DNA from: Castor canadensis
Taxonomy: Eukaryota > Chordata > Mammalia > Rodentia > Castoridae
Direction: 5' to 3'
Length of the DNA stretch: 64,000 bases
Assembly (NCBI RefSeq): GCF_047511655.1
Contig: NC_133401.1
Span: forward strand, 16,800,501-16,864,500
Numbering within the stretch: position 1 is the stretch's first letter; each line of letters opens with the position of its first letter. A program made the position numbers and the translations under genes. The notes beneath the pieces were generated by a model. It was given only the letters and a program-made list of their open reading frames with translations. It was not told where the DNA came from and did no database searches. Below are positions 1-64,000 of the stretch, piece after piece.

Positions 1-127
1 CCTTGGTATCTATCTCTTTCTCACCCCACGCGATTCCCCCCTCCCCTTGTAGTTTTCCCCCTGGTCTCTCTCTCTTTCTGTCTCTGTCTCTCTCGGGACA
101 TCTACTTACACCCCTTAGTCTTGTTTA

Positions 128-219
128 TTTATTGGTATTTTTTGGTGGTACTGGAGTTTTGAACTCAGAGCCTTGTACTTGCTAGGCAAGTGCTCTGTCA
201 CTTGAGCCATGCCCCCAGT
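128..219 (-). repeat. ID-type SINE monomer
   Basis: Reverse copy of the tRNA-Ala-like ID unit: GGTACTGGAGTTTTGAACTC, then GCTAGGCAAGTGCTCT and CTTGAGCCATG. Confidence 0.8.
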
Positions 220-765
220 CCTCTTCTTGGTCTTTGATTTCCTTTCTTGGTCTCCATATTCCCCTCTCTCTATTTCTCTTGGTCCTCGTCCCCTTTCTGT
301 CTGAGTTTTTGTCTCCATCTCTCTTGAGGTCTTTTCTCCTGTCTCTTTTTCTGAGTTCTACCCTCATTCTCTCTGGTCTGTGTCCATTTCTCTCCATCTC
401 TGAGTTCCTCTGCTTCTCAGTTTCTCCCTTCCATGTGTCTGGATTTTGGGCCATGGTCCCTTCTCAGTCCCCTAGCCCCAGGGCTAAAGAATGTCAACCC
501 TTATCTCTGCCCATTGACTCCAGGGCTTACAGCCACTCTTCCCATCCCAAAGCCACTTTTTGCATTGCTAGTAAAGCCCATGTGACTATGTGACTAGTGA
601 TTGCTCATGGAAGGTGGCATGTGTCACTTTTGGGCTGACAGGAGGGTGTTAGGAAAGGTACTACATGGTGCAGTGAACCCATGGTCAACTGCCGTAGACT
701 CATGCAGTACCATTGTTTGGCAGGCACTTGTCTATTGCTGCCATGGAGATGTCAGGGCTTATTTA

Positions 766-950
766 TTTACTGATTTTTGGTGGGAATGAAGTTTGAACTC
801 AGGGCTTCACACTTGCAAAGCAAGTGCTCTCCTGCTTGAACCACCCCTCCAGTCCATTTTGCTCTAGTTATTTTGGAGATGGGTTGGCCTCAAGCCTCAA
901 TCCTCCCAGTCTCAGCCTCCCAAGTAGCTAGGATTACAGGCATGAGTCAG
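766..950 (-). repeat. ID-B1 dimeric SINE
   Basis: Reverse ID unit (GTTTGAACTCAGGGCTTC) followed by reverse B1 (AGTAGCTAGGATTACAGGC). Confidence 0.8.
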
Positions 951-1142
951 GGCTCATTTGTTACAGTAACTCCTCTTACCTAAGGCTACCCCAAGCTTCA
1001 TTCCCATTCAGAAGGTTGACAAAAATGTCAACACTAAAGTACCCAAACCTTCCACTCACATCCATCTCCAGCCTACGTTAGTCCTAACTAAACCTCAGCC
1101 TTAACCCACCCCACGCTCAGCTGAAAGACAAGGTCAACATTT

Positions 1143-1315
1143 TAATTTTTTTTTTTTTTGCAATATTAGGGTTTGAACTCAGGACCTTCACCTTGAGCCA
1201 CTCCACCAGCCCTTTTTTGTGAAGTGTTTTTTTTCAAGATAGGGTCTTGGCTGGGCTGGCTTCTAACCGTGATCCTCCTGATCTCTGCCTCCCGAGTAGC
1301 TGGGATTACAGACTG
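1143..1315 (-). repeat. ID-B1 dimeric SINE, shortened ID
   Basis: T-rich head, GTTTGAACTCAGGACC, then B1 part ending AGCTGGGATTACAG; part of the ID box is deleted. Confidence 0.8.
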
Positions 1316-1532
1316 ATCCTGCCCTTCACTATTAACTCTCAGTCTGGTGACTATGACACAGTTATATCCCAAGTCTAAGCCTCACCTGGCCGAGAGGCAG
1401 AGATTCACCCTGACCTTCCATTGTAATCTCCATCCAGTCTTAGATCCAAATCCAGCCCTGGTCTTAGCTACAATCCTGGTTTTCATTTGCTTGTAGCTAT
1501 AACCATGGTCTTCACCTGATGCCTAATCTTTC

Positions 1533-1613
1533 CTTTTGTGGTGCTGGGGTTGGAGCCTGGGGCCTTGTACATGCTAGACAAGTGTTCTACCACTGAGCTA
1601 CATCCCCAACCTC
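1533..1613 (-). repeat. ID SINE monomer
   Basis: Reverse ID with TACCACTGAGCTACATCCCC, closer to the canonical rodent ID element than to the dimer form. Confidence 0.75.
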
Positions 1614-1721
1614 AGTGCCTATCTTTATGTACCTGATCCCATACTTAACCTTAACCATAGCCATAACCCAAACATCAAGGCTAATTGTTAACTTTACCAT
1701 GGTCCTTTTATCTTTTTCCTT

Positions 1722-1912
1722 TTTTTGGTGGTACTGGGATTGAATTCAGGGCCTCATAATTGCAAGTGCTGAGTCACTCCCTCAGTCCTTTTGCTTTAGT
1801 GTATTTTTCAGATAGCCTCTTGCCTTTTAGCTTAGGTGATGTTGAACCTTGATTCCCCTCCCTCTGCCTCCCGAGTAGCTGGCATTACAAGTGTGTACCA
1901 TTGTGCCTGCCT
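1722..1912 (-). repeat. ID-B1 dimeric SINE
   Basis: GGTGGTACTGGGATTGAA head and B1 part CCCGAGTAGCTGGCATTACA. Confidence 0.8.
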
Positions 1913-2084
1913 GAATCTTTTTAAACGTAAATCTTAACTCAATCTTCAACCCCATGCCAAATTCCCATAATGATTGCTACTGATCCTTAATTTCTAATTC
2001 AATCAGAACCAAAATCCAGTCCTAAGGGTTCTAATGGACTTGAGTCATGCCTCTTCTCTTTCACTCCTTATTTCCAGCCTGTGA

Positions 2085-2815
2085 GCAAATACTGTCAGTG
2101 CTATGCGCACTGTCAGAATCTGAGCTTTCCTCTCTACCTCCACAGCCCTCCTCTGGTCTAGCCACTGTTGTCTTGTACCTGGAATACCACAGTCACCTTC
2201 TCACTGGTTCCTGGTGTATTCCCCTCTATTTCCGCACACAATGGCCAGAGGGGTCTCTTTAAATTTGAGTCAGCTCACATCCCTCTTCTCAGAACCTTCC
2301 TATGGCTCTTTTCAGAATAAAATTCAAAGTTCTATATTGGACCCCAAGGCTTTAAATAACCTGGCCCCCTTCGTCCCCTCTCTGGCTTCATTTCTTCCTG
2401 TATTCCCCTCCGTCAGTCACCCTTGCCCCCTCTGTATTGCACCCACCCCTGGACCTTTGCACATGCTGTTTTTGCTACTTGGAATGCTCTTTCTCCCAGA
2501 TAACCACATCTCATTCCCACCCTTCCTGAAGTCCTTACTCACATGTTACATTTTCATTGACATCTTTCCTGTCCACTTTATTGCAAATTTCAATGTCCTC
2601 TCTTTGAGAATTCTGTTCTCCCCTCTGCCTCATTTTTCTTCATAATATGTATTAATCTACTGTACTACGTAATTTACTCATTTATTTCATTGTTTATTCT
2701 CCCCAGTAGAGTTTAAGCTCCCCAGGACAGGGAAATCTGTTTTTCTTTTTTCTGTCTCTGATGCACCCCTAGGGTCTAGAAGAGAGCAGGTGCTTAATAA
2801 ATATTTTTGGATGCC
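2085..2815 (+). repeat. L2 LINE 3' portion
   Basis: Typical L2 phrases: CCTTTGCACATGC, TTGGAATGCTCTTTC, GAGTTTAAGCTCCCC, ending TTAATAAATATTTTTGG. Confidence 0.8.
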
Positions 2816-3384
2816 TGTGTACTTCCTGCAGGTCTAAGGTCACTGAGTAAAAGAATGAACAGTGAAAAGGGAAGGAAGTCCAGGTGGCCAGACTGAGTGG
2901 TCACTTCCATTCGGCCTACTGAGAGCCGTACTCTGTCCCAAACCCAAATCCTAATTTACCCATGTGGCCACTCCAGCTCTGGCCAGGAGCTCACTGGACT
3001 CTTCTGGTTCACCCATCCCCTGCAAGAACCAGAGGACAGTCCTCTTTCTGACCTTTTCTCTGGTGAAGCTGGGGCTCCAATCTTTCACTTCCCCCTTAGA
3101 GCTGACAATTGGGTGCAGATCAAGAGGGAGCTGAAACTTCAGTAGTGGAGCTGGAACTGGGGGTGAGAAGGAGGGTGAGGCAGGGGACTATGAAGATGAA
3201 CATTGGTCATACATCCAGTGACCACAGAGATGGAAAAACTCAAAACGAAGGGAAAAAGACGTGTTCTTACGCACATAGAAACAGAGACGGACAGATAAAG
3301 AGGGCGCGAGGAATAATGGGGAGAAAGTGTGGTCCCCTCATTATCCCTTCCATTCTCCTAGGGGACTCTTCCTGTGACTGGGGC

Positions 3385-3620
3385 GGTTAGAAGGCTAAAA
3401 CTACATTTCCCAGAGTTCCTTGTACTGGGCGGTTCCACCAATCAGATGACTCCGCGCGAAGCTTGAATTTCTAACCAGGGTGCTCACGGAGGGAGGCAGC
3501 CGCTGTGCAGTGCAGAGCCAGCGGCAAGCTTCCTGGGGGTGCAGGGGGAGCAGCAGTTGTCCTGGGTGGCCATTTCTGGGCGTTGGGTTGGGAGCGCCTT
3601 GGAGGCTTAGCCTAGAATCT
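3385..3620. promoter_or_regulatory. Promoter-like island with ZNF143-type and CCAAT motifs
   Basis: ACTACATTTCCCAGAG at 3400-3415 closely matches the ZNF143/THAP11 element (ACTACAATTCCCAGAA), found almost only at promoters. CCAATCAG follows at 3438-3445, with local CpGs (TCCGCGCGAAG) and GC-rich sequence to about 3600. No coding exon was recognised on either side, so the transcript and its direction are unknown. A non-coding RNA or a distant first exon is possible. Confidence 0.5.
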
Positions 3621-4200
3621 GCTTCTTCTTAGAATCTCTGTGTCCCATTCTGCTTACAGTGTCCGGAGTGGATGCTGTTTGCAGCCACTGAGCCATGATA
3701 GGTACACAGACAGGGAGAAGGAAATGCAGACACAGGCAGAGACCGGGAAGCTGTTTGAGAGAGACACACAAGGGACCCTAGCCCCGGAAGGGACAGGGAG
3801 AGAGAACCCTGTAGAGATACAATGGGACAGAGATGCAAGGGTTAAAAGCAATGATGAGACACCAGAGAAATACAGAAGGTAAACTGAGGCAGAGATGGTG
3901 AGATGCAGAGTCAAGGGCAGGGGGCCAGAAGGAATGACACAGCTCCCCACAATACTGGAGTGGAGTGTGGGTGTTGGAAGACCCATTGGAAGAGAGTAGA
4001 GGGGAAGTAGAGGGGACTGTGGAGAGGTTTCCTGACTTGCCAGAGTCACCAAGGTCACCTGCTGATGGAGCGTTCTAGCAGAATGTCTTTTCCCCAACAC
4101 CTGAGTCGCAGCCCCAAGCTTCATCCTTCCTGAATGGGTTGGGACACTATCATTTACCCCTAAGGACCATGACACCTTGGGAGGGATGAGAAGACTCAGC
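3621..4200. other. Unique sequence, no gene recognised
   Basis: Purine-rich sequence (many GAGACA and CAGAGA runs) without a recognised repeat or coding similarity. Open frames here have low-complexity Ser/Leu- or Arg/Glu-rich products typical of shadows. Confidence 0.4.
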
Positions 4201-4205
4201 ATCTT

Positions 4206-4548
4206 TTTCTTTTGGCTGTACTGAGGTTTGAACTCAGGGCCTTACACTTGCCAGGCAAGTGCTCTAGCACTTGAGCCATACCCCCAGCCCTTTTAGCTTT
4301 AGTGATTTTTTTTCAAATAGGGTCTCAAATTTATGCCCAGGCCTTCCTGGACCAGGATCCTATTTATTCTTCTCACTTAGCTGGGATGATGGGTGCACAA
4401 CATCGTGCCTAGCTTTTATTGGTTGAAACGGGGGTGGGGGGGTGGTCTCTTGAACTTCCTCCACACCCAAGCTGGTATGAAACCTTGATCATCCTAATCT
4501 TTGCTTCCCTAGAAGCTAGGATTACAGGACTGAGCTACAGAGCCTGCC
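4206..4548 (-). repeat. ID-B1 dimeric SINE plus a second B1-like part
   Basis: ID part GTTTGAACTCAGGGCCTTAC near 4228, B1-like parts to about 4420 and again to 4548 (AGCTAGGATTACAGG). Confidence 0.7.
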
Positions 4549-5117
4549 CCATCATACCTTCTTGTTATTTGCTAATCTGGCAACCTTGTCTCTATCACTT
4601 TCCTGTTTGTTCTTCTTTGCCACTTCCCCTCTGTGCTTGTTCCTCTCTTTAGTCTGTCTCCACCTCCTCTATTCTCCAGTCTCTTTATGACCTTAGATGT
4701 GCCAGAGCCACCTGACACTCCCCCACCTCCTGCCCTCACTTGGGCTCCTTCTTCCCCCATCCCAGCTCCCCATCTTGCCTGCAGGCAACTTCTCTATCTT
4801 CTTTCTTCATCTCACTTCTCCCTCACCCCTGTATCTGTCTCCATCACTCCTGCTTCTACCCAGAGGAGGTTTGAAGGCTTTGAGGGAGAAAGGGATCCCC
4901 CCATTACTCCCTTTCATCCTGACCTCACTTTTCCTTTCTATCTCCTGGGCCAGAAAGGTCAAGACAGTTTCCCAAAGTCACACAGCACAACAGAAACTAA
5001 TCAAAGTCCTCCTCCCACATCCCTTCCAAGTTCCCAGCTTCCTGGTGGAAAACCTCTCTACTTTATTGAAATAGTCTGGCTTGGCAATATTTCTGAATGT
5101 CAAGCAATACTTGAACC

Positions 5118-5206
5118 TTTTTTTTTTTGGCATTACTGGAATTTGAACCCAGGGCCTTTCACTTGCTAGGCAAGTGCTCCTACCACTTGAACCATGCCCC
5201 CAACCT
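5118..5206 (-). repeat. ID-type SINE monomer
   Basis: T-run, then GAATTTGAACCCAGGGCC and CTTGCTAGGCAAGTGCTCC; the last recent SINE before the NOVA2 3' end. Confidence 0.85.
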
Positions 5207-6857
5207 CGACCAGGCAATACTTGAAAGTCACAAGCCAGGGTCACAGGTGCCTGTGGCTGGCAGGATGGCAGACATTAGAGGACTTACTATATTGAGGGTA
5301 AATGCCTCGTGGGCTATTAAGCATCAGAACTGCGATTTCTCATGTTCATATCCCTAGGCCCTAGAACACATTGAGCACTCAAGATATGTCTGCTGAATGA
5401 ATAAACGAACACTCCCCAAGCAGGTGGGTACTCATTCCCACACTTTCTCTTTTCTCCACCCCATTGCTTTCTCTCTTACTTTATCCAAGCTTCAGTCCTC
5501 CCCCTTCCTTGTCTTCTGTCCTACGCCACAGTCATCTTACTGGTATTCTTCAACTGGAGAGGTGTCTGGTTGACCCCTATGTGTTCAGCACATCCTGTGT
5601 CAGGAGCCAATGGGGGTGATTTACATGTGGACTCTATGGACTATTCCAGAAGGAAAGTACAACTTTGTAGGGTGTTTTCCAGATGTGGAGTTTGAGTTCA
5701 AGAGAGGAGATGCGAGATGCCCTGGGTCACATTAGAATCAGAGCATCTGGCACACCTCATTCAGCCTTCACCAATCTCTCTCGTCTCCATCTCAAACTTT
5801 CTCCTTCTTCACATGTCCTCACCTTGGACAGCTCCAAAATGTAAGGCTATTAGTATAAGCATTACTCAGGGACTGCAAACTCCTATCCATCCATGAGCCA
5901 GGCCTATAACACTCAGGGAGCAGTGCATGTCGGGAAGGGGCTAAGGCTTCCTGATGATATGAGCTGCCCATGGACACCCTGGCGATCACAAACAAGGACA
6001 TCACATCAGATTTCTCCAGAGTATCTCCAAACTACATTCTCAGAAGTTTCCTGATGTTTAAATGCTGGTGACACACACACACAAAACACTATTCAGAGAT
6101 TATGACAGGGTATGTGTTTGCCAGACCTGTCCATTGGCTGATAGTCGCTCGTCGATGGTTTGCAACCATTGAATCTGGTTGTTCCACGTGCCAGGGGTCT
6201 GTGCTATGGAAATTTACAGATTTTTGCAGAATGTGTGCTTGGGGTGGGCAGATCTTTGGGTCTGTTTTGTCCATTGCTTTCTCCCTGCGGCACCTAGAAC
6301 AGTGCCTTACGCGTATTAGTGTTCCAAAATGTTTTTTTTTTTTTAAGTGATGATGTATCCAATCCAAGCATAAACCATGGGATGCAGAAATAACTTTTTT
6401 TTTTTCAAAAATTCTAAAATAGATGGAGACTCAGAGGCACAAAGTCTCTGGGTAACATGGCAGCACTGAATCCAGCACCTGGACTTGGGGCTATCCTCAT
6501 CTGTTTGCACCTGTGGGTTTGAAGGGCCCTGTGTGGGCATGCGCTGTGGAGCTGTGCGATTAGGGTTCTAAATGTGTGCGGGTGGGCACCCCGGTTGGAC
6601 ATCGAGACCCGGAAGCTAAACCTTGCTCCCTTCAGCCACATTTGCTCTGGATGCTTACCTAGTCCACCGAGAACAATCCAACCCTTCCCCTCCTCCCCAT
6701 CCTCAGAGGTCCCCCCTCCCTCCTCCCCTAAGTACCCAGAGCCCTGAGGGAAAGGGGGGAAAGAATTGGAGGATGAGGGTGGAGGTGCAGGGAGGGAGAG
6801 GGAAGGGGATGGGTTAAGGAGGAGTGTGTGATGTCAAGCAAAAAAGACAACATTAGA
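5207..6857. other. Flank beyond the NOVA2 mRNA end; no gene recognised
   Basis: No recent SINE occurs here. Traces of old repeats are seen, such as an L2/MIR-like tail near 5350-5405 (GAGCACTCAAG, TGAATGAATAAA) and similar sequence near 6285-6325. A short CA run lies at 6072-6083. No coding frame resembles a known family. Confidence 0.4.
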
Positions 6858-6876
6858 CACAGATGCTGAGATGGCG

Positions 6877-6882
6877 TTTATC
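6877..6882 (-). terminator. Candidate distal NOVA2 poly(A) signal GATAAA
   Basis: On the minus strand GATAAA is preceded by a U-rich stretch and followed about 20 nt later by a GU/U-rich element (TGTGTCTAATGTTGTC, then six T), the usual core poly(A) layout. Cleavage would fall near 6856-6862. GATAAA is a known but weak variant hexamer. No AATAAA was seen on this strand between here and the stop codon. Confidence 0.5.
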
Positions 6883-6997
6883 GCGGCAAAAAAAGGTGAA
6901 GTCGCCGAGGGAGAAGGGGTGGGGGAAGGGGGTGTGGTGGGGGCGGGGTCCATGGAGGCTAATACATGGTGCACTAGGTCACACAACGGACACTGGG

Positions 6998-7032
6998 GGT
7001 GGGTGGGTGGGTAGGTGGGTGGGGTGGGCGTG
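6998..7032 (+). repeat. GGGT-rich tract
   Basis: GGGTGGGTGGGTGGG-type runs on the plus strand could form a three-tetrad G-quadruplex in DNA. In NOVA2 mRNA the same tract is C-rich (CCCACCC repeats), a poly(C)-binding-protein type sequence. Confidence 0.55.
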
Positions 7033-7772
7033 GCCCAGGCATGGCAATGGGGGGAAGGGGAGGAGAGGGCGGTGGCCCCAGCCAAGAGCTTCTGGAGGTG
7101 GCGGGGAGGAAAGTGGGCGGCGGCGCTGGTCGCAGAAGATGGAAGGGATCAGTTAGAAGGGAGGTCGAATGGAGGCACTGGAGGCACGGCCACATTCCAA
7201 GAAAGGGAATGCGGGCAGGGGTCAGCCGAGCTTGGGCCTTTATACTAAGGACTGGGAAGAACCAAGGGACCTAAGAGGTCCCCTAGGCCCCCATTTTCCA
7301 GGAGTGAGAACCGCCCGGGGAGAGACTCGCTTCAGATCTTAAGGAGGATTTAGCAGTTTTCCAAAGACAGCTCCCCCCGCCTATTCTTTTTCTACCCTGT
7401 TCTGTCTCTGACAGAGGAAGTGTGAAGAGAATCAAACTCTGCCTCCAGCATTGCAACCCCGAGGCCCCTCCGGGAGCTGGGCGGATGAACGCGTTTCATA
7501 GATGGGAACACAGAGCCGTCCTTGTGAGACGGCTCCCTTCCACACCTACCTCTCCTAGCTCCCGGTCCGGGGATATGTGCACCCATCCTTCTACAAGTAA
7601 TACTGATACTTTGAAATCCTTAGCACTGGGGGGGCAGGTTAGGGGAACACACCTTGGGATTCTCCCAAATTGAACCGGATGCGGGCCATGCCTCCAGTGG
7701 CCTGAGATGCCAACACAAAGAAAAAAAAATGACTCCCCACGTCCCCTGGCTCAAACCCAGTACAAAAGTGAC

Positions 7773-7780
7773 TATTTACA
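7773..7780 (-). promoter_or_regulatory. Pumilio motif UGUAAAUA in 3' UTR
   Basis: The sense strand reads TGTAAATA, the highest-affinity form of the PUM1/2 site, about 900 nt before the inferred mRNA end. Confidence 0.5.
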
Positions 7781-8389
7781 ATGAAGGCGTGGGGAGTGTG
7801 GTGGCGGTGGGACACAGGGAGGAGTGGGGCCAGAGTGACCGCTCCACTGGAGAGAGGTCACGTCCCTGGACCCGCCTTTTAAAGGGACAAAGCCAACCGC
7901 AAAGGTATTTCGAGATTTCCACCCCTAGGGCAGGGTGGACCCTAGGGGTAAGGGGTGGGAGTGGGGCATGGGATGGGGTGCGGGTGGGAGGCATGGGCGG
8001 TGGGAGGAGATGGAGGAAAAGTAGCAACTGCCTCTAGCCTCCCCCCTCCCCGCCTGCCGGACACACAGTTTTCCGTGGGATGAACACAGAAAGGGTTAAT
8101 CAAAAAAGAGTTCGATGAGCGAGTCTGACGGTCGAGTGGGGCGGGCTGGAGCAATGAGGCCGCAGGTTCCGGTGGCCGGTGGTGATGGAGTCACTTAGAA
8201 GATGAGAGGTTGGTGGTTTTGGGGGTGGGGAGGGTTGGGAAAGAGGGTGAGAAGGGAGGTTAGGCAGTCTCCCCACATTATTTCTGGGAGACAAGAGTGT
8301 CCTGGACTGGCTGAGAAATGGTAAAAAGCCACCACCACCACCCTCGACAGACACTTTCCCCATGTTCCTCCCTGCCACCCTGCCTCTGG

Positions 8390-8720
8390 CCGAGGGCATG
8401 GGACCAACGGACCGAACGCACTGGCAGCGGCGCGGTGGAGAGAAGCCCCCTCCACCCAAGGCATCGAGACCGCCGAATGCGGCGGGGAGGGATCACGATA
8501 GTAGGGCAGGGTGTCCAGACTCCACCAGAGCGTAAACCGGGGTCCTCCGCCCTCCGTGCCCCAATTTGGGTATCGCGATCCCACTCTCCCAATCGTGACA
8601 TCCAGTTCGGGCTTTCGCAACAGCCGGCCGCGCTTCAGGACCGACTGTGCGGGGCAGGTGCGCAAAGCACCGTGAAGGCCTGCAAGGCTGTCGCGACAGG
8701 TAGGTGCGCACCGATCAGCA
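8390..8720. promoter_or_regulatory. CpG-rich patch inside the inferred 3' UTR
   Basis: About 330 bp with dense CpG (GCGGCGCGG, TATCGCGATC, GCCGGCCGCGC, TGTCGCGACAG) stand out from CpG-poor surroundings. On the plus strand a good splice donor, GACAG|GTAGGT, lies at 8699/8700. It could be an orphan CpG island that starts an antisense transcript, or simply a GC-rich part of the UTR. Confidence 0.35.
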
Positions 8721-9692
8721 AGCAGCCTGGACGCCTAGATTGCCATCCATCGCCACTCTTGTTAATACTTTTGCTAACCCTCGGTCTATCGCGACCTCTA
8801 ATTCTGCTTTTTAAACAGCAGTGATCTTTGCAGGGGACTTCCATTTTCCAAATAGTTGGCAACCAATCAGAAACAAAGTAAGAAGGATGGTGGGGGATGC
8901 AGGAATAGGCGGGAAACACAGAACAAAAGGATTCTGAAGGATTTGGTGGTCAAGAGTGTAGAAGAATACCACTCAGAGAAAAGTGGTACCTTAATGTTCC
9001 AAGTATAGTCCCCCCCCACCATCTATAAGTCAACACTTGCTAAGTTCCACTGGGATACACCTAAGTCCCACCTTCAAGTTCAGGGCAGGTGTCAGGGCAG
9101 ATAAAGATGGCAAAACCAGTTGCTTTCTGATACCTGCCCCACTAATTATTGCAATGAAGCCCCCTTGCCCAGGTAGAGATGGCTGGGACAGGGCAGAAGA
9201 TGGCTGGGCAGGTTGGCTCAGAGCCCCCTGAGACAGGGGGTGAAGGAGGTGAATTTGGCACATTGAACCCCTTGTTCTCATAAGTGCTTTGAGTTCCTTT
9301 TCCCACATCCAGTTGGTACCTCTCCCTTGGGCCACCAGGAGAAGGGCCAAGATTGTCTCCCCCCGCCCACAGTTTGTACAGATTTGCCCAGAAAGAGGCA
9401 AATGGGGTTCTTCCCGGCTGGTGGAATTTTGGGCAGAGGGATCCAAAAAGGTAGGCGTTAGCCGAAAAGGAGTTTTTTTTTCTGTCTTTTTTTTTCTTTT
9501 CTTAAAAAGATTCTAAGAAAAAGGGTGAGAGGGATGAGGAAAGGGGACCCAGTTTAGCTCAATGTCCACAGACTTTTTCAATGTCTCTTAGGAGGGTGCC
9601 CTCAAAGAGAGGTTCTCCCCTTTCCTCCCCCTCTATCCAAGGTCCTCTCCCCCTAGAGCGGCTCAGTTCCAAGGAAGTTTGGCATTTTTTTT

Positions 9693-9698
9693 TTTAAT
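9693..9698 (-). terminator. Possible proximal poly(A) hexamer ATTAAA
   Basis: ATTAAA on the minus strand runs directly into about eleven A residues, with no clear GU-rich element after it. It could give a 3.2-kb 3' UTR isoform, but the A-run would also produce false 3' ends by internal oligo(dT) priming. Confidence 0.2.
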
Positions 9699-10385
9699 GG
9701 GGAAATGGGGGAGAGAGAGTTGAGAGGAAGAAGACAGACACAGACAAAGAGACAGGACAGAGAACAATGGGAGCCACAGGGAGATAAAAACCCAGAAAGC
9801 CATAGGGAGCCAGAGAAAGAAAGAGAGGAAGCATGGAGGAGGCAGATGAGAAGGAAGAGGGAGACAATTCAATGCAGCAAACACTTATTAAGCACCTACT
9901 GGGTGCTGAAGAGCAGGGTGCAAGGAAGCCTCTCAGTCTCTGAGATCTGATTGGCTAACAAGGGAAAGAGAGGAGAAAAAAGAGAGGTGATAGGTATTTT
10001 CAGTCATCCCCATCCCTGCCCCCACATCTGTGTCCCCTCTGGACAAACTGCAGCACAAAAGATTGAGGTCAGATTGCAGAAGGGACTTTCGAGAGATGGG
10101 GGGTAGGGACACAATGGTAGAGTGAGTTTCCTAGGGTAAAAGAGGAAAGGTGTGTGGCTCCCCACTCATCAACACAGTGAGTGAACTAGCACACTGAGCT
10201 AGCCACTACCTTGTGGGGGTAGCGGGTGAATAGGGAGGGGTTTGTCACACAGACACCCGAGGGAACACTATCTAGGAGGCCCAGCCTCCAGAGCCATGTC
10301 TGTGTGAGAGGAGGACTGGACCCAACTGATAGGGACCCAGACTCTGATAAATGACCTTACAGAAAGCTGGGCTGCCAAGAGAAGA

Positions 10386-10406
10386 ATGCAAATGATATGC
10401 AAATGA
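10386..10406 (-). repeat. Tandem octamer repeat (ATGCAAATGA twice)
   Basis: Two exact copies of ATGCAAATGA, separated by one base, lie on the plus strand inside the inferred 3' UTR. ATGCAAAT is the POU octamer when read as DNA. Confidence 0.6.
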
Positions 10407-10602
10407 GCTTTTTATGTCCCACCTCCCAGCTCCCAGGCCTTTCTTCTCCTTTCCCTAGCTCCTTCCTCTCCAGGTCTGAGGGGAGCGGTAAGGAGATACT
10501 CCAGCTAGAGACTGGAATACCCACATGCAGAAGGAGATATTATGAAATACTGTAAGGTCTTAAAAGAGGTGTGTGGGGGGGGAGGAGCAATGGCCCACCA
10601 AG

Positions 10603-10630
10603 CCACCTCCACCTCCACCTCCAACCCCAA
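10603..10630 (-). repeat. GGAGGT repeat in mRNA sense, possible G-quadruplex
   Basis: The sense strand contains four closely spaced GG steps in GGAGGTGGAGGTGG plus flanking G runs. Two-tetrad G-quadruplexes form readily in such GGA/GGT repeats. The plus strand reads as CCACCT repeats. Confidence 0.45.
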
Positions 10631-10649
10631 CAGCCCCTACTGTAGAAGA

Positions 10650-10657
10650 TATGTACA
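10650..10657 (-). promoter_or_regulatory. Pumilio motif UGUACAUA in 3' UTR
   Basis: The sense strand reads TGTACATA, an exact match to UGUANAUA, in the middle of the inferred 3' UTR. Confidence 0.45.
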
Positions 10658-11027
10658 AAGTTAAATCAAGAATTGTTTTGGCACTCAGATCTCCATCTGG
10701 GCTCAGTCTGGAGATTATAGGTGGGGGGCAGCAGCGACAGGAGGTGGGAGATAGGGGTGACAAGGACATGGAAAAAGTCACCCCGGTGCCCAAGCTACAG
10801 CTCCCGCTGGGTGGAAGGGCCAAGTGGAAAGTTCAGTGCAAGGTACCTGGGCGGATATTGCTTTCTAGGGAGTTTCACATTTTGATTTTGGGGTGGCTCT
10901 CTAGCGAGGGGAAGGGGCCTCCTAGGCTTTAGGGGTACGAATTGTCTCTGCGGCTTTTCTTCTCTCCTTTTCTTTATGGGAGAGAGACAAGGAGGCCAGA
11001 TTTCCCTAAAGCCATGGAGAAGGGTCC

Positions 11028-11034
11028 GGAAGAC
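11028..11034 (-). promoter_or_regulatory. miR-7 seed match (7mer-m8) in 3' UTR
   Basis: The mRNA-sense strand has GTCTTCC, complementary to nucleotides 2-8 of miR-7. There is no A opposite position 1. miR-7 is a neuronal and endocrine miRNA, so a site here is plausible but untested. Confidence 0.35.
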
Positions 11035-11840
11035 CTAGGAGTGGGACAGTTGGGGGAGAGGGTAGGCACGGGGTGTCCCTCCCCCAGAGATGCTGATGAT
11101 GAACCAGGGCACTAAGGGCCCTGCTTTGGGCTGGAGAATGTGGAGGTGGTTTCCAAGGGAAAGGGGAAGATGAAGGGGATGGAGGTGGGTCTCAGCTATC
11201 CTAGTCTATAAGGTCATCAGGCCATGACATCTTGGTTCACTAACAGCCCTTCGAGCTGACCACAGCCACAGTACTGAGCAAGCCACTCTCAAAACAACTC
11301 TCAAGGCTGCCTGGCTTGTCAGACTCCATAAGAATAGATTTTCAGAGTCCAAGGTGAGCACATTACAACATTCTGATCTATCAGAAACCACCAAAGTATG
11401 CCAGCTTGCCGGAAGCCACCAAGTCAATCTAATCCATGGGATCACAGAAGCATTCCAGCCCAAGAGATCCAACTGTGGCACACGGAACTCTATACCAGGT
11501 CACCCTGGCCTGACAGAGCCAACCAACATTAGGCTCGTCAAAACCAACGAAACAAAGCCACGTAGACACAGGCATGCACACAAAAGGCGGGGGTGGGAAT
11601 GGGGTTTTTTAACAATGGTTTTCACCAGCTCCATCTCCCACCCCTGCCTGCTAGAGTGAGTTCACATAATTGGTGTGTTTGAATGGAGATGACCTTCACA
11701 GTCTTGGGAAGTTTTCCTTAGAATCCTTCAAATTGGATCCAAGTTCCACCCCTTATTCTTTTCCTAGGAAAACCCCAGGCCAACACCCCTAAAGAGGAAT
11801 GTGGGTAGAGAAGGAGGGTCCAGACTGGCCACTGTCCAAT

Positions 11841-12003
11841 ACAGGAAGTGCATGCTTCATCCCAATAACATCACAGGAAGTGACCTCAGACTCCACAGGA
11901 AGTACATGCCCCCCTGATCTCACTAAGTGATCTTCAAGGAAGCATTCATAGGAAGTGCTTGTCTCTCATTATTACAGGAAGTGACCTCTGGGGAAGTGCT
12001 TCC
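11841..12003 (-). repeat. Degenerate ACAGGAAGTG repeat block in 3' UTR
   Basis: On the plus strand ACAGGAAGTG or a one-base variant starts at 11841, 11873, 11895, 11948 and 11974, with a shorter GGGGAAGTG at about 11990. Spacing is irregular (16-53 bp). As DNA these are ETS-type GGAAGTG motifs; as mRNA they are repeated CACUUCCUGU. Confidence 0.6.
11953..12003 (-). promoter_or_regulatory. Two miR-302/372/520-type seed matches in 3' UTR
   Basis: The mRNA-sense strand has AGCACTT at 11959-11953 and again at 12000-11994. The second extends to GGAAGCACTT, complementary to nucleotides 2-11 of miR-302-type miRNAs. Both sit inside the ACAGGAAGTG repeat block, so repeat growth may have created them. 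Confidence 0.4.
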
Positions 12004-12576
12004 TGTGATCGCATAAGGAATGCCCAGAAGCACCCTAGAAAGTACTTGATTCAGTAATGTATCACAACAGAGACCCTCATTCCCACTATTCTAGGAAAAG
12101 CCACAGAGGTGCCACAGAGTGCTCCAGCCTCTCTCAAGAGTCCTGTTCACAGAACCATCCCAATCCCAGAGCTGGCCTCATTCCCAGCAGGACTCTCTTT
12201 CCTCATTTGACCTGACAACAAAAGAGTGAAAATTCCACTCAGGAGGGGCCTCTCAGTTGGGGTAGAAGAGCTGAGGAATTCTGGGTCCCTGTTCCAAACG
12301 CCCCATGTGGGCTCAGACTCCTGGGCTAGCTCTGCTCCCATCACTTTCCCTGGGATGTCAAAGCAGAGAGGCAGGGCTTTGTGTTTAGGGGTGGCCCCTC
12401 ATTCCAGGTAACCCAGAGGCTCCCTCCCCTCCTCCCATGTGAGAACAAAAACTTATAAAGGGAGAAAAATCCTTACCCGGGAGGGAAAACAAAAAAAGAG
12501 AAAAAAAATTAAAAAAAAAGGAGGGAAAGAAAGAGAAAATAACGCTTTGTTTTCTATTAAAATCAACAAAATGCAA

Positions 12577-12584
12577 TATATACA
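12577..12584 (-). promoter_or_regulatory. Pumilio motif UGUAUAUA in 3' UTR
   Basis: The sense strand reads TGTATATA, matching the PUM1/2 consensus UGUANAUA, about 300 nt after the stop codon in an AU-rich stretch that would be accessible. Confidence 0.5.
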
Positions 12585-12880
12585 GATATCACACAGACCT
12601 GGGCCCTGGTAGAGGAGGGTCAGGCCCAGTCAAGCACAGGGAGGGAAGAGGGGGTCAGTTCAGGGCGGGGGAGGGGGCTTCTGAGCCCCTTCCCCAACCA
12701 TCGCTCAATCCTGCCTACGACTACTAGGGGAAGGTGCAGTCAGGCCTACCCCAGCGCGATCCTGATTAGAGCAGGATTTCACCAAGCTGAGGTCAGGAGC
12801 TGGGGGAGGCCAGAGGGAGAGGGGAGGAGGAGGAGGAGGGGAGGGAGAAGGGAGAGGGGTGGGGAACACACACGCAGGCC

Positions 12881-13963
12881 TCATCCCACTTTCTGGGGAT
12901 TCGAGGCCCTCACCCCCTGCTCGTAGGTGACCCGCTGGCTGATGAGGTATTGAGCGGCTTGCGTGGCCGCGGGGCTGCCCGTGATGGTGACCCGCCGGTT
13001 CCGCGTGCCTGGCAGGAACTCGCCCTTCTTGGAGATTTGGATGCGGGCGCCTGTCAGCTCCTGGTACTCCACCAACGTCTTGCCCCCTTTGCCCAGGATG
13101 GCTCCCACCAGGTTCTCAGGCACCGCAATCTCCACCAGCTCCTTGGCACTCTCGGCCGCCAGCTTCTCCGCCGTCAGGAAGCCCCCGGCCGCCCCGGCTG
13201 CTGCAGCAGCAGCCACCAGCGGGCCGCCCCCTCCCCCGGCCCCGCCACCTGCCCCGGCCCCGAGGTAGCCATTGGCGGCGGCGGCCAATGCAAAGGACCC
13301 CAGGGCTCCAGGGGGCGGCGGGGGCGGCGGGGCGGCCCCTCCGGCTGGCCCGGCCCCTGCCTCGCCCGCGTAGGATGCCAGGAGGTTGGCGGCGGCGGCG
13401 GCGGCGGGGTTGGCACCTGCGGCCACCGCGGCCAGGACGCCAGAGGCTGCGGCCGAGTTGAGGCCCAGGCCCAGGGAGTTGGTGTTGTAGCCGTAACTGG
13501 CCAGCGTGTTGAGCGCCGTGCTGATGGCCAGCAGATCGGTGCCCGAGAAGGCAGGCAGGGCTGCGGGAAAGGCGCCCACGCCCGCCAGCCCGGCGGGGCC
13601 CAGCAGGCCCGAGGCGGCGGCTGCCGAGGCGGCGGCGGCGGCGGGCAGCACGTCAGCTGGGCTGGCATACGGCGAGCCGGTGGGGTTGGAGTTGGCCACG
13701 GGACCAGCCACGTTGGCGTAGCTGATGTTGAGACAGCTGCTGCTCTGGGGGTCTTCCTGTACCTTCTGCACGATGGCACTCACGGCCTTGTGCACCTGCT
13801 CGGGCTCGCCGCTGACCGTCACCACGCGCTCCTGCAGGTTGATGCCCTCCGGCTTCTGCGACAGCTGCACCCACGCGCCCGATTGCTCCATCACGGCTTT
13901 CACCGTCGCGCCACCCTTGCCGATGATCAGGCCTGCCGTGCTGTTGGGGACGATCAACTTGGC
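12881..13963 (-). CDS. NOVA2: NOVA2 coding exon 4 (KH2, Ala/Pro/Gly linker, KH3, stop)
   Basis: Acceptor TTGCCATGCAG|GCCAAG at 13964/13963 follows a strong CT-rich tract. The exon encodes residues 133-492 and ends in TGA at 12883-12881. KH2 starts [18 protein letters not shown]. The linker (about 200-400) has alanine runs, a seven-proline run and Gly/Ala repeats, and KH3 carries [20 protein letters not shown]. The C-terminus is SNPQKVG. High GC makes the opposite strand open for long stretches; those frames are shadows. All of KH2 and KH3 in one exon matches the known NOVA gene layout. Confidence 0.97.
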
Positions 13964-16900
13964 CTGCATGGCAAGGAGAGAGACAGAGAGAGAGGCAGGG
14001 TTTGCATGTCTCAAGCCATTCCCGGTTCTTTCCAACCACCCTCCCCCACCAACGGTCAAGGTTAGGCCCAGCAGGTCCTCTTGATATGCACCAGGGTGCT
14101 CTCACTGGTTGCTAATATTTCCACAATGGTTGGTGAGTTGGTCTTCAGGCTCCCTGGGCAGTCCCTCAGCCACCCTGTTCTACATCTCTGGGACCCCAAT
14201 ACCTCCTCTGTACCTGGCACTTAAAAGGTTTAAGGGTTGGCTCAAGGGTTGGCTCAGTGGGGGTTTGCACAGCTCCTGCTCCTAGCTGATACTTCTGCTG
14301 TTAAGTACTCTTTCTACCCCCAGTCCCCAAGGCTTCAAGTGTCACTTAGCAGAGGAACCACTTGAGGCCTAAGAGGTGAAGGGACTTGTCCCAAGGTCAC
14401 CCAGATAGTGAAGGAGCTGATGTCCAGCCTCTTGGCTCCTGGATTCACTGTGCTCTCCATTGTATGACACGGTCTCTAAGATCAATATCACTGTTGTTCT
14501 CATGGGTTGAATTGTATCCCCTTCTTTCTTTTCTTTCTCCCTTTCTCTCTCTTTTTTGGCAGTACTGGTGTTTGAACTCAGGGCCTCCCAAATAAGCCAT
14601 GCCTCCTTGTCTATCTCTTGGCAATACGGGGGATTGAACTCAGGGCCTCACACTCTCTAGGCAGGTGCTCTACCATTTGTCCTACTTCATCAGCTCTGCT
14701 TTTGTGTTGGGTATTTCCAAGATAGGGGCTCTCAAACTACTTGCCTGGGCTGGCTTGGAACCTTGATCCTCCTGATCTCTGCCTCCTGAGTGGCTAGAAT
14801 TACACGCATGAGCCCCAGAGCCCAACTGGATCTCTCTCTTTTGCCCAGGCTGGCGTTGGACCAAGATCCCACTATCCCTGTCTCTTGAGTAGCTGGGATT
14901 ACAGCTGGGAACCATCATGCCTAGCTCTCCTGCTCTTCCTCCTCCTCCTTCTTCTCTCTCTTTTTTTTTTTTGATAGGGTCTTACCATGTATGTACCTCA
15001 GCCTGGCCTCCAACTCCTGATCTTTCTGTCTCAGCCTCCTGAACAGCTCCCCCTCAAATTCTTATGTCAAAATTCTTGCCCCTGGTACCTCAGAATATGA
15101 CTGTGTTTGGAAACAGAGTTTTTAAAGAGGTGATTAAGTTAAAAATGAGACTGTAAGGGTGGACCCTTATCCACTGTGATCGGTGTCCTAAGAAGACTAG
15201 CACATATACACACAGAGGAGAGACTGTGTGAAGACACAGGGGAAAAGAAGAGCATCCACACACCAGAGAAGCCTCAAGAAGCCAACCCTGTTCACACCAT
15301 GACCTTGGCAAGAAAGTAAATTTTTGTTATTTAAACCATCCAGGCTGTGGTACTAACTAGAACACTACTCAGTTGTCTTATCTGATTTCTTACTTTTTTT
15401 TTTTTGGCAGCCCTGGGGTTTGAACTCAGAGCCTCATACTTGCTAGGCACCTTACCACTTAAGAATCACTCTACCAGACCTTTGTTGGTACTGAGTGTTA
15501 TTGAGATAGGGACTCATGAACTATTTTCCTAGGCTGGCTTAGAACTGAGACCTCTCCTTCGTGAGTAGCTAGGATTATAGGTGTGAGCCACCAGCACCCA
15601 GCTGAGGTGCTTGCTTAGCAAGCTCAAAGCCCTGAATTCAAACTCTAGTATTGCTCCTTTCCCCTGCCCCCAATAAAAAGGCCATGAGTTAGAAGAGGAA
15701 AACCTCTCATTTAAAGATAGTGGTTTCCTAGTCTGGCGCCTAGAGGGGCCAGCTTGGGGAAATAGTTCACAAGACCCATCTCCAAAATAAGCAGAGGAAA
15801 ATGGACTGGAGGTATGGCTCAAGTGTAGAGTGCCTGCTTTGCAAGTGCAAAGCTTGACCACAAGAACAAACAAAAGATAGTTGTTCCCTTTTCAGCTGAA
15901 GAGCAGCCCATCCTTCAGCCAACTGTCTGTCCAAACAGCTGCATATCTGGGGGATCTTAATTTTGGGGGACTATTTTAAGACCAAAATCCCTTTTCACAT
16001 CTCCAAGGGCATTTCTTGGGCCTCACATATGCTAGCCAAGTGCTCTACCACTGAGCTACATCCCCAGCTCTCTCCAACACGTATAACTGTATACATATAA
16101 ATATATACATATAAATTCCACCTTCTAAAAATCCTTCCTACATCTTCTTAGACCTGTGGATTCTCCACTTATAAGCCAGAGGGTGGCAGGGATTTGTGAG
16201 TTTGTAGGGGGACTGGGGTGGGGGAGAGGGCAGATGCAGACATTCAGTAGGAAAGCCTATGGTGTCTTTGCCCCACAATGGAAAGTCATTTCCTCACAAG
16301 GAGGAACTATCCCAGGTTTTGTATCACTACTTTTTTTTTTTGAGACTACGTCTTGCTATGTGGCCCAGGCTGGCCTTGAACTTAAGATCCTCCTGCCTCA
16401 GCCTCCTGAGTAGCACAGCCATGCTCAGTATGTATGACTGCTTTTTTCTTTGACAGAATTGGGGTTTGAACTCAGGACCGTGCACTTGCTAAGGCGGTGC
16501 TATACCACTCGAGCCACTCCACCAGCCCTTTTTGCTCTGGTTATTTTAGAGATAGGGTCTTGCTTTTTGTCCAGCTCTGCCTGGACAGCAATCCTCCTAT
16601 TTATGTTTCCCACTGTTAGCTGTGATGGCAGACATGTGCTACCACATCCAACTTTCTTGTTGTTGTTGAGATGGGGTCTCACAAACTTTTTTGCCCAGGC
16701 TGGCTTGAACTCATGGTCCTCCTGTACCAGCCTCTGAGTGCTGGGATTACAGGTGTGGGCCACCATGCCTGGCTCAAGTTTTTTTTTTTCTCACTATTTA
16801 AAGAGTTACAGAATTTCCAGGAATTCAACTACCTTCCAGAAAATGTCCAAATCCTAGTTTGCTATTTTTTTGGGGGTGGTACTAGGGTTTTGAACTGAGG

Positions 16901-19900
16901 GCCTTGCACTTGCTAGGCAGGTGCTTGACCACTTGAGCCACACCCCAGACTATTCAGTACCTGTGTGACCTTAAGAAAATGCTTTCACCTTTCTGTGCCT
17001 CAGTTTCCTCTGGTCCATCATTAGCAAAGTCACACTTGGCCTGTAAAATTATTGGGAAGATTGCAGTGACTATAAAGTGACTGCTGATGTCTGGCACATG
17101 GGAAGACTGAACTTTGTTTTGTTCTGAACTTTGCCAGCAGTGGCTCATCATTTTAAAAACCTTGACACGAGCCGGGCAGTGGTGGGTCAGTGCCACTCAG
17201 GAGGTGGAGTGACTCAGGAGGCAGAGATCAGGAGGATCGTGGTTTGAAGTCAACCTGGGCAAACAGTTCATGAGACCTTATCTCGGAAAAACACATCACT
17301 AAAAAAAGGGCTGGTGAAGTGACTCAAGGTGTAGGCTCTGAGTTCAAACCCCAGCATTGCAAACTAAACAAAAAAACCTTGACACAAACAGGAATGCCAC
17401 TTGTATCATTCAGATCTCCAATACCACATTCGGCTTGCTTGGCATTTGCAGCTGTGTCACTCAGCTGTGTTTAGGTGGGACCAATGACTATGTTGTTATT
17501 CTTTTTTGAGGGGGGAGTTGAACTCAGGGCCTCCTGCTTGCCAGGTGAGTATTCTACTACTTGAGTCACACTCTCAGCCTTCCCCCCAACCCCTGTTTTT
17601 TTTTTTTTGTTTGTTTGTTTTTTAGTTTATTTTTCAGATAGGGTTTTGGGCTTTTGCCTGGGGCCAGTCTCAGAGTGAGATCCTCCCATCTCCATCTCCC
17701 ATGTTGCTGGGATTACAGTTGTGCTTCACCATGCCTGACTTATTTCATTAGTTCTTCTACTGTGGTCCCAGCTGAGTATTTACATATTAAAATTAATCTT
17801 ATTTTGTAACTAATCATTTTATTTCTCCTGCATTTTTAAACATTTTATGGAGGCAAAAATCCCTCCCAAGGCAATGTGGTTTGAGGCCAGCTCAGGCAAA
17901 TTTTTTTTTTTGTGGCACTAGGGTTTGAATTCAGAGCCTTACGCTTGCTAGGAAGGCACTCCTACCACTTGAGCTACTCTGTCAGCCCAAGACAAAAAGT
18001 TTGAGAGACCCCATCTGAACCAATGGTTGGGAGTGGTGGCACCCACCTGTCATCCTAGCTAGTAAGGCAGCACAAATAGGAGTATCAAGATCCAGGCCAG
18101 GCAGGCAGTGAGACACTATCTCAAAAAACAAAAACAAAAACAAAAAATAAAAACAAAAGCAAAAAGGGTTGGTGGAGTGACTCAAGTGGTAGAGCGCCTA
18201 CCCAGCAAGTGTTGAAGTTCTGGGTTTAATCCCCACTACCGCCAAAAACAAAATTAAAACAAAACAAACAAAACCTAAAAAAGTCTCATGGGATAAATCA
18301 AATGTGCAGTGTATCCATTCAATGAAGTATTAGTTGAGGTTAAGTTTAAATAAACAAAGTAGTGATGCAGCTCATGCTACAACATGCTACAACATGGATG
18401 AACCTAGGAAACATCATGCTAAGTGAAGGAAACCACGTATGATTCCCTTTACATGAATATCTACAGTATGCAAATCCACAGAGAAAAACCATAGATTAAT
18501 GGTTGCCAGGGGAGGAGAGAAAGGGTTTGGGGGTGACTGCCAACTGGAATGGGGTTACTTTTGGGGAATGTTCTGGAATTAGATGGTGGTGATGGTTGAC
18601 CATATCTATTGTGATTCCATTAATATGAATGTCCAGAATAGGCAAATCTATAGACACAGAAAGTGATTAGTGGTGACTTAGTGATGAAGAGGGAGTTAGC
18701 TGGGGCAGGGGAGAGGTTTTGAGGGGTGGGAGTTAAGAGGATCAAGATTTCTTTTGGAGGTCAGCCATGGTAGTGCTCTCCTATAATTCCAGCTACTAAG
18801 GAGGTGGAGGTAGGAGGATCACAGTTTGGGCCCAGCCTGGGCAAAGCTAATTCCAGACCATCCCTGAGAAATAAATTAAAAGCAAAAGGACTGGGAGTAT
18901 GGCTCAAGCTGTAGAGTGAAAGGCCCTGAGTTTAATCCGTAGGTACCAAAACCAAACACAAACACAAACACAAAACAAAACAACTTCTTTTGGAAGCCAG
19001 GCATGGTCCCAGCACTTGGGAGGCTGAGGCAGGGGGACTGAGGCAGGGGGACTGAGGCAGGGGGACTGAGGCAGGGGGACTGAGGCTACATACTGAGATC
19101 CTGGCTCAAAAAACATCTTTTGGAAGTGATGGAAATGTCCTAAAATTAACTGTGGTAATGACTGAGCAATTCTGCAACTATAACAAAAGCCACTGAGCTG
19201 TACATTTTAAATTGATGAATTGATACCTCAATGAAACTGAAAATATTTTACGGGTGTGTAACCATTCTGTTCTGTATATTTCAAAAAGCTAGAAGAAAGG
19301 ACTTTGAATGTTTTGAACATTTTTCACCCGATTCAAATACAACACAGTTACATATGTCATATACAAGACATGACATGGCACCCCAATGACAGGCACAATT
19401 TTTTTTCAGTACTGGGGTTTGAACTCAGGGCCTACACTTTCAGACACTCCACCAGCCCTTTTTTCCTGATGGGTATTTTCAAGATAGGGTCTCTCGAACT
19501 ATTTGCCCAGGCTGGCTTTGAACCTTGATTCTCCTGATCTCTGACTCCTGCATAGCTACGATTACAAGTGTGAGTCACCAGCATCTGACACAATTTTTGT
19601 TTTTAAGACAAGTTAAAAGTCAATTTAATTTAAAAAAAAATCTTGTGAGTTTAGACCTGTTTTATGTGTATGGCTTAGGAAGTCCCTTTACTTTTCAGAG
19701 ATACTTTTTCCACACCTGTAAAATGGGCATATCATTTATGATCCATTCTGTTTTGCAAGCTTTCAGTGAGACCCGGGCGTCCTGCTACAAGGCAGCCACT
19801 CAGTTCACTGTGGCAGCAGGGCTCCTGCTGTCTCAGCAGAGCAAGCTCCAAATCCTACTTTGCTATTTATTTGACAAATGCTTCCAACTATGTGCCTCAA

Positions 19901-22900
19901 TTTCCTCATGTCCATTAATAACACAACCAACCACACTTGCCCTGTATAAATTTCTTTTTTGGGGCCAGTACTGGGATTTGAACTCAGGGCCTCATGTTTA
20001 CTAAGCAGGTGCTTTACTGCTTGAGCCACACCCTCAGCCTTGCCTTTGTAATTATTTGGAAGATTTCAGTGGCTATGAAGTGACTGCCTAGTGGCTGGCA
20101 CAAGGGAAGCCCTAAGAAAATGACAGGTGTCTTCACGATAGACCCTGAATTGTAGCACCATAGCATCTTAGACCTGCAGGTGCAGACTCACAGAATCCTG
20201 GAATCCCAGAATTTTAAGAACAATAAAAATCTCAGAATAACAATGACAATATTCTTGGAATCTTGGAACTACAGGGCCACAGAGTTATAGGCATTTTAGC
20301 TGGGTGTGGTATTCACGCTTGTAATTCTAGCTACTTGGGAAGCAGAGATCAGGAAGATCATGGTTTGAGAGTAGCTTGGGCAAAAAGTCGTTGAGACTCC
20401 ACCTCAACAAAAAAGCTGAGTATGGTGGCACACACTTGTCATCCCAGCTACATAGGAGGCAGAAAAGTACCTTATCTGAAAAATAATTAAAGCGAAAACC
20501 ACTTGTGGCTCAAGTGGTTGGGTACCTGCCTAAGCCCTCAGTTCAAACCCCAGTACTACCAAACAAAACAAAACAACGACAACAAAGAGGCAGGAGGAAC
20601 TCACAGACTACCTGCCCAGTGACTTGCAACATCACAACTACTCCAGCATCAGCAGCTAACAGGGCTTATTGCTTGCCAGGAACTTTTCCAAAAAGTTTAT
20701 TATGGTGATTCACTTAGTCATCACAACAAACCTCTAAGCTAGGCACTATTATTCTCACCACATTTTCTAAACTGGGAAATGGAGACACAGAGAGGTGAAG
20801 TAATTGTGCAAAGTGATACAGGCAACGGAAAGAAGAGTCAGGATTGATTCCAGGCCAGACTCTATGCTCAGATGCCCAAGCCTTATCCCTAGAAATTCTG
20901 ATTTAGTTGCTCTGGGCTGGGGCCCAGGAATATGAATGTTAAGGTACCCAGGTGACTCAGATTCCAGCCAGAGCTGAGAACTACTGGTTCAGCCCAGAGG
21001 TAGTAAATTGATGGCCCTCAGGCCATAGCCAGCCTACAGCCATCTTTTCTTTAATTTTCATAGTGGTTCTTTTGGTGACACTGGGATTTGAGCTCAGGTC
21101 CTCACACTTGCCACACAGGCACTCTACACTTGAACAACTCCACCAGCCCTTTTTTGTGGTGAGGTTTTCGAGATAGGGTCTCTTGAACTATTTGCCTAAG
21201 CTGGCTTCAAACCGTGATCCTCCTGATCTCTGCCTCCTGAGTGGTTAGGATTACAGGTGTGAGCCACTGGCACCCAGCTCAAACCAGTCTTTTAAATCAG
21301 TTGATTTATAAAAAGATTTCTGATTTCTTTGGAAAAGCCTGGAAGATATGGAAACAGTTTGCCATGTTCCCAAAGGGTAAGAAGTGGGTGGGTCTGAGTT
21401 GTTGCGGCCCACTTCAGAGGGCCACAGGCTAACTATGTCCCCTTTCTGAAGCTTGGGGAGCATTCCAATTTATAATCCCTGTTTTGACCCTGCTGCTACA
21501 CTGTAAGGAAAAAGAAACTGAAGCCTGAGAAAGGAAGGGGACCCTGCATACCACAGCAAGTGCAAGTCAGAAAAGGAATAGCCCTGTTTCCTGATTTACA
21601 AATCCCATAATAACAACAGCTAACACTCCAGCCTCAGACCTCAATCTTCCTATTTTTCACCTCCTCTGTAGCTGGAATGGCAGGCATACACCACCACTCC
21701 TGGATTATGTGTTGAGATGGAGTCTCATTAACTTTTTGTCAGAGCTGGCCTCGAATCTCTGCCTCCTGAGTGGCTGGGATTACAGGCATTCACCACTGCG
21801 CCTGGTTATGATAAATATTTTTCAAACATCAATGAACGTCAAATACTGTCCTTAAGTAGGCACCATAGATCAAGTCTCTTCTTCAAAGACATGGGTGGGA
21901 AGTGAGAATAGAGTAGGATTCAATTCAACACCTGTGTCCAGAGCCTGAGCCTTTAGCAGTGACCTCCACCATTCTTTGAAGCCCTCAAATAATAAGGCAG
22001 AGGATCAATCCTGGTTCTGTAACCTTTCGACTCCGCTGTGGCACAGTTCCAGTGGATTAGGGGAAGGCAGGTGGAAGGCTCAGGCACAGATGGTTCTGAC
22101 TCCACTTTCCCTGCAACATCCACAAACTCTGGATGAACCCTGAATCCCTTGTGGCCACAACCAAGGCGGAGGCAATGACCTAGTTAGTAAACTGTGCCCT
22201 GCTCCTGAGCCGGGATTCAGGAGGGGCCTTGGCGGGCTGAGGGAGCCGAGCCGCTTCAGCACCAAGGACAGCGGCCTCACTCCTCGCCTAGAGCCCGCAG
22301 CCTTTTTTGGGGAGGGAGATCCACCCGGCTCTCCGCGCACCTTGTTCCCACAGGCTTGGAGGAACTCAAGTTCAAGGTCTGCCCCACCTCAAGGCAACGC
22401 CAGCACCTAAGAATCTCAGATTCTTTGTACCGAGGCCCTCTCTCTGCACTTGCTTCCAGGTAGACATTCACGAACCCGCACCCAGCGACCTCCCTTGCCA
22501 GCGCCGGGCTTCTGTCCACCTTGGCATCCGAGGCGCACATACCCCGGAGTGCGGAGTTCCGAGAAGACGGGGTTCGAGCGCCGTCGTTTCCGCGCTCCCT
22601 TTCCCCCTCACTCCTACAGTCAGGACCGCGAAACCAGGGATGTTGCCTAGAGCCCACCTGTCCCGCGCGCCGTCGTCATGGCAATCGGAGAGGCCTGGGG
22701 AAACGATTGGTCCTCCCCCGCCACGCCCCTACTCCACCGCTTCCGGGTAACTAAGGCAACCGAGAGGCGCTACCTTCCCTCTTCCATCCCTTCCTAGAGA
22801 GGGTTGAGTAGGATTGGGACCTGCCCCCTCTCTCACTGATGAAACGTCATCTCTACCCCCATAACGGTAATTAGGGGGAAGGAGGACAAGAGAGCACTTC

Positions 22901-25900
22901 GAAACATTTTGAGGTCACTTCCGGTGAGGACAGGAAGTGGGAGGCAAGTTGTTCAGAAAGACAATGGGATGAGGTGGAAGGGAGAGGAGGATATGGAGAA
23001 TCTCAGGAAGGGTGGATGAGTGGGAGAGTCTGGGCCCAGACAGTCCCTCTGATTCAAGCCCACTCCAGGGGTTCTGGAGTCCTTTCTAGACTATTAGGGC
23101 TGACTTCCTAATAATAAAATTAACCACCAGCAGGTATTAGATGAACTTTTTGCCTCCTTGAATCCCCATGCAGGCATCTGGGAGACCTCACCAACAGCAA
23201 CACACTCTCTGGCCCAGCTGACCTGCTTGGCTCTGTCGGGGTTCATCGTGGTTTGGGGTTGAAGGATGTTGACCACCTCAGGCTTGGTCATCGCTTGAGG
23301 GATTTCTCGGACCTTCTCGGCAATAAAGCTGTGCACAGCATTCAAGGCCTCTGCTGTGCCCTGTACTAGGCATACCCGCTCTGTGGTTCCTGTTGAGCAA
23401 GGGAGAGAGAGGGCACACTCATCAGACAGGAATGGGGGCAGTCCTGAGAGATAGGCCCCATTTAATGGAAGGGGACAACTGAGGTCCAGGGAGGGGACCT
23501 GGCTGATTCTTGGCCACACAGCGAGTCTAGGTAAATTGCTATGGGTTCCCAGGCCATGATGGGTAACTGGGGGAATGAATGAATGGAATCTCTGTTTTAT
23601 AATCTGCACTAATCTCCCTCCCCTAAAACAACCCGGGAACAGAAGAATGATGCTTAAGTGTTCTGCGATGCCCACAGCAGCCCTGGGTAAGGGAGACAGG
23701 GCTCAGCTGCCTCTTCTCAGTTCTTATGGGTTCCCCCCCGGTTGTCTTGGCAACCATTCACTCACCACCCTCCTTCTTCTAGAGGCTGAGCTGCTCAGGC
23801 CTGAAATGGTTGCCACAGTAACTGGAGTCCCCTTATCGGTCTGGCTGGCCTGGTCCTTAGCCCACCCCCAGGGGGATGAGGGACGAGGCTTGGTTACCAT
23901 GGCAACCCCTGAAAGCCTGCAGCGCTGGCCTCTGGGCTTTTGGAGAGGATGGGGAAGGGTTGGGGGATGGGGAAGGCAGAAGGGAGTCCAAGTGCCTGCC
24001 TGGACCCACCAGATGGAGGGCTGAGAGGTGGGGGAGGGCAGGGTGTGGACAGGGGAGATCAGGAAGGGTCAAAGGCAACTCTTGGAGGCTGGGAGCATCC
24101 TCCTCACTTCTGCATGTGTGCCTTGGAATTGGGGCACAGGGGAGAATGAAGCCCAGTGGGGTTGGGATATATGTGTGTGGGACAGAAGCCCTGTGTGACA
24201 CTGTAACCCACGTGTGTGCTTGTGAGGCTGCCTGGTATGTGTGTGTGTACTTGGCCAGGACTGGCTAGATTACTTTAATCTGTGTTTGTGTATAAAAGAG
24301 CAGGATAGATTGCAAAAGAAACATCTAAGTGACACAGTGGTTTCCGGTAATGAGATTTTGGGGCACCCTGTGTGTGGGGAAGATGCTAGTGTCACTGTGA
24401 TGATTGGGCTTATGAAGGCTATTTGTCAGCCTGAGCTGAGTGTGTGTGAGTTTGAAAGAAACAAAAGAGTCTCACGAAGCAGCAAAGAGGCTGAAGGATG
24501 ACTCTGTACTATTCACTAGTGGTGTGTGTCTGTGTATGTGTAAGCAAATGAAAGAGATGTCACACATCTCTGAGTAGTCACAGGCCATTTGGGTGAATGG
24601 TATGAAGTATGTATGTATAGGAGACAGACACAATTGGCGTGTGTGACACAGGAAAGAGACAGACTCAGGGGTCAGTGTGCAAGAATGTTTGGATGGAGGT
24701 GCATGTGTGACTTTGAGACAAAGACAACTCTACTGTGAATGACTTGAGTGTGTTCAGTGTGGGACGTGTGTCTCTCTCCTTGGAAGGGACTTTGTCTGCA
24801 GGACCCAGTCAGCTACCTGAATCTGCAAAAGGACTTGAATGTGTGCCAGGCTCCATGCCTGTGTGTCTGGGTCACTTGGTGGTAAGTGTCATTGTCCTGC
24901 AAGCATTTAAGGGCACTGTGCTGGTGCTACCATGCTGACCCCTCTCTCATGTCAGCCTTCATTTGTCTGGGTGTCACTGTCTGTGGCTCACTTGAGTAGC
25001 TGACAGCCCCCACCCCCTTTGGGGCACTATCCTCACTTTTACCACCCCCCCACCTCTGAACAATGGCTTGGTCTGAGCCAAGGGTGAGTCAGCTGCGCAG
25101 GCTGCCTCTGTCTGGGTGTAAATAGGAAAGGGTGTGGGTCGGGGAGGAGTTTGGGGGGAGGGGGAAGCCCCAGGGAGAGCCTGGCTGAAGTGACTGGGTT
25201 CCCCATCTCTGCAGGGACCCAGGAAATCTTTGATTGTTCACCTCCTTGTAGTTCCTAACCTGGGGCTCACAGGAGCTCTGCAAGGGGACCCAGTTAAACC
25301 CTGAAAAGTATCCCATAATAACAGCTGGTGATTATGTAAGACTCAGCACCATGCACCATTCTGAGCCCTTGGTAAGTATCTGTTCACTTAACATGTGAGG
25401 CGGGTACTCTTGGTCTCGCTGATTTTCTGCTCACAGAGGCACAGAAGGTTCTGGCTTTGTTCTAGTTCACTCAGTCAGTAGAGGATAATCAGGGTTTTGA
25501 GCCCAGTTCTCTGATTTTAGTCTGTACACTTTTTTTTTTTTTTTGCAGTACTAGGGTTTGAACTCAGGGCCTTGCACGTGCAAGGCAGGCCCCCAACCCT
25601 TTTTTGCTTTCGTTCATTTTCTGGGTAGAGTTTTGCTTCTACTTCAGGTTGGTCTCAGACCTCAGGGTCTTGATAACTTTTTGTGGGAGCAGTTCTTGGA
25701 CCTTGATCCTCCTGATTTCCCTGCTTCCTGGGTAGCTAAGATTACAGGCCTGAGCCACTACACCTAGCTAGAAGAGTCTGTGCTTTTAGTTCTTATACTG
25801 CTCTGGGCTAAATTTGGGGTCCATGGAGTGATTATCTCTATGTGTGTGTTGGGGGGCATATACGACTACAGGGGTTATTTTGTGCTGGAGGATCTGAACT

Positions 25901-28900
25901 CAGGGCTTCAAGCTAGCTAGGCAGGTGCTCTACCACTTGAGCCAAGACCCCAGTCCTTCCCTTTTAGTTTGTTTTTACTGTCTTTTTCAGTACTGGGGTT
26001 TGAACTCGGCCTTGTGCTTGCAAAGCAGGTGCTCTACCACGCGAGCCACACCTCCAGCCCATAGTTTGCTTTTCAGACAGGTCTTAAACTTTTGTCTGGA
26101 CCTCAGATCATCCTTCCTCCGCCTCCCAATTAGCTGGGATTACAGGCAAGCACCACCATGCCTGGCTACTCACTGTTTTTTTATGCCTCAGTCACACTGA
26201 CTAACAAACTGCTTCTTTCTGGAGAGCACTCCCTTGCCCCTTTCCTAGACTCTTCTCACTTATAGGTCAGGTTTCTGGAGGCAGCCATTCCTGACCACCC
26301 TGGGCTGGGACCACATGTCCTGTCTGGGTTCCCACCATCCTTTGACTTCCCTGATCCAGCCCTGGCCATTGATGTGGGTTCTATCTCCCTGACCAGGCTG
26401 TGAGATTCAAGAAAACAAGCCTGAGACACTCTAGTTACTGCTGTGTCCTCATCTCTGTCCAGCCCAGGGCTGGCACAGAGGAGGCATTCAGAGAGTATTG
26501 ATTGAATGAATGAAAGTAGGAGGAACATGCTCTTGTCTCATGCATGGGCACCTGTGTCCAGGGTTCCCGTGAGTCCCACAAACCTGCAGGAAGTAAGGAG
26601 CTGTGATCTGTGTCTTTGAGCCAGGAGTCGACACCTGCTGTATGATCTGGAAGTTCCATTCAGGAACTGGGGCTGGGAAGAGACACTGGCTCACGTGCCT
26701 GTCTGAACACTGTCTGGTCTAGGAGAACCCAAAACTGTCCTATCTTCTGGATTTGCAAACAGCCTGGCCTGTGGGGTGTGTCATTGGGCTGAGAGGGATG
26801 ACATATCTCATGGCACAGAATGTGATCCAGAGGCAAGAAACCAAGTGTCCTCAGATGAATGTCCCAAGCAGAGGTCTCATCCACATTTTCTGGGCTGGAG
26901 GGGTGCAGGGAAAACAGGGCCAGGGCGGGAGAGAAAAGGAGGCGGTGTGCGTGGGTCACTGGATTTTTCTCTAAACTCTTTGCCAAAGCTGCTTAGTGAG
27001 ATGGGAGGTGGGGAGAGAAGGGAATGAGGGAGAGAGGGAGGGGGAGAAGGAGGGATGGAAGGAGGGAAGGCGGGAGGGAGGGAAAGAGAGAGGGAGGGAA
27101 GAAAGGAAGGAGGGAGGGCAGGGGAGAGAGAGAGAGGGAGAGAGAGAAAAAGAGAGAGAGAGAGGGAGGGGGAGAGAGAGAGAGAGAGAGTACTGCCCCT
27201 GCACTCTATCTGTGGTGTTTGACCTAAAAAATTTCAAGAGGATTAAGAATGAACCAGAAGCAGCTTGGGACTAAAGACACTATCACAGGGTCATCCCTGG
27301 ATTCCTAGATGTTGAGCCTCAGCCATTGGTCTTGGGAAGGAGTTATGGAGGGGTGAGAGAGATCCAGGGGGCTTAGAGAGAGTAGAGGAGCTTTAAAAAT
27401 GAATGGTTGGGGGGAGAGAAGGAGCCTGGGGAGAAGCAGAGAAGGGGCTGGGTTTGGAGGGTGTTAAAAAAAAAAAAAAGGCCAGGATAGAGTGGAGACT
27501 TAGGAGAAAGAGAGGAGCATGAAGGGAGGGCCTTCATGCAAATGAGGGGCAAGGCTGGCAGAACATGACCACACTGAGAGCTGCTGCTCAGTCTGAGTGG
27601 ATGACTGAACAGAGTTTATAGAGGGAGAGAAAGAAAAAGGTGAGATTCTGACGGGTGGGAAAAAATGAAAAGAGCAGGCGATAGGAGAATAGGGAAAGGA
27701 GGGACAGAGGAAGGGAGGGCACACAGAAGCACAGACAGGATGAGGATATCCAGGCAGAACCTGAGAGGTAGCAGCAGAAAGAGGGCAGGAAGAAGCAGAG
27801 AGAAGTGGAGGGGAATAGAGACTACAGAAACAGAAGGGGGAAGAGATACATTAAGAATGACCCAAAAGCCAGGCATGCTGGTACATCCCTGTAATCCCAG
27901 CTACTCAGGAGGCAGAGGTAAGAGTATCTAGAGTTTGAGGTCAGTCCAGGCAAGGTTAGTGAGACCCTATCTCAAAACGAAACACAAACAAAAGGGCTGG
28001 GGAAGTGGCTCAAGTGGCACAGCAGTTAAACAAGAGGCTCTGGATTCCATCCCCAGTACTGCAAAAACCCAAAAAACCAACAAAAAAGAATGACCCAGAG
28101 ACAGAGCAAACCATCATGAGACAGGGCAAGATGAGGTGACAGAATCCAAATGGAAAGAGTTGGGGGGGATATGTGTAACATGGCTGGCTGGCTCCCAAGC
28201 CCCGAGGGACACCCTGACACCTGCCTCCCCACTGTGGCTTCTCCAACTGACCAGAGAGGGCAGGTGTGTGGGAAGGGACACATCTGCCAGCACCATGCAA
28301 ATGATCCATGAATATGCAGCAGGCCCATTGTCTGGCCCTGCCCCCACCCCCATCTGCTCAGGCCAGGCCCCTTGGGCTGGGGCAACTCTGTCTCCTTAGG
28401 GGGAGGGGAGGCCCCCCACTACTCTCAGTGCCTCTAAGGGCAGCCCCTTCCTCCTCATCCGAGACCCGGATGCAAGGAAAGGAAGGAGGGAAGGAGGAGG
28501 GAAGCTCACCAGGGTAGAAGTCTTTGGACTTGGACAGCTTGATCGTGGCTCCCGTCTCTTTCTGCAGTTGCACTATGGTCTGGCCACCTTTTCCGATGAT
28601 GGAGCCCGCCGCGTAGCTGGGTATGAGCACCTTCAGAAAGTATTCGCCTTCCTCTGCAGGCACACAGGACGAAGGGATGTCAGTGAAGGGGGAGGACCTC
28701 CAGGGAGGCTCCAGCATGGTGCGGGCAGAGAAAAACATAATGACCCGCCAGAGCAATGACCACAAAAATAGCAGTGAGCAAGACAGTACAAAGAAAATAC
28801 AAATTCACTCATTCATTCACTCAACAAACAGCAACTGAACACCTGCTATGCTCTTGGCACCCGTCAAAACAATAAAACCCCCCCGGATCTTGTGGGCAAG

Positions 28901-31900
28901 TGAGATAAATAAGACTGGAAGAATTCTGGTGATTCAGCCTGTACAGCCACATTCTTCTAGAGGGGGGGAGACAGGGTATATTTCTTGTCAGATGGGAGTA
29001 CATACTAACAGAACAACAAGAGGCAGGAAAAGAGGACAGGTCTGTGCAGAGGGCTGCTATGTCAGACCCAGAAGCCAGGAAAACCTTTCTAAACAATGTG
29101 ACAACCTTAATTCATAACCATCAAAGCACACATCGTTATTCATCATTTGTCTACAGCATCTAATATGCGTTCATCTCTGTTCCAAGTACTTCACAAACAT
29201 CAGTCCTTTTTATTTTCACACTGGTCCTTTGAGTGAGATACTATTTAAAAACACACTCTACAGAGGAGGTAAAAAAGGTGAAGAAATCCCTGGCTCCAGA
29301 GTTCATGTTCTGAACCATATAACCACAGTATAGAGGAGGGATAGAACTAGTGCAAAGGCCCTGAGGTAGGGGTTGCTCGAGGTAGGGGTTGCTCAAGGTA
29401 GAGCAAGGAGGCCAGCGTGTCTGAGACTGATTGAGGGATGGCTTAGTGGGAGGAGAGAGAGAGCAGAGGGTCTGGTGTGTGTGTATGTGTGTGCGGAGGC
29501 TTGTGGGGGACCACCTTTGGCTCTTATTCCAAGTGAGATAGGCTCTAACTTAAGAATATTCCTGTAAACCAGGCACCATTGGCTCACATCTGTAATCCTA
29601 GCTACTTGGGAGGATCAAGGTTCCAGGCCAGCCTGGGCAAAAAGTTCAGGAAACCCATCTCAACCAACAGCTGTGCATGGTACGGTGCACCTGTCATCCC
29701 AAGTTATGCAGGAGGCCGAAGATCAGAAGGATAACGGTTCCAGGCCAGCCTGGGCAAAAAAAGTTTGCAAGACCTCATCTCAAAGGGAAAAAAAAGCTGG
29801 GTGGGGTGGAACAAGCCTCTCATTCCAGTGACAGCAGAAAGCAAAAATAATCAGGGTAAAAAGGGCTGGAGGTGTGGCTCAAGTGAGAGGGTTCATGACT
29901 AGCAAGTACAAAGCCCTGAGTTTGAATCCCAGTACTGCCCAAAAGAGTATTCACATCATGCCTGTGAGGGGTGCAGGCTGTGAGAAGCAAGGGTGAAAGA
30001 GCTGTGTGTCCCGAGACAGAGGTAACTGCCATGGTCCAGGCAGGACGCAACTGATACTGGTCTGATGCCATAAGCCAAATGACGAGCAGTGCTAAATGAA
30101 CTCCATTTTTATACAAGAGGAAACTGAGGCACAGAGGAGCCTGGAGAATGAGGGCATCATGATCGGTGTTGGGCTGAGATTCAAATTCAATTCGATTCTG
30201 GGTTGGCTCGCCCTTTTGTAACACCTTCTGCCAGTAGCTGAGGACCAACAGTTCAAGGTCAGCCTCAAAGATCTAGATATGGTGCCAATGGTGGTTTGTA
30301 GGTTCTTGGTAATTCTTTTCCTTCCTTTCCTCCTTCCCTCCGTCTGGGGACTGAACCCAGGGCCTCATGCTTGCAAGTACTCTACCACTTGAGCTATGCT
30401 ACCAGCCCTTTTTGGCTTGATTTTATTTTTGAGATAGGGTCTCACTAGCTTTTTTCCTGGGCTGGTCTTAAACTCAGTCCTCTTGGCTTCAACTCCCAAG
30501 TAGCTGGGATTACAGACATGCACCACTATGTCCACTTTGGCAATCCTTTCTTATAGACCAATGTTCTCAGTCATGTGCCAAGCACTTTTTGACGTAGCCT
30601 TAAGGCAAGTTCCTAACCTCTCCTACCCTCTCACCAAACTGTGACCCCTGAGTGCTCCCAGGGTGAAATTCCGGATCCTTCTCAGTAGAAGACTCTCTGT
30701 GACTTGGCCTTGTTTAATTTTTCAATGTCAGTCAGCACGTTGTCTTCCTCTGTGGGCACTAGACTCACTATTTATTTTGTTCCTCTTTCCCTGTCACCTC
30801 AGGACCTTTGCACATTCTCTCTGCCTGTCACCCCTTGTCATTTAGGATCCTACTCAAATGTTTCTTCTTTTTGGAGGCTGACCTGAAACCCTGAGGATGG
30901 GACAGACCCCACCCCTCGTTTCACGTCTTCACAGTAAACTGTCACAGAGGTTCTCTGTGGGCCAAGTCAACAGAACTCACCCTTACATCACAGGGGCTTA
31001 GGAAGCATATAAGCTCAGAGTAATTCTGCCGTAAACACTGGGCATTCTGCTTTTAGTACTGCAGGTTTTAAACCTCTCAATGGTTTTTCAACTTTTTAAG
31101 CAAAGGAAATCCATTTTCCCTGTCTCATATGAAACCCCACATCCAGAGTAAATAAGAGTCCTTTAGGGACTGGGCATGGTTAAGTGGCACAGCACTTGCT
31201 AGCATGCTCCAGACCCTAGGTTTTACCCCCAGCACTGCAAAAAGCAGAATCACTCCAGGGTGGGGTGGGCACTGGGAGTCCTGCCCACCTCAAACCATGG
31301 TTCTTCAGAATGAAGTTCACCCAGGTGTGGTGGTGCACACCTATAATCCCAGCACACAAGGATGAGACTGCAAGTTCAAGGTCAGCCTGGGCTACATAGT
31401 GAGATGCTGTCTCAAAATGAAAATTAGAAAAAGACCGCAGATGTGGTTCAAAGGTGGAGCACTTGCCTAGCATAACGCAAGGTCCTGGGTTTCATCCCCA
31501 ATATCCCCCCTCAAAAAAAGATTGAAGGTTTTAGGTTCCTTGATTATGTTTAGGTTGGGAGTTTGGGAACAGGCTGGTGTGGCCTTGCAGGAATGGGGAG
31601 GGGTCTAGAATAAAGGGGTTTCCCTGAGCCTAAAGCAATCCTCTTAACAACGCCTAATCAGATCATTAAGCCTATTAGGTAATTAACCCCCAGGTTACCT
31701 TCCCATCCATCATCTGTCATCCGTCATCCCAAACCCCTGCATTCACTTTCTTTGCTGGGCTCACAGAGGGGGGGTCCCTTTTGCCTTCACCCCTAAACTT
31801 GTTCGAGAGATGAGCTCCTTTTCTCTGGAAGGCTCAGAAAGGTGGGGAGGGAATTCTCACTAATCCTTAAGACTCTACCTCATTCTCCTTCAACTTCACT

Positions 31901-34900
31901 CTCCAGCTTCCCCTCTTTTTTTTCATTTTCTATTTTTTGGCAGTATTGCACTCAGCACCTTGCGCTTGCGAGGCAGGTGCTTCTGCCACTTGAGCCACTC
32001 TGCCAGCTCTTTTGTTTTCAGATAGTGTCTTGATAATTTTGCCCAGGTAGGCCAAAATGATCCTGATCTCTGTCTCCTGAGTAGCTGGGATTATAGATGT
32101 GAGGTACCTCAACTGGCCCCAGCTTTCCTATTGAGGGGAGAAGATATTTATCTTCTCTGAAAACTGGGGACACCCTTGCCCCATCCTCTGCCTCCTCTCC
32201 TGTATTCCCTCAAGCTTTAGCTGAAAGTTTCTCTAGGAATGCCCCAACCAACCCTGATGAAGTGTGAATTTTGTTACCAATGGGTTATATGGCATGGGGA
32301 AAGTGGTCTCACCTCTTTGGGCCTCAGTAAAATGGGAGACACAGTAACACAAACCTTTTAGCGTTGTTATGAAATGTAGGATGCTCCAGGGCACACAGAA
32401 TACTTGAAAAACGGCAGCTATCATCATCATCATCATTAATTACATTATTACAATTTTGAGACAGGGTCTCACTATGTACCCCAGGCTGGTCTTGAACTTG
32501 AGATCCTCCTGCCTCAGCCTCCAAGTGCTGGCATTACAGGACTGTACCACCATACCTGGTGGGCTTGGGGCTTTTGTTGAGAGGTAGGAGAAAAAGAGGG
32601 AGACACCACTTCATCACCACTCACCCCCTAAGGTGTTGTCCCAAGCTGTTCCTTGCTACTTGAAGGAGGAACGTCCTCTCACTGATACAGGGGAAATCCT
32701 GTCTCCTGCCCAGGTATCTCTTTATCATCCTTCTTTCCCCTGCTGCCTTCTTGGACTTTGCTCTTCTGTCCTCTTTCTTTCTCCTCTCCCTCTTCCTTTC
32801 CTCACTGTGAGTCCTCCTGCCAGTCCTTCCTTTCAATTCCTTTTAAGCTATAAATACATCTATTTATTTTTAGGCAGTACTGGGATTTGAACTCAGGACC
32901 TCACGCTTTCCAGGCAGGTGCTTGACCACTTAAGCCACTCTGCCAGCTCTAAATTTATCTATTTAGAAAGGAAGTTTTAAAAAACATTGCTAATAACTGG
33001 AGTTTGAAATGCTGGTTATGTTTTCTCTCCCTAAAATACATGAACATAAACTTACAATGGCCAAGAAGAAATAAATGTTTTGTTCATGGACTACCTCAAC
33101 ACACCTGACTAGTGGCAGTATGTCTTTTGGAGTTTCCTCCTCACCGGAGGCTACTGTGGAGAGTGATAGGCTGAGACCTTCTGCCTGTAGAAACCCAGAA
33201 CTCTTAGGACAGCTCAGTGGCTTGCAACTGTTAATTCCAGCTACTTGGGAGGCAGAGACCAGGAGGGTCACAATTTGAGACCAGTCAGGCAAAAAGTTAG
33301 CAAGACCCCCATCTCAAAGAACAAGGCAGGCACCTTATTCTTTGTTGTTGGTGGTCACCTGTCAACCCAGCTACAAAAGAGGTATAGTAGGAGAACTGAG
33401 GTACAAATCCAACAAACACTTGACATCCTATCTGAAAATAACTAAAGCAAAAAGGGCTGGGAGTGTGGCTCAAGTGGTAGAATGCCTGCTAGCAAGTGTG
33501 AGGTCCTGAGTTCAAACCCCAGTACTGCCAAAAATAAATAAAAATAAATTAAAAAAAAAAACAGAAGAAAGATTAAAAAAGAAACTCAGAACTATTAGGT
33601 CCCAGGAATCTCCATGTGTGGACATCAGTGGAGTGTCCATTGTGGACTGCTTCTGGTCCTTTCCAGAATCTTCCTCACATCCTTCCTGTTTGAGGCGTTT
33701 CCCACCTCCCCCAGAGAGAAGCCAGGGCTCTATTTCTTAGCCTTCCTCCAAGGGCAGAGACTTGACCTCAGCTGAACTCAGAACCCCAAGGCATGACCTG
33801 CTCTCACAGGGCTTGAACAACCAACTTTGAACTTTTTCATCCAGTAGAAAGTTTTTTCTACCAAGGCTGGATCTAGATGCCAGAGCTCACACCACCCACT
33901 CCCAGCTTTTTCCAAGGGGTCTGGGCAGCTCTTGCCACCCAATGACAGTGACTGACAAATGGAAGGTGAAATGAACCTGTCTCTTCAGGGATGCAACTTC
34001 AAACATTTCCACTTTGGGAAGTCACTGAGTCCCCGGCCTCCACCCACCTCCCTCAGGATGCTTTAAAAAAAAAATCAACCAGTATTCTTCCCTGTCCATA
34101 AACAATGTTTGGTTAGCTAAGAGATTGTGGGTGTAGTAAGGAGTGGCTAATTTTATTTTATCAGTGTTGATCCTGTAAGGTGGCTTGGATCTGTGGGGAT
34201 CACTAATGACAAAAGTAGAGCTGAAGAAGCGCAAGTCATAGAATGCCTTTTTTCGGGGGTGGTACTGGGGTTTGAACTCAGGGTCTTAGACTTGCTAAGC
34301 AGGTGCTCTACCACTTAAGCCACGCCCCCCAGCCCTTTTTACTTTTAGTTTGTTTTTCAGATAGACTCTCTTGCTTTTGCCCTGGTTTGCCTCCCACTGT
34401 GATTATCCTACTTTACTCTTCCGAGTAGGGTAAAGAAGGATATGAACCACCATGCCCACCCCCAAGGGGTTATTATTATTTTTTTAATGTTTTTTTAATT
34501 CATATTTCATTTATTCATACAATGCCTGGGTCATTTCTCCCCCCTTACCCCTCGCTATCCGGCAGAAACTATTTTGCCCTTATCTCTAATTTTGTTGTAG
34601 AGAGAGTATAAGCAATAATAGGAAGGACCCAGGTTTTTGCTAGTTGAGATAAGGATAGCTATATAGGGAGTTGACTCACATTAATTTCCTGTGCGTGGGT
34701 GTTACCTTCTAGGTTAATTCTTTTTGATCTAACCTTTTCTCTAGTTCCTGGTCCCCTTCTCCTATTGGCCTCAGTTGCTTTTAAGGTATCTGCTTTAGTT
34801 TCTCTGCGTTGAGGGCAACAAATGCTAGCTAGTTTTTTAGGTGTCTTACCTATCCTCACCCCTCCCTTGTGTGCTCTCGCTTTATCATGTGATCAAAGTC

Positions 34901-37900
34901 CAATCCCAAAGGGTTATTTTTGGTGGTAGTATGTCTGGAAGGAACCAAAGGTGGGGTGTTGTCTTCAACATACCTGTTCTTACTTGGGGGTGGGAGTGAC
35001 AGAATCATTGTGTTCCATGGAGGGATGAGGAGGCTGGAACATGAGTCTGGTATCGTCACTGTGAGAGTGTGGGGAACATGGATGGGGGGTATAGTGTTCT
35101 TGGGATGATTCTTCACTGGATGTCATAGGTAAGAATAATGACAATAGCTACTGTTTATGGAGCATTTACCATCAATGATGAATGCATTCACCACCCAGAG
35201 AAGTAAATCTTAACTGTCCCATTTTCCAGACAGGGAGACTGAGGCTCAGAGCAGTGAAATAACTTGTCTGAGGATCTCAGACCAACAGCCTGAGACCATG
35301 ATGAGTTGTGAACCTGGAAAGGTTTTCATTCCAGGTCTCTTGCCCTGGTGACACTGTCTTTGTGTTAAGGAGTAAGGTACATTAGGAGTAAGACCTGGCT
35401 GCTGTAAACTGCTTGAGGTGGGAGATATGTGTAGGTCTATATAGGGTGAGTTTTAACTTTACTTTTTTCTGCATTTGGGGGGGTGGACAAAAGAAGTAGG
35501 AATATAGTTAGGATTATGGGGACCATTTTAGTTGTGGTTTAGGAGTTATGATCTTGCTGGGTGTTGAGGTGATGCCTGTAATCCCAGCTACACAGGAAGC
35601 GTAAGTGGGAAGACTGAAGTCTGAGGTCAGCCCTGGGCAAAAAGCGTGAGACCCTATCTTGAAAGACAACTAAAACATTAAAAAAAACAAAAACAAAAAA
35701 ACAAAACCCCCCCAAAAACACAGTATGATCTGAATTGCAGGGGACACTATGTAGTACTGTCCCACCAGATAGGGGACTTTTATTTCTCTGATAATTCTCT
35801 GATTGGGGTTTCCTGCCAACCTCTTCACTCAAGTCCTCTGTCATAAGTGTTCCTTCTTCCTCCCAATGGGATCTACAGCCACCACCTCCTCTATTCATCC
35901 CATCTGTCCCCTGGAGCAAGCAAGAGGGACAGCCACCTCTGTCCAGTCTGCCACTACTAGTTATACCCTAGAGGAGCCCCTCACCCCTTTGAGCCTCAGT
36001 TTCCTTCCCTGAACACAGGGTTCACCATAGTGCAGACCCATGCTATGCCTCTTAGCTGGCTGAACTTGGGCAAGTTACTTAACCTCTCTGTGCCTCAGTT
36101 TTTCATTTGTAAGATGGCTAACGTAATAGAATTGTTATAAGAATTAAATGATCCATGGTGAACAGTTTTCATAATACTCCCTAGCAAATTGTGGCACCAT
36201 AAATGTTAGTCATTATTGTATTTATTTTTGTTATAAAACTGCATGTAAGGCATTGATATCTGTTGCTATCATTACACTGTCATTGCAGTTGTTATGTCCC
36301 CATTTTGCAGATGGGGACACTGAAGTTCAGAAAAGGGAAGAAGTCGACCCAGCACCCCATAGTCAGAACCACAAAGATCCATTATGAAAAGATGCCATTA
36401 ACTTTGAGATCAAAGTCCAGGACTCTCGCCCTGCCCTGCTTCTGAATAAAGCCTATCAATGGAGGACTGTTCCTTTTCATCTTCTGGCCTCAGTTTCCCC
36501 AAGGGTACCTTGGAGAGGGGGTAGAGCAAAGTCTGGCGGAGATGGTCCCTAAAGGCTCGTCCTAGTTTTGCCACTGTGGAGGGAGGCAGGACAGCACAGT
36601 GGTGACCTCCATGTGCTGTGGAACCAGGCAGCACAGGGGCAGGTAAACCCTGACCCCATCACTTAGGACCTATGTGACCTTGGGCAAATGATTTCATTTC
36701 ACTGAGCCTCAGTTTTGCTCATCTGTAAAAGCAGCAGCTCAAACCAACTCCCTGGAGAGTTCTATTGAGTGTCTCAGAGCCTGAGGCTTAGTAGGTGACA
36801 AGTAAGTGGAGGTGACAGTCATTAGCACCAATAACAGCTCATTGTTATGTTGTGTTGCTGAGCAGACCAGATTTGGGGCATCTCAGCCCCTTTAAGATAA
36901 GGGGAGGACTCTCCTAACATCCCCTGGAGGAGTGGTGTACAGCCAGGCTGGGCTCCTGGATCCCTGGTCCTCTCCAGCACAAGGAATGGCAGTGGGACAG
37001 GAAGGAGGGAAGGAAGTCGGCGGGGACATTTCATGTGTGTGCTGGGGGTGGGGGAGCAGGAAGAAGGACAGGAAACTCCCTCCCACCCCTCCCTCTACTC
37101 CCCTTTCCTCCCATTTCTGCTGGACACTCTCACAGGCTTCCAGGGGGACTGTGATTCCTGTCCCACCTGGCTGAAGGTGAGGGGGCCCGGCACAGGGCTT
37201 GTGTTCATCCCCTGGGAGTGCATGGCAAACCCCCACCCAACCACTACCTTGCCAGAGAGGAAAGGGTGCATTCTGTTAGAGGCCATCCCTCTCCCATCCG
37301 GAGGAAAAGGCCAGAGGAAGCAGATATTTGTGCCAAGGTGACCGTGGGGAGTGGCTTGTCTGTTCTGGGGTCTCCCTCTTTCCAAGGAGGGAGAGGGCTG
37401 ACTTCTGAGGACCCTTATGAGCCCTTCCTTTTCCTCTAACAGTGAGGCATACACCTAGAGTCCCAGCTTGGCTTAGATTCTCTGATACTCACACCTTCCC
37501 GGGTCACACACACACAGTGAGAGCTCCTCGAGTCACACATGCACACACCTCTGTGGTATCATTCAGTCACCTCACCCACCCACCACACACACACACACAC
37601 ACACTCTCCCTTGTGGTGCACATACAGATGCATTCTCAAATTGTTGGTCTCCCACACCCAGACATTTTCACGCACACCTCCCCTTGTTACACATATTCAC
37701 AATTTGGGTGTCACACATCTTCCTCCCCAAGGAGTCATACGCACACGTCCCCGGTCACTTGAGGACCCATCCTTCCCTTGTTACACACCCTTGTGCTTTT
37801 TGCCTCCAAGCCCCAGGCTCTCCCTTGTACACCCACATCCTGACTGTTACACACCCCTGCTATGATGTCACTGTTGCACACCTCCATGTGTCACACCCAG

Positions 37901-38175
37901 TCACAGTCTCTCTGGAGTCACACCCACACCCTTTTCTTGTCACATCCCCTCACCAGCTTCTCCTGGTCCCACCCTGCCCTGCACACGCCTGTGTCACACA
38001 CTTGGGACCCTTATCCCCTATCCACAGAGCCAGCCCATTCGGTATCCCCCACACACCCCTTTGCCTGTCACACACACCCTCTCAGTCATGTGTCACACTG
38101 TCACTGCCACAGCCCCCTTGACAAATACACTGCTCCTTGTCACACATCCCCCCTTGAGGGTCTCAACATGAAGTC

Positions 38176-38215
<40 letters not shown>

Positions 38216-38282
38216 CATACACTCTATCCTGGCATATTCACAGTCCCTAATGTCACATATTCAGGCCTTACAGGGCCCACAT

Positions 38283-38324
<42 letters not shown>

Positions 38325-39191
38325 GTCTTAGCCTCCCACCCTCCCACACAGCTTTACACACCCACCCTTTCCTCCATGTCACCCAACACACCCACCCAGC
38401 CAGTCCTCCCGCACAATCCCGCCCATGGTCCACACATGCCTCCCTCCGGGATAACCCTTGCTCAGGACATCCCCAGGGAGGCAGGGTGGGGAAGCTCCAG
38501 GTCCACAGGCCGCCTGTACTCCTTCCCCTCCCCCCGCCGCGAGGACACGCAAGCCAGGGAACACCCCTGCCCCGAAAGGGTCACATCACACACCCCTCAA
38601 GGACACACAGACACCCGCCCGGAGGTACCCACGCCCCTCCATCCTGCGCACAGCCCCCCCACCAAGGACACTTACCACCCCCTCCCCCCCAGCCCCTCTG
38701 ATCGCAGACAAAGCTCCCAGCCCCGGGCCGCGGCGAGAGGAGGAAGGGGTCCGGCCCCCTCCCCAACTCCCCGCTCTGTCCTCCGCTTTGGGGAGGGACG
38801 CCCCTCCCCTCCCCAGGGCCCTTGCACCTGCCACGGGTGGCAGTGTGGGGGGAAGGATGGAGAGAAGCGAGGCCCCCCCCCGCCCGCTGCCCTCGCGGGG
38901 CCGCGGCCCCTTCTCACCTCCCGTGTTGCTGCGCTTGGTGCAGACCACCTCGGGGGGCGTCTCGAGGGGCCTCTTGCGGGAATCCGGGGCCTCGGGCTCC
39001 ATGGGGGGGGCCTGGGGCGGCGGCTGCTGCTGCTGCGGCGGCTGCGGCGGCGGCGGCGGCGGCTGCTGTGGCGGCGGCGATGGCTGCTGGGGAGGCTGGG
39101 GTTGCGGCGGCGGCGGCGGGGGCGGCGGCGGCTGCGGGGCCGCGGAGGCCGTGAAGAGGCCGTGCACCGCGCCGGCGGCCATCATCCTCAT
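12881..39191 (-). CDS. NOVA2: NOVA2, neuronal KH-domain splicing regulator (whole spliced coding span, four exons)
   Basis: Join on the minus strand: 39191-38918, 28653-28510, 23389-23223, 13963-12881. NOVA2 is a nuclear RNA-binding protein that recognises YCAY clusters in neuronal pre-mRNAs and controls alternative exons. The joined frame has three KH domains, each with an intact GKGG loop: KH1 about residues 32-99 (GKGG at 49-52), KH2 about 130-196 (147-150) and KH3 about 406-474 (423-426), numbered from the ATG at 39002. An N-terminal basic stretch (RKR then KR within residues 9-24) fits a nuclear localisation signal. An Ala/Gly/Pro-rich linker separates KH2 and KH3. From 39002 the frame is 492 residues, identical in length to human NOVA2; from 39191 it is 555. 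The long alanine-rich linker distinguishes it from the paralogue NOVA1. No frameshift or lost motif was seen. Introns are about 10.3, 5.1 and 9.3 kb, of phase 1, 1 and 0. Confidence 0.97.
14556..15045 (-). repeat. Cluster of ID-B1 and B1 SINEs in intron 3
   Basis: Partial ID at 14556-14600, full dimer at 14612-14825, a B1 at about 14835-14930 and another at 14968-15045, all reverse. Confidence 0.75.
15393..15875. repeat. ID-B1 dimer (minus) and two ID pieces (plus)
   Basis: Reverse dimer at 15393-15603. Forward ID fragments at about 15605-15660 (CCTGAATTCAAACTC) and 15800-15875 (GGTATGGCTCAAGTG). Confidence 0.7.
16010..16950 (-). repeat. Cluster of reverse ID and B1 SINEs
   Basis: ID at 16010-16072, B1 at 16338-16425, an ID-B1-B1 chain at 16452-16775 and an ID at 16866-16948. 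Confidence 0.75.
16955..17105 (+). repeat. MIR SINE
   Basis: CCTGTGTGACCTTAAG, then CTGTGCCTCAGTTTCCTC, the MIR core. Confidence 0.7.
17168..17372 (+). repeat. B1-ID dimeric SINE
   Basis: Forward: GCCGGGCAGTGGTGG, GGAGGCAGAGATCAGGAGG, then ID tail GAGTTCAAACCCCAGC and A-rich end. Confidence 0.8.
17500..18250. repeat. Three SINE units in alternating orientation
   Basis: Reverse dimer at 17500-17742, reverse ID at 17893-17992 and forward B1-ID at 18020-18250 with an A-rich CAAAAA linker. Confidence 0.75.
18365..19255 (+). repeat. Old L1 3' fragment split by SINEs
   Basis: L1M-type phrases ACATGGATGAACCTAGGAAA, CTAAGTGAAGG, TGTTCTGGAATTAGATGG, and after the SINEs GTACATTTTAAATTGATG at about 19200. 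Part of the element (GTCCAGAATAGGCAAATC) is present in two diverged copies. Confidence 0.7.
18764..19112 (+). repeat. B1-ID dimer and B1 with internal 14-bp tandem
   Basis: Forward dimer at 18764-18960, then B1 at 18990-19112 in which a GGGACTGAGGCAGG unit is repeated four times at about 19033-19085. Confidence 0.75.
19405..20040 (-). repeat. ID-B1 dimer and ID monomer
   Basis: Reverse dimer at 19405-19590 and reverse ID at 19955-20040; MIR-like sequence between them. Confidence 0.75.
20295..20575 (+). repeat. B1-B1-ID composite SINE
   Basis: Two forward B1-like parts followed by an ID tail GTTCAAACCCCAGTACTACC. Confidence 0.75.
20640..20990 (-). repeat. MIR SINE and flank
   Basis: Reverse MIR phrases: CTAAGCTAGGCACTATTATT, GGAAATGGAGACACAGAGAG. 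Confidence 0.65.
21065..21812 (-). repeat. ID-B1 dimer and separate B1
   Basis: Reverse dimer at 21065-21285; reverse B1 at about 21645-21812 ending GGCTGGGATTACAGGC. Confidence 0.75.
22240..22945. promoter_or_regulatory. Internal CpG island with promoter-like motifs (NOVA2 intron 3)
   Basis: I count roughly 30 CpGs in the 300 bp from 22460 to 22760. Promoter-type motifs include CTTCCGG ETS boxes near 22739 and 22918, an inverted CCAAT (GATTGGT) near 22703, an RFX-like GTAACTAAGGCAAC at 22747-22760, and CACTTCCGG plus CAGGAAGTG near 22916-22940. There is no recognisable coding sequence; open frames on both strands look like GC-rich shadows. It may be an alternative NOVA2 promoter, a non-coding RNA promoter or a REST-controlled element. 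Confidence 0.6.
22255..22275 (+). promoter_or_regulatory. RE1/NRSE element (REST binding site) in NOVA2 intron 3
   Basis: The 21-bp site reads TTCAGCACC, AA, then GGACAGCGGC. It agrees with the canonical RE1 (TTCAGCACC, NC, GGACAGCGCC) at 19 of 21 positions; the exceptions are A for C at position 11 and G for C at position 20. Both half-sites are intact at standard spacing. REST silences neuronal genes outside the nervous system, and NOVA2 is a neuronal gene. The site lies at the left edge of the internal CpG island. Confidence 0.75.
23223..23389 (-). CDS. NOVA2: NOVA2 coding exon 3 (end of KH1 and inter-KH linker)
   Basis: Acceptor CTCAACAG|GAACC at 23390/23389 and donor AAGCAG|GTCAGC at 23223/23222. 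The exon is 167 nt, entering in phase 1 and leaving in phase 0. It encodes residues 77-132, ending MNPDRAKQ: the last strand and helix of KH1 and the linker before KH2. In NOVA1 a 72-nt cassette exon lies at the matching position after this exon. No counterpart was recognised in the 9.3-kb intron that follows, but a short exon could be missed by eye. Confidence 0.96.
23740..23907. promoter_or_regulatory. Cluster of three RFX X-box palindromes (NOVA2 intron 2)
   Basis: Three X-box-like inverted repeats lie within 170 bp: GGTTGTCTTGGCAACC at 23740-23755, GGTTGCCACAGTAACT at 23808-23823 and GGTTACCATGGCAACC at 23892-23907. The first and third have both half-sites of the RFX consensus GTTGCCATGGCAAC nearly intact. 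They start about 350 bp from exon 3 in otherwise repeat-free intron. Confidence 0.65.
24100..24960 (+). repeat. TGTGTGAC-rich degenerate region in NOVA2 intron 2
   Basis: Scattered GTGTGTG, TGTGTGAC and GTGTGACAC units over about 850 bp on the plus strand, separated by unique sequence. The style resembles the intron 1 array but the strand is opposite and the units more diverged. No gene recognised. Confidence 0.55.
24961..25520. other. Intron 2 unique sequence
   Basis: No exon or recent repeat recognised; a short MIR- or L2-like fragment may occur near 25320-25510 (TAAGTATCTGTTCACTTAAC). Confidence 0.35.
25524..26172 (-). repeat. ID-B1 SINE cluster in intron 2
   Basis: Reverse dimer at 25524-25770, then reverse ID at about 25868-25960 and dimer at 25985-26172. 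Confidence 0.75.
26250..26515 (+). repeat. L2 LINE 3' portion
   Basis: GCCATTCCTGACCACCC, CCAGCCCAGGGCTGGCACAG, ending GATTGAATGAATGAA. Confidence 0.75.
26996..27191 (+). repeat. 200-bp pure purine (GGGA/GA)n tract
   Basis: Almost uninterrupted G and A on the plus strand, ending in GAGAGAGA repeats. In NOVA2 pre-mRNA it is a long CU-rich tract, a PTBP-type sequence. Confidence 0.85.
27865..28090 (+). repeat. B1-ID dimeric SINE
   Basis: GTAATCCCAGCTACTCAGG, then GGGCTGGGGAAGTGGCTCAA and A-rich tail. Confidence 0.8.
28295..28331 (+). promoter_or_regulatory. POU octamer with nearby SOX-type motif beside NOVA2 exon 2
   Basis: ATGCAAAT lies at 28295-28302 and CATTGT at 28326-28331, in intron 2 about 180-215 bp past exon 2. 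A second exact octamer is at 27536-27543. SOX-POU pairs mark neural enhancers, but here the spacing is wide, so this is suggestive only. Confidence 0.35.
28510..28653 (-). CDS. NOVA2: NOVA2 coding exon 2 (most of KH1)
   Basis: Acceptor CCTGCAG|AGGAAG at 28654/28653 and donor CCTG|GTGAGC at 28510/28509. The 144-nt exon enters and leaves in phase 1, giving TGEEGEYF across the junction with exon 1 and YPGTTERV across the junction with exon 3. It encodes residues 29-76 with the KH1 core [20 protein letters not shown]; the GKGG loop contacts RNA in KH domains. Because its length is a multiple of three, skipping it would keep the frame but destroy KH1. Confidence 0.96.
28800..29420 (-). repeat. L2 LINE fragments
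   Basis: Reverse L2: TCATTCATTCACTCAACAAA near 28808 and GTGCAAAGGCCCTGAGG near 29350. A 16-bp unit GAGGTAGGGGTTGCTC is duplicated at 29362-29393. Confidence 0.65.
29568..29950 (+). repeat. B1-B1-ID composite SINE
   Basis: Forward parts GTAATCCTAGCTACTTGGGA, GCCAGCCTGGGCAAAAAG and ID tail GAGTTTGAATCCCAG. Confidence 0.75.
30330..30535 (-). repeat. ID-B1 dimeric SINE
   Basis: GACTGAACCCAGGGCCTC and AAGTAGCTGGGATTACAG. Confidence 0.8.
30560..30890 (+). repeat. L2 LINE fragment
   Basis: Diverged L2 with CTGTCACCTCAGGACCTTTG and ATCCTACTCAAATGTTTC. Confidence 0.6.
31163..31515 (+). repeat. ID fragment and B1-ID SINE
   Basis: ID-like at 31163-31235; B1 at about 31318-31425 of the classic type (GGGCTACATAGTGAGA) followed by an ID unit to 31515. 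Confidence 0.75.
31935..32112 (-). repeat. ID-B1 dimeric SINE
   Basis: GGCAGTATTGCACTCAGC and GAGTAGCTGGGATTATAG. Confidence 0.8.
32450..32950 (-). repeat. Classic B1 and an ID monomer
   Basis: B1 at 32450-32560 (GAGACAGGGTCTCACTATGT); ID at 32868-32950 (GGGATTTGAACTCAGGACC). Confidence 0.8.
33215..33560 (+). repeat. B1-ID composite SINE
   Basis: GGCAGAGACCAGGAGGG and ID tail GAGTTCAAACCCCAGTACTG with A-rich end. Confidence 0.8.
34255..34465 (-). repeat. ID-B1 dimeric SINE
   Basis: GGTACTGGGGTTTGAACTC and B1-derived remainder. Confidence 0.8.
34470..34912 (-). mobile_element. 5'-truncated young L1 3' end
   Basis: T-rich start (poly(A) tail in reverse) and about 440 bp of AT-rich non-coding L1 3' sequence. 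Near-repeats AAGGGGTTATT and AAAGGGTTATT at the two ends look like a target-site duplication. No L1 coding frame remains. The family assignment is by impression. Confidence 0.55.
35140..35350 (-). repeat. MIR SINE
   Basis: CAGGGAGACTGAGGCTCAGA and GAAATAACTTGTCTGAGG. Confidence 0.65.
35545..35715 (+). repeat. B1-type SINE
   Basis: GCTGGGTGTTGAGGTGATGC, GTAATCCCAGCTACACAGGA and A-rich end. Confidence 0.75.
36030..36230 (+). repeat. MIR SINE
   Basis: GGGCAAGTTACTTAACCTCT and GTGCCTCAGTTTTTCATTTG. Confidence 0.8.
36610..36800 (+). repeat. MIR SINE
   Basis: ATGTGACCTTGGGCAAATGA and GAGCCTCAGTTTTGC. Confidence 0.75.
37480..38700 (-). repeat. GTGTGAC-type degenerate tandem array at the start of NOVA2 intron 1
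   Basis: The plus strand repeats GTCACACACCC-like units more than fifteen times over about 1.2 kb, with variable C-rich spacers. Pure CA runs lie at about 37585-37604, 38179-38208 and 38286-38322. In the NOVA2 pre-mRNA this reads as GGGUGUGUGAC and UG runs, starting about 200 nt after the exon 1 donor. Long His/Thr/Pro frames on the plus strand are products of the repeat. Confidence 0.8.
38918..39191 (-). CDS. NOVA2: NOVA2 coding exon 1 (with possible 63-residue N-terminal extension)
   Basis: The exon ends at 38918 with donor GGGAG|GTGAG and leaves phase 1. Residues from the ATG at 39002 read [20 protein letters not shown] and continue to SNTG, the known NOVA2 N-terminus. In frame upstream are ATGs at 39191, 39185 and 39182. 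The first has CCCACC before it (A at -3), a better Kozak context than the ATG at 39002, which follows a run of C. The added 63 residues begin [13 protein letters not shown] and are otherwise nearly all Pro and Gln, encoded by interrupted CCG/CAG-type triplets. The 39002 start gives the classical product; the 39191 start gives the longest open form. No in-frame stop separates them. Confidence 0.9.
39010..39140 (-). repeat. Interrupted CCG/CAG trinucleotide tract in NOVA2 exon 1
   Basis: The sense strand has runs of CCG and CAG triplets encoding Pro and Gln in the N-terminal extension; on the plus strand these read CGG (up to about six) and CTG (four). The longest pure runs are short and interrupted. 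Confidence 0.7.
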
Positions 39192-39880
39192 GGTGGGGGG
39201 GGGGCGGGGGACGGGGGACGAGGGAGGGGGAGGGAAGGGGATGTGGGAGGGGGAGGGGGCGGCGGAGGGATGGGGGAGGGGGAACCCCGGAGAGGGAGGG
39301 AGGGAGGGAGCTGGTGCTGGGGGGCTGACAGAGTCTGGAGAACGGATGTGAGCAGGATGGGAGGGCAGAGGAGGGTCTCGGACAGAGCCCGGACAGAACT
39401 AAGGGGTGGGGTCTCTCTCAAGACCAGGGAGGCCGGGGACTGGCCGCGCCACTTGGGTGGGTTGGCGGGGGGGGGGGTGGGGGGGGAACGGGACTCCCCC
39501 CCACCCTTCTTCACTCCCTAGGGCGGAGGGCCGAGCCCCCCCCAGGCCCTGCTCGGGACGGGTTGGGGGGCCGGAGGTGGGGGGGGCGGAGGCGGCCGCT
39601 AGTGTGGGCCCGGGGGGCAGCGGGCGCGGGCGGCAGCGGCGATAGGGCTGGCGGTGGCTGCTGGCCCGAGCATCTTCTTCCCGGAGGCTCCCACAGCGGC
39701 CTGGCCCCTCCCACCCGCGCAAGGTCACGCCCATGCTGGCCATGGCCACGCCCTTCGGCGCCCCCATTGGTCCGCCTTTGAAGGCTGGACCACGTCCCTT
39801 TGGATTGGCCACGCCCCTCCCGGAGTTGGCAAGAGCGACTTGACTCCCGGCCGGGTAGCATCATAAGGACCTGGGCTCCT
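39192..39880 (-). promoter_or_regulatory. NOVA2: NOVA2 CpG-island promoter and 5' UTR
   Basis: A very GC-rich, CpG-dense stretch lies directly upstream of the coding start. On the minus strand two CCAAT boxes lie at 39766-39770 and 39804-39808, 38 bp apart, with CACGCCC/GGGCGTGG Sp/KLF-type boxes near both. No TATA box is seen, as expected for a CpG-island promoter. Transcription probably starts around 39680-39720, giving a GC-rich 5' UTR of about 0.5 kb. CpG density falls off sharply near 39850. Confidence 0.7.
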
Positions 39881-39889
39881 CCACGTCTT

Positions 39890-40060
39890 CCCCATCTTTA
39901 ATGAGCGTTTCTTGAGCGCTGACTGTGTGCCAGTAAGCGCTTCACAGTCCTTACCGCGTTTAATCCTAGAGAAAATAAGTCCGTGAAGTGCTCCATTTCA
40001 CAGATGAGGAAACTGAGGCTCAGCGACCTGCGTGTCCTCGGTGACTTCTAACTGACTGCA
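39890..40060 (-). repeat. MIR SINE upstream of NOVA2 promoter
   Basis: CACAGATGAGGAAACTGAGG and GAGCGCTGACTGTGTGCCAG; marks the left edge of ordinary upstream flank. Confidence 0.75.
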
Positions 40061-40879
40061 GGGAAGTCTCCCTTCAGCTCTTCCATCTCTACCCTACGAA
40101 GAGGGAACACAGGGTTGCCCCCAGGCTCTCAGGGGACTGAATTCAGTGAGCATCTGAGTTAAAACAGGAGCACCGGGCTGTCACACCAGTGACTCTCGGT
40201 TCCATCAGCAGTACTGCTCAGTGCCAGGTACTATCCTGGACGCTAGGATACAATAGGGAGCAAAACGGCCCAGGCCCTTTGTAGAGTAATTACTACCATT
40301 CATTAAGAAGTTCTGATTTTTCAGGCGACAAAGTGGGAGTTGGGGGAATGTCGAGTGTGGCTTGTCCAAGGGCACACAGCTAGACAGAGGAACAGCTGGG
40401 ATTTGAACAGAGGACAAGACTAATTTCAGCGCCGGAAGTCATTGGAAAGTGGGGAGCTCTTCCTTGAAATTGATCACTGGTAACGTTTTGTGTTCTCTGG
40501 TTTATGCACATCCTTCTCCCTGGGTTCCTCATCTCTGGGATTCCTTCCTTTCTAGCTTGGCCAGAGGGGAACTCGGTAGGGGTAACTGTGGCAGTTGGGG
40601 GGGGTTCTGTGCTTTGGTATGTACCCCACCCCATCTGCCCCTCCTTTGCTATGCTCTCAGGTCCCAAGGATAAGGGGGGAAGCAGATGGCCTGGGGTGGA
40701 TGGGGTTGCCGCCCATCTGTCCCCTCCCCCCTCATTGTCCCTGGAGCCAAGGGGGAAGGGAGGGGGTTGTGGTCCACTGCAGTCTGGATCCTCCCCCTCC
40801 ATCTTCCTGGAGGGAGCTGAGGAGCTGGTCGTCATGGAGACAGAGAAGAGGCGAGAGGGATGCAGGGAGATACTGAGGT

Positions 40880-41480
40880 CAGGCTGAGATCTATACCTTA
40901 GGTTCCTTGAGTCACATAGACTCACAACCACACAGGTACATGTTCTGACATCTGTGGATCTGACATCTGTGAGTTGGACATGAAGCTCCCCACCCATCCA
41001 GAGAGTCACCCAGGCCTGCTGAGGATACACAGATGCAAGGACTCAACACTGTTTCACACAGGTGTGTTGTCACATGAAGACTTACAGTGGCTAGCCACTG
41101 TGCACTCGTGTGTGCATTTGCATAAGTGTGTGTATACTTATAAAGCAATTTCAGTCTTGATGGCCAAACCCACAACACAGCCTCCCACAAACACATCAAG
41201 ATAGCCACATATAATATCCACATATACCTCAGGTGCCCATATTAGAACAAACAATTCCACTCGTGGCTCCACATGCCCAGAGAAATTAGACATACGTGCT
41301 CAAAGCCCACATTACATAAGACATACATGTTAGTGCCGTGAGTTGTATAATCGACAACCAGCCTTGATTACACCTCGCACATAAATTGGGTATCACACAC
41401 ATTGAGACAACAGGGCATGCATAGTCTAGCCCACACAATGATAGGAACTCACGGGCCACTTAGTGTCACATACAGCACAC
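40880..41480 (+). repeat. Degenerate CACA-rich region upstream of NOVA2
   Basis: Scattered TCACAC, ACACAC and CACATA units with short GTGTGTG runs over about 600 bp. Highly diverged; no gene recognised. Confidence 0.45.
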
Positions 41481-41662
41481 ATGGAGTTCTGTGTGCTGCT
41501 CAGACCCCCACCCCCAAGCATTTGCCCAAAGCCCCAGATCTACCCAGCCCTCCCTCCCAAATGCTCTGGTTTGGACGCACACAACAGCACGGTCGGTCAC
41601 GCACTCACACTCACACACAAACACAAACCTCCTCTTAGATATTTTTAAACCAAGGCTAGTTC

Positions 41663-41704
41663 TGCTGCCATGGCAACCGCCCCAAACCCATCACCATAGC
41701 AACC
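41663..41704. promoter_or_regulatory. Pair of RFX X-boxes upstream of NOVA2
   Basis: TGCTGCCATGGCAACC at 41663-41678 and TCACCATAGCAACC at 41691-41704 each contain a full GCAACC half-site, and the first is a near-complete palindromic X-box. They lie about 2 kb upstream of the NOVA2 promoter. Confidence 0.6.
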
Positions 41705-41999
41705 CAACGTCAGCTTTCCAAGCACCAAATCCTGGGGGATTTCAGGGCCCCAATCTTAGGCAGGCAGAGGGGGCTGCACCCTCTCCCATCACTCGTGCCA
41801 TCCCAGTGTCCCCACCCCCAGAACTTTCACGGGAGTGGTCAACCTAGGCTGGGCAGGGGCCTGGGCCAGGGCCACCAAGAGACCTGGACCAAGCTAAAGC
41901 AGGGCAGCACCCCCCCCCATCTTTTCCTCCTCTCTTGTCAGTTCTGTGTGGAGGGGCTCATGGGAACGGAGGTCAGCCTGAACTGAACCTGGACACACA

Positions 42000-42103
42000 A
42001 GTCTGGGTTTGAATTTTATCTCTGCCACTTGCATGCTGTGTGATCTGGGCATTTCTTACCCTCTCTGAGCCTCACACTCCTTAATTTGGAAGGTGTTGCT
42101 GTT
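42000..42103 (+). repeat. MIR SINE
   Basis: GTCTGGGTTTGAATTTTATC, then TGTGTGATCTGGGCATTTC; the perfect inverted repeat begins at its right end. Confidence 0.7.
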
Positions 42104-42160
42104 CACACTAATACCTCTTAAAAGGCCACTGAATGTGGCCTTTTAAGAGGTATTAGTGTG
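42104..42160. repeat. Perfect 26-bp inverted repeat with 5-nt loop
   Basis: The left arm 42104-42129 (starting CACACTAATACC, ending AAAAGGCCAC) is exactly complementary to the right arm 42135-42160 (starting GTGGCCTTTT), separated by TGAAT. It follows MIR-like sequence and is not part of a known repeat. The perfect identity suggests a recent templated inversion. If transcribed it would form a perfect hairpin. Confidence 0.9.
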
Positions 42161-42231
42161 CAGATCTAAGCCAGATTCTGACCTTCCCACTTCCTCTCCT
42201 CTCCTCCCCTCTCCTCCCCCTCCCTTCTCCT

Positions 42232-42450
42232 TTTTTTTCCTCAATAGAACCTGGGTTTTAACTCTGGGTGTTGCACTTGCATAGCAGGCACCCTACCTCT
42301 TGAGCCACACCTCCAGTCCATTGTCCTCTGATTATATTGGAGATAGAGTCTTTTGAACTTTATTTCCTTGGACTGGCCTCTAAATGAGATCCACTCGATC
42401 TCAGCCTCCCAAGTAGCTAGGATTGCAGGCGTGAGCCACTGGTGCTTGGC
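42232..42450 (-). repeat. ID-B1 dimeric SINE
   Basis: GGGTTTTAACTCTGGGTG and AAGTAGCTAGGATTGCAGG. Confidence 0.75.
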
Positions 42451-42589
42451 AAACCTTCCCACTTTCTAGCTGTGTGAACTAAGGCAAAAGACTTCTTTGT
42501 GACAAAGTTGTCAAATAGTCCAATTGTGTAGGGCTGCTGGGAAGATTTCCCCACCGAGGGGTGTGGCCTCTGCTCTAAAAACATTATAT

Positions 42590-43375
42590 GTAATCCCAGC
42601 CACTCAGGAGGCAGAGATAGGGAGGATCATGGCTTGAAGCCAGCCTAAGCAAAAAGTTAGGGAGACCCTTCCCCCATCTCACCAATAAGCTGGAGGTGGT
42701 GGTCTGCTTCCGTGATCTCAGCTGCCAGGGAGGCATAGGTAGGAGGATGGAGGTCTGAGGCTAGCCACAGGCAAAATGCAAGACTGTATTCAAAAAAATA
42801 ACTAAAGCAAAATAGGGCAGGGGACGGGGCTCAATTGGTAAAAGACTATCTAGCAAGTGAGGTCCAGACTTCAAACCCCAATACCGCCAAGAGAGGGAGG
42901 GGGAGAGAGAGAGGGAGAGAGGAAAGAAAAAAGAATGTTGCATGTACTCTAACTTATTTTCTAACTTATTTTATTTTATTTTAATTATTTATTTCCTTTT
43001 TGGTGGTACTGGGACTCGAATTCAGGGTCTGCACCTTGAGCCACTTCTCCAGCCCTTTTTTGTGAATTTTTTTTTTTTTTTGGGATAGGGTCTCACGGAA
43101 CTATTAGCCCAGGATGCCTTTGAACCTTGATCTTCCTGATCTCTGCTTCCTGAGTAGCTACGATTACAGGCATGAGCCACTGGCACTCTTTTAAATTTAT
43201 TTTAGCCTTAAGCCTGGCCTTGGGTCAGTTGCTATTACTATCTTCATTTTGCAGAAAAAGGAAACTGAGGCCCAGAGAGGTTGCCTGGGGTCATGCTACC
43301 ACAAACTTTTAAAGGATGGGATTTGAACACAGGCAGTCAGAGACACAGCCTTTGCCATTTCTCTGTCCTGCTTTT
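42590..43375. repeat. Forward composite SINE, reverse dimer and reverse MIR
   Basis: Forward B1-B1-ID at 42590-42895 with a GGGAGAGAGAGA tail, reverse ID-B1 at 42998-43190 and reverse MIR at about 43205-43375 (GGAAACTGAGGCCCAGAG). Confidence 0.75.
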
Positions 43376-43718
43376 TAGAGAGGGGAGTGTGGCAAAAGGT
43401 GGTAGGTGTTTCCTTGGAAATGCTTTCTAGCTTTTGTTTTTTGGGATGAAAGTTCTTAGTTTTCTCATCTACAAAATGAAAGTTCAGATGTTACTGCTGG
43501 CTAGAGTGTTGGGAGGATCTTTGAGGCAGCTCTGGGGGGAGCTGTGAAAAGGGGCTGCTGAGAGAGAGAGAGAGAAAGGGAAAGAGAGAGACGGAGGGAG
43601 GGAAGAGGAGAGAGGATGGGGGGGCAGGATCTACTGGGAACAGGAAGGTTTGACTTAAGCAGGCTCAGAAGAAAGGCTGGCAGAAGCTCAAGCCCTGTTC
43701 CTCTCCTTCCTTATTCGG

Positions 43719-43726
43719 TGACGTCA
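43719..43726. promoter_or_regulatory. Full palindromic CRE (TGACGTCA)
   Basis: A perfect 8-bp cAMP-response element within GGTGACGTCAGATG, about 4 kb upstream of NOVA2. Full CREs with an intact CpG are uncommon in CpG-depleted sequence, so this may be a functional CREB/ATF site. Confidence 0.45.
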
Positions 43727-44004
43727 GATGTGGGCTGTCTGAGCCTCAGTGTTACCATCTGTCAAATGGGAATCATAGCCATGCTCTGGTTATGGTGAGG
43801 ATTTCCACCAGCCCAAGCAAGTCAAAGCACTTGGCTCAGGTCTGAGCAAACAGCTAAGTCTGCTGATATTAATATCATCCATCCACTCAGTCCATGGGAC
43901 TGGGGAAAGGCAGCACTGTGTGGTGCATGGTTTTGCAAACTTTTTGGACTCACAGTAGGAATTGCAGTTCTATCATGATGCAATGTATATAAAATGAAGA
44001 CAAA

Positions 44005-44330
44005 GCCAGGCACAGTGGCTCACACCTATAATCCTAGCTACTCAGGAGTCAGATCAGGGGGATTGCAGTTTTAGGCCAGCCTGGGCAAAAAGTCAGAGAG
44101 ACCCTATCTCAATCAGTTACTGGGTGCAGTAGTTCATGCCTGTTATCCCAGCAACTGTGGGAAGCCTAAATAGAAGGATCACAGTCCAGGTTTGCCTGGG
44201 ACAAAAGTGAGATCCTATCTCAAAGATAACCAGAGTAACAGGGACTGGAGACACAGCTCAGGCATGTGTCAGTGCCTGCCTGGCAAGCATGAAGCCCTGA
44301 GTTCAAAACTCCAGTACCACTTAAAATAAA
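44005..44330 (+). repeat. B1-B1-ID composite SINE
   Basis: GCCAGGCACAGTGGCTCAC, a second B1 part, and ID tail GAGTTCAAAACTCCAG. Confidence 0.8.
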
Positions 44331-44692
44331 TAAATAAAAAATAAGAGTAAAAAAAGAGAAAACTGAGATAAGAATTTCACAAAACCACCTTAGTCTATGA
44401 CTACACTATGTGCCCAAACGCCCATCTTTTCTCTTCTTATGGGAAAATGCTGGTGGCTGTCACAGTTCACTAACCAGTTGTGACCAGTACATGAAAACTC
44501 CTGGTGTGCAGTCGAAGGGTCACTGGAGGATTTTAGGTAGGGAATGACCTGGGCGTCAGAGGGGCAGTGGAGGAGAAAGAGTCAGACTGGGGGCTGGGAT
44601 GCAGCAGAGAATACTCCAGGCAGGAGGGCATTTTTGCCTAGATCCCATAAAGGGTATGGAAGATGAACAGATATGACCAGAAGCCAACACAC

Positions 44693-44820
44693 AAAGCCAG
44701 GTGTAGTGGTACACAACTTTAATCCCAACACTCTGAAGGCAGAGCCAGGAGGATCACAATTTCGATGCCAGTTTGGGCTACATATATGCATGACCCTGTC
44801 TCAAAACCACCACCACAACA
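44693..44820 (+). repeat. Classic B1 SINE
   Basis: AGCCAGGTGTAGTGGTACAC and GGGCTACATATATGCATGAC. Confidence 0.8.
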
Positions 44821-44909
44821 AAAGAAGCCAACACACAAAGCAGTTAGCTCAGTGTATTGTATAACAAAACCAAACATAGAAGTACCAAGCATTAACACTA
44901 AGCACGGAT

Positions 44910-46150
44910 ATTCGACCACTTGGCAAATATTTACTAAGTACTTAGTATGTGTCAGGCACTGTTCTAGGCACCAGGAATACAGCAGTGAACAAACCACACG
45001 AATTCCTGACCTCACCTCCTGAGCTCCCATTCCAGGGAGTAAGACATAGAGAGCCAGGCATTGTGGTACATGTCTATAATCCCAGCTACTCAACAGAGTA
45101 GGATCATGGTTCAAGGCCAGCCTGGGGCAAAAAAAGTTAGTGAGATCTTATCTCAAATAACAAGCTCGATGTGGTAGTTCATAGCTATAATCACAGCTAC
45201 TCCAGAGGTTGTGGCAAGATGATTTTAGTCAGAGGACAGCCCTTGGCAAAGTTAGTTCAAGACCCTATCTGAAACATAAACTAAAGTAAAAAGGTCTGGG
45301 GGTGTGGTTCAAGTGGTAATGTGCCTTTCTAGCAAACCAGAGGCCCTGAGTTCAAACTCCAGTACCGGAAAAAGAAAGAAAGAAAAAGAAAAAAAAAACC
45401 CAGCCATATATGTAGTATGTTAGATGATGCTATGGAGAAAGGCACATCAGGGGAGGATGAGGAAGGGAGGGAATGGAAGTTAGGGGTGGCTGTAATGTAA
45501 GTAGGATGATAGGAAAGGTCTCACTGAGGGGTTGAGGTCTGACCAGAAATCTGAAGAAAGTGAGGGAGTGAGCCACATGGATCTCTGGAGGGAATTGTGT
45601 ACCAGGTAGAGGGAAGAGCAGGTGCAAAGGCCCTGAGGCAGGAGCATGCCTGACTTGTGTTGGAAGAAAAGCAAGGAGCCCAGGAGAGTTGGAGAAGAGT
45701 GGGGGAGGGGGAGAATGTGTGGAGTGAGGTCAGACTGTTAGGCAGCGGACAGAATGTCAGGCCCTTGAGAGCCAATATAAGGACTTAGGTTGAACTCTGA
45801 GTTAAGTGGGAACAATGGGACAGTCTTAACAGAGGAAGGATGCACACTGACTTGGTTAAAGAACAGTGTCAGAGGACAGTGACAGAAGTAAAGAGCGCAG
45901 TGAGGAGGTGACTTGGACCACCCAAGTGAGAGATGCTGGAGGCTGGGTGAATGTCACAGGTAGCCCTGCAGAGGAGGAGATATTTGGGAGGCTCGGTTTT
46001 CCCTGGTGACTTTGGGCATCTCACCTCTTCAGAGCCTTAGTTTTCCCATTTGCAAAGCGAAGGTGGTCAGAGAGCACCCACCTCTCAAGTCTTCTGGTTG
46101 GTCTTAGTGTGACTGAGTGGGGATGACCATTGGCACAGAGAGTGTGCTCC
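44910..46150 (-). repeat. Long L2 LINE split by a SINE
   Basis: Reverse L2 starting GTGTCAGGCACTGTTCTAGG near 44950, with GCAAAGGCCCTGAGGCAGGA near 45630. A forward B1-B1-ID composite sits inside at about 45050-45395. Confidence 0.7.
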
Positions 46151-46159
46151 ATAAATACT

Positions 46160-46365
46160 ACCTGTTGTGCCAGGCTTGGTGGTGAGCTCCTGTAATCCCA
46201 GCTAATTGGGAGGCAGAGGTTGGAGGAGCATGGTCCAAGGTTCACCCAGGAAAAAGTGAGAGGACAAATGAAAAACAAAAGGACTGGCTGTGCAGCTTAA
46301 GTGGTAGAGTGCTTGCCTAGCAAGCAGGAGGCCCGGGGTTTAATCCCAAGTACTTCAAAACAAAC
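46160..46365 (+). repeat. B1-ID dimeric SINE
   Basis: CCAGGCTTGGTGGTGAGC and ID tail GGTAGAGTGCTTGCCTAGC. Confidence 0.75.
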
Positions 46366-46474
46366 AAAAAAACAAGCAAACAAAAGCCCCACTTGCCACT
46401 AGCACTTCTGTGTCCTATCCAGGGGTGCAAATATGGACTTTTGGGAGGAGGTGAGGAGAGGAGGGTCCATCTTG

Positions 46475-47045
46475 GCTGTACTGGGGGTTGAACTCAGGGC
46501 CTTGCAGTTGCCAGGCAAGCTTTCCACCACTAGAGCCACTCTTGGTCTTTTTTTGCATTGGTTATGTTTATCTATCTATCTGTCTGTCTATCTATTTTTA
46601 GTGGAACTGGGGTTTAAACTCAGTGCTTTGTGCTGCAATTTTTTTTTTTTTTGGCAGTACTGGGGTTTGAACTCAGTGCCTACACTTGGAGCTACTCTAC
46701 CAGCTCCCCACTTTTTTAACTTTAATTTTTTTGTGACACGTTTTTCAAGATACGGTCTCGTGAACTATTTGGGCTGGCTTTGAACCTTGATCTTCTTGAT
46801 CTCTGCGTCTTGAGTAGTTAGGATTACAGGTGTGAGCCCCCGATGCCTGGCTTGCATTGGTTATTTTTGAGAGAAGGTCTCACTTTATGTCAGGATCGGT
46901 CTGGACAGTGATCCTCCTTATTTTGCTTCCCTGAGTCGCAGGGGTGACAGTTGTACTTCATAATGGCCAGCCACTGGTTGAGATAGGGTCTCACAAACTT
47001 TTTTGTGCAGGCTGGTCTTGAACACCAATCTTCCCAAGTAGTCCT
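46475..47045 (-). repeat. Nested chain of ID and B1 SINEs
   Basis: Several reverse ID and B1 units in a row, with a short CTAT/CTGT microsatellite at 46568-46597. Confidence 0.75.
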
Positions 47046-47654
47046 GGGGATAGTGGAGTCACAGAAACATGGAATAAAAATGTCTCAGAGCACAGAGGAC
47101 CTTCAGGGCTCTTTCGCTCCTAATGGCCTCTTTGTAGGGTAGGAAAATTGAGGTCGGAAGACGGTTTTGTCTTGCCCAGAAGCCCACAGGGAAATGGGGC
47201 CTAGCCAGGCCTAGAATCCATCCCCATCAGGCCTGTGTTACTCAGGCGCTGGCTGCCACCTTAGTGATTTTGGCATCTGATGGAGTCCCCACCCCCACCC
47301 CAGCCTCGTCTTCCCATGACTCCCTATTGCCTCTGGGATAAGTTCCAAACAGTTGCTCAGGCCAGAAATCTTAGCGTTGCCCTTGACATCACTTTTCTCC
47401 TCACACCCAGAGCCAATCCATCAGCAAGTGCTTCCGGCTGGACCTACAGTTCCAAGTTCTCACTGTGCGCATCAGCACTGGACCTCATGGCCTTCCTCCT
47501 CTGCTCCCCGCTCCCGCCCTCACCCACCTTTTCCAAACACCAAAGTCACCTCTCAAAGGGCAGTCAGGCCATATGCTGTGTTGTATTCAAAAGTTCTGGA
47601 GTTTCTGTAAGACCAGGGCCTCTCATGTGCCAGGCAAGCGCTCTACCACGGAGC

Positions 47655-48180
47655 CAGATCCTTCTTTCTTTCCTTCCCTCTTTCCTTCCTTCCTTCCTTC
47701 TCTCTCTTTTTTTCTTTTCTCTCTCTTTCTCTCCCTTCCTTCCCTCCCTCCCTCCCTTCCTCCTTTTCTTCCTTGAACTCAGAGCTTCACACTTGCAAAG
47801 CAGATGCTGTATCACTTGAGCCACACCGCTGGTCCATCTTGCACTGGCTATTTCAGAGATGGGGTCTTCCTTACTATTTCCCTGGGCTGGCTTCCACCCT
47901 TGATCCTCCTGATCTCTGCATCCCCAGTAGCTAGGATTACAGACATGAGCCACCTCACCCAGGGGTGCGGCTTTTAGCGTGTTTGGTAAAAATTATTTTT
48001 TGTGGTACTAGAGGATCAAACCCAAGGCCTTGAGTATGCTTTGCAAGTGCTGTACCACTAAGCTACATCCCCAGCCCTTTTTATTTTTTATTTCGTGAGC
48101 CCAGGCTGGCTCAAACTCATGATCGTCCTGCCTTGGTCTCCTGAGAAGCTGTAATTATTGGCTTGCACCGCCATGCCTGG
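47655..48180 (-). repeat. (TTCC)n tract and two SINE units
   Basis: TTCC/CTCT-rich run at 47660-47775, reverse dimer at 47775-47960 and reverse ID-B1 at 47996-48180. Confidence 0.75.
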
Positions 48181-48469
48181 GTGGTGATTTCCTTGTGTTT
48201 GGAGCCCTTGAACTCTTATCTTCTAGTTTTTCATAAAATATGCAATAGTTTGTTGCAAACTGGAGTCACCTCACTGTGCTGGGGAACACCAAAACTTATT
48301 CCTTCTATGTAACTGTATTTTGGTACCTGTCATCTGACCTCTCATTATCTTCCAACTCCCGCTCTGTCAGCCTCTACTAGTCACTGTTTCACTCTTCCCT
48401 TTTCAAGATCATTTTTTAGCTTCCTTTCAGAGTGACAACATGTGGTATTTGTCTCATTCATTTCAGTTA

Positions 48470-48760
48470 TAACGTTTTGCCATTCCATCCATGTTGCCTC
48501 AAAAGACAGAACTTCATTCTTTTTAAAATTACTGAATAGAGGGCTGGGGGTGTAGCTCAATTGGTAGAGCTCTTACCTTGCAAGTGTAAAGTCCTGAGTT
48601 CAAATCCCAGTACTGGGGCGGAGTGGGGGAATGACTAAATAGTATTCCATTGCGCATGAGTATCATATTTTCGGTATCCATTCATTTGCTGATTCCGTAT
48701 CTTGACCATGGTGAACAGTGCTTCATGAACATGGGAGAACAGGTATTTCTTTGCAAGAAG
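48470..48760 (+). repeat. Old L1 fragment interrupted by an ID element
   Basis: L1 phrases TTTTGCCATTCCATCCATG and AAATAGTATTCCATTG flank a forward ID at 48545-48630 (GGGCTGGGGGTGTAGCTCAA). Confidence 0.7.
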
Positions 48761-48799
48761 TTGTGTATCTTGCATATATTTTTTCTAAGAGGTAGGAGA

Positions 48800-49235
48800 A
48801 AAACTACCTCCCCCCCGCCCCCCCCCACCGAGGTGCTGGGATGGAGCCCAGGGCCTCCCATGCTAGGCAAGCAGTCTGCCACGTGGGCCACGCCCCCAAT
48901 CCTCAGGAATCTTTCATGGTCTATATAGTCTCTATATTTTGCCTTGGGGTTGTGTCAGAAGGACATTTCCACGAGCCAGCATACTTCTTTTAATATTTTA
49001 ATTTTTTGTCACTGGTATTTGAGCTCAGGGTTTCACGCTTGCTAGATAGGTGCTCTTACAGCTTGAGCCACTCACTAGCTTTAAATACTCTTTCACACAT
49101 TTATGACTGGATCATGACTTCTCATCTTACATGTCTTTTTTTTTTTTTTTTTTTGGCGGTACTGGAGTTTGAACCCAGGGCCTCAGACGTGTTAGGCAGG
49201 CTCTCTACCACTTGAGCCACTCCGTCAGCCCTAGA
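48800..49235 (-). repeat. Three reverse ID monomers
   Basis: At about 48800-48905, 49010-49082 and 49135-49235. The first has a C-rich run in place of its usual T tail. Confidence 0.7.
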
Positions 49236-49384
49236 AGGACATTTTCGCGCATCTTTCCACAGTATGACTTAAAAAAAAATACAAATGGGGAAACTAAGGC
49301 ACACAGGCTCAATCACAAGTGGAACTGTAGCAGAGTTGGGTTTTGATCCTGGCTGGCAGGCTGCTTTCCTTTCTTTTGCGCCCT

Positions 49385-49530
49385 GCCCCTCAGTTCAGGC
49401 CCCACCCCCTCGGTCAGGCTCCTCCCCATCCCAGTCTCCAACCCCTTTCAGCAGGCTCCACTCTCTCAGCCCAGGCTCCACCTTCTCAGCCCAAGCTCCT
49501 CCCCCTCTATCCAGGCTCCTCCCTCACCCT
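49385..49530 (+). repeat. Degenerate CAGGCTCC minisatellite
   Basis: About seven imperfect units of roughly 20 bp built on CAGGCTCCNCCCTCTCAG. The open frames across it (Pro/Ser-rich) come from the repeat. Confidence 0.65.
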
Positions 49531-49959
49531 TCTATCTTTCTCCTTTGGAATCTCAATGCTTCCCTGGCTAGGAACCGCCAGTGGCAAATCTATGCAAGCA
49601 TTTCAGTGCGAAATCTATTCCATCATCTTCAGTTGAATTTAATTTTAGCAATTCCTCCCTTTCATCTGCTACCCCCATTCCAGGTAGGCACCCACTCTAG
49701 TGTGCTGAGCTTTGCCCTTCCAATCTTTCTTCTATTCTTTTATTAAGTTCCTCGTGTTATCTTGGTTTTGTTGTATGTGTGTTAAATTTGTAAAAAACCC
49801 TCCCCACCCAAAAAAAAAAAAAAGTTGCTGAGCTCCAAACTTCATTTAACTTCCTTTTTAAGCTGGTGGAGAGCTCTCTATGTGGTTATGCTTTTTTCTA
49901 GCTCAAGATGCGAGCCAGAGTCTTTCTTCTAGGTTACCTAGATTCAACTCCTAGCTTTA

Positions 49960-50515
49960 CTGTTTAGCAGCTCAGTGACTTTAGACAAGTTACTTAACTT
50001 CTCTGGGCTTCAGTCTTTCCATTTGTAAAATAGAAGTTTTCTATACTAGTCCCTTTCATAACTTCATTGCAAGCTGAAATCTATTATTCATTCATTTATT
50101 TATTCTTTAGTTTATTGAAATAGGGTCTTGCTATGTACCTAAGGCTGGCACCCGATTCTCTATTCTCCTGCCTTCTGAGTGCTGGAGTTACAGATGTGTG
50201 CCACCACTCCCAACTGCAAGCTGGAATCTTTTTTGGGGGGTGGGTATAGAAAGAAGTTTGTTAAGAGAAAGGACAAAGCTCCCAAGTGAAATAGGGAGTA
50301 GGGAGGGGGTCCCCAATGGGTTGCTTGTAACCTGGAATCTTAAAGTATGTACTATCAGGTATTAGCTGAGCTCTGCGTTGATGTTAACCTTCTCCGCTTT
50401 TTTTTTGAGACAGGGTCTTGCTATGTAGCCCAGGCTGGCCTTGAACAGGAGATCCTCCTGCTTCAGCCTTCCAAGTGCTGGGATTACAGGTGTGCACCAC
50501 CATACACAGCTAGCT
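49960..50515. repeat. MIR (plus) and two B1 copies (minus)
   Basis: MIR at 49960-50090, diverged B1 at 50110-50220 and a well-preserved B1 at 50395-50515 (GAGACAGGGTCTTGCTATGT). Confidence 0.8.
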
Positions 50516-50707
50516 TTCCCCTCTTTTGCACTGCTGTGTAGTATTTCATTATGCATTCCACATTCCAGTTCTTCAGCTCTAATAATGGAGTCCTTTCAAC
50601 TCCTCACTACCTAAACTGCATCTTAGTGCATAGCCTTGTGTATGCCTCAGTTATGGGCTTGTTGCTGAGTAGGATAATTGGGTATCTATGTATTTGATTT
50701 CTCTCTC

Positions 50708-50945
50708 TCGGGCTGGGATGTAGTTCAGTGGTACAGCGATTGCCTAGCATGCAAGAGGTCCTGGGTTCGATCCCAGCACCAAAAAAGAAAAGACAAAAAG
50801 AGATGGTGTCTCTTCCTCCCTCCCTCCCTCTCTCTCTTTCTTTCTCCCTTCCTTCCCTTCCTTCCTTCCTTCCTTCCTTCCTTCCTTCCTTCCTTCCTTC
50901 CTTCCTTCCTTTCTTCCTCCTTCCTTCCCTCCCTCCCTTCCCTGT
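50708..50945 (+). repeat. Canonical ID element followed by (TTCC)n
   Basis: ID at 50708-50790 with TAGCATGCAAGAGGTCCTGG, near the rodent ID consensus; (CCTT)n tract at 50815-50945. Confidence 0.85.
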
Positions 50946-51117
50946 CCTGGGATTGAACTTTTATTTAATTGCTAAAAGAATTGCTAAATTGTTGTCCAAA
51001 AAGGATGCACCTGTCCTGTTTCCTACCATCAATGTTGAATGACTGACCCACTCTTCCATATACTCTTCCAAAACCTGGTGTTCTTATACTAAGTTTGTCA
51101 CTCTCTCATTTTGTTTT

Positions 51118-51310
51118 TTTTCAGTACTGGAGGTGGAACTCAAGGCCTTGTGCATGCTGAGCAAGCCCTCTACCACTAAGCCATAACCTACCCCTTGGTT
51201 TTTAGAAATAGGGTCTCTCTATGTAGAACAGGCTGATCTTGAACTCATGCTCCTTCTGCCTGAGCCTCCTAAGTGCTGGGGATACAAGTGTGTGCCACTG
51301 TACAAGGTTC
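51118..51310 (-). repeat. ID-B1 SINE
   Basis: CTACCACTAAGCCATAACC and B1 part CTAAGTGCTGGGGATACAAG. Confidence 0.75.
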
Positions 51311-52199
51311 TAAGAGCTTCTCATGATCAGAATTGCCTCCTTCCAGCACTTGTAGGTACTATGTCCTGTCCTCAGGATTTGTGTGGGTCCCAAACAGCAG
51401 GTCTCTGTATGGTGCAAAATTCTTGCCAAACTTTCTATCCACTCCCATGGTTGGAGAGAAACCCACATTACAGTGGTTTTACCATCCATCACTCACCTCA
51501 GCCCTAGTCATTTGACTCCCTCTCCACCCTCTCCCCATTCCCTGTCACCCTTGACCCTGCTTCCAGGTCCCAGAGCAAAGAACTTTCCAGGTTCCCAACA
51601 CATCTGCCTTCCCACCTGCACCTGTGACCTCCTGTCTCCTTGCCTTGCTGACTGGGGACAGTCTTAGTCATGCTTCTCAACTTGTACACTAGATCCCATT
51701 TTCTGTCGCCAGCCCAGGGACATCAGTCAAGCAAGTCTCCAGGTCTCTCCTGTACCATCACCCTCCCCCATCATTTTCATTAGCATAAAAACAAGTTCAA
51801 ATACAACCTGCCTCCTTACGCTTACACTAAAATCCTCCAAAAAGGTGTCCATGAATCATTTCTCTTCCATAATGATAGCCATTCCAACCAGGCTTTGATT
51901 CTGTCCCTCGGCCAAATCAGCTATAGACAGTGATCTGACCCAGGTTGCTCAAGCTCTCCCATCTCCTGATGTCATGCCCTCCTCCTTGGTTTCTTTTCTC
52001 CCTTGACTTCTGGGACACCTCACCCTTGTGATTCCCCTCCGAGCTCAGTGGCTGTTCCTCTGAGCACAGTGGTTGTGCCATTTTCTCCGCTATTCTTCTG
52101 CATCTCTGGGGTCTTTTGACATTGGAAGGTTCGGGGCTCAGGCCTTGGCCTGTGTCCTTCTTTCTGTCTTTGTTTGCTCCACAGTGATGGATTCTCAAA
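51311..52199. other. Unique sequence, possibly old repeat; no gene recognised
   Basis: CT-rich sequence with MER/L2-like style but no clear match. Open frames have no recognisable domain. Confidence 0.3.
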
Positions 52200-52500
52200 T
52201 CAATCAGTCAACCAATCAATCTTTCTATCCATTCATCCATCTGTGCACTTGTCCGTCTGTCCATATCTGTCTATCTATCCATCTAATCTTTCTATCATCT
52301 GTCTATCTAATTCAACCATCTGTGCATTCATCTAATCTGGACATCAATATTCATCTATATCTACCATCAATACAATCTGTGCATATTCTACCCTACCTGT
52401 CTACCTGTCTATCAATCTATTTATCTATCTATTGCCTGTCTATCATCTATCAATCTGTCTATTTATCTATCTTATCCATCTATCCATTCATTCATCTAAT
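52200..52500 (+). repeat. Degenerate (TCTA/TCCA)n microsatellite
   Basis: About 300 bp of CTATCTATC, CATCTGTC and CCATCTAT variants; strongly diverged tetranucleotide array. Confidence 0.8.
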
Positions 52501-52959
52501 CACCATTTTTCTCTCTCTCTGTCTTTCCCTTCCTCCCTCCCTCCCTTCACCTATTCTCTTTTCCTTCCATGTCTCCACTTGGAAGTGTATTAGTTTCCTC
52601 CACAAGTCCAAAGGCAAACTGCAGGTCCCTGTCCTCCCCCCGTCCCATCACTGTGCTCATCTTGGCAGTTGCTTCTCAGATAAAACTCTGAATCGGTTTT
52701 GATTCCCCTCCTTTTCTCCCTGCCAACACCCAATCCACCAGTGAACTCTGTCAGAACATACACAGATTCTACCATTTCTCATCCACCACTTCCACTGCTG
52801 CCACCCCACAAAAGCCACAGTGTTGTTCAGTCATCACCTTGATCTCATTCTAAGGCATTTTATCACTCCCACAGGAGACCCCATACTCATTAAACAGTAA
52901 GTCCCTGTCTGCCTCTCCCTCCTAGCACTTGACACCACTGACCCCTGTGGACTTGCCTA

Positions 52960-53640
52960 CGCTGCACATTTCATATAAATTAAATCATAGACTAGGTGGT
53001 GCTAGTTTCAAGGTTCATGCTATGACATGTATTAGTACTTCAGTCCTTTTTGTGTCCGAATAATATTCCACTGTATGGATATACCACATTTGTTTATATG
53101 TTCATTGGTTGATAGGCATTTGGCTTGTTTACATATTTTGGCTACTATAAATAACGCTGTTATGAATATTCATGTATAAGTATTTGCACACCTGTTTTCA
53201 ATTTTCTTGGGTGTAGACAGATTTGGAATTGTAGGTTATGTGGTCATTCTAGGTTTAACTTTTTTTTTTTGGTGGTAGTACTGGGGTTTGAACTCAGGGC
53301 CTCATGCTTGCTAGGCAGATGATCCACCATTCAAGTCACTCTATCAGCCCCTTTTGCTTTAGTTATTTATTTTATGGATAGGGTCTCACTTTTTGCTCAG
53401 GCCAGCCTGGCCTGAGATCCTCCTACTCAGGCTTCCTGAGTAGCTAGGATGACAGGTAAGCGTCACCACACCCAGCTTTTTAGTGGTTAAAATAGAGTCT
53501 CTAGAACTTTTTGCCCAGGCTGGTCTAGAACCTGGAAACTCCTGATCTCTACCTCAGGAATAGCTAGGATTACAGGTGTGATGCTGTGCCTGGCTTATGT
53601 TTAACTTTTTGAGGAAGTGGCAGACTGTTTTCCACAGTCT
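52960..53640 (+). repeat. Old L1 fragment split by an ID-B1 SINE
   Basis: L1 phrases AATAATATTCCACTGTATGG and GAAGTGGCAGACTGTTTTCC flank a reverse composite SINE at about 53263-53600, with GTTTAACTTTTT duplicated at both ends. Confidence 0.75.
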
Positions 53641-53679
53641 ATTCTTAATAAGGTCACCATTCAAGGTTGCTGAAGACGT

Positions 53680-54350
53680 GTGTAAAATTATATTCAATGG
53701 CTCCCACTTCACTGAGAGTAAAAGCAAAAGACCTCACGATGGCCCTCCACGATGTGGGCTACGGCTCTCTACCAGACATCGTCTTCCACCAAGTCCTTCT
53801 CACTCAATATTGACCTTGCTGTTCTTCAACTGCATCAGGCATGCTCCACCATGGGACCTTTGCATGTATTCTTTCCTTTTCTTGCAGAGCTCTTACTGTC
53901 TCCACCAGCTTGGATCATTCCCTTCCTTCAGGTCTCTGCTCTAAGCTGACTTCTTAGAGACATCTTCTGTGACCATCCTGCTTTATTTTCTTTGTATTAC
54001 TTACCACCTTCTATTTGTTCATTGATAAGTTATTATTTGTTTCCCTTCCAGTAGGGTATGGAATTTTTGCTGTTCACAGAGCACCTACCTCTGGCACCCA
54101 GAAAAAGTGCCTGGACAATAGCAGGTACAGCCAGATGCCTGTGGCTCATGCCAGTAATCCTAGTTACTCAGAAGCCAGCCTGAGCAAATAGTTTGCGAGA
54201 CCCTATCTTGAAAAAAAAAACCTATCACAAAAAAGGCTGGTGGAATGGCTCAAGGTATAAGTCCTGAGTTCAAGTCCCATAGTGCAAAAAAAAAAAAAAA
54301 GAAAATAGCAGGTGTTTGATAAATACTTGCTGAACAAATAAATTGAACTC
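53680..54350 (+). repeat. L2 LINE split by a SINE
   Basis: L2 phrases GGGACCTTTGCATG and TTTGATAAATACTTGCTGAA, interrupted at about 54125-54302 by a forward B1-ID; AATAGCAGGT is duplicated at both ends. Confidence 0.75.
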
Positions 54351-54362
54351 TATTATTTTGTT

Positions 54363-54925
54363 TGTTTGACAGTACTGGGGTTTGAACTCAAAGCCTTGCA
54401 CTCACTAAGCAGGTGCTCTACCATGCTCCAGCCCTTTCTGTTTTATTTTATTTTTCAGATAGGATCTCAAGCTTTTAACTGGGCTTGCCTCAGACTATGA
54501 TCTTCCTACCTTTGTCTACCGTGTGAACCACCATGCCTGGCCTGACTGTATTTACAGATGAAGAAAGTGAAGTTCACAGAGGAGGCAAGACTTGTGGGAA
54601 GTCCCATGGCTGGTGAGAGGAAGACTCAACATCCTAATTTTCATTTCTCTGAGAGCAAAGCCCATGTTATAAACTAGGCTACCTTGTGAACTTTCTATCT
54701 TGGACTCTTAACAACCATAATGACCCAGGTATGGGTGGCACACACCTGTAATCCTAGCTAATCAGGAGGCAGAGATCAGGAGGATCCCAGTTCAAAGCCA
54801 GCCTGGGCAAATAGTTTGGGAGACCCTATCTCAAAAAAAACCCATCACAAAAAAGGGCTGGTGGAGTGACTCAAGGTGTAGGACCCCAAGTTCAAACCCC
54901 AGTCCCACACACACACAAAAAAAAC
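54363..54925. repeat. Reverse and forward SINE dimers
   Basis: Reverse ID-B1 at 54363-54545 and forward B1-ID at 54722-54925. Confidence 0.8.
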
Positions 54926-55194
54926 CAAACCTAAATGATAGCTTTTTAGCAATACTCAGTTTAGAGATGGGAAAACTCATACCTAGAGAAAAAGGTCTCA
55001 CAGCTGGGAGCAATGTTGGGGCTGGCTGTTGTGCTTCAGTACTGCACTGGCTTCTGGTATACAGCAGACAGTAAATACATGAGGACTGGTGTTCAAGATT
55101 GACTTATAGTAAAGTTCAGGACCCCTCATTTTTCCTGCCCATCCCAAAGCCCTAAGAGATACCCTGCCAATATGTTCTATTCTTATAGTTTAAT

Positions 55195-55685
55195 GTTCTC
55201 TCTCTCTCCCTCTTTCTTTCTCTCTCTCTTCTCCTCCTTCTCTTGACACTACTGGTGCTTTGAACTCAGCAACTTGCACTTGCTAGGCAGATGCTCCACC
55301 ACTTGAGCCATGCCCCAGACTGTTTGGCTTTAGCTATTTTTCACATAGGGTCTTTTGCCTTGGGCCTTGGACCTCTGTCCTCTATGTATAGCTCCTGCAT
55401 AGCTTGGATTACAGACGTGGGTCACTATGCCTAACTGCTTTGTTGAAATGGGGCCTTGATAATTTTTCTTGCCTAAAGTGGCCTCAAACTACAATCCTCC
55501 CAATCTCCTGAATAGCTGGAATTACAGGCATGAGCCACTATGCCCCAGTGTGATGTGCTTGTAAAATCTGCAAAGGAAGATATCTAAAATGTAATTGGAG
55601 CTAGGTGTGGTGATGCATGCCCGTAATCGCAGCACTCAGGAAGCTGACAGGAAGATTGAGAGTTAGAAGCTCTGTCTCAAAAAAG
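55195..55685. repeat. CT tract, reverse composite SINE, forward B1
   Basis: (CT)n at 55195-55245, reverse ID-B1-B1 to about 55550 and forward B1 at 55595-55685. Confidence 0.75.
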
Positions 55686-55699
55686 CAATTGGTTAAGGC

Positions 55700-56450
55700 C
55701 ACAGTCTTTTCCCAGTAATACTTCCCCTTTGTTGCATATCCCGTTGCCACTGGTAATGTTGGAGTAGACATTTATGGGATTTAGATTGGGGCTGGAGGGA
55801 TATTTTTTATGTGGTTCACAGACACTTCTAGATATACGGAAACTACCTAACTGCTGGTGTAGGAATGGCTTCCAGGAACATTCCAGTAACTTGCTAGGTG
55901 CAAGCCATAGTCTAGTGTGGCATGAATGTGTCCTTTAGAGGCCCACTCTAGAAGCACGCGTATAAGGTAATTGAGTCGAGAATTGAAATGATCGAGATTT
56001 TCCACAATGTAGAGATAACATATGAATAAAACGTTATGAAAGTTTTCCAAAAAACTCAGATGATGTCATCAATATGACTTGAGAAGCTGAGACTTTTTCT
56101 AAATTATAATGAACCCCCCAAAATATAAAGTTCCATCGACCCAGATAGAGGCAAGATAATTTTCTCTCTTCTCTGTAGATAAGGATATTACAAAGTGAGT
56201 ACGCAGCCCCCAAAGTAGGAAACATATCTCAAGAGGTGTGTCAGGCAGCAGATTAATAAAAACATTACGTTATCATTTGGGATTTTGCAACGTTTGTGGT
56301 ATTTGTCAGCTCTTTCAAGTATGTAATTTGTTATTTCAGATTCTAAGTGAATTTTGTGTTTGTGATTGTGTATTGTTTTTAAAGAGGGCCCGTCCCCTCC
56401 ATTCCATAAACTGGACCCCACCCTATTGATAGATGACTCATTGGCTCCAA
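55700..56450. other. AT-rich island without recognised repeat or gene
   Basis: About 750 bp of AT-rich sequence unlike its surroundings. It contains isolated CpGs (GCACGCG, AAACGTTATG) and no SINE. Short open frames on the minus strand show no known domain. Confidence 0.4.
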
Positions 56451-56639
56451 ATGAGGATCCTCCACCAGCTGTGTGATCCGGCGTAGTGGCTATGCCTCTC
56501 AGGGCCTCTTTCTTTAGTGGTTAAATAGAAGCCATAATAATGATTACTTTAAATAAACAAAGGCCTGCAAAGTGCTTAGTTCAGGCTTGGAAGGCACTGA
56601 GAGCCAAAAAAAAAAATCTCTACGGGTCTTTATAGCTGG

Positions 56640-57260
56640 GAACATCCCCGCAGCTTCCGGACCAGCGGCCAAGATCTGTCCTCCAGCCCCGCCCCTCAAA
56701 GTGGGCGTGGCCTATCCAATAACAGTGGGTGATGGGCGGAGCCAAGAGGTACTTCCGTGATGCTCCACCGCCCTATTTAGGGCAGCAACCTTTTTAAATG
56801 ACTGGCAGCAGTACTAGCTAATAGTGATTGGAAGGGAGACAGACGATGGAGGGGCTCCCAAAAGCCATCCAGGAACGCCTCTTCCAAATTGGCCAATTGC
56901 AAGCTTTGGGGGGCGGGGTCTTTTATGGGGCGGGATAGAGAGACGGGCGTGTTCTTTGACTAATAGAAACTTGGTTGCGGGTAAGCCAAGGCCAATCAGG
57001 AGTGAGAAGGCCGGATCCTGGGGCGGGGCTGGCGCTTCGGCAGTTGAACCGCTCGCGAGGAGGGGTGTTTGCGGAGAAGGTGAGAGGCGGCGGGAGCGGC
57101 GGGTGCGCGGGCCGGGGCCGCGGTCCTCGGGGGAGGGGGCTTTTGGGGGAGAGTGGGCTATGGCGGGCAGCTGTTCCCGCAGTGTGGAAATGGGAAGGAG
57201 GTGCCGTTTTACACGGATAGGCGCTTGAATGAGGGGGTGTGGGGCAGAGGTTAGCATGTG
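56640..57260 (+). promoter_or_regulatory. Strong CpG-island promoter, rightward; candidate CCDC61 promoter
   Basis: This CpG-dense block has five CCAAT boxes: 56716-56720 (+), 56827-56831 (-), 56888-56892 (-), 56893-56897 (+) and 56992-56996 (+). It also has GC boxes (GGGCGGGG near 56920 and 57020) and a perfect CArG box, CCTATTTAGG, at 56772-56781. Transcription to the right would start near 57040. In human the gene upstream of NOVA2 in divergent orientation is CCDC61, so its promoter is the likeliest identity. That rests on remembered gene order, since no CCDC61 coding sequence is visible. Confidence 0.65.
57040..57079 (+). other. Possible non-coding first exon of the rightward gene (candidate CCDC61)
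   Basis: Just after the promoter motifs the plus strand has a consensus donor, GCGGAGAAG|GTGAGA, with the exon ending at 57079. No ATG-initiated frame reaches this donor with a recognisable protein, so it would be 5' UTR. The start coordinate is a guess. The next exons would lie further right, possibly beyond this window. Confidence 0.4.
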
Positions 57261-57599
57261 AGTCGGGGGTGTCTGTTTCTAGGAGGTTCTTTAATGGGGA
57301 AATTGTAATGTAGGAGATAGCACGTGGCAGACTACCGAGGTGCTGATTTGCGACTTAATGGTAGGTTATAAGGCAGAGCATTATTATAGCGTAGAATGGA
57401 AGGGCGGAGGTCCCTGCTATGGGTTCTGAACTTGGATTTGGGTGGGGAGGCGTGTGAAGAAGCAATATTGAAGCGGGGTGTGTGTGTGGGGTGGAGCTCT
57501 CCAGGGATGACGATGTGCTAGGATGAGATGTGAAGGCATGTGCCATATATGCAGCGTTTTCTGTGTGCAGGCACCTAGCACGTGTTTTAAACGAATCCC

Positions 57600-57935
57600 C
57601 TTTTTGCCTTTCTGGGGGTGGAACCCAGAGCCTTACTCTCACCAGACTGTACTGCTGACTACACCTCCAGCCCCAGAATTAACTCTTAAACTTTCTAACA
57701 AACCCTGCTGTTGGTTAAGAGTGTGGGCTCTGGTTGGGCATTTGGTGCAAGCATATAATCCCAGCAGTTGGAAGTCTGAGGCAGGAGCATTGTGAGTTCT
57801 AGACCAGCCTCGGTTATATAGTGAGACCCTGCCACGCAGGTTTTGAGCAAATTGTTAACCTTTCTGTACCTTAGTTTCATCACCAGTGGAATGATTTCAT
57901 CCCTGTACCATTCACCTGGTAGCCTCACCTTTTTT
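57600..57935. repeat. Reverse ID and a MIR split by B1
   Basis: ID at 57600-57675. MIR pieces TTAAGAGTGTGGGCTCTGG (57715) and TTAACCTTTCTGTACC (57853) flank a forward B1 at about 57735-57835. Confidence 0.75.
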
Positions 57936-58259
57936 ACCCAGTGGTAACTCCCAATTGCCTTTGTATAGTCAGATCTCTGTCCTGAACTCCAGACTCATAT
58001 TCAGTGACCCACTCTTTACTTGGAAGTCCAACTGGCATTTAGACTTAAACTTGTCCTAAAACAATCTTGTGTTTTCAGCTTTCAAACCCAACCGATGGCA
58101 GGCCCTTCCTTTCAGTACTCAGGTCATACACCTTAGAGTTATCCATTGCTTTTCCTTTCTCACCCACATATATGAATGAGGGTCTTTGTTACTAGATCTC
58201 TCCACCCCCTTGTGTCTGCTCTTACCTGGCTGTTGCTCTGCCTCTGCCCTTGACACCCA

Positions 58260-58690
58260 CTGAAACAAAAGTTTGATCATGTTCCTCTGTAAGACCTTGT
58301 CCTGGCTCCCATCTCACTCAGCAAAAGTCCGGACAGTACTTGCAATCCAGCTTCCTCCTCCCTCTGCTTGACCCCACCTCAACCCTCCCCAGTCCCTTGC
58401 TCACACTGACCTCGGCCATATCCTTTGGACATAGCAAGTACATTGCTACCTCAGGGCCTTTGACTCCGCTGTCTCCTCTGTCTGCGTCACATTCCCCTAG
58501 ACATCTTCATGACTGCTTCTTCAGGTCTGTTCAGATGGTGATGTCACGGAGAACAGCTGCTGTCACTACCTGGCCCCTCACCTGACTTTATTTTTCTTTG
58601 AACCACTTACCACTACCTGACAAAGATTATTTGTTCATATCTTCTGCTGCCTCAGCCCTGCCCACTAGGGTGTCTGACTCCATGCAGATG
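58260..58690 (+). repeat. L2 LINE 3' portion
   Basis: CTACCTCAGGGCCTTTGAC, CTGCTTCTTCAGGTCTG and GTGTCTGACTCCATGCAG. Confidence 0.75.
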
Positions 58691-58877
58691 TGGAATGGCA
58701 TATAGGTGTGGAAACAACTTCTACTATGCCCTCATTATGACCCTGCCTTGTTCTCCCTGTGGTAGGCGCAGGGATGGTGAGCTTGGAGGGTAGCCCATGC
58801 AGTGCTGGGGTTTGGTGGGGTAATAAACTAGGACGATTTTGGTGCTCAAGGGCAGAAACTTGTGTTTCCTTTTTCTT

Positions 58878-59315
58878 TTTGCAGTACTGAGGATTGAAGC
58901 TGGGTTTCAGCTTGTGCACAACACTTGAGCCATGCCTTCAGCCCTTTTGTTTGTATTTTGTTTCTGAGATAGAGATAGGTTCTCACTACCTTTACCGAGG
59001 CTGGCCTCTATTTATTTACTTTTTTGTTGTTTTTTTGTGGAACTGGGGTTTGAACTCAGGGTCTCACGCTTGCTAGAGAGGTGCTATACCATATGAGCCA
59101 CTCCGCCAGCCCTTTTTTGTGTTGGGTATTTTGGAGATAGGGTCTCAAGAACTCTTACCCTGGACTGGCTTCAAACCACGGACCTCCTCATCTATGCCTC
59201 CTGAGTAGCTAGGATTATAGGCGTGAGCCACTGGTGCCTGGCTGGCCTTCACCTCTTGATCCTTTTGCCTCAGTCTCCCAAGTAGCTGGGATTAAAGATA
59301 TTTACCACCATGCCC
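58878..59315 (-). repeat. Nested ID and B1 SINEs
   Basis: A B1/ID interrupted at about 59010-59245 by a complete reverse ID-B1 dimer. Confidence 0.75.
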
Positions 59316-59664
59316 AGCAGGAACCTGTATTTTCATAAACACATGTAATGCTGCTGATGTTTTGTGAGCCTCACTCTGAGAAGCACTGTTAGGCTGGCTC
59401 AGAGCTCACCCTGTAGGAGAGGAACTTGGCTATGCTGCCAGATCCTCTGCTGGGCAGTCCTGGGAGACTGGACCAGGATAACCCCTGGGAGCCAGGGAGG
59501 ACTTCCTGCAGGAGAGGGCCTTGGAGCTGAGACTTAATGCTGAGGGAAGACCTTGGCTGTTTCCTCATTGCCTATGACCCTGTTCCTTGGTGTCTCCCAT
59601 TAAGTTGACAAGTAGTCCCTGATCTGTACCAGGCCAGGGTAGTGAGGATTCAAGAATGATCAAA

Positions 59665-59900
59665 ATAGGGGCTGTGTATGGTGGTATATGCTTGTAATCC
59701 CAGCACTTGGAAGGCTAATGTAGGAGGATCACTAGTTCCAGGCTGTCCTGGACTAATATAGTAAGACCCTGCCTCAAAAACCGAAACCAAAGCCCAAACC
59801 AAAAGGACTGGGCATGGTGTAAGTGGTAGAGCCCTTGTCTAGTAAGCTCGAGGCTGTGGTTTTCAGTCCCTAGCATTGCCCCCTCGCCCTAACAAACAAA
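59665..59900 (+). repeat. B1-ID SINE
   Basis: TGTAATCCCAGCACTTGGAA and A-rich linker, then an ID unit. Confidence 0.8.
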
Positions 59901-59999
59901 ACCTCCCTTTCCCCCCAAAATCTCAACAATGATCAAAATGGCTCTGCTTCCTTGGGCCTCTGGTCTATTACCTAATCAACAAACTACAGGGGTGGTGAC

Positions 60000-60190
60000 A
60001 GGAAGTGCCCGGCACTGTTGGAGGCACCTTGTATTTGTTAACTGACTCATTCTTCACCACAGCCTCATGAGATAGGGACTCTTACTATCTCCACTTTGCT
60101 GTTGGGGAAAGGCCCAGGGATGGCAAGTACCTTACCCAAAGTTGCACTGGGGATGGGTGGGGGAACTGAGAGCTGAACCCAGGAGTCTGA
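60000..60190 (-). repeat. MIR SINE
   Basis: CAGCCTCATGAGATAGGGAC and GGAAAGGCCCAGGGATGG. Confidence 0.65.
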
Positions 60191-60387
60191 GGTAGGTCTC
60201 AGTTTCATCCTCTGTAAACTTGGGGACAGTCATGACACCTTCAGAGCAGAATTGTGAGTCACTGGGTGGGTAAGTCAGCTTGGTCCCTGTCGGAGGCAGA
60301 AAGTGTATGAAGGACAGAGGGAAAGGGAGCTGGATACCCTGGGTGTGCACTATGAAAGTCTGGATTGTGGGGTATCCTAAAGACCTT

Positions 60388-60915
60388 TTTTTTTTGGCAG
60401 TACTGGGGTTAGAACGCAGGGCCTCATGCTTGCCAGGCAGGTGCTCTCCCTCCTAAAACACGCCCCCAGCCCCTTTTGCTTTAGTTATTTTTCAGGAATG
60501 GTCTTGGGCGTTATTGCCCAGACTTGGCTCCTCCTGTGCCTCCCGTACATCTCAGCCCTCAGCTTACTGATCAAGATGGGGTCTCCCTAACTTTTTACTG
60601 AACTGGCCTCCTCATGTTTGCTAAGAACTTTTGTTTCAGCTGGTTGCAGTCCTCTAATGCTAGCTACTCAGGAGGAGGATCCAGAGTTCAAGGCCAACCT
60701 GGTCTACATAGTTTGAGGCCAGCCAGGGCTATGTAATGAGACCCTGGCTAAAAAAGCCCAAACCAAGCCAAACCAAAACTAACCAAAACCCAACACAATG
60801 TCCCCCCCTTCTCCCCCAACAAAACAAAGCAAAACAAAACTGCTGGGGTGTGGCTCAAGTGGTAGAGCCCTTGCTTAGCATTCAGGAGGCCCTGGATCCT
60901 CAAAACAAAACAAAA
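60388..60915. repeat. Reverse ID-B1 and forward B1-ID
   Basis: Reverse unit at 60388-60615; forward unit at 60640-60915 with CAAACCAAGCC linker. Confidence 0.8.
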
Positions 60916-60999
60916 CGTGTATATATTCCTGTGGTGTCAGTGGAAGCTGGGGTGATTATTCTGGGGGAGTGCAGAGGAGAAGGTGAGAACCAGGTCTGC

Positions 61000-62510
61000 C
61001 CAGGTGGTGGGAATGTGAGCCCAGAGTGGGGATGAAAGGGGACAACCAGGCCAGGCCATTTGTGTGGATGCAGGGTGGAGAGCCTTGCACCTGGAGTGCC
61101 CAGCTAGGCCACCCCTGGGCTAGAATATGAGGTGGAGGTAGGGGTTGCAGAGGGTGGGCAGGGAGGGGGGAGACTGTGGGGTGGTCCACCACCACTCTGG
61201 GGTGGTGATTTGCCCTTGTTGGGTGTGGGTGGTGGTGGTGTGGGTTTGTCTCTGGAGAGCCTAGTGTGGAGGGTTCTTCAGTGAAGGCTGTGAAATCCGC
61301 TTGGTATCCCGAGTGCAGTGTGGGAGGAGGAGCCAGTGGCGGTGATGTAACACTGGCAAAGAGCTGGAGTCCCCTGCATGAAGGATGACAGGGAGGAGGC
61401 TGGGCAGAAGTTGAGTGTGCATGAGAGCAGTCTTGATGTCATAAGGTCCCAGACTGGGGTCAGGCTTATGGGGCAGAAGAGTGTGCTGAGGTGCCCCCGC
61501 CAGGGTTGGGGTAGTGATGTCACAGGCTGGCAAGGTGGGGCCTTGAAGGCGCAGCTGGGATGCGGGGTCACAAGGCTGAGGGGGAGAAGACGATCTGGAA
61601 TGAAGTCATTTACCAGAATGGACCACTGGTCACTGAGCGAGGATGGACTGTACAGGTAGAGGGACTGGGTCGGAATGGGGTGGGGGAAGAGGAGACTCAG
61701 GGCCGGGGCGGGGGGGGCGGGAATCCCAGAAATTGCGGCGAGGTGTGTCTAGTCCAGGAGGGTTCTCTGAAGGGAAGAGAGGTGGAAAATGTGTGTGGAT
61801 GAGGACGGGGCTTTATATACAACTTGGGAGGAATCCAGGTGAAATAGGGGGTGATGAAATACAGGCTGAAAGTGGGATGTGTGGAAGAGAACCTGGGGCA
61901 GATATAAGGGCAGAATCCTGGCTGAATAATGGGGCCCAGAATTCAGGAATAAAATGCAGGAGCCCTAGGAGAACATGGGAGGCTGGTGTAGGGAGAAGTG
62001 CGCTGTTCCCCACCCTCCACTATGAGAGAGCAGGAGGGAGGTAGTGGACTTTGTGGGAAGGGGCTGGTTTCTGAGGAGCTGCACAAGGGGCAGAGAATAG
62101 GGAGGGAATGAGGGGGCTCTGCAGAGGGGAGGGAAAGGGGAGCCAGAATCGAGTTTTCACGTAGGAGTCAGGGGTCTGGGAGGTTGGAGGTTGCAGGACG
62201 GTGGCATTTATCCCATCAGTAGCTAAGGGACACTTAAGGACAAGCCTCCAAGAGGGGTTGGGCAGAGAGAAGGGAGATGTGTATAAGGGGAGAGTTGAGT
62301 TCAGGCAGATTATTTGGATTCTGAATATTTGGGATTGAGGTGGCCCATGGCAGCTAAGGACCTGCGGAACGGTGCTCTGTTGTGGCAGAGCGAGATGGGG
62401 GGGCTTTACGTGGTGGGGTGGGGAAGAGGAGGGCCAGGGTGTCAGTAGGGATGGAGTGAGGTGCCCCCTTCCTCCTGGATGGGGGTGGTGATTCTGCACC
62501 ATTTCTTAGG
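61000..62510. other. G-rich unique sequence, no gene recognised
   Basis: Purine-rich on the plus strand and free of SINEs. A 96-nt open stretch from the ATG at 61560 to a donor-like TACAG|GTAGAG near 61655 looks exon-like, but its translation was not recognised. Other frames look like shadows. Confidence 0.35.
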
Positions 62511-62514
62511 ACTT

Positions 62515-62665
62515 CGAGGTACCTCCGACGCCTTAGCAACCTCCAGTGCCTTGGCAACCGGGACGGCACGGCTGCTGATTGGCTTGCCAAGCCTGAGGGG
62601 CGGGGTCTGTGGGTGGGGTCTAGGACCCGTGGGGTGGGGCCAGCGCTGCCAAGCTCCATGCTGGG
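62515..62665 (+). promoter_or_regulatory. Promoter-like element with two X-boxes, CCAAT and GC box
   Basis: Two same-strand RFX half-sites, CCTTAGCAACC at 62531-62541 and CCTTGGCAACC at 62549-62559, start 18 bp apart. An inverted CCAAT box (ATTGG, 62578-62582) and a GC box (GGGGCGGGGTC, about 62597-62607) follow. CpG is locally raised. This order is typical of ciliary gene promoters, and CCDC61, the expected neighbour, is a centriole/cilium gene. A donor-like CCTG|GTAGGT lies near 62950. It may be an alternative or the main CCDC61 start. Confidence 0.5.
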
Positions 62666-63087
62666 GGCCAGGGAGCCAGGGGTGCCCGTTGAAACGTGAT
62701 TTGTTTGTAGTGAGATCTGAGATAAAAACCCAGACCTCAGAACTCCCAGAAAATGAAAGCGCCATTTCTAGAGTGAGTTTTGTTGGGGAAGGTGTCCTGG
62801 ATTTCATAAAGCCCTCTAAAAATCATCAGAGACCCTTCTGCCAAATAAAGTTAAGAACTCGGGTCCAGAGACAAAGAGGTGCCTCTCAGGACATGTGGGC
62901 TCAGACTCTGTCCTTGGGTCTCTGAGGAAGGATCTGTGGACCGCCCTGGTAGGTGGTAATCTGCCAGCCCCTGAAATTATTTGCAAAAACTTGTGGGCGT
63001 ATGCCTTTGAGGGAAGGGTCCAAAAACTTCACATTAGCTATTCAAAGGCTCAGGGACTAACAAAGGGTAAAAATCACCCACCTGGCC

Positions 63088-63290
63088 TGACGCCAGGGGC
63101 TCACGCCTGTAATCCCAGCTACTTAGGAGGCAGAGATCAGGAGGACCACGACGGTTCAAAGCCAGCCCATACAAATAATTTGAGATACCCTATCTCGAAA
63201 AAACCTGTCATAAAAAAGGGCTGGTGAAGTGACTCAAGTGGTAAAGCATCTGCCTAGCAAGTGTGAGGCCCTGAGTTCAAACCCCAGTGT
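63088..63290 (+). repeat. B1-ID dimeric SINE
   Basis: CACGCCTGTAATCCCAGCTA, AAAAAAGGGCTGGTGAAG and GAGTTCAAACCCCAGTG. Confidence 0.85.
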
Positions 63291-64000
63291 GGAAATCACT
63301 GACCTAGAGTTTCAGGGCTCATTTTTCCTGACTCATAAGGTGTTTTCTGGTGTTAGACTCCAGGAAGAACTTCCTGGATGAGGACTACAGGTGGTGGGAA
63401 GAGGAGAAGACCAAGCATTGGAGGGGTCCCCATGGTCCGGGTTGGTGGCTCTGTCATTGGAGCAGCTGTGGGACTCAGGGTATAGTTCTTTTATTGCTGA
63501 GCCTTAGTTTCTCCATTGGTATGCTAGGAGATAACTGTATGCTGGGGATGTAATCTGGTTTCTTATCACCTCTCTAGCACCTGGGATGACACCTGATTTG
63601 TAGCTAGGGGTTCTAGTTCATGGAGAGGTTAAATAACTTGCCCATGTGCCTGCAGAAGAACTGGGTAGGAACTCAGGCAGCCCGGGGGCCTGGATCCACC
63701 CTCTGGAGTCCTGGATGGAGGGCAGAGGCTTGTCCCTCCCCCTAGCTCTTCATAGAAATAATGTGAGTAGTGGTCTGTTGCCTGAGAGAATGTGTTTCTT
63801 CTTACAGGGACTAATTAGTGAGGTCAATTATTAATTCAGTGTAAAAGAGTTTAGTGTATCATAGGTAATATATAGCACTGGCTGTTCCTGGATTTAGGGT
63901 TCTTCCTTCAGAGAGCCGGTCTTGCTCCTTCACCAAATTCACTTTGCTGCTCACATATCACTTGGACAGGCCTGCTGACCTGCCCGACCCCAGTACTTCC
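63291..64000. other. Unique sequence at the right end with MIR traces
   Basis: No exon was recognised. MIR-like phrases (TTGGTGGCTCTG, TGAGCCTTAGTTTCTCC) occur at 63440-63520 and near 63620-63660. The window ends inside non-coding sequence. Confidence 0.35.

Follow-up and report, generated by a model that had tools for sequence, protein, structure and literature searches.

A canonical RE1 in intron 3 of NOVA2 as a candidate element for REST control

Reported REST control of NOVA2 and of other genes

The closest described system is the REST-NOVA2-L1CAM axis, for which Mikulak 2012 is said to be the primary study. It involves the same gene and the same regulator as the present work. The citing reviews, in the text available from them, give no binding site in NOVA2, while the window, i.e. 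the whole 64-kb stretch of DNA analyzed here, offers a candidate.

As told in PMC7312376, the REST dependence of NOVA2 was reported from expression in PC12 clones, and there NOVA2, not NOVA1, follows REST. Two reviews (PMC4596026 and PMC5343790) likewise describe NOVA2 as dependent on REST, but the wording of PMC4596026 implies a REST-dependent Nova1 too, against PMC7312376. A further paper that is cited in review for a five-fold figure (PMC4639699) names Nova2 in its main text only in the reference list. That NOVA2 is under REST is not a new idea; it is already in print, and the control told in the reviews could be indirect. Among the papers on NOVA2 that were consulted we found no RE1 placed in intron 3, and one may well be listed elsewhere. 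What the site brings is therefore confirmation and mechanism, not surprise.

A second system is SRRM4/nSR100. According to Raj 2011, as described in PMC4596026 and PMC3424503, REST represses this splicing regulator, which like NOVA2 is neuronal. SRRM4 in turn affects REST splicing, and such feedback is not known for NOVA2.

At the level of the site, a close comparison is with the RE1 near mir-132/mir-212, ATCAGCACCGCGGACAGCGGCG, given in PMC1794552. It has the GCGGC right end and the full core in common with the site in NOVA2, but differs by an A at position 1 and a GC spacer. Further, it lies about 200 bp from the microRNA, whereas the RE1 in NOVA2 is deep in an intron. With canonical RE1/NRSE sites of the 2-bp gap class the NOVA2 site shares both half-sites, the gap, C9 and the 14 core positions; the difference is at position 20, where the canonical form has C and the predicted NOVA2 site has G.

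The RE1 in NOVA2 intron 3

The identity of the gene was established from its spliced frame and from PDB matches. On the minus strand four coding exons join through GT/AG borders into an uninterrupted frame of 492 amino acids plus stop. Exon 1 (38918..39002) holds the MEPEAPDS start and exon 2 (28510..28653) the first part of a KH domain, matched by Pfam KH_1; exon 3 (23223..23389) is defined by its splice sites and the open spliced frame, and exon 4 (12881..13963) holds the stop codon. The exon-4 protein contains two Pfam KH_1 matches, and its best PDB chain is 1ec6, RNA-binding protein Nova-2 (6.5e-49), followed by chains of Nova-1, Nova-2 and Nova-1. Because of the PDB matches to Nova-2 and the uninterrupted 492-residue frame, we assign the gene to NOVA2.

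Upstream of MEPEAPDS the frame stays open (39003-39185, minus strand) and contains an in-frame start, MMAAGAVHG, that would add 61 proline/glutamine-rich residues; another ATG stands two codons further up. NOVA1 starts with MMAA, and a longer N terminus of NOVA2 is possible.

The RE1 is the 21-mer TTCAGCACCAAGGACAGCGGC at 22255..22275 on the plus strand, antisense to NOVA2, and it was recovered by pattern searches as well as by the matrix. It lies in the 9,259-bp intron 3 (13964..23222, GT...AG), with 948 bp separating it from the exon-3 donor and 8,292 bp from exon 4; the MEPEA start codon is 16,727 bp upstream. A sequence-only reading of this DNA had placed a near-perfect RE1 here in NOVA2 intron 3. 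Its coordinates and letters are exact, and the intron number is right when coding exons are counted.

The left half-site TTCAGCACC (22255..22263) and the right half-site GGACAGCG (22266..22273), both on the plus strand, are exact and separated by the canonical gap of 2 bp. The right half-site occurs only here in the window, counting both strands. The left half-site has a second exact copy at 9902 on the minus strand, with no right half found beside it within the limits tested. According to PMC3320604 the canonical motif consists of a 9-bp and a 6-bp half-site separated by 2 bp, and the NOVA2 site has this arrangement, with a left half of the TTCAGCACC type and a right half of the GGACAG(CG) type.

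Compared with TTCAGCACCACGGACAGCGCC, which PMC3529185 terms the canonical NRSE, 19 of 21 positions agree, and the same count holds for both common canonical forms; the 19/21 match, intact half-sites and standard spacing claimed earlier are thus borne out. The two departures are at position 11, in the spacer, and at position 20. Neither is unusual, since of the 14 published predicted sites tabulated in PMC1794552, 4 have G at position 20 and 3 have A at position 11. The core of low variability, given there as positions 2-9 and 12-17, is described as strongly constrained in known RE1 sites. The NOVA2 site follows the consensus at all 14 core positions, which holds for only 3 of the 14 sites in the table.

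The account in PMC8096226 has REST fingers 3-5 reading the right half and fingers 7-8 the left half, while finger 6 contacts the base opposite C9 in canonical sites. The letters read by these fingers, including the C at position 9, are all present.

To score the site, as the sequence-only reading had proposed, a matrix was built from the 14 distinct published predicted sites in the PMC1794552 table. The RE1 scores 31.17 out of a possible 33.3, where the score is a yardstick and not an affinity, as the matrix is small and its sites were computed near microRNA genes, some of them being weak. The published sites themselves range from 17.7 to 31.6 when included in the matrix and from 8.6 to 30.3 when each is left out in turn. 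The NOVA2 site falls within the former range and exceeds 13 of the 14, even though these were scored with themselves included. The runner-up in the window reaches 13.34. Because no other place scores higher than this, the RE1 is the candidate if REST acts directly within the 64 kb.

The claim that such a match is very unlikely by chance also holds. An order-1 model predicts 4.4e-6 occurrences of the exact half-sites per 64-kb window and 0.17 per 2.5 Gb, compared with about 50 per 2.5 Gb for the 14 core positions taken by themselves. Simulated sequence of about 100 Mb each under order-1 and order-3 models, scanned on both strands, contained no position reaching 31.17; the best scores were 25.7 and 26.0, respectively. 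When up to three mismatches are allowed, the 21-mer has a single match in the window and none in any of 100 shuffles, while TTCAGCACCNNGGACAGCG has one match, itself free of mismatches, against 0.11 expected and at least one match in 10 of 100 shuffles. Still, a sequence match alone is no proof of function, because an estimate quoted in PMC1794552 puts chance matches at 41% in an earlier consensus search.

A search for pairs of half-sites (up to two mismatches per half, three in total, gaps of 0-12 bp) returned four other pairs in the window, each with three mismatches, and we take them as chance. Only one of them, at 62492-62516 with a gap of 8 bp, falls in the 7-9 bp range that PMC8096226 gives for non-canonical RE1s. 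The exact 21-mer was absent from a scan of viral sequence, which is uninformative on mammals, and a scan of prokaryotic genomes, with at least 117 stretches, yields no chance rate.

Proposed repression of NOVA2 and competing explanations

By far the most credible reading of these letters is a real RE1. We consider it quite probable that this is a genuine canonical RE1 and that REST uses it to repress NOVA2 outside neurons. Such direct repression is likely; that REST binds here, and that this site rather than another carries the effect, are what we infer.

REST silences neuronal genes in other tissues. Its known corepressors are CoREST with histone deacetylases and LSD1, SIN3, and methyltransferases, and the antisense orientation is no objection for a silencer. 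In REST-positive cells the zinc fingers of REST would bind both half-sites, and bound REST would recruit corepressors, as described for REST in PMC11701043. Transcription of NOVA2 would then be kept low from within intron 3. The bound complex would act on the CpG island around it and also, by spreading or by contact, on the promoter, which lies upstream of the start codon at 39 kb. As REST declines in neuronal differentiation, this brake on NOVA2 would be lifted.

The earlier interpretation was that the RE1, next to a CpG island, restricts NOVA2 to neurons. An RE1 in intron 3 near an island has good support in the sequence, and it in fact lies just inside the island edge. The restriction to neurons is plausible; it fits the REST dependence told in the reviews. 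If the site acts as proposed, it would be a direct and editable candidate cause of the reported dependence, and it might help to explain why NOVA2 but not NOVA1 depends on REST. NOVA2 would also join SRRM4 as a neuronal splicing regulator under REST, in this case through a cis element.

The island spans 22241..22960 (720 bp, GC 0.60, 46 CpG), and the RE1 starts 14 bp inside its edge. Since the main promoter lies more than 16 kb upstream of the RE1, REST may act first on the local island. A bound RE1 might then mainly silence its own island, for example an internal or antisense promoter, with effects on the main NOVA2 promoter that are small or secondary. The island has kept its CpGs, with an observed/expected ratio of 0.72 compared with 0.23 for the whole window, and it holds two CTTCCGG words of ETS type, two ATTGG words and two CGTCA words, as many as are found in 3.8%, 17.7% and 24.1% of 1000 shuffles, respectively. 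An X-box-like site with one mismatch (22747-22760) is also inside it, and one such site is present in 14.7% of 300 simulations. However, none of these motif counts is strong by itself, and the island contains neither a GC box nor a TATA word. A search of the island for an internal start of NOVA2 yielded no good candidate exon; the ATG frames on the gene strand do not exceed 87 amino acids. All in all, we regard silencing of mainly the island as unlikely.

Transposons are an established source of new RE1s (PMC4499139, citing Johnson 2006 and Mortazavi 2006), and many RE1s in mammals arose in this way, so the site could be a copy brought by such an element and have little role at NOVA2. The surrounding sequence speaks against this. 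When 22000-23000 is compared with the window, there is no non-self match longer than 26 bp, and the RE1 lies outside all of the short ones. Further, MIR and L2 ends align no better than to shuffled sequence, with 70-174 of 200 shuffles as good over four alignments. A transposon copy is very unlikely, although the RE1 may lie in an old repeat or one of another type. Finally, that the RE1 is a chance match without REST binding is the least credible explanation, and we all but discount it given the expectations and simulations above and the reported REST dependence of the host gene (PMC7312376).

X-boxes around exon 3 and other features of the window

Exon 3 has a cluster of X-boxes close by. The X-box consensus, GTNRCCNNRGYAAC, is the RFX site. 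Upstream of exon 3, in intron 2, there are three matches within 166 bp (23741-23906): one at 23741-23754 with one mismatch and two exact ones at 23809-23822 and 23893-23906. One of the two exact sites, GTTACCATGGCAAC, matches on both strands.

In the window there are 14 X-box places with at most one mismatch, whereas 400 simulations averaged 5.3. At least two exact places were seen in 5 of the 400, and neither four places within 1.2 kb nor two exact ones within 100 bp in any of them. These figures flatter the cluster, since the pattern was picked after one island site had been seen, its 2-bp gap after trying gaps of 0-3, and the distance limits were set after the cluster had been seen.

With RFX X-boxes and a REST site flanking exon 3, an intragenic regulatory hub may exist here. 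It is conceivable, though on balance doubtful, that exon 3 sits in a two-way switch, with the RE1 and its island to one side and the X-box cluster of intron 2 to the other, in which REST closes the hub outside neurons and RFX opens it in neurons. If true, the hub would set the level of NOVA2 or a NOVA2 or antisense transcript that starts internally. Two more X-boxes with one mismatch each, their starts 26 bp apart, were noted at 41664-41703, upstream of the 5' CpG islands of NOVA2.

The repeat content of the window was surveyed with SINE probes. The ID probe has 28 matches and two 7SL-type probes have 28 and 30, while the B2 probe has only three, of 23 bp each. Such a mix of SINEs fits a rodent that does not belong to the mouse group. 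A likeness to MIR near 22160-22240 was discarded; in 21950-22500 the best MIR alignment is at 22013-22114, and 70 of 200 shuffles do as well. Rfam reports four tRNA matches in all (4213-4285, 32872-32944, 48550-48613 and 50714-50782), probably tRNA-derived SINEs rather than tRNA genes. The last of these is inside an ID-like SINE match (50710-50791), and the one at 32872-32944 overlaps a short match of the B2 probe.

Seven short pieces of CCDC61, tried as a neighboring gene, gave no match in the window. Another CpG island, at 56741-57400, contains four GC boxes and four CCAAT words and might be the promoter of the gene that adjoins NOVA2 on its upstream side.
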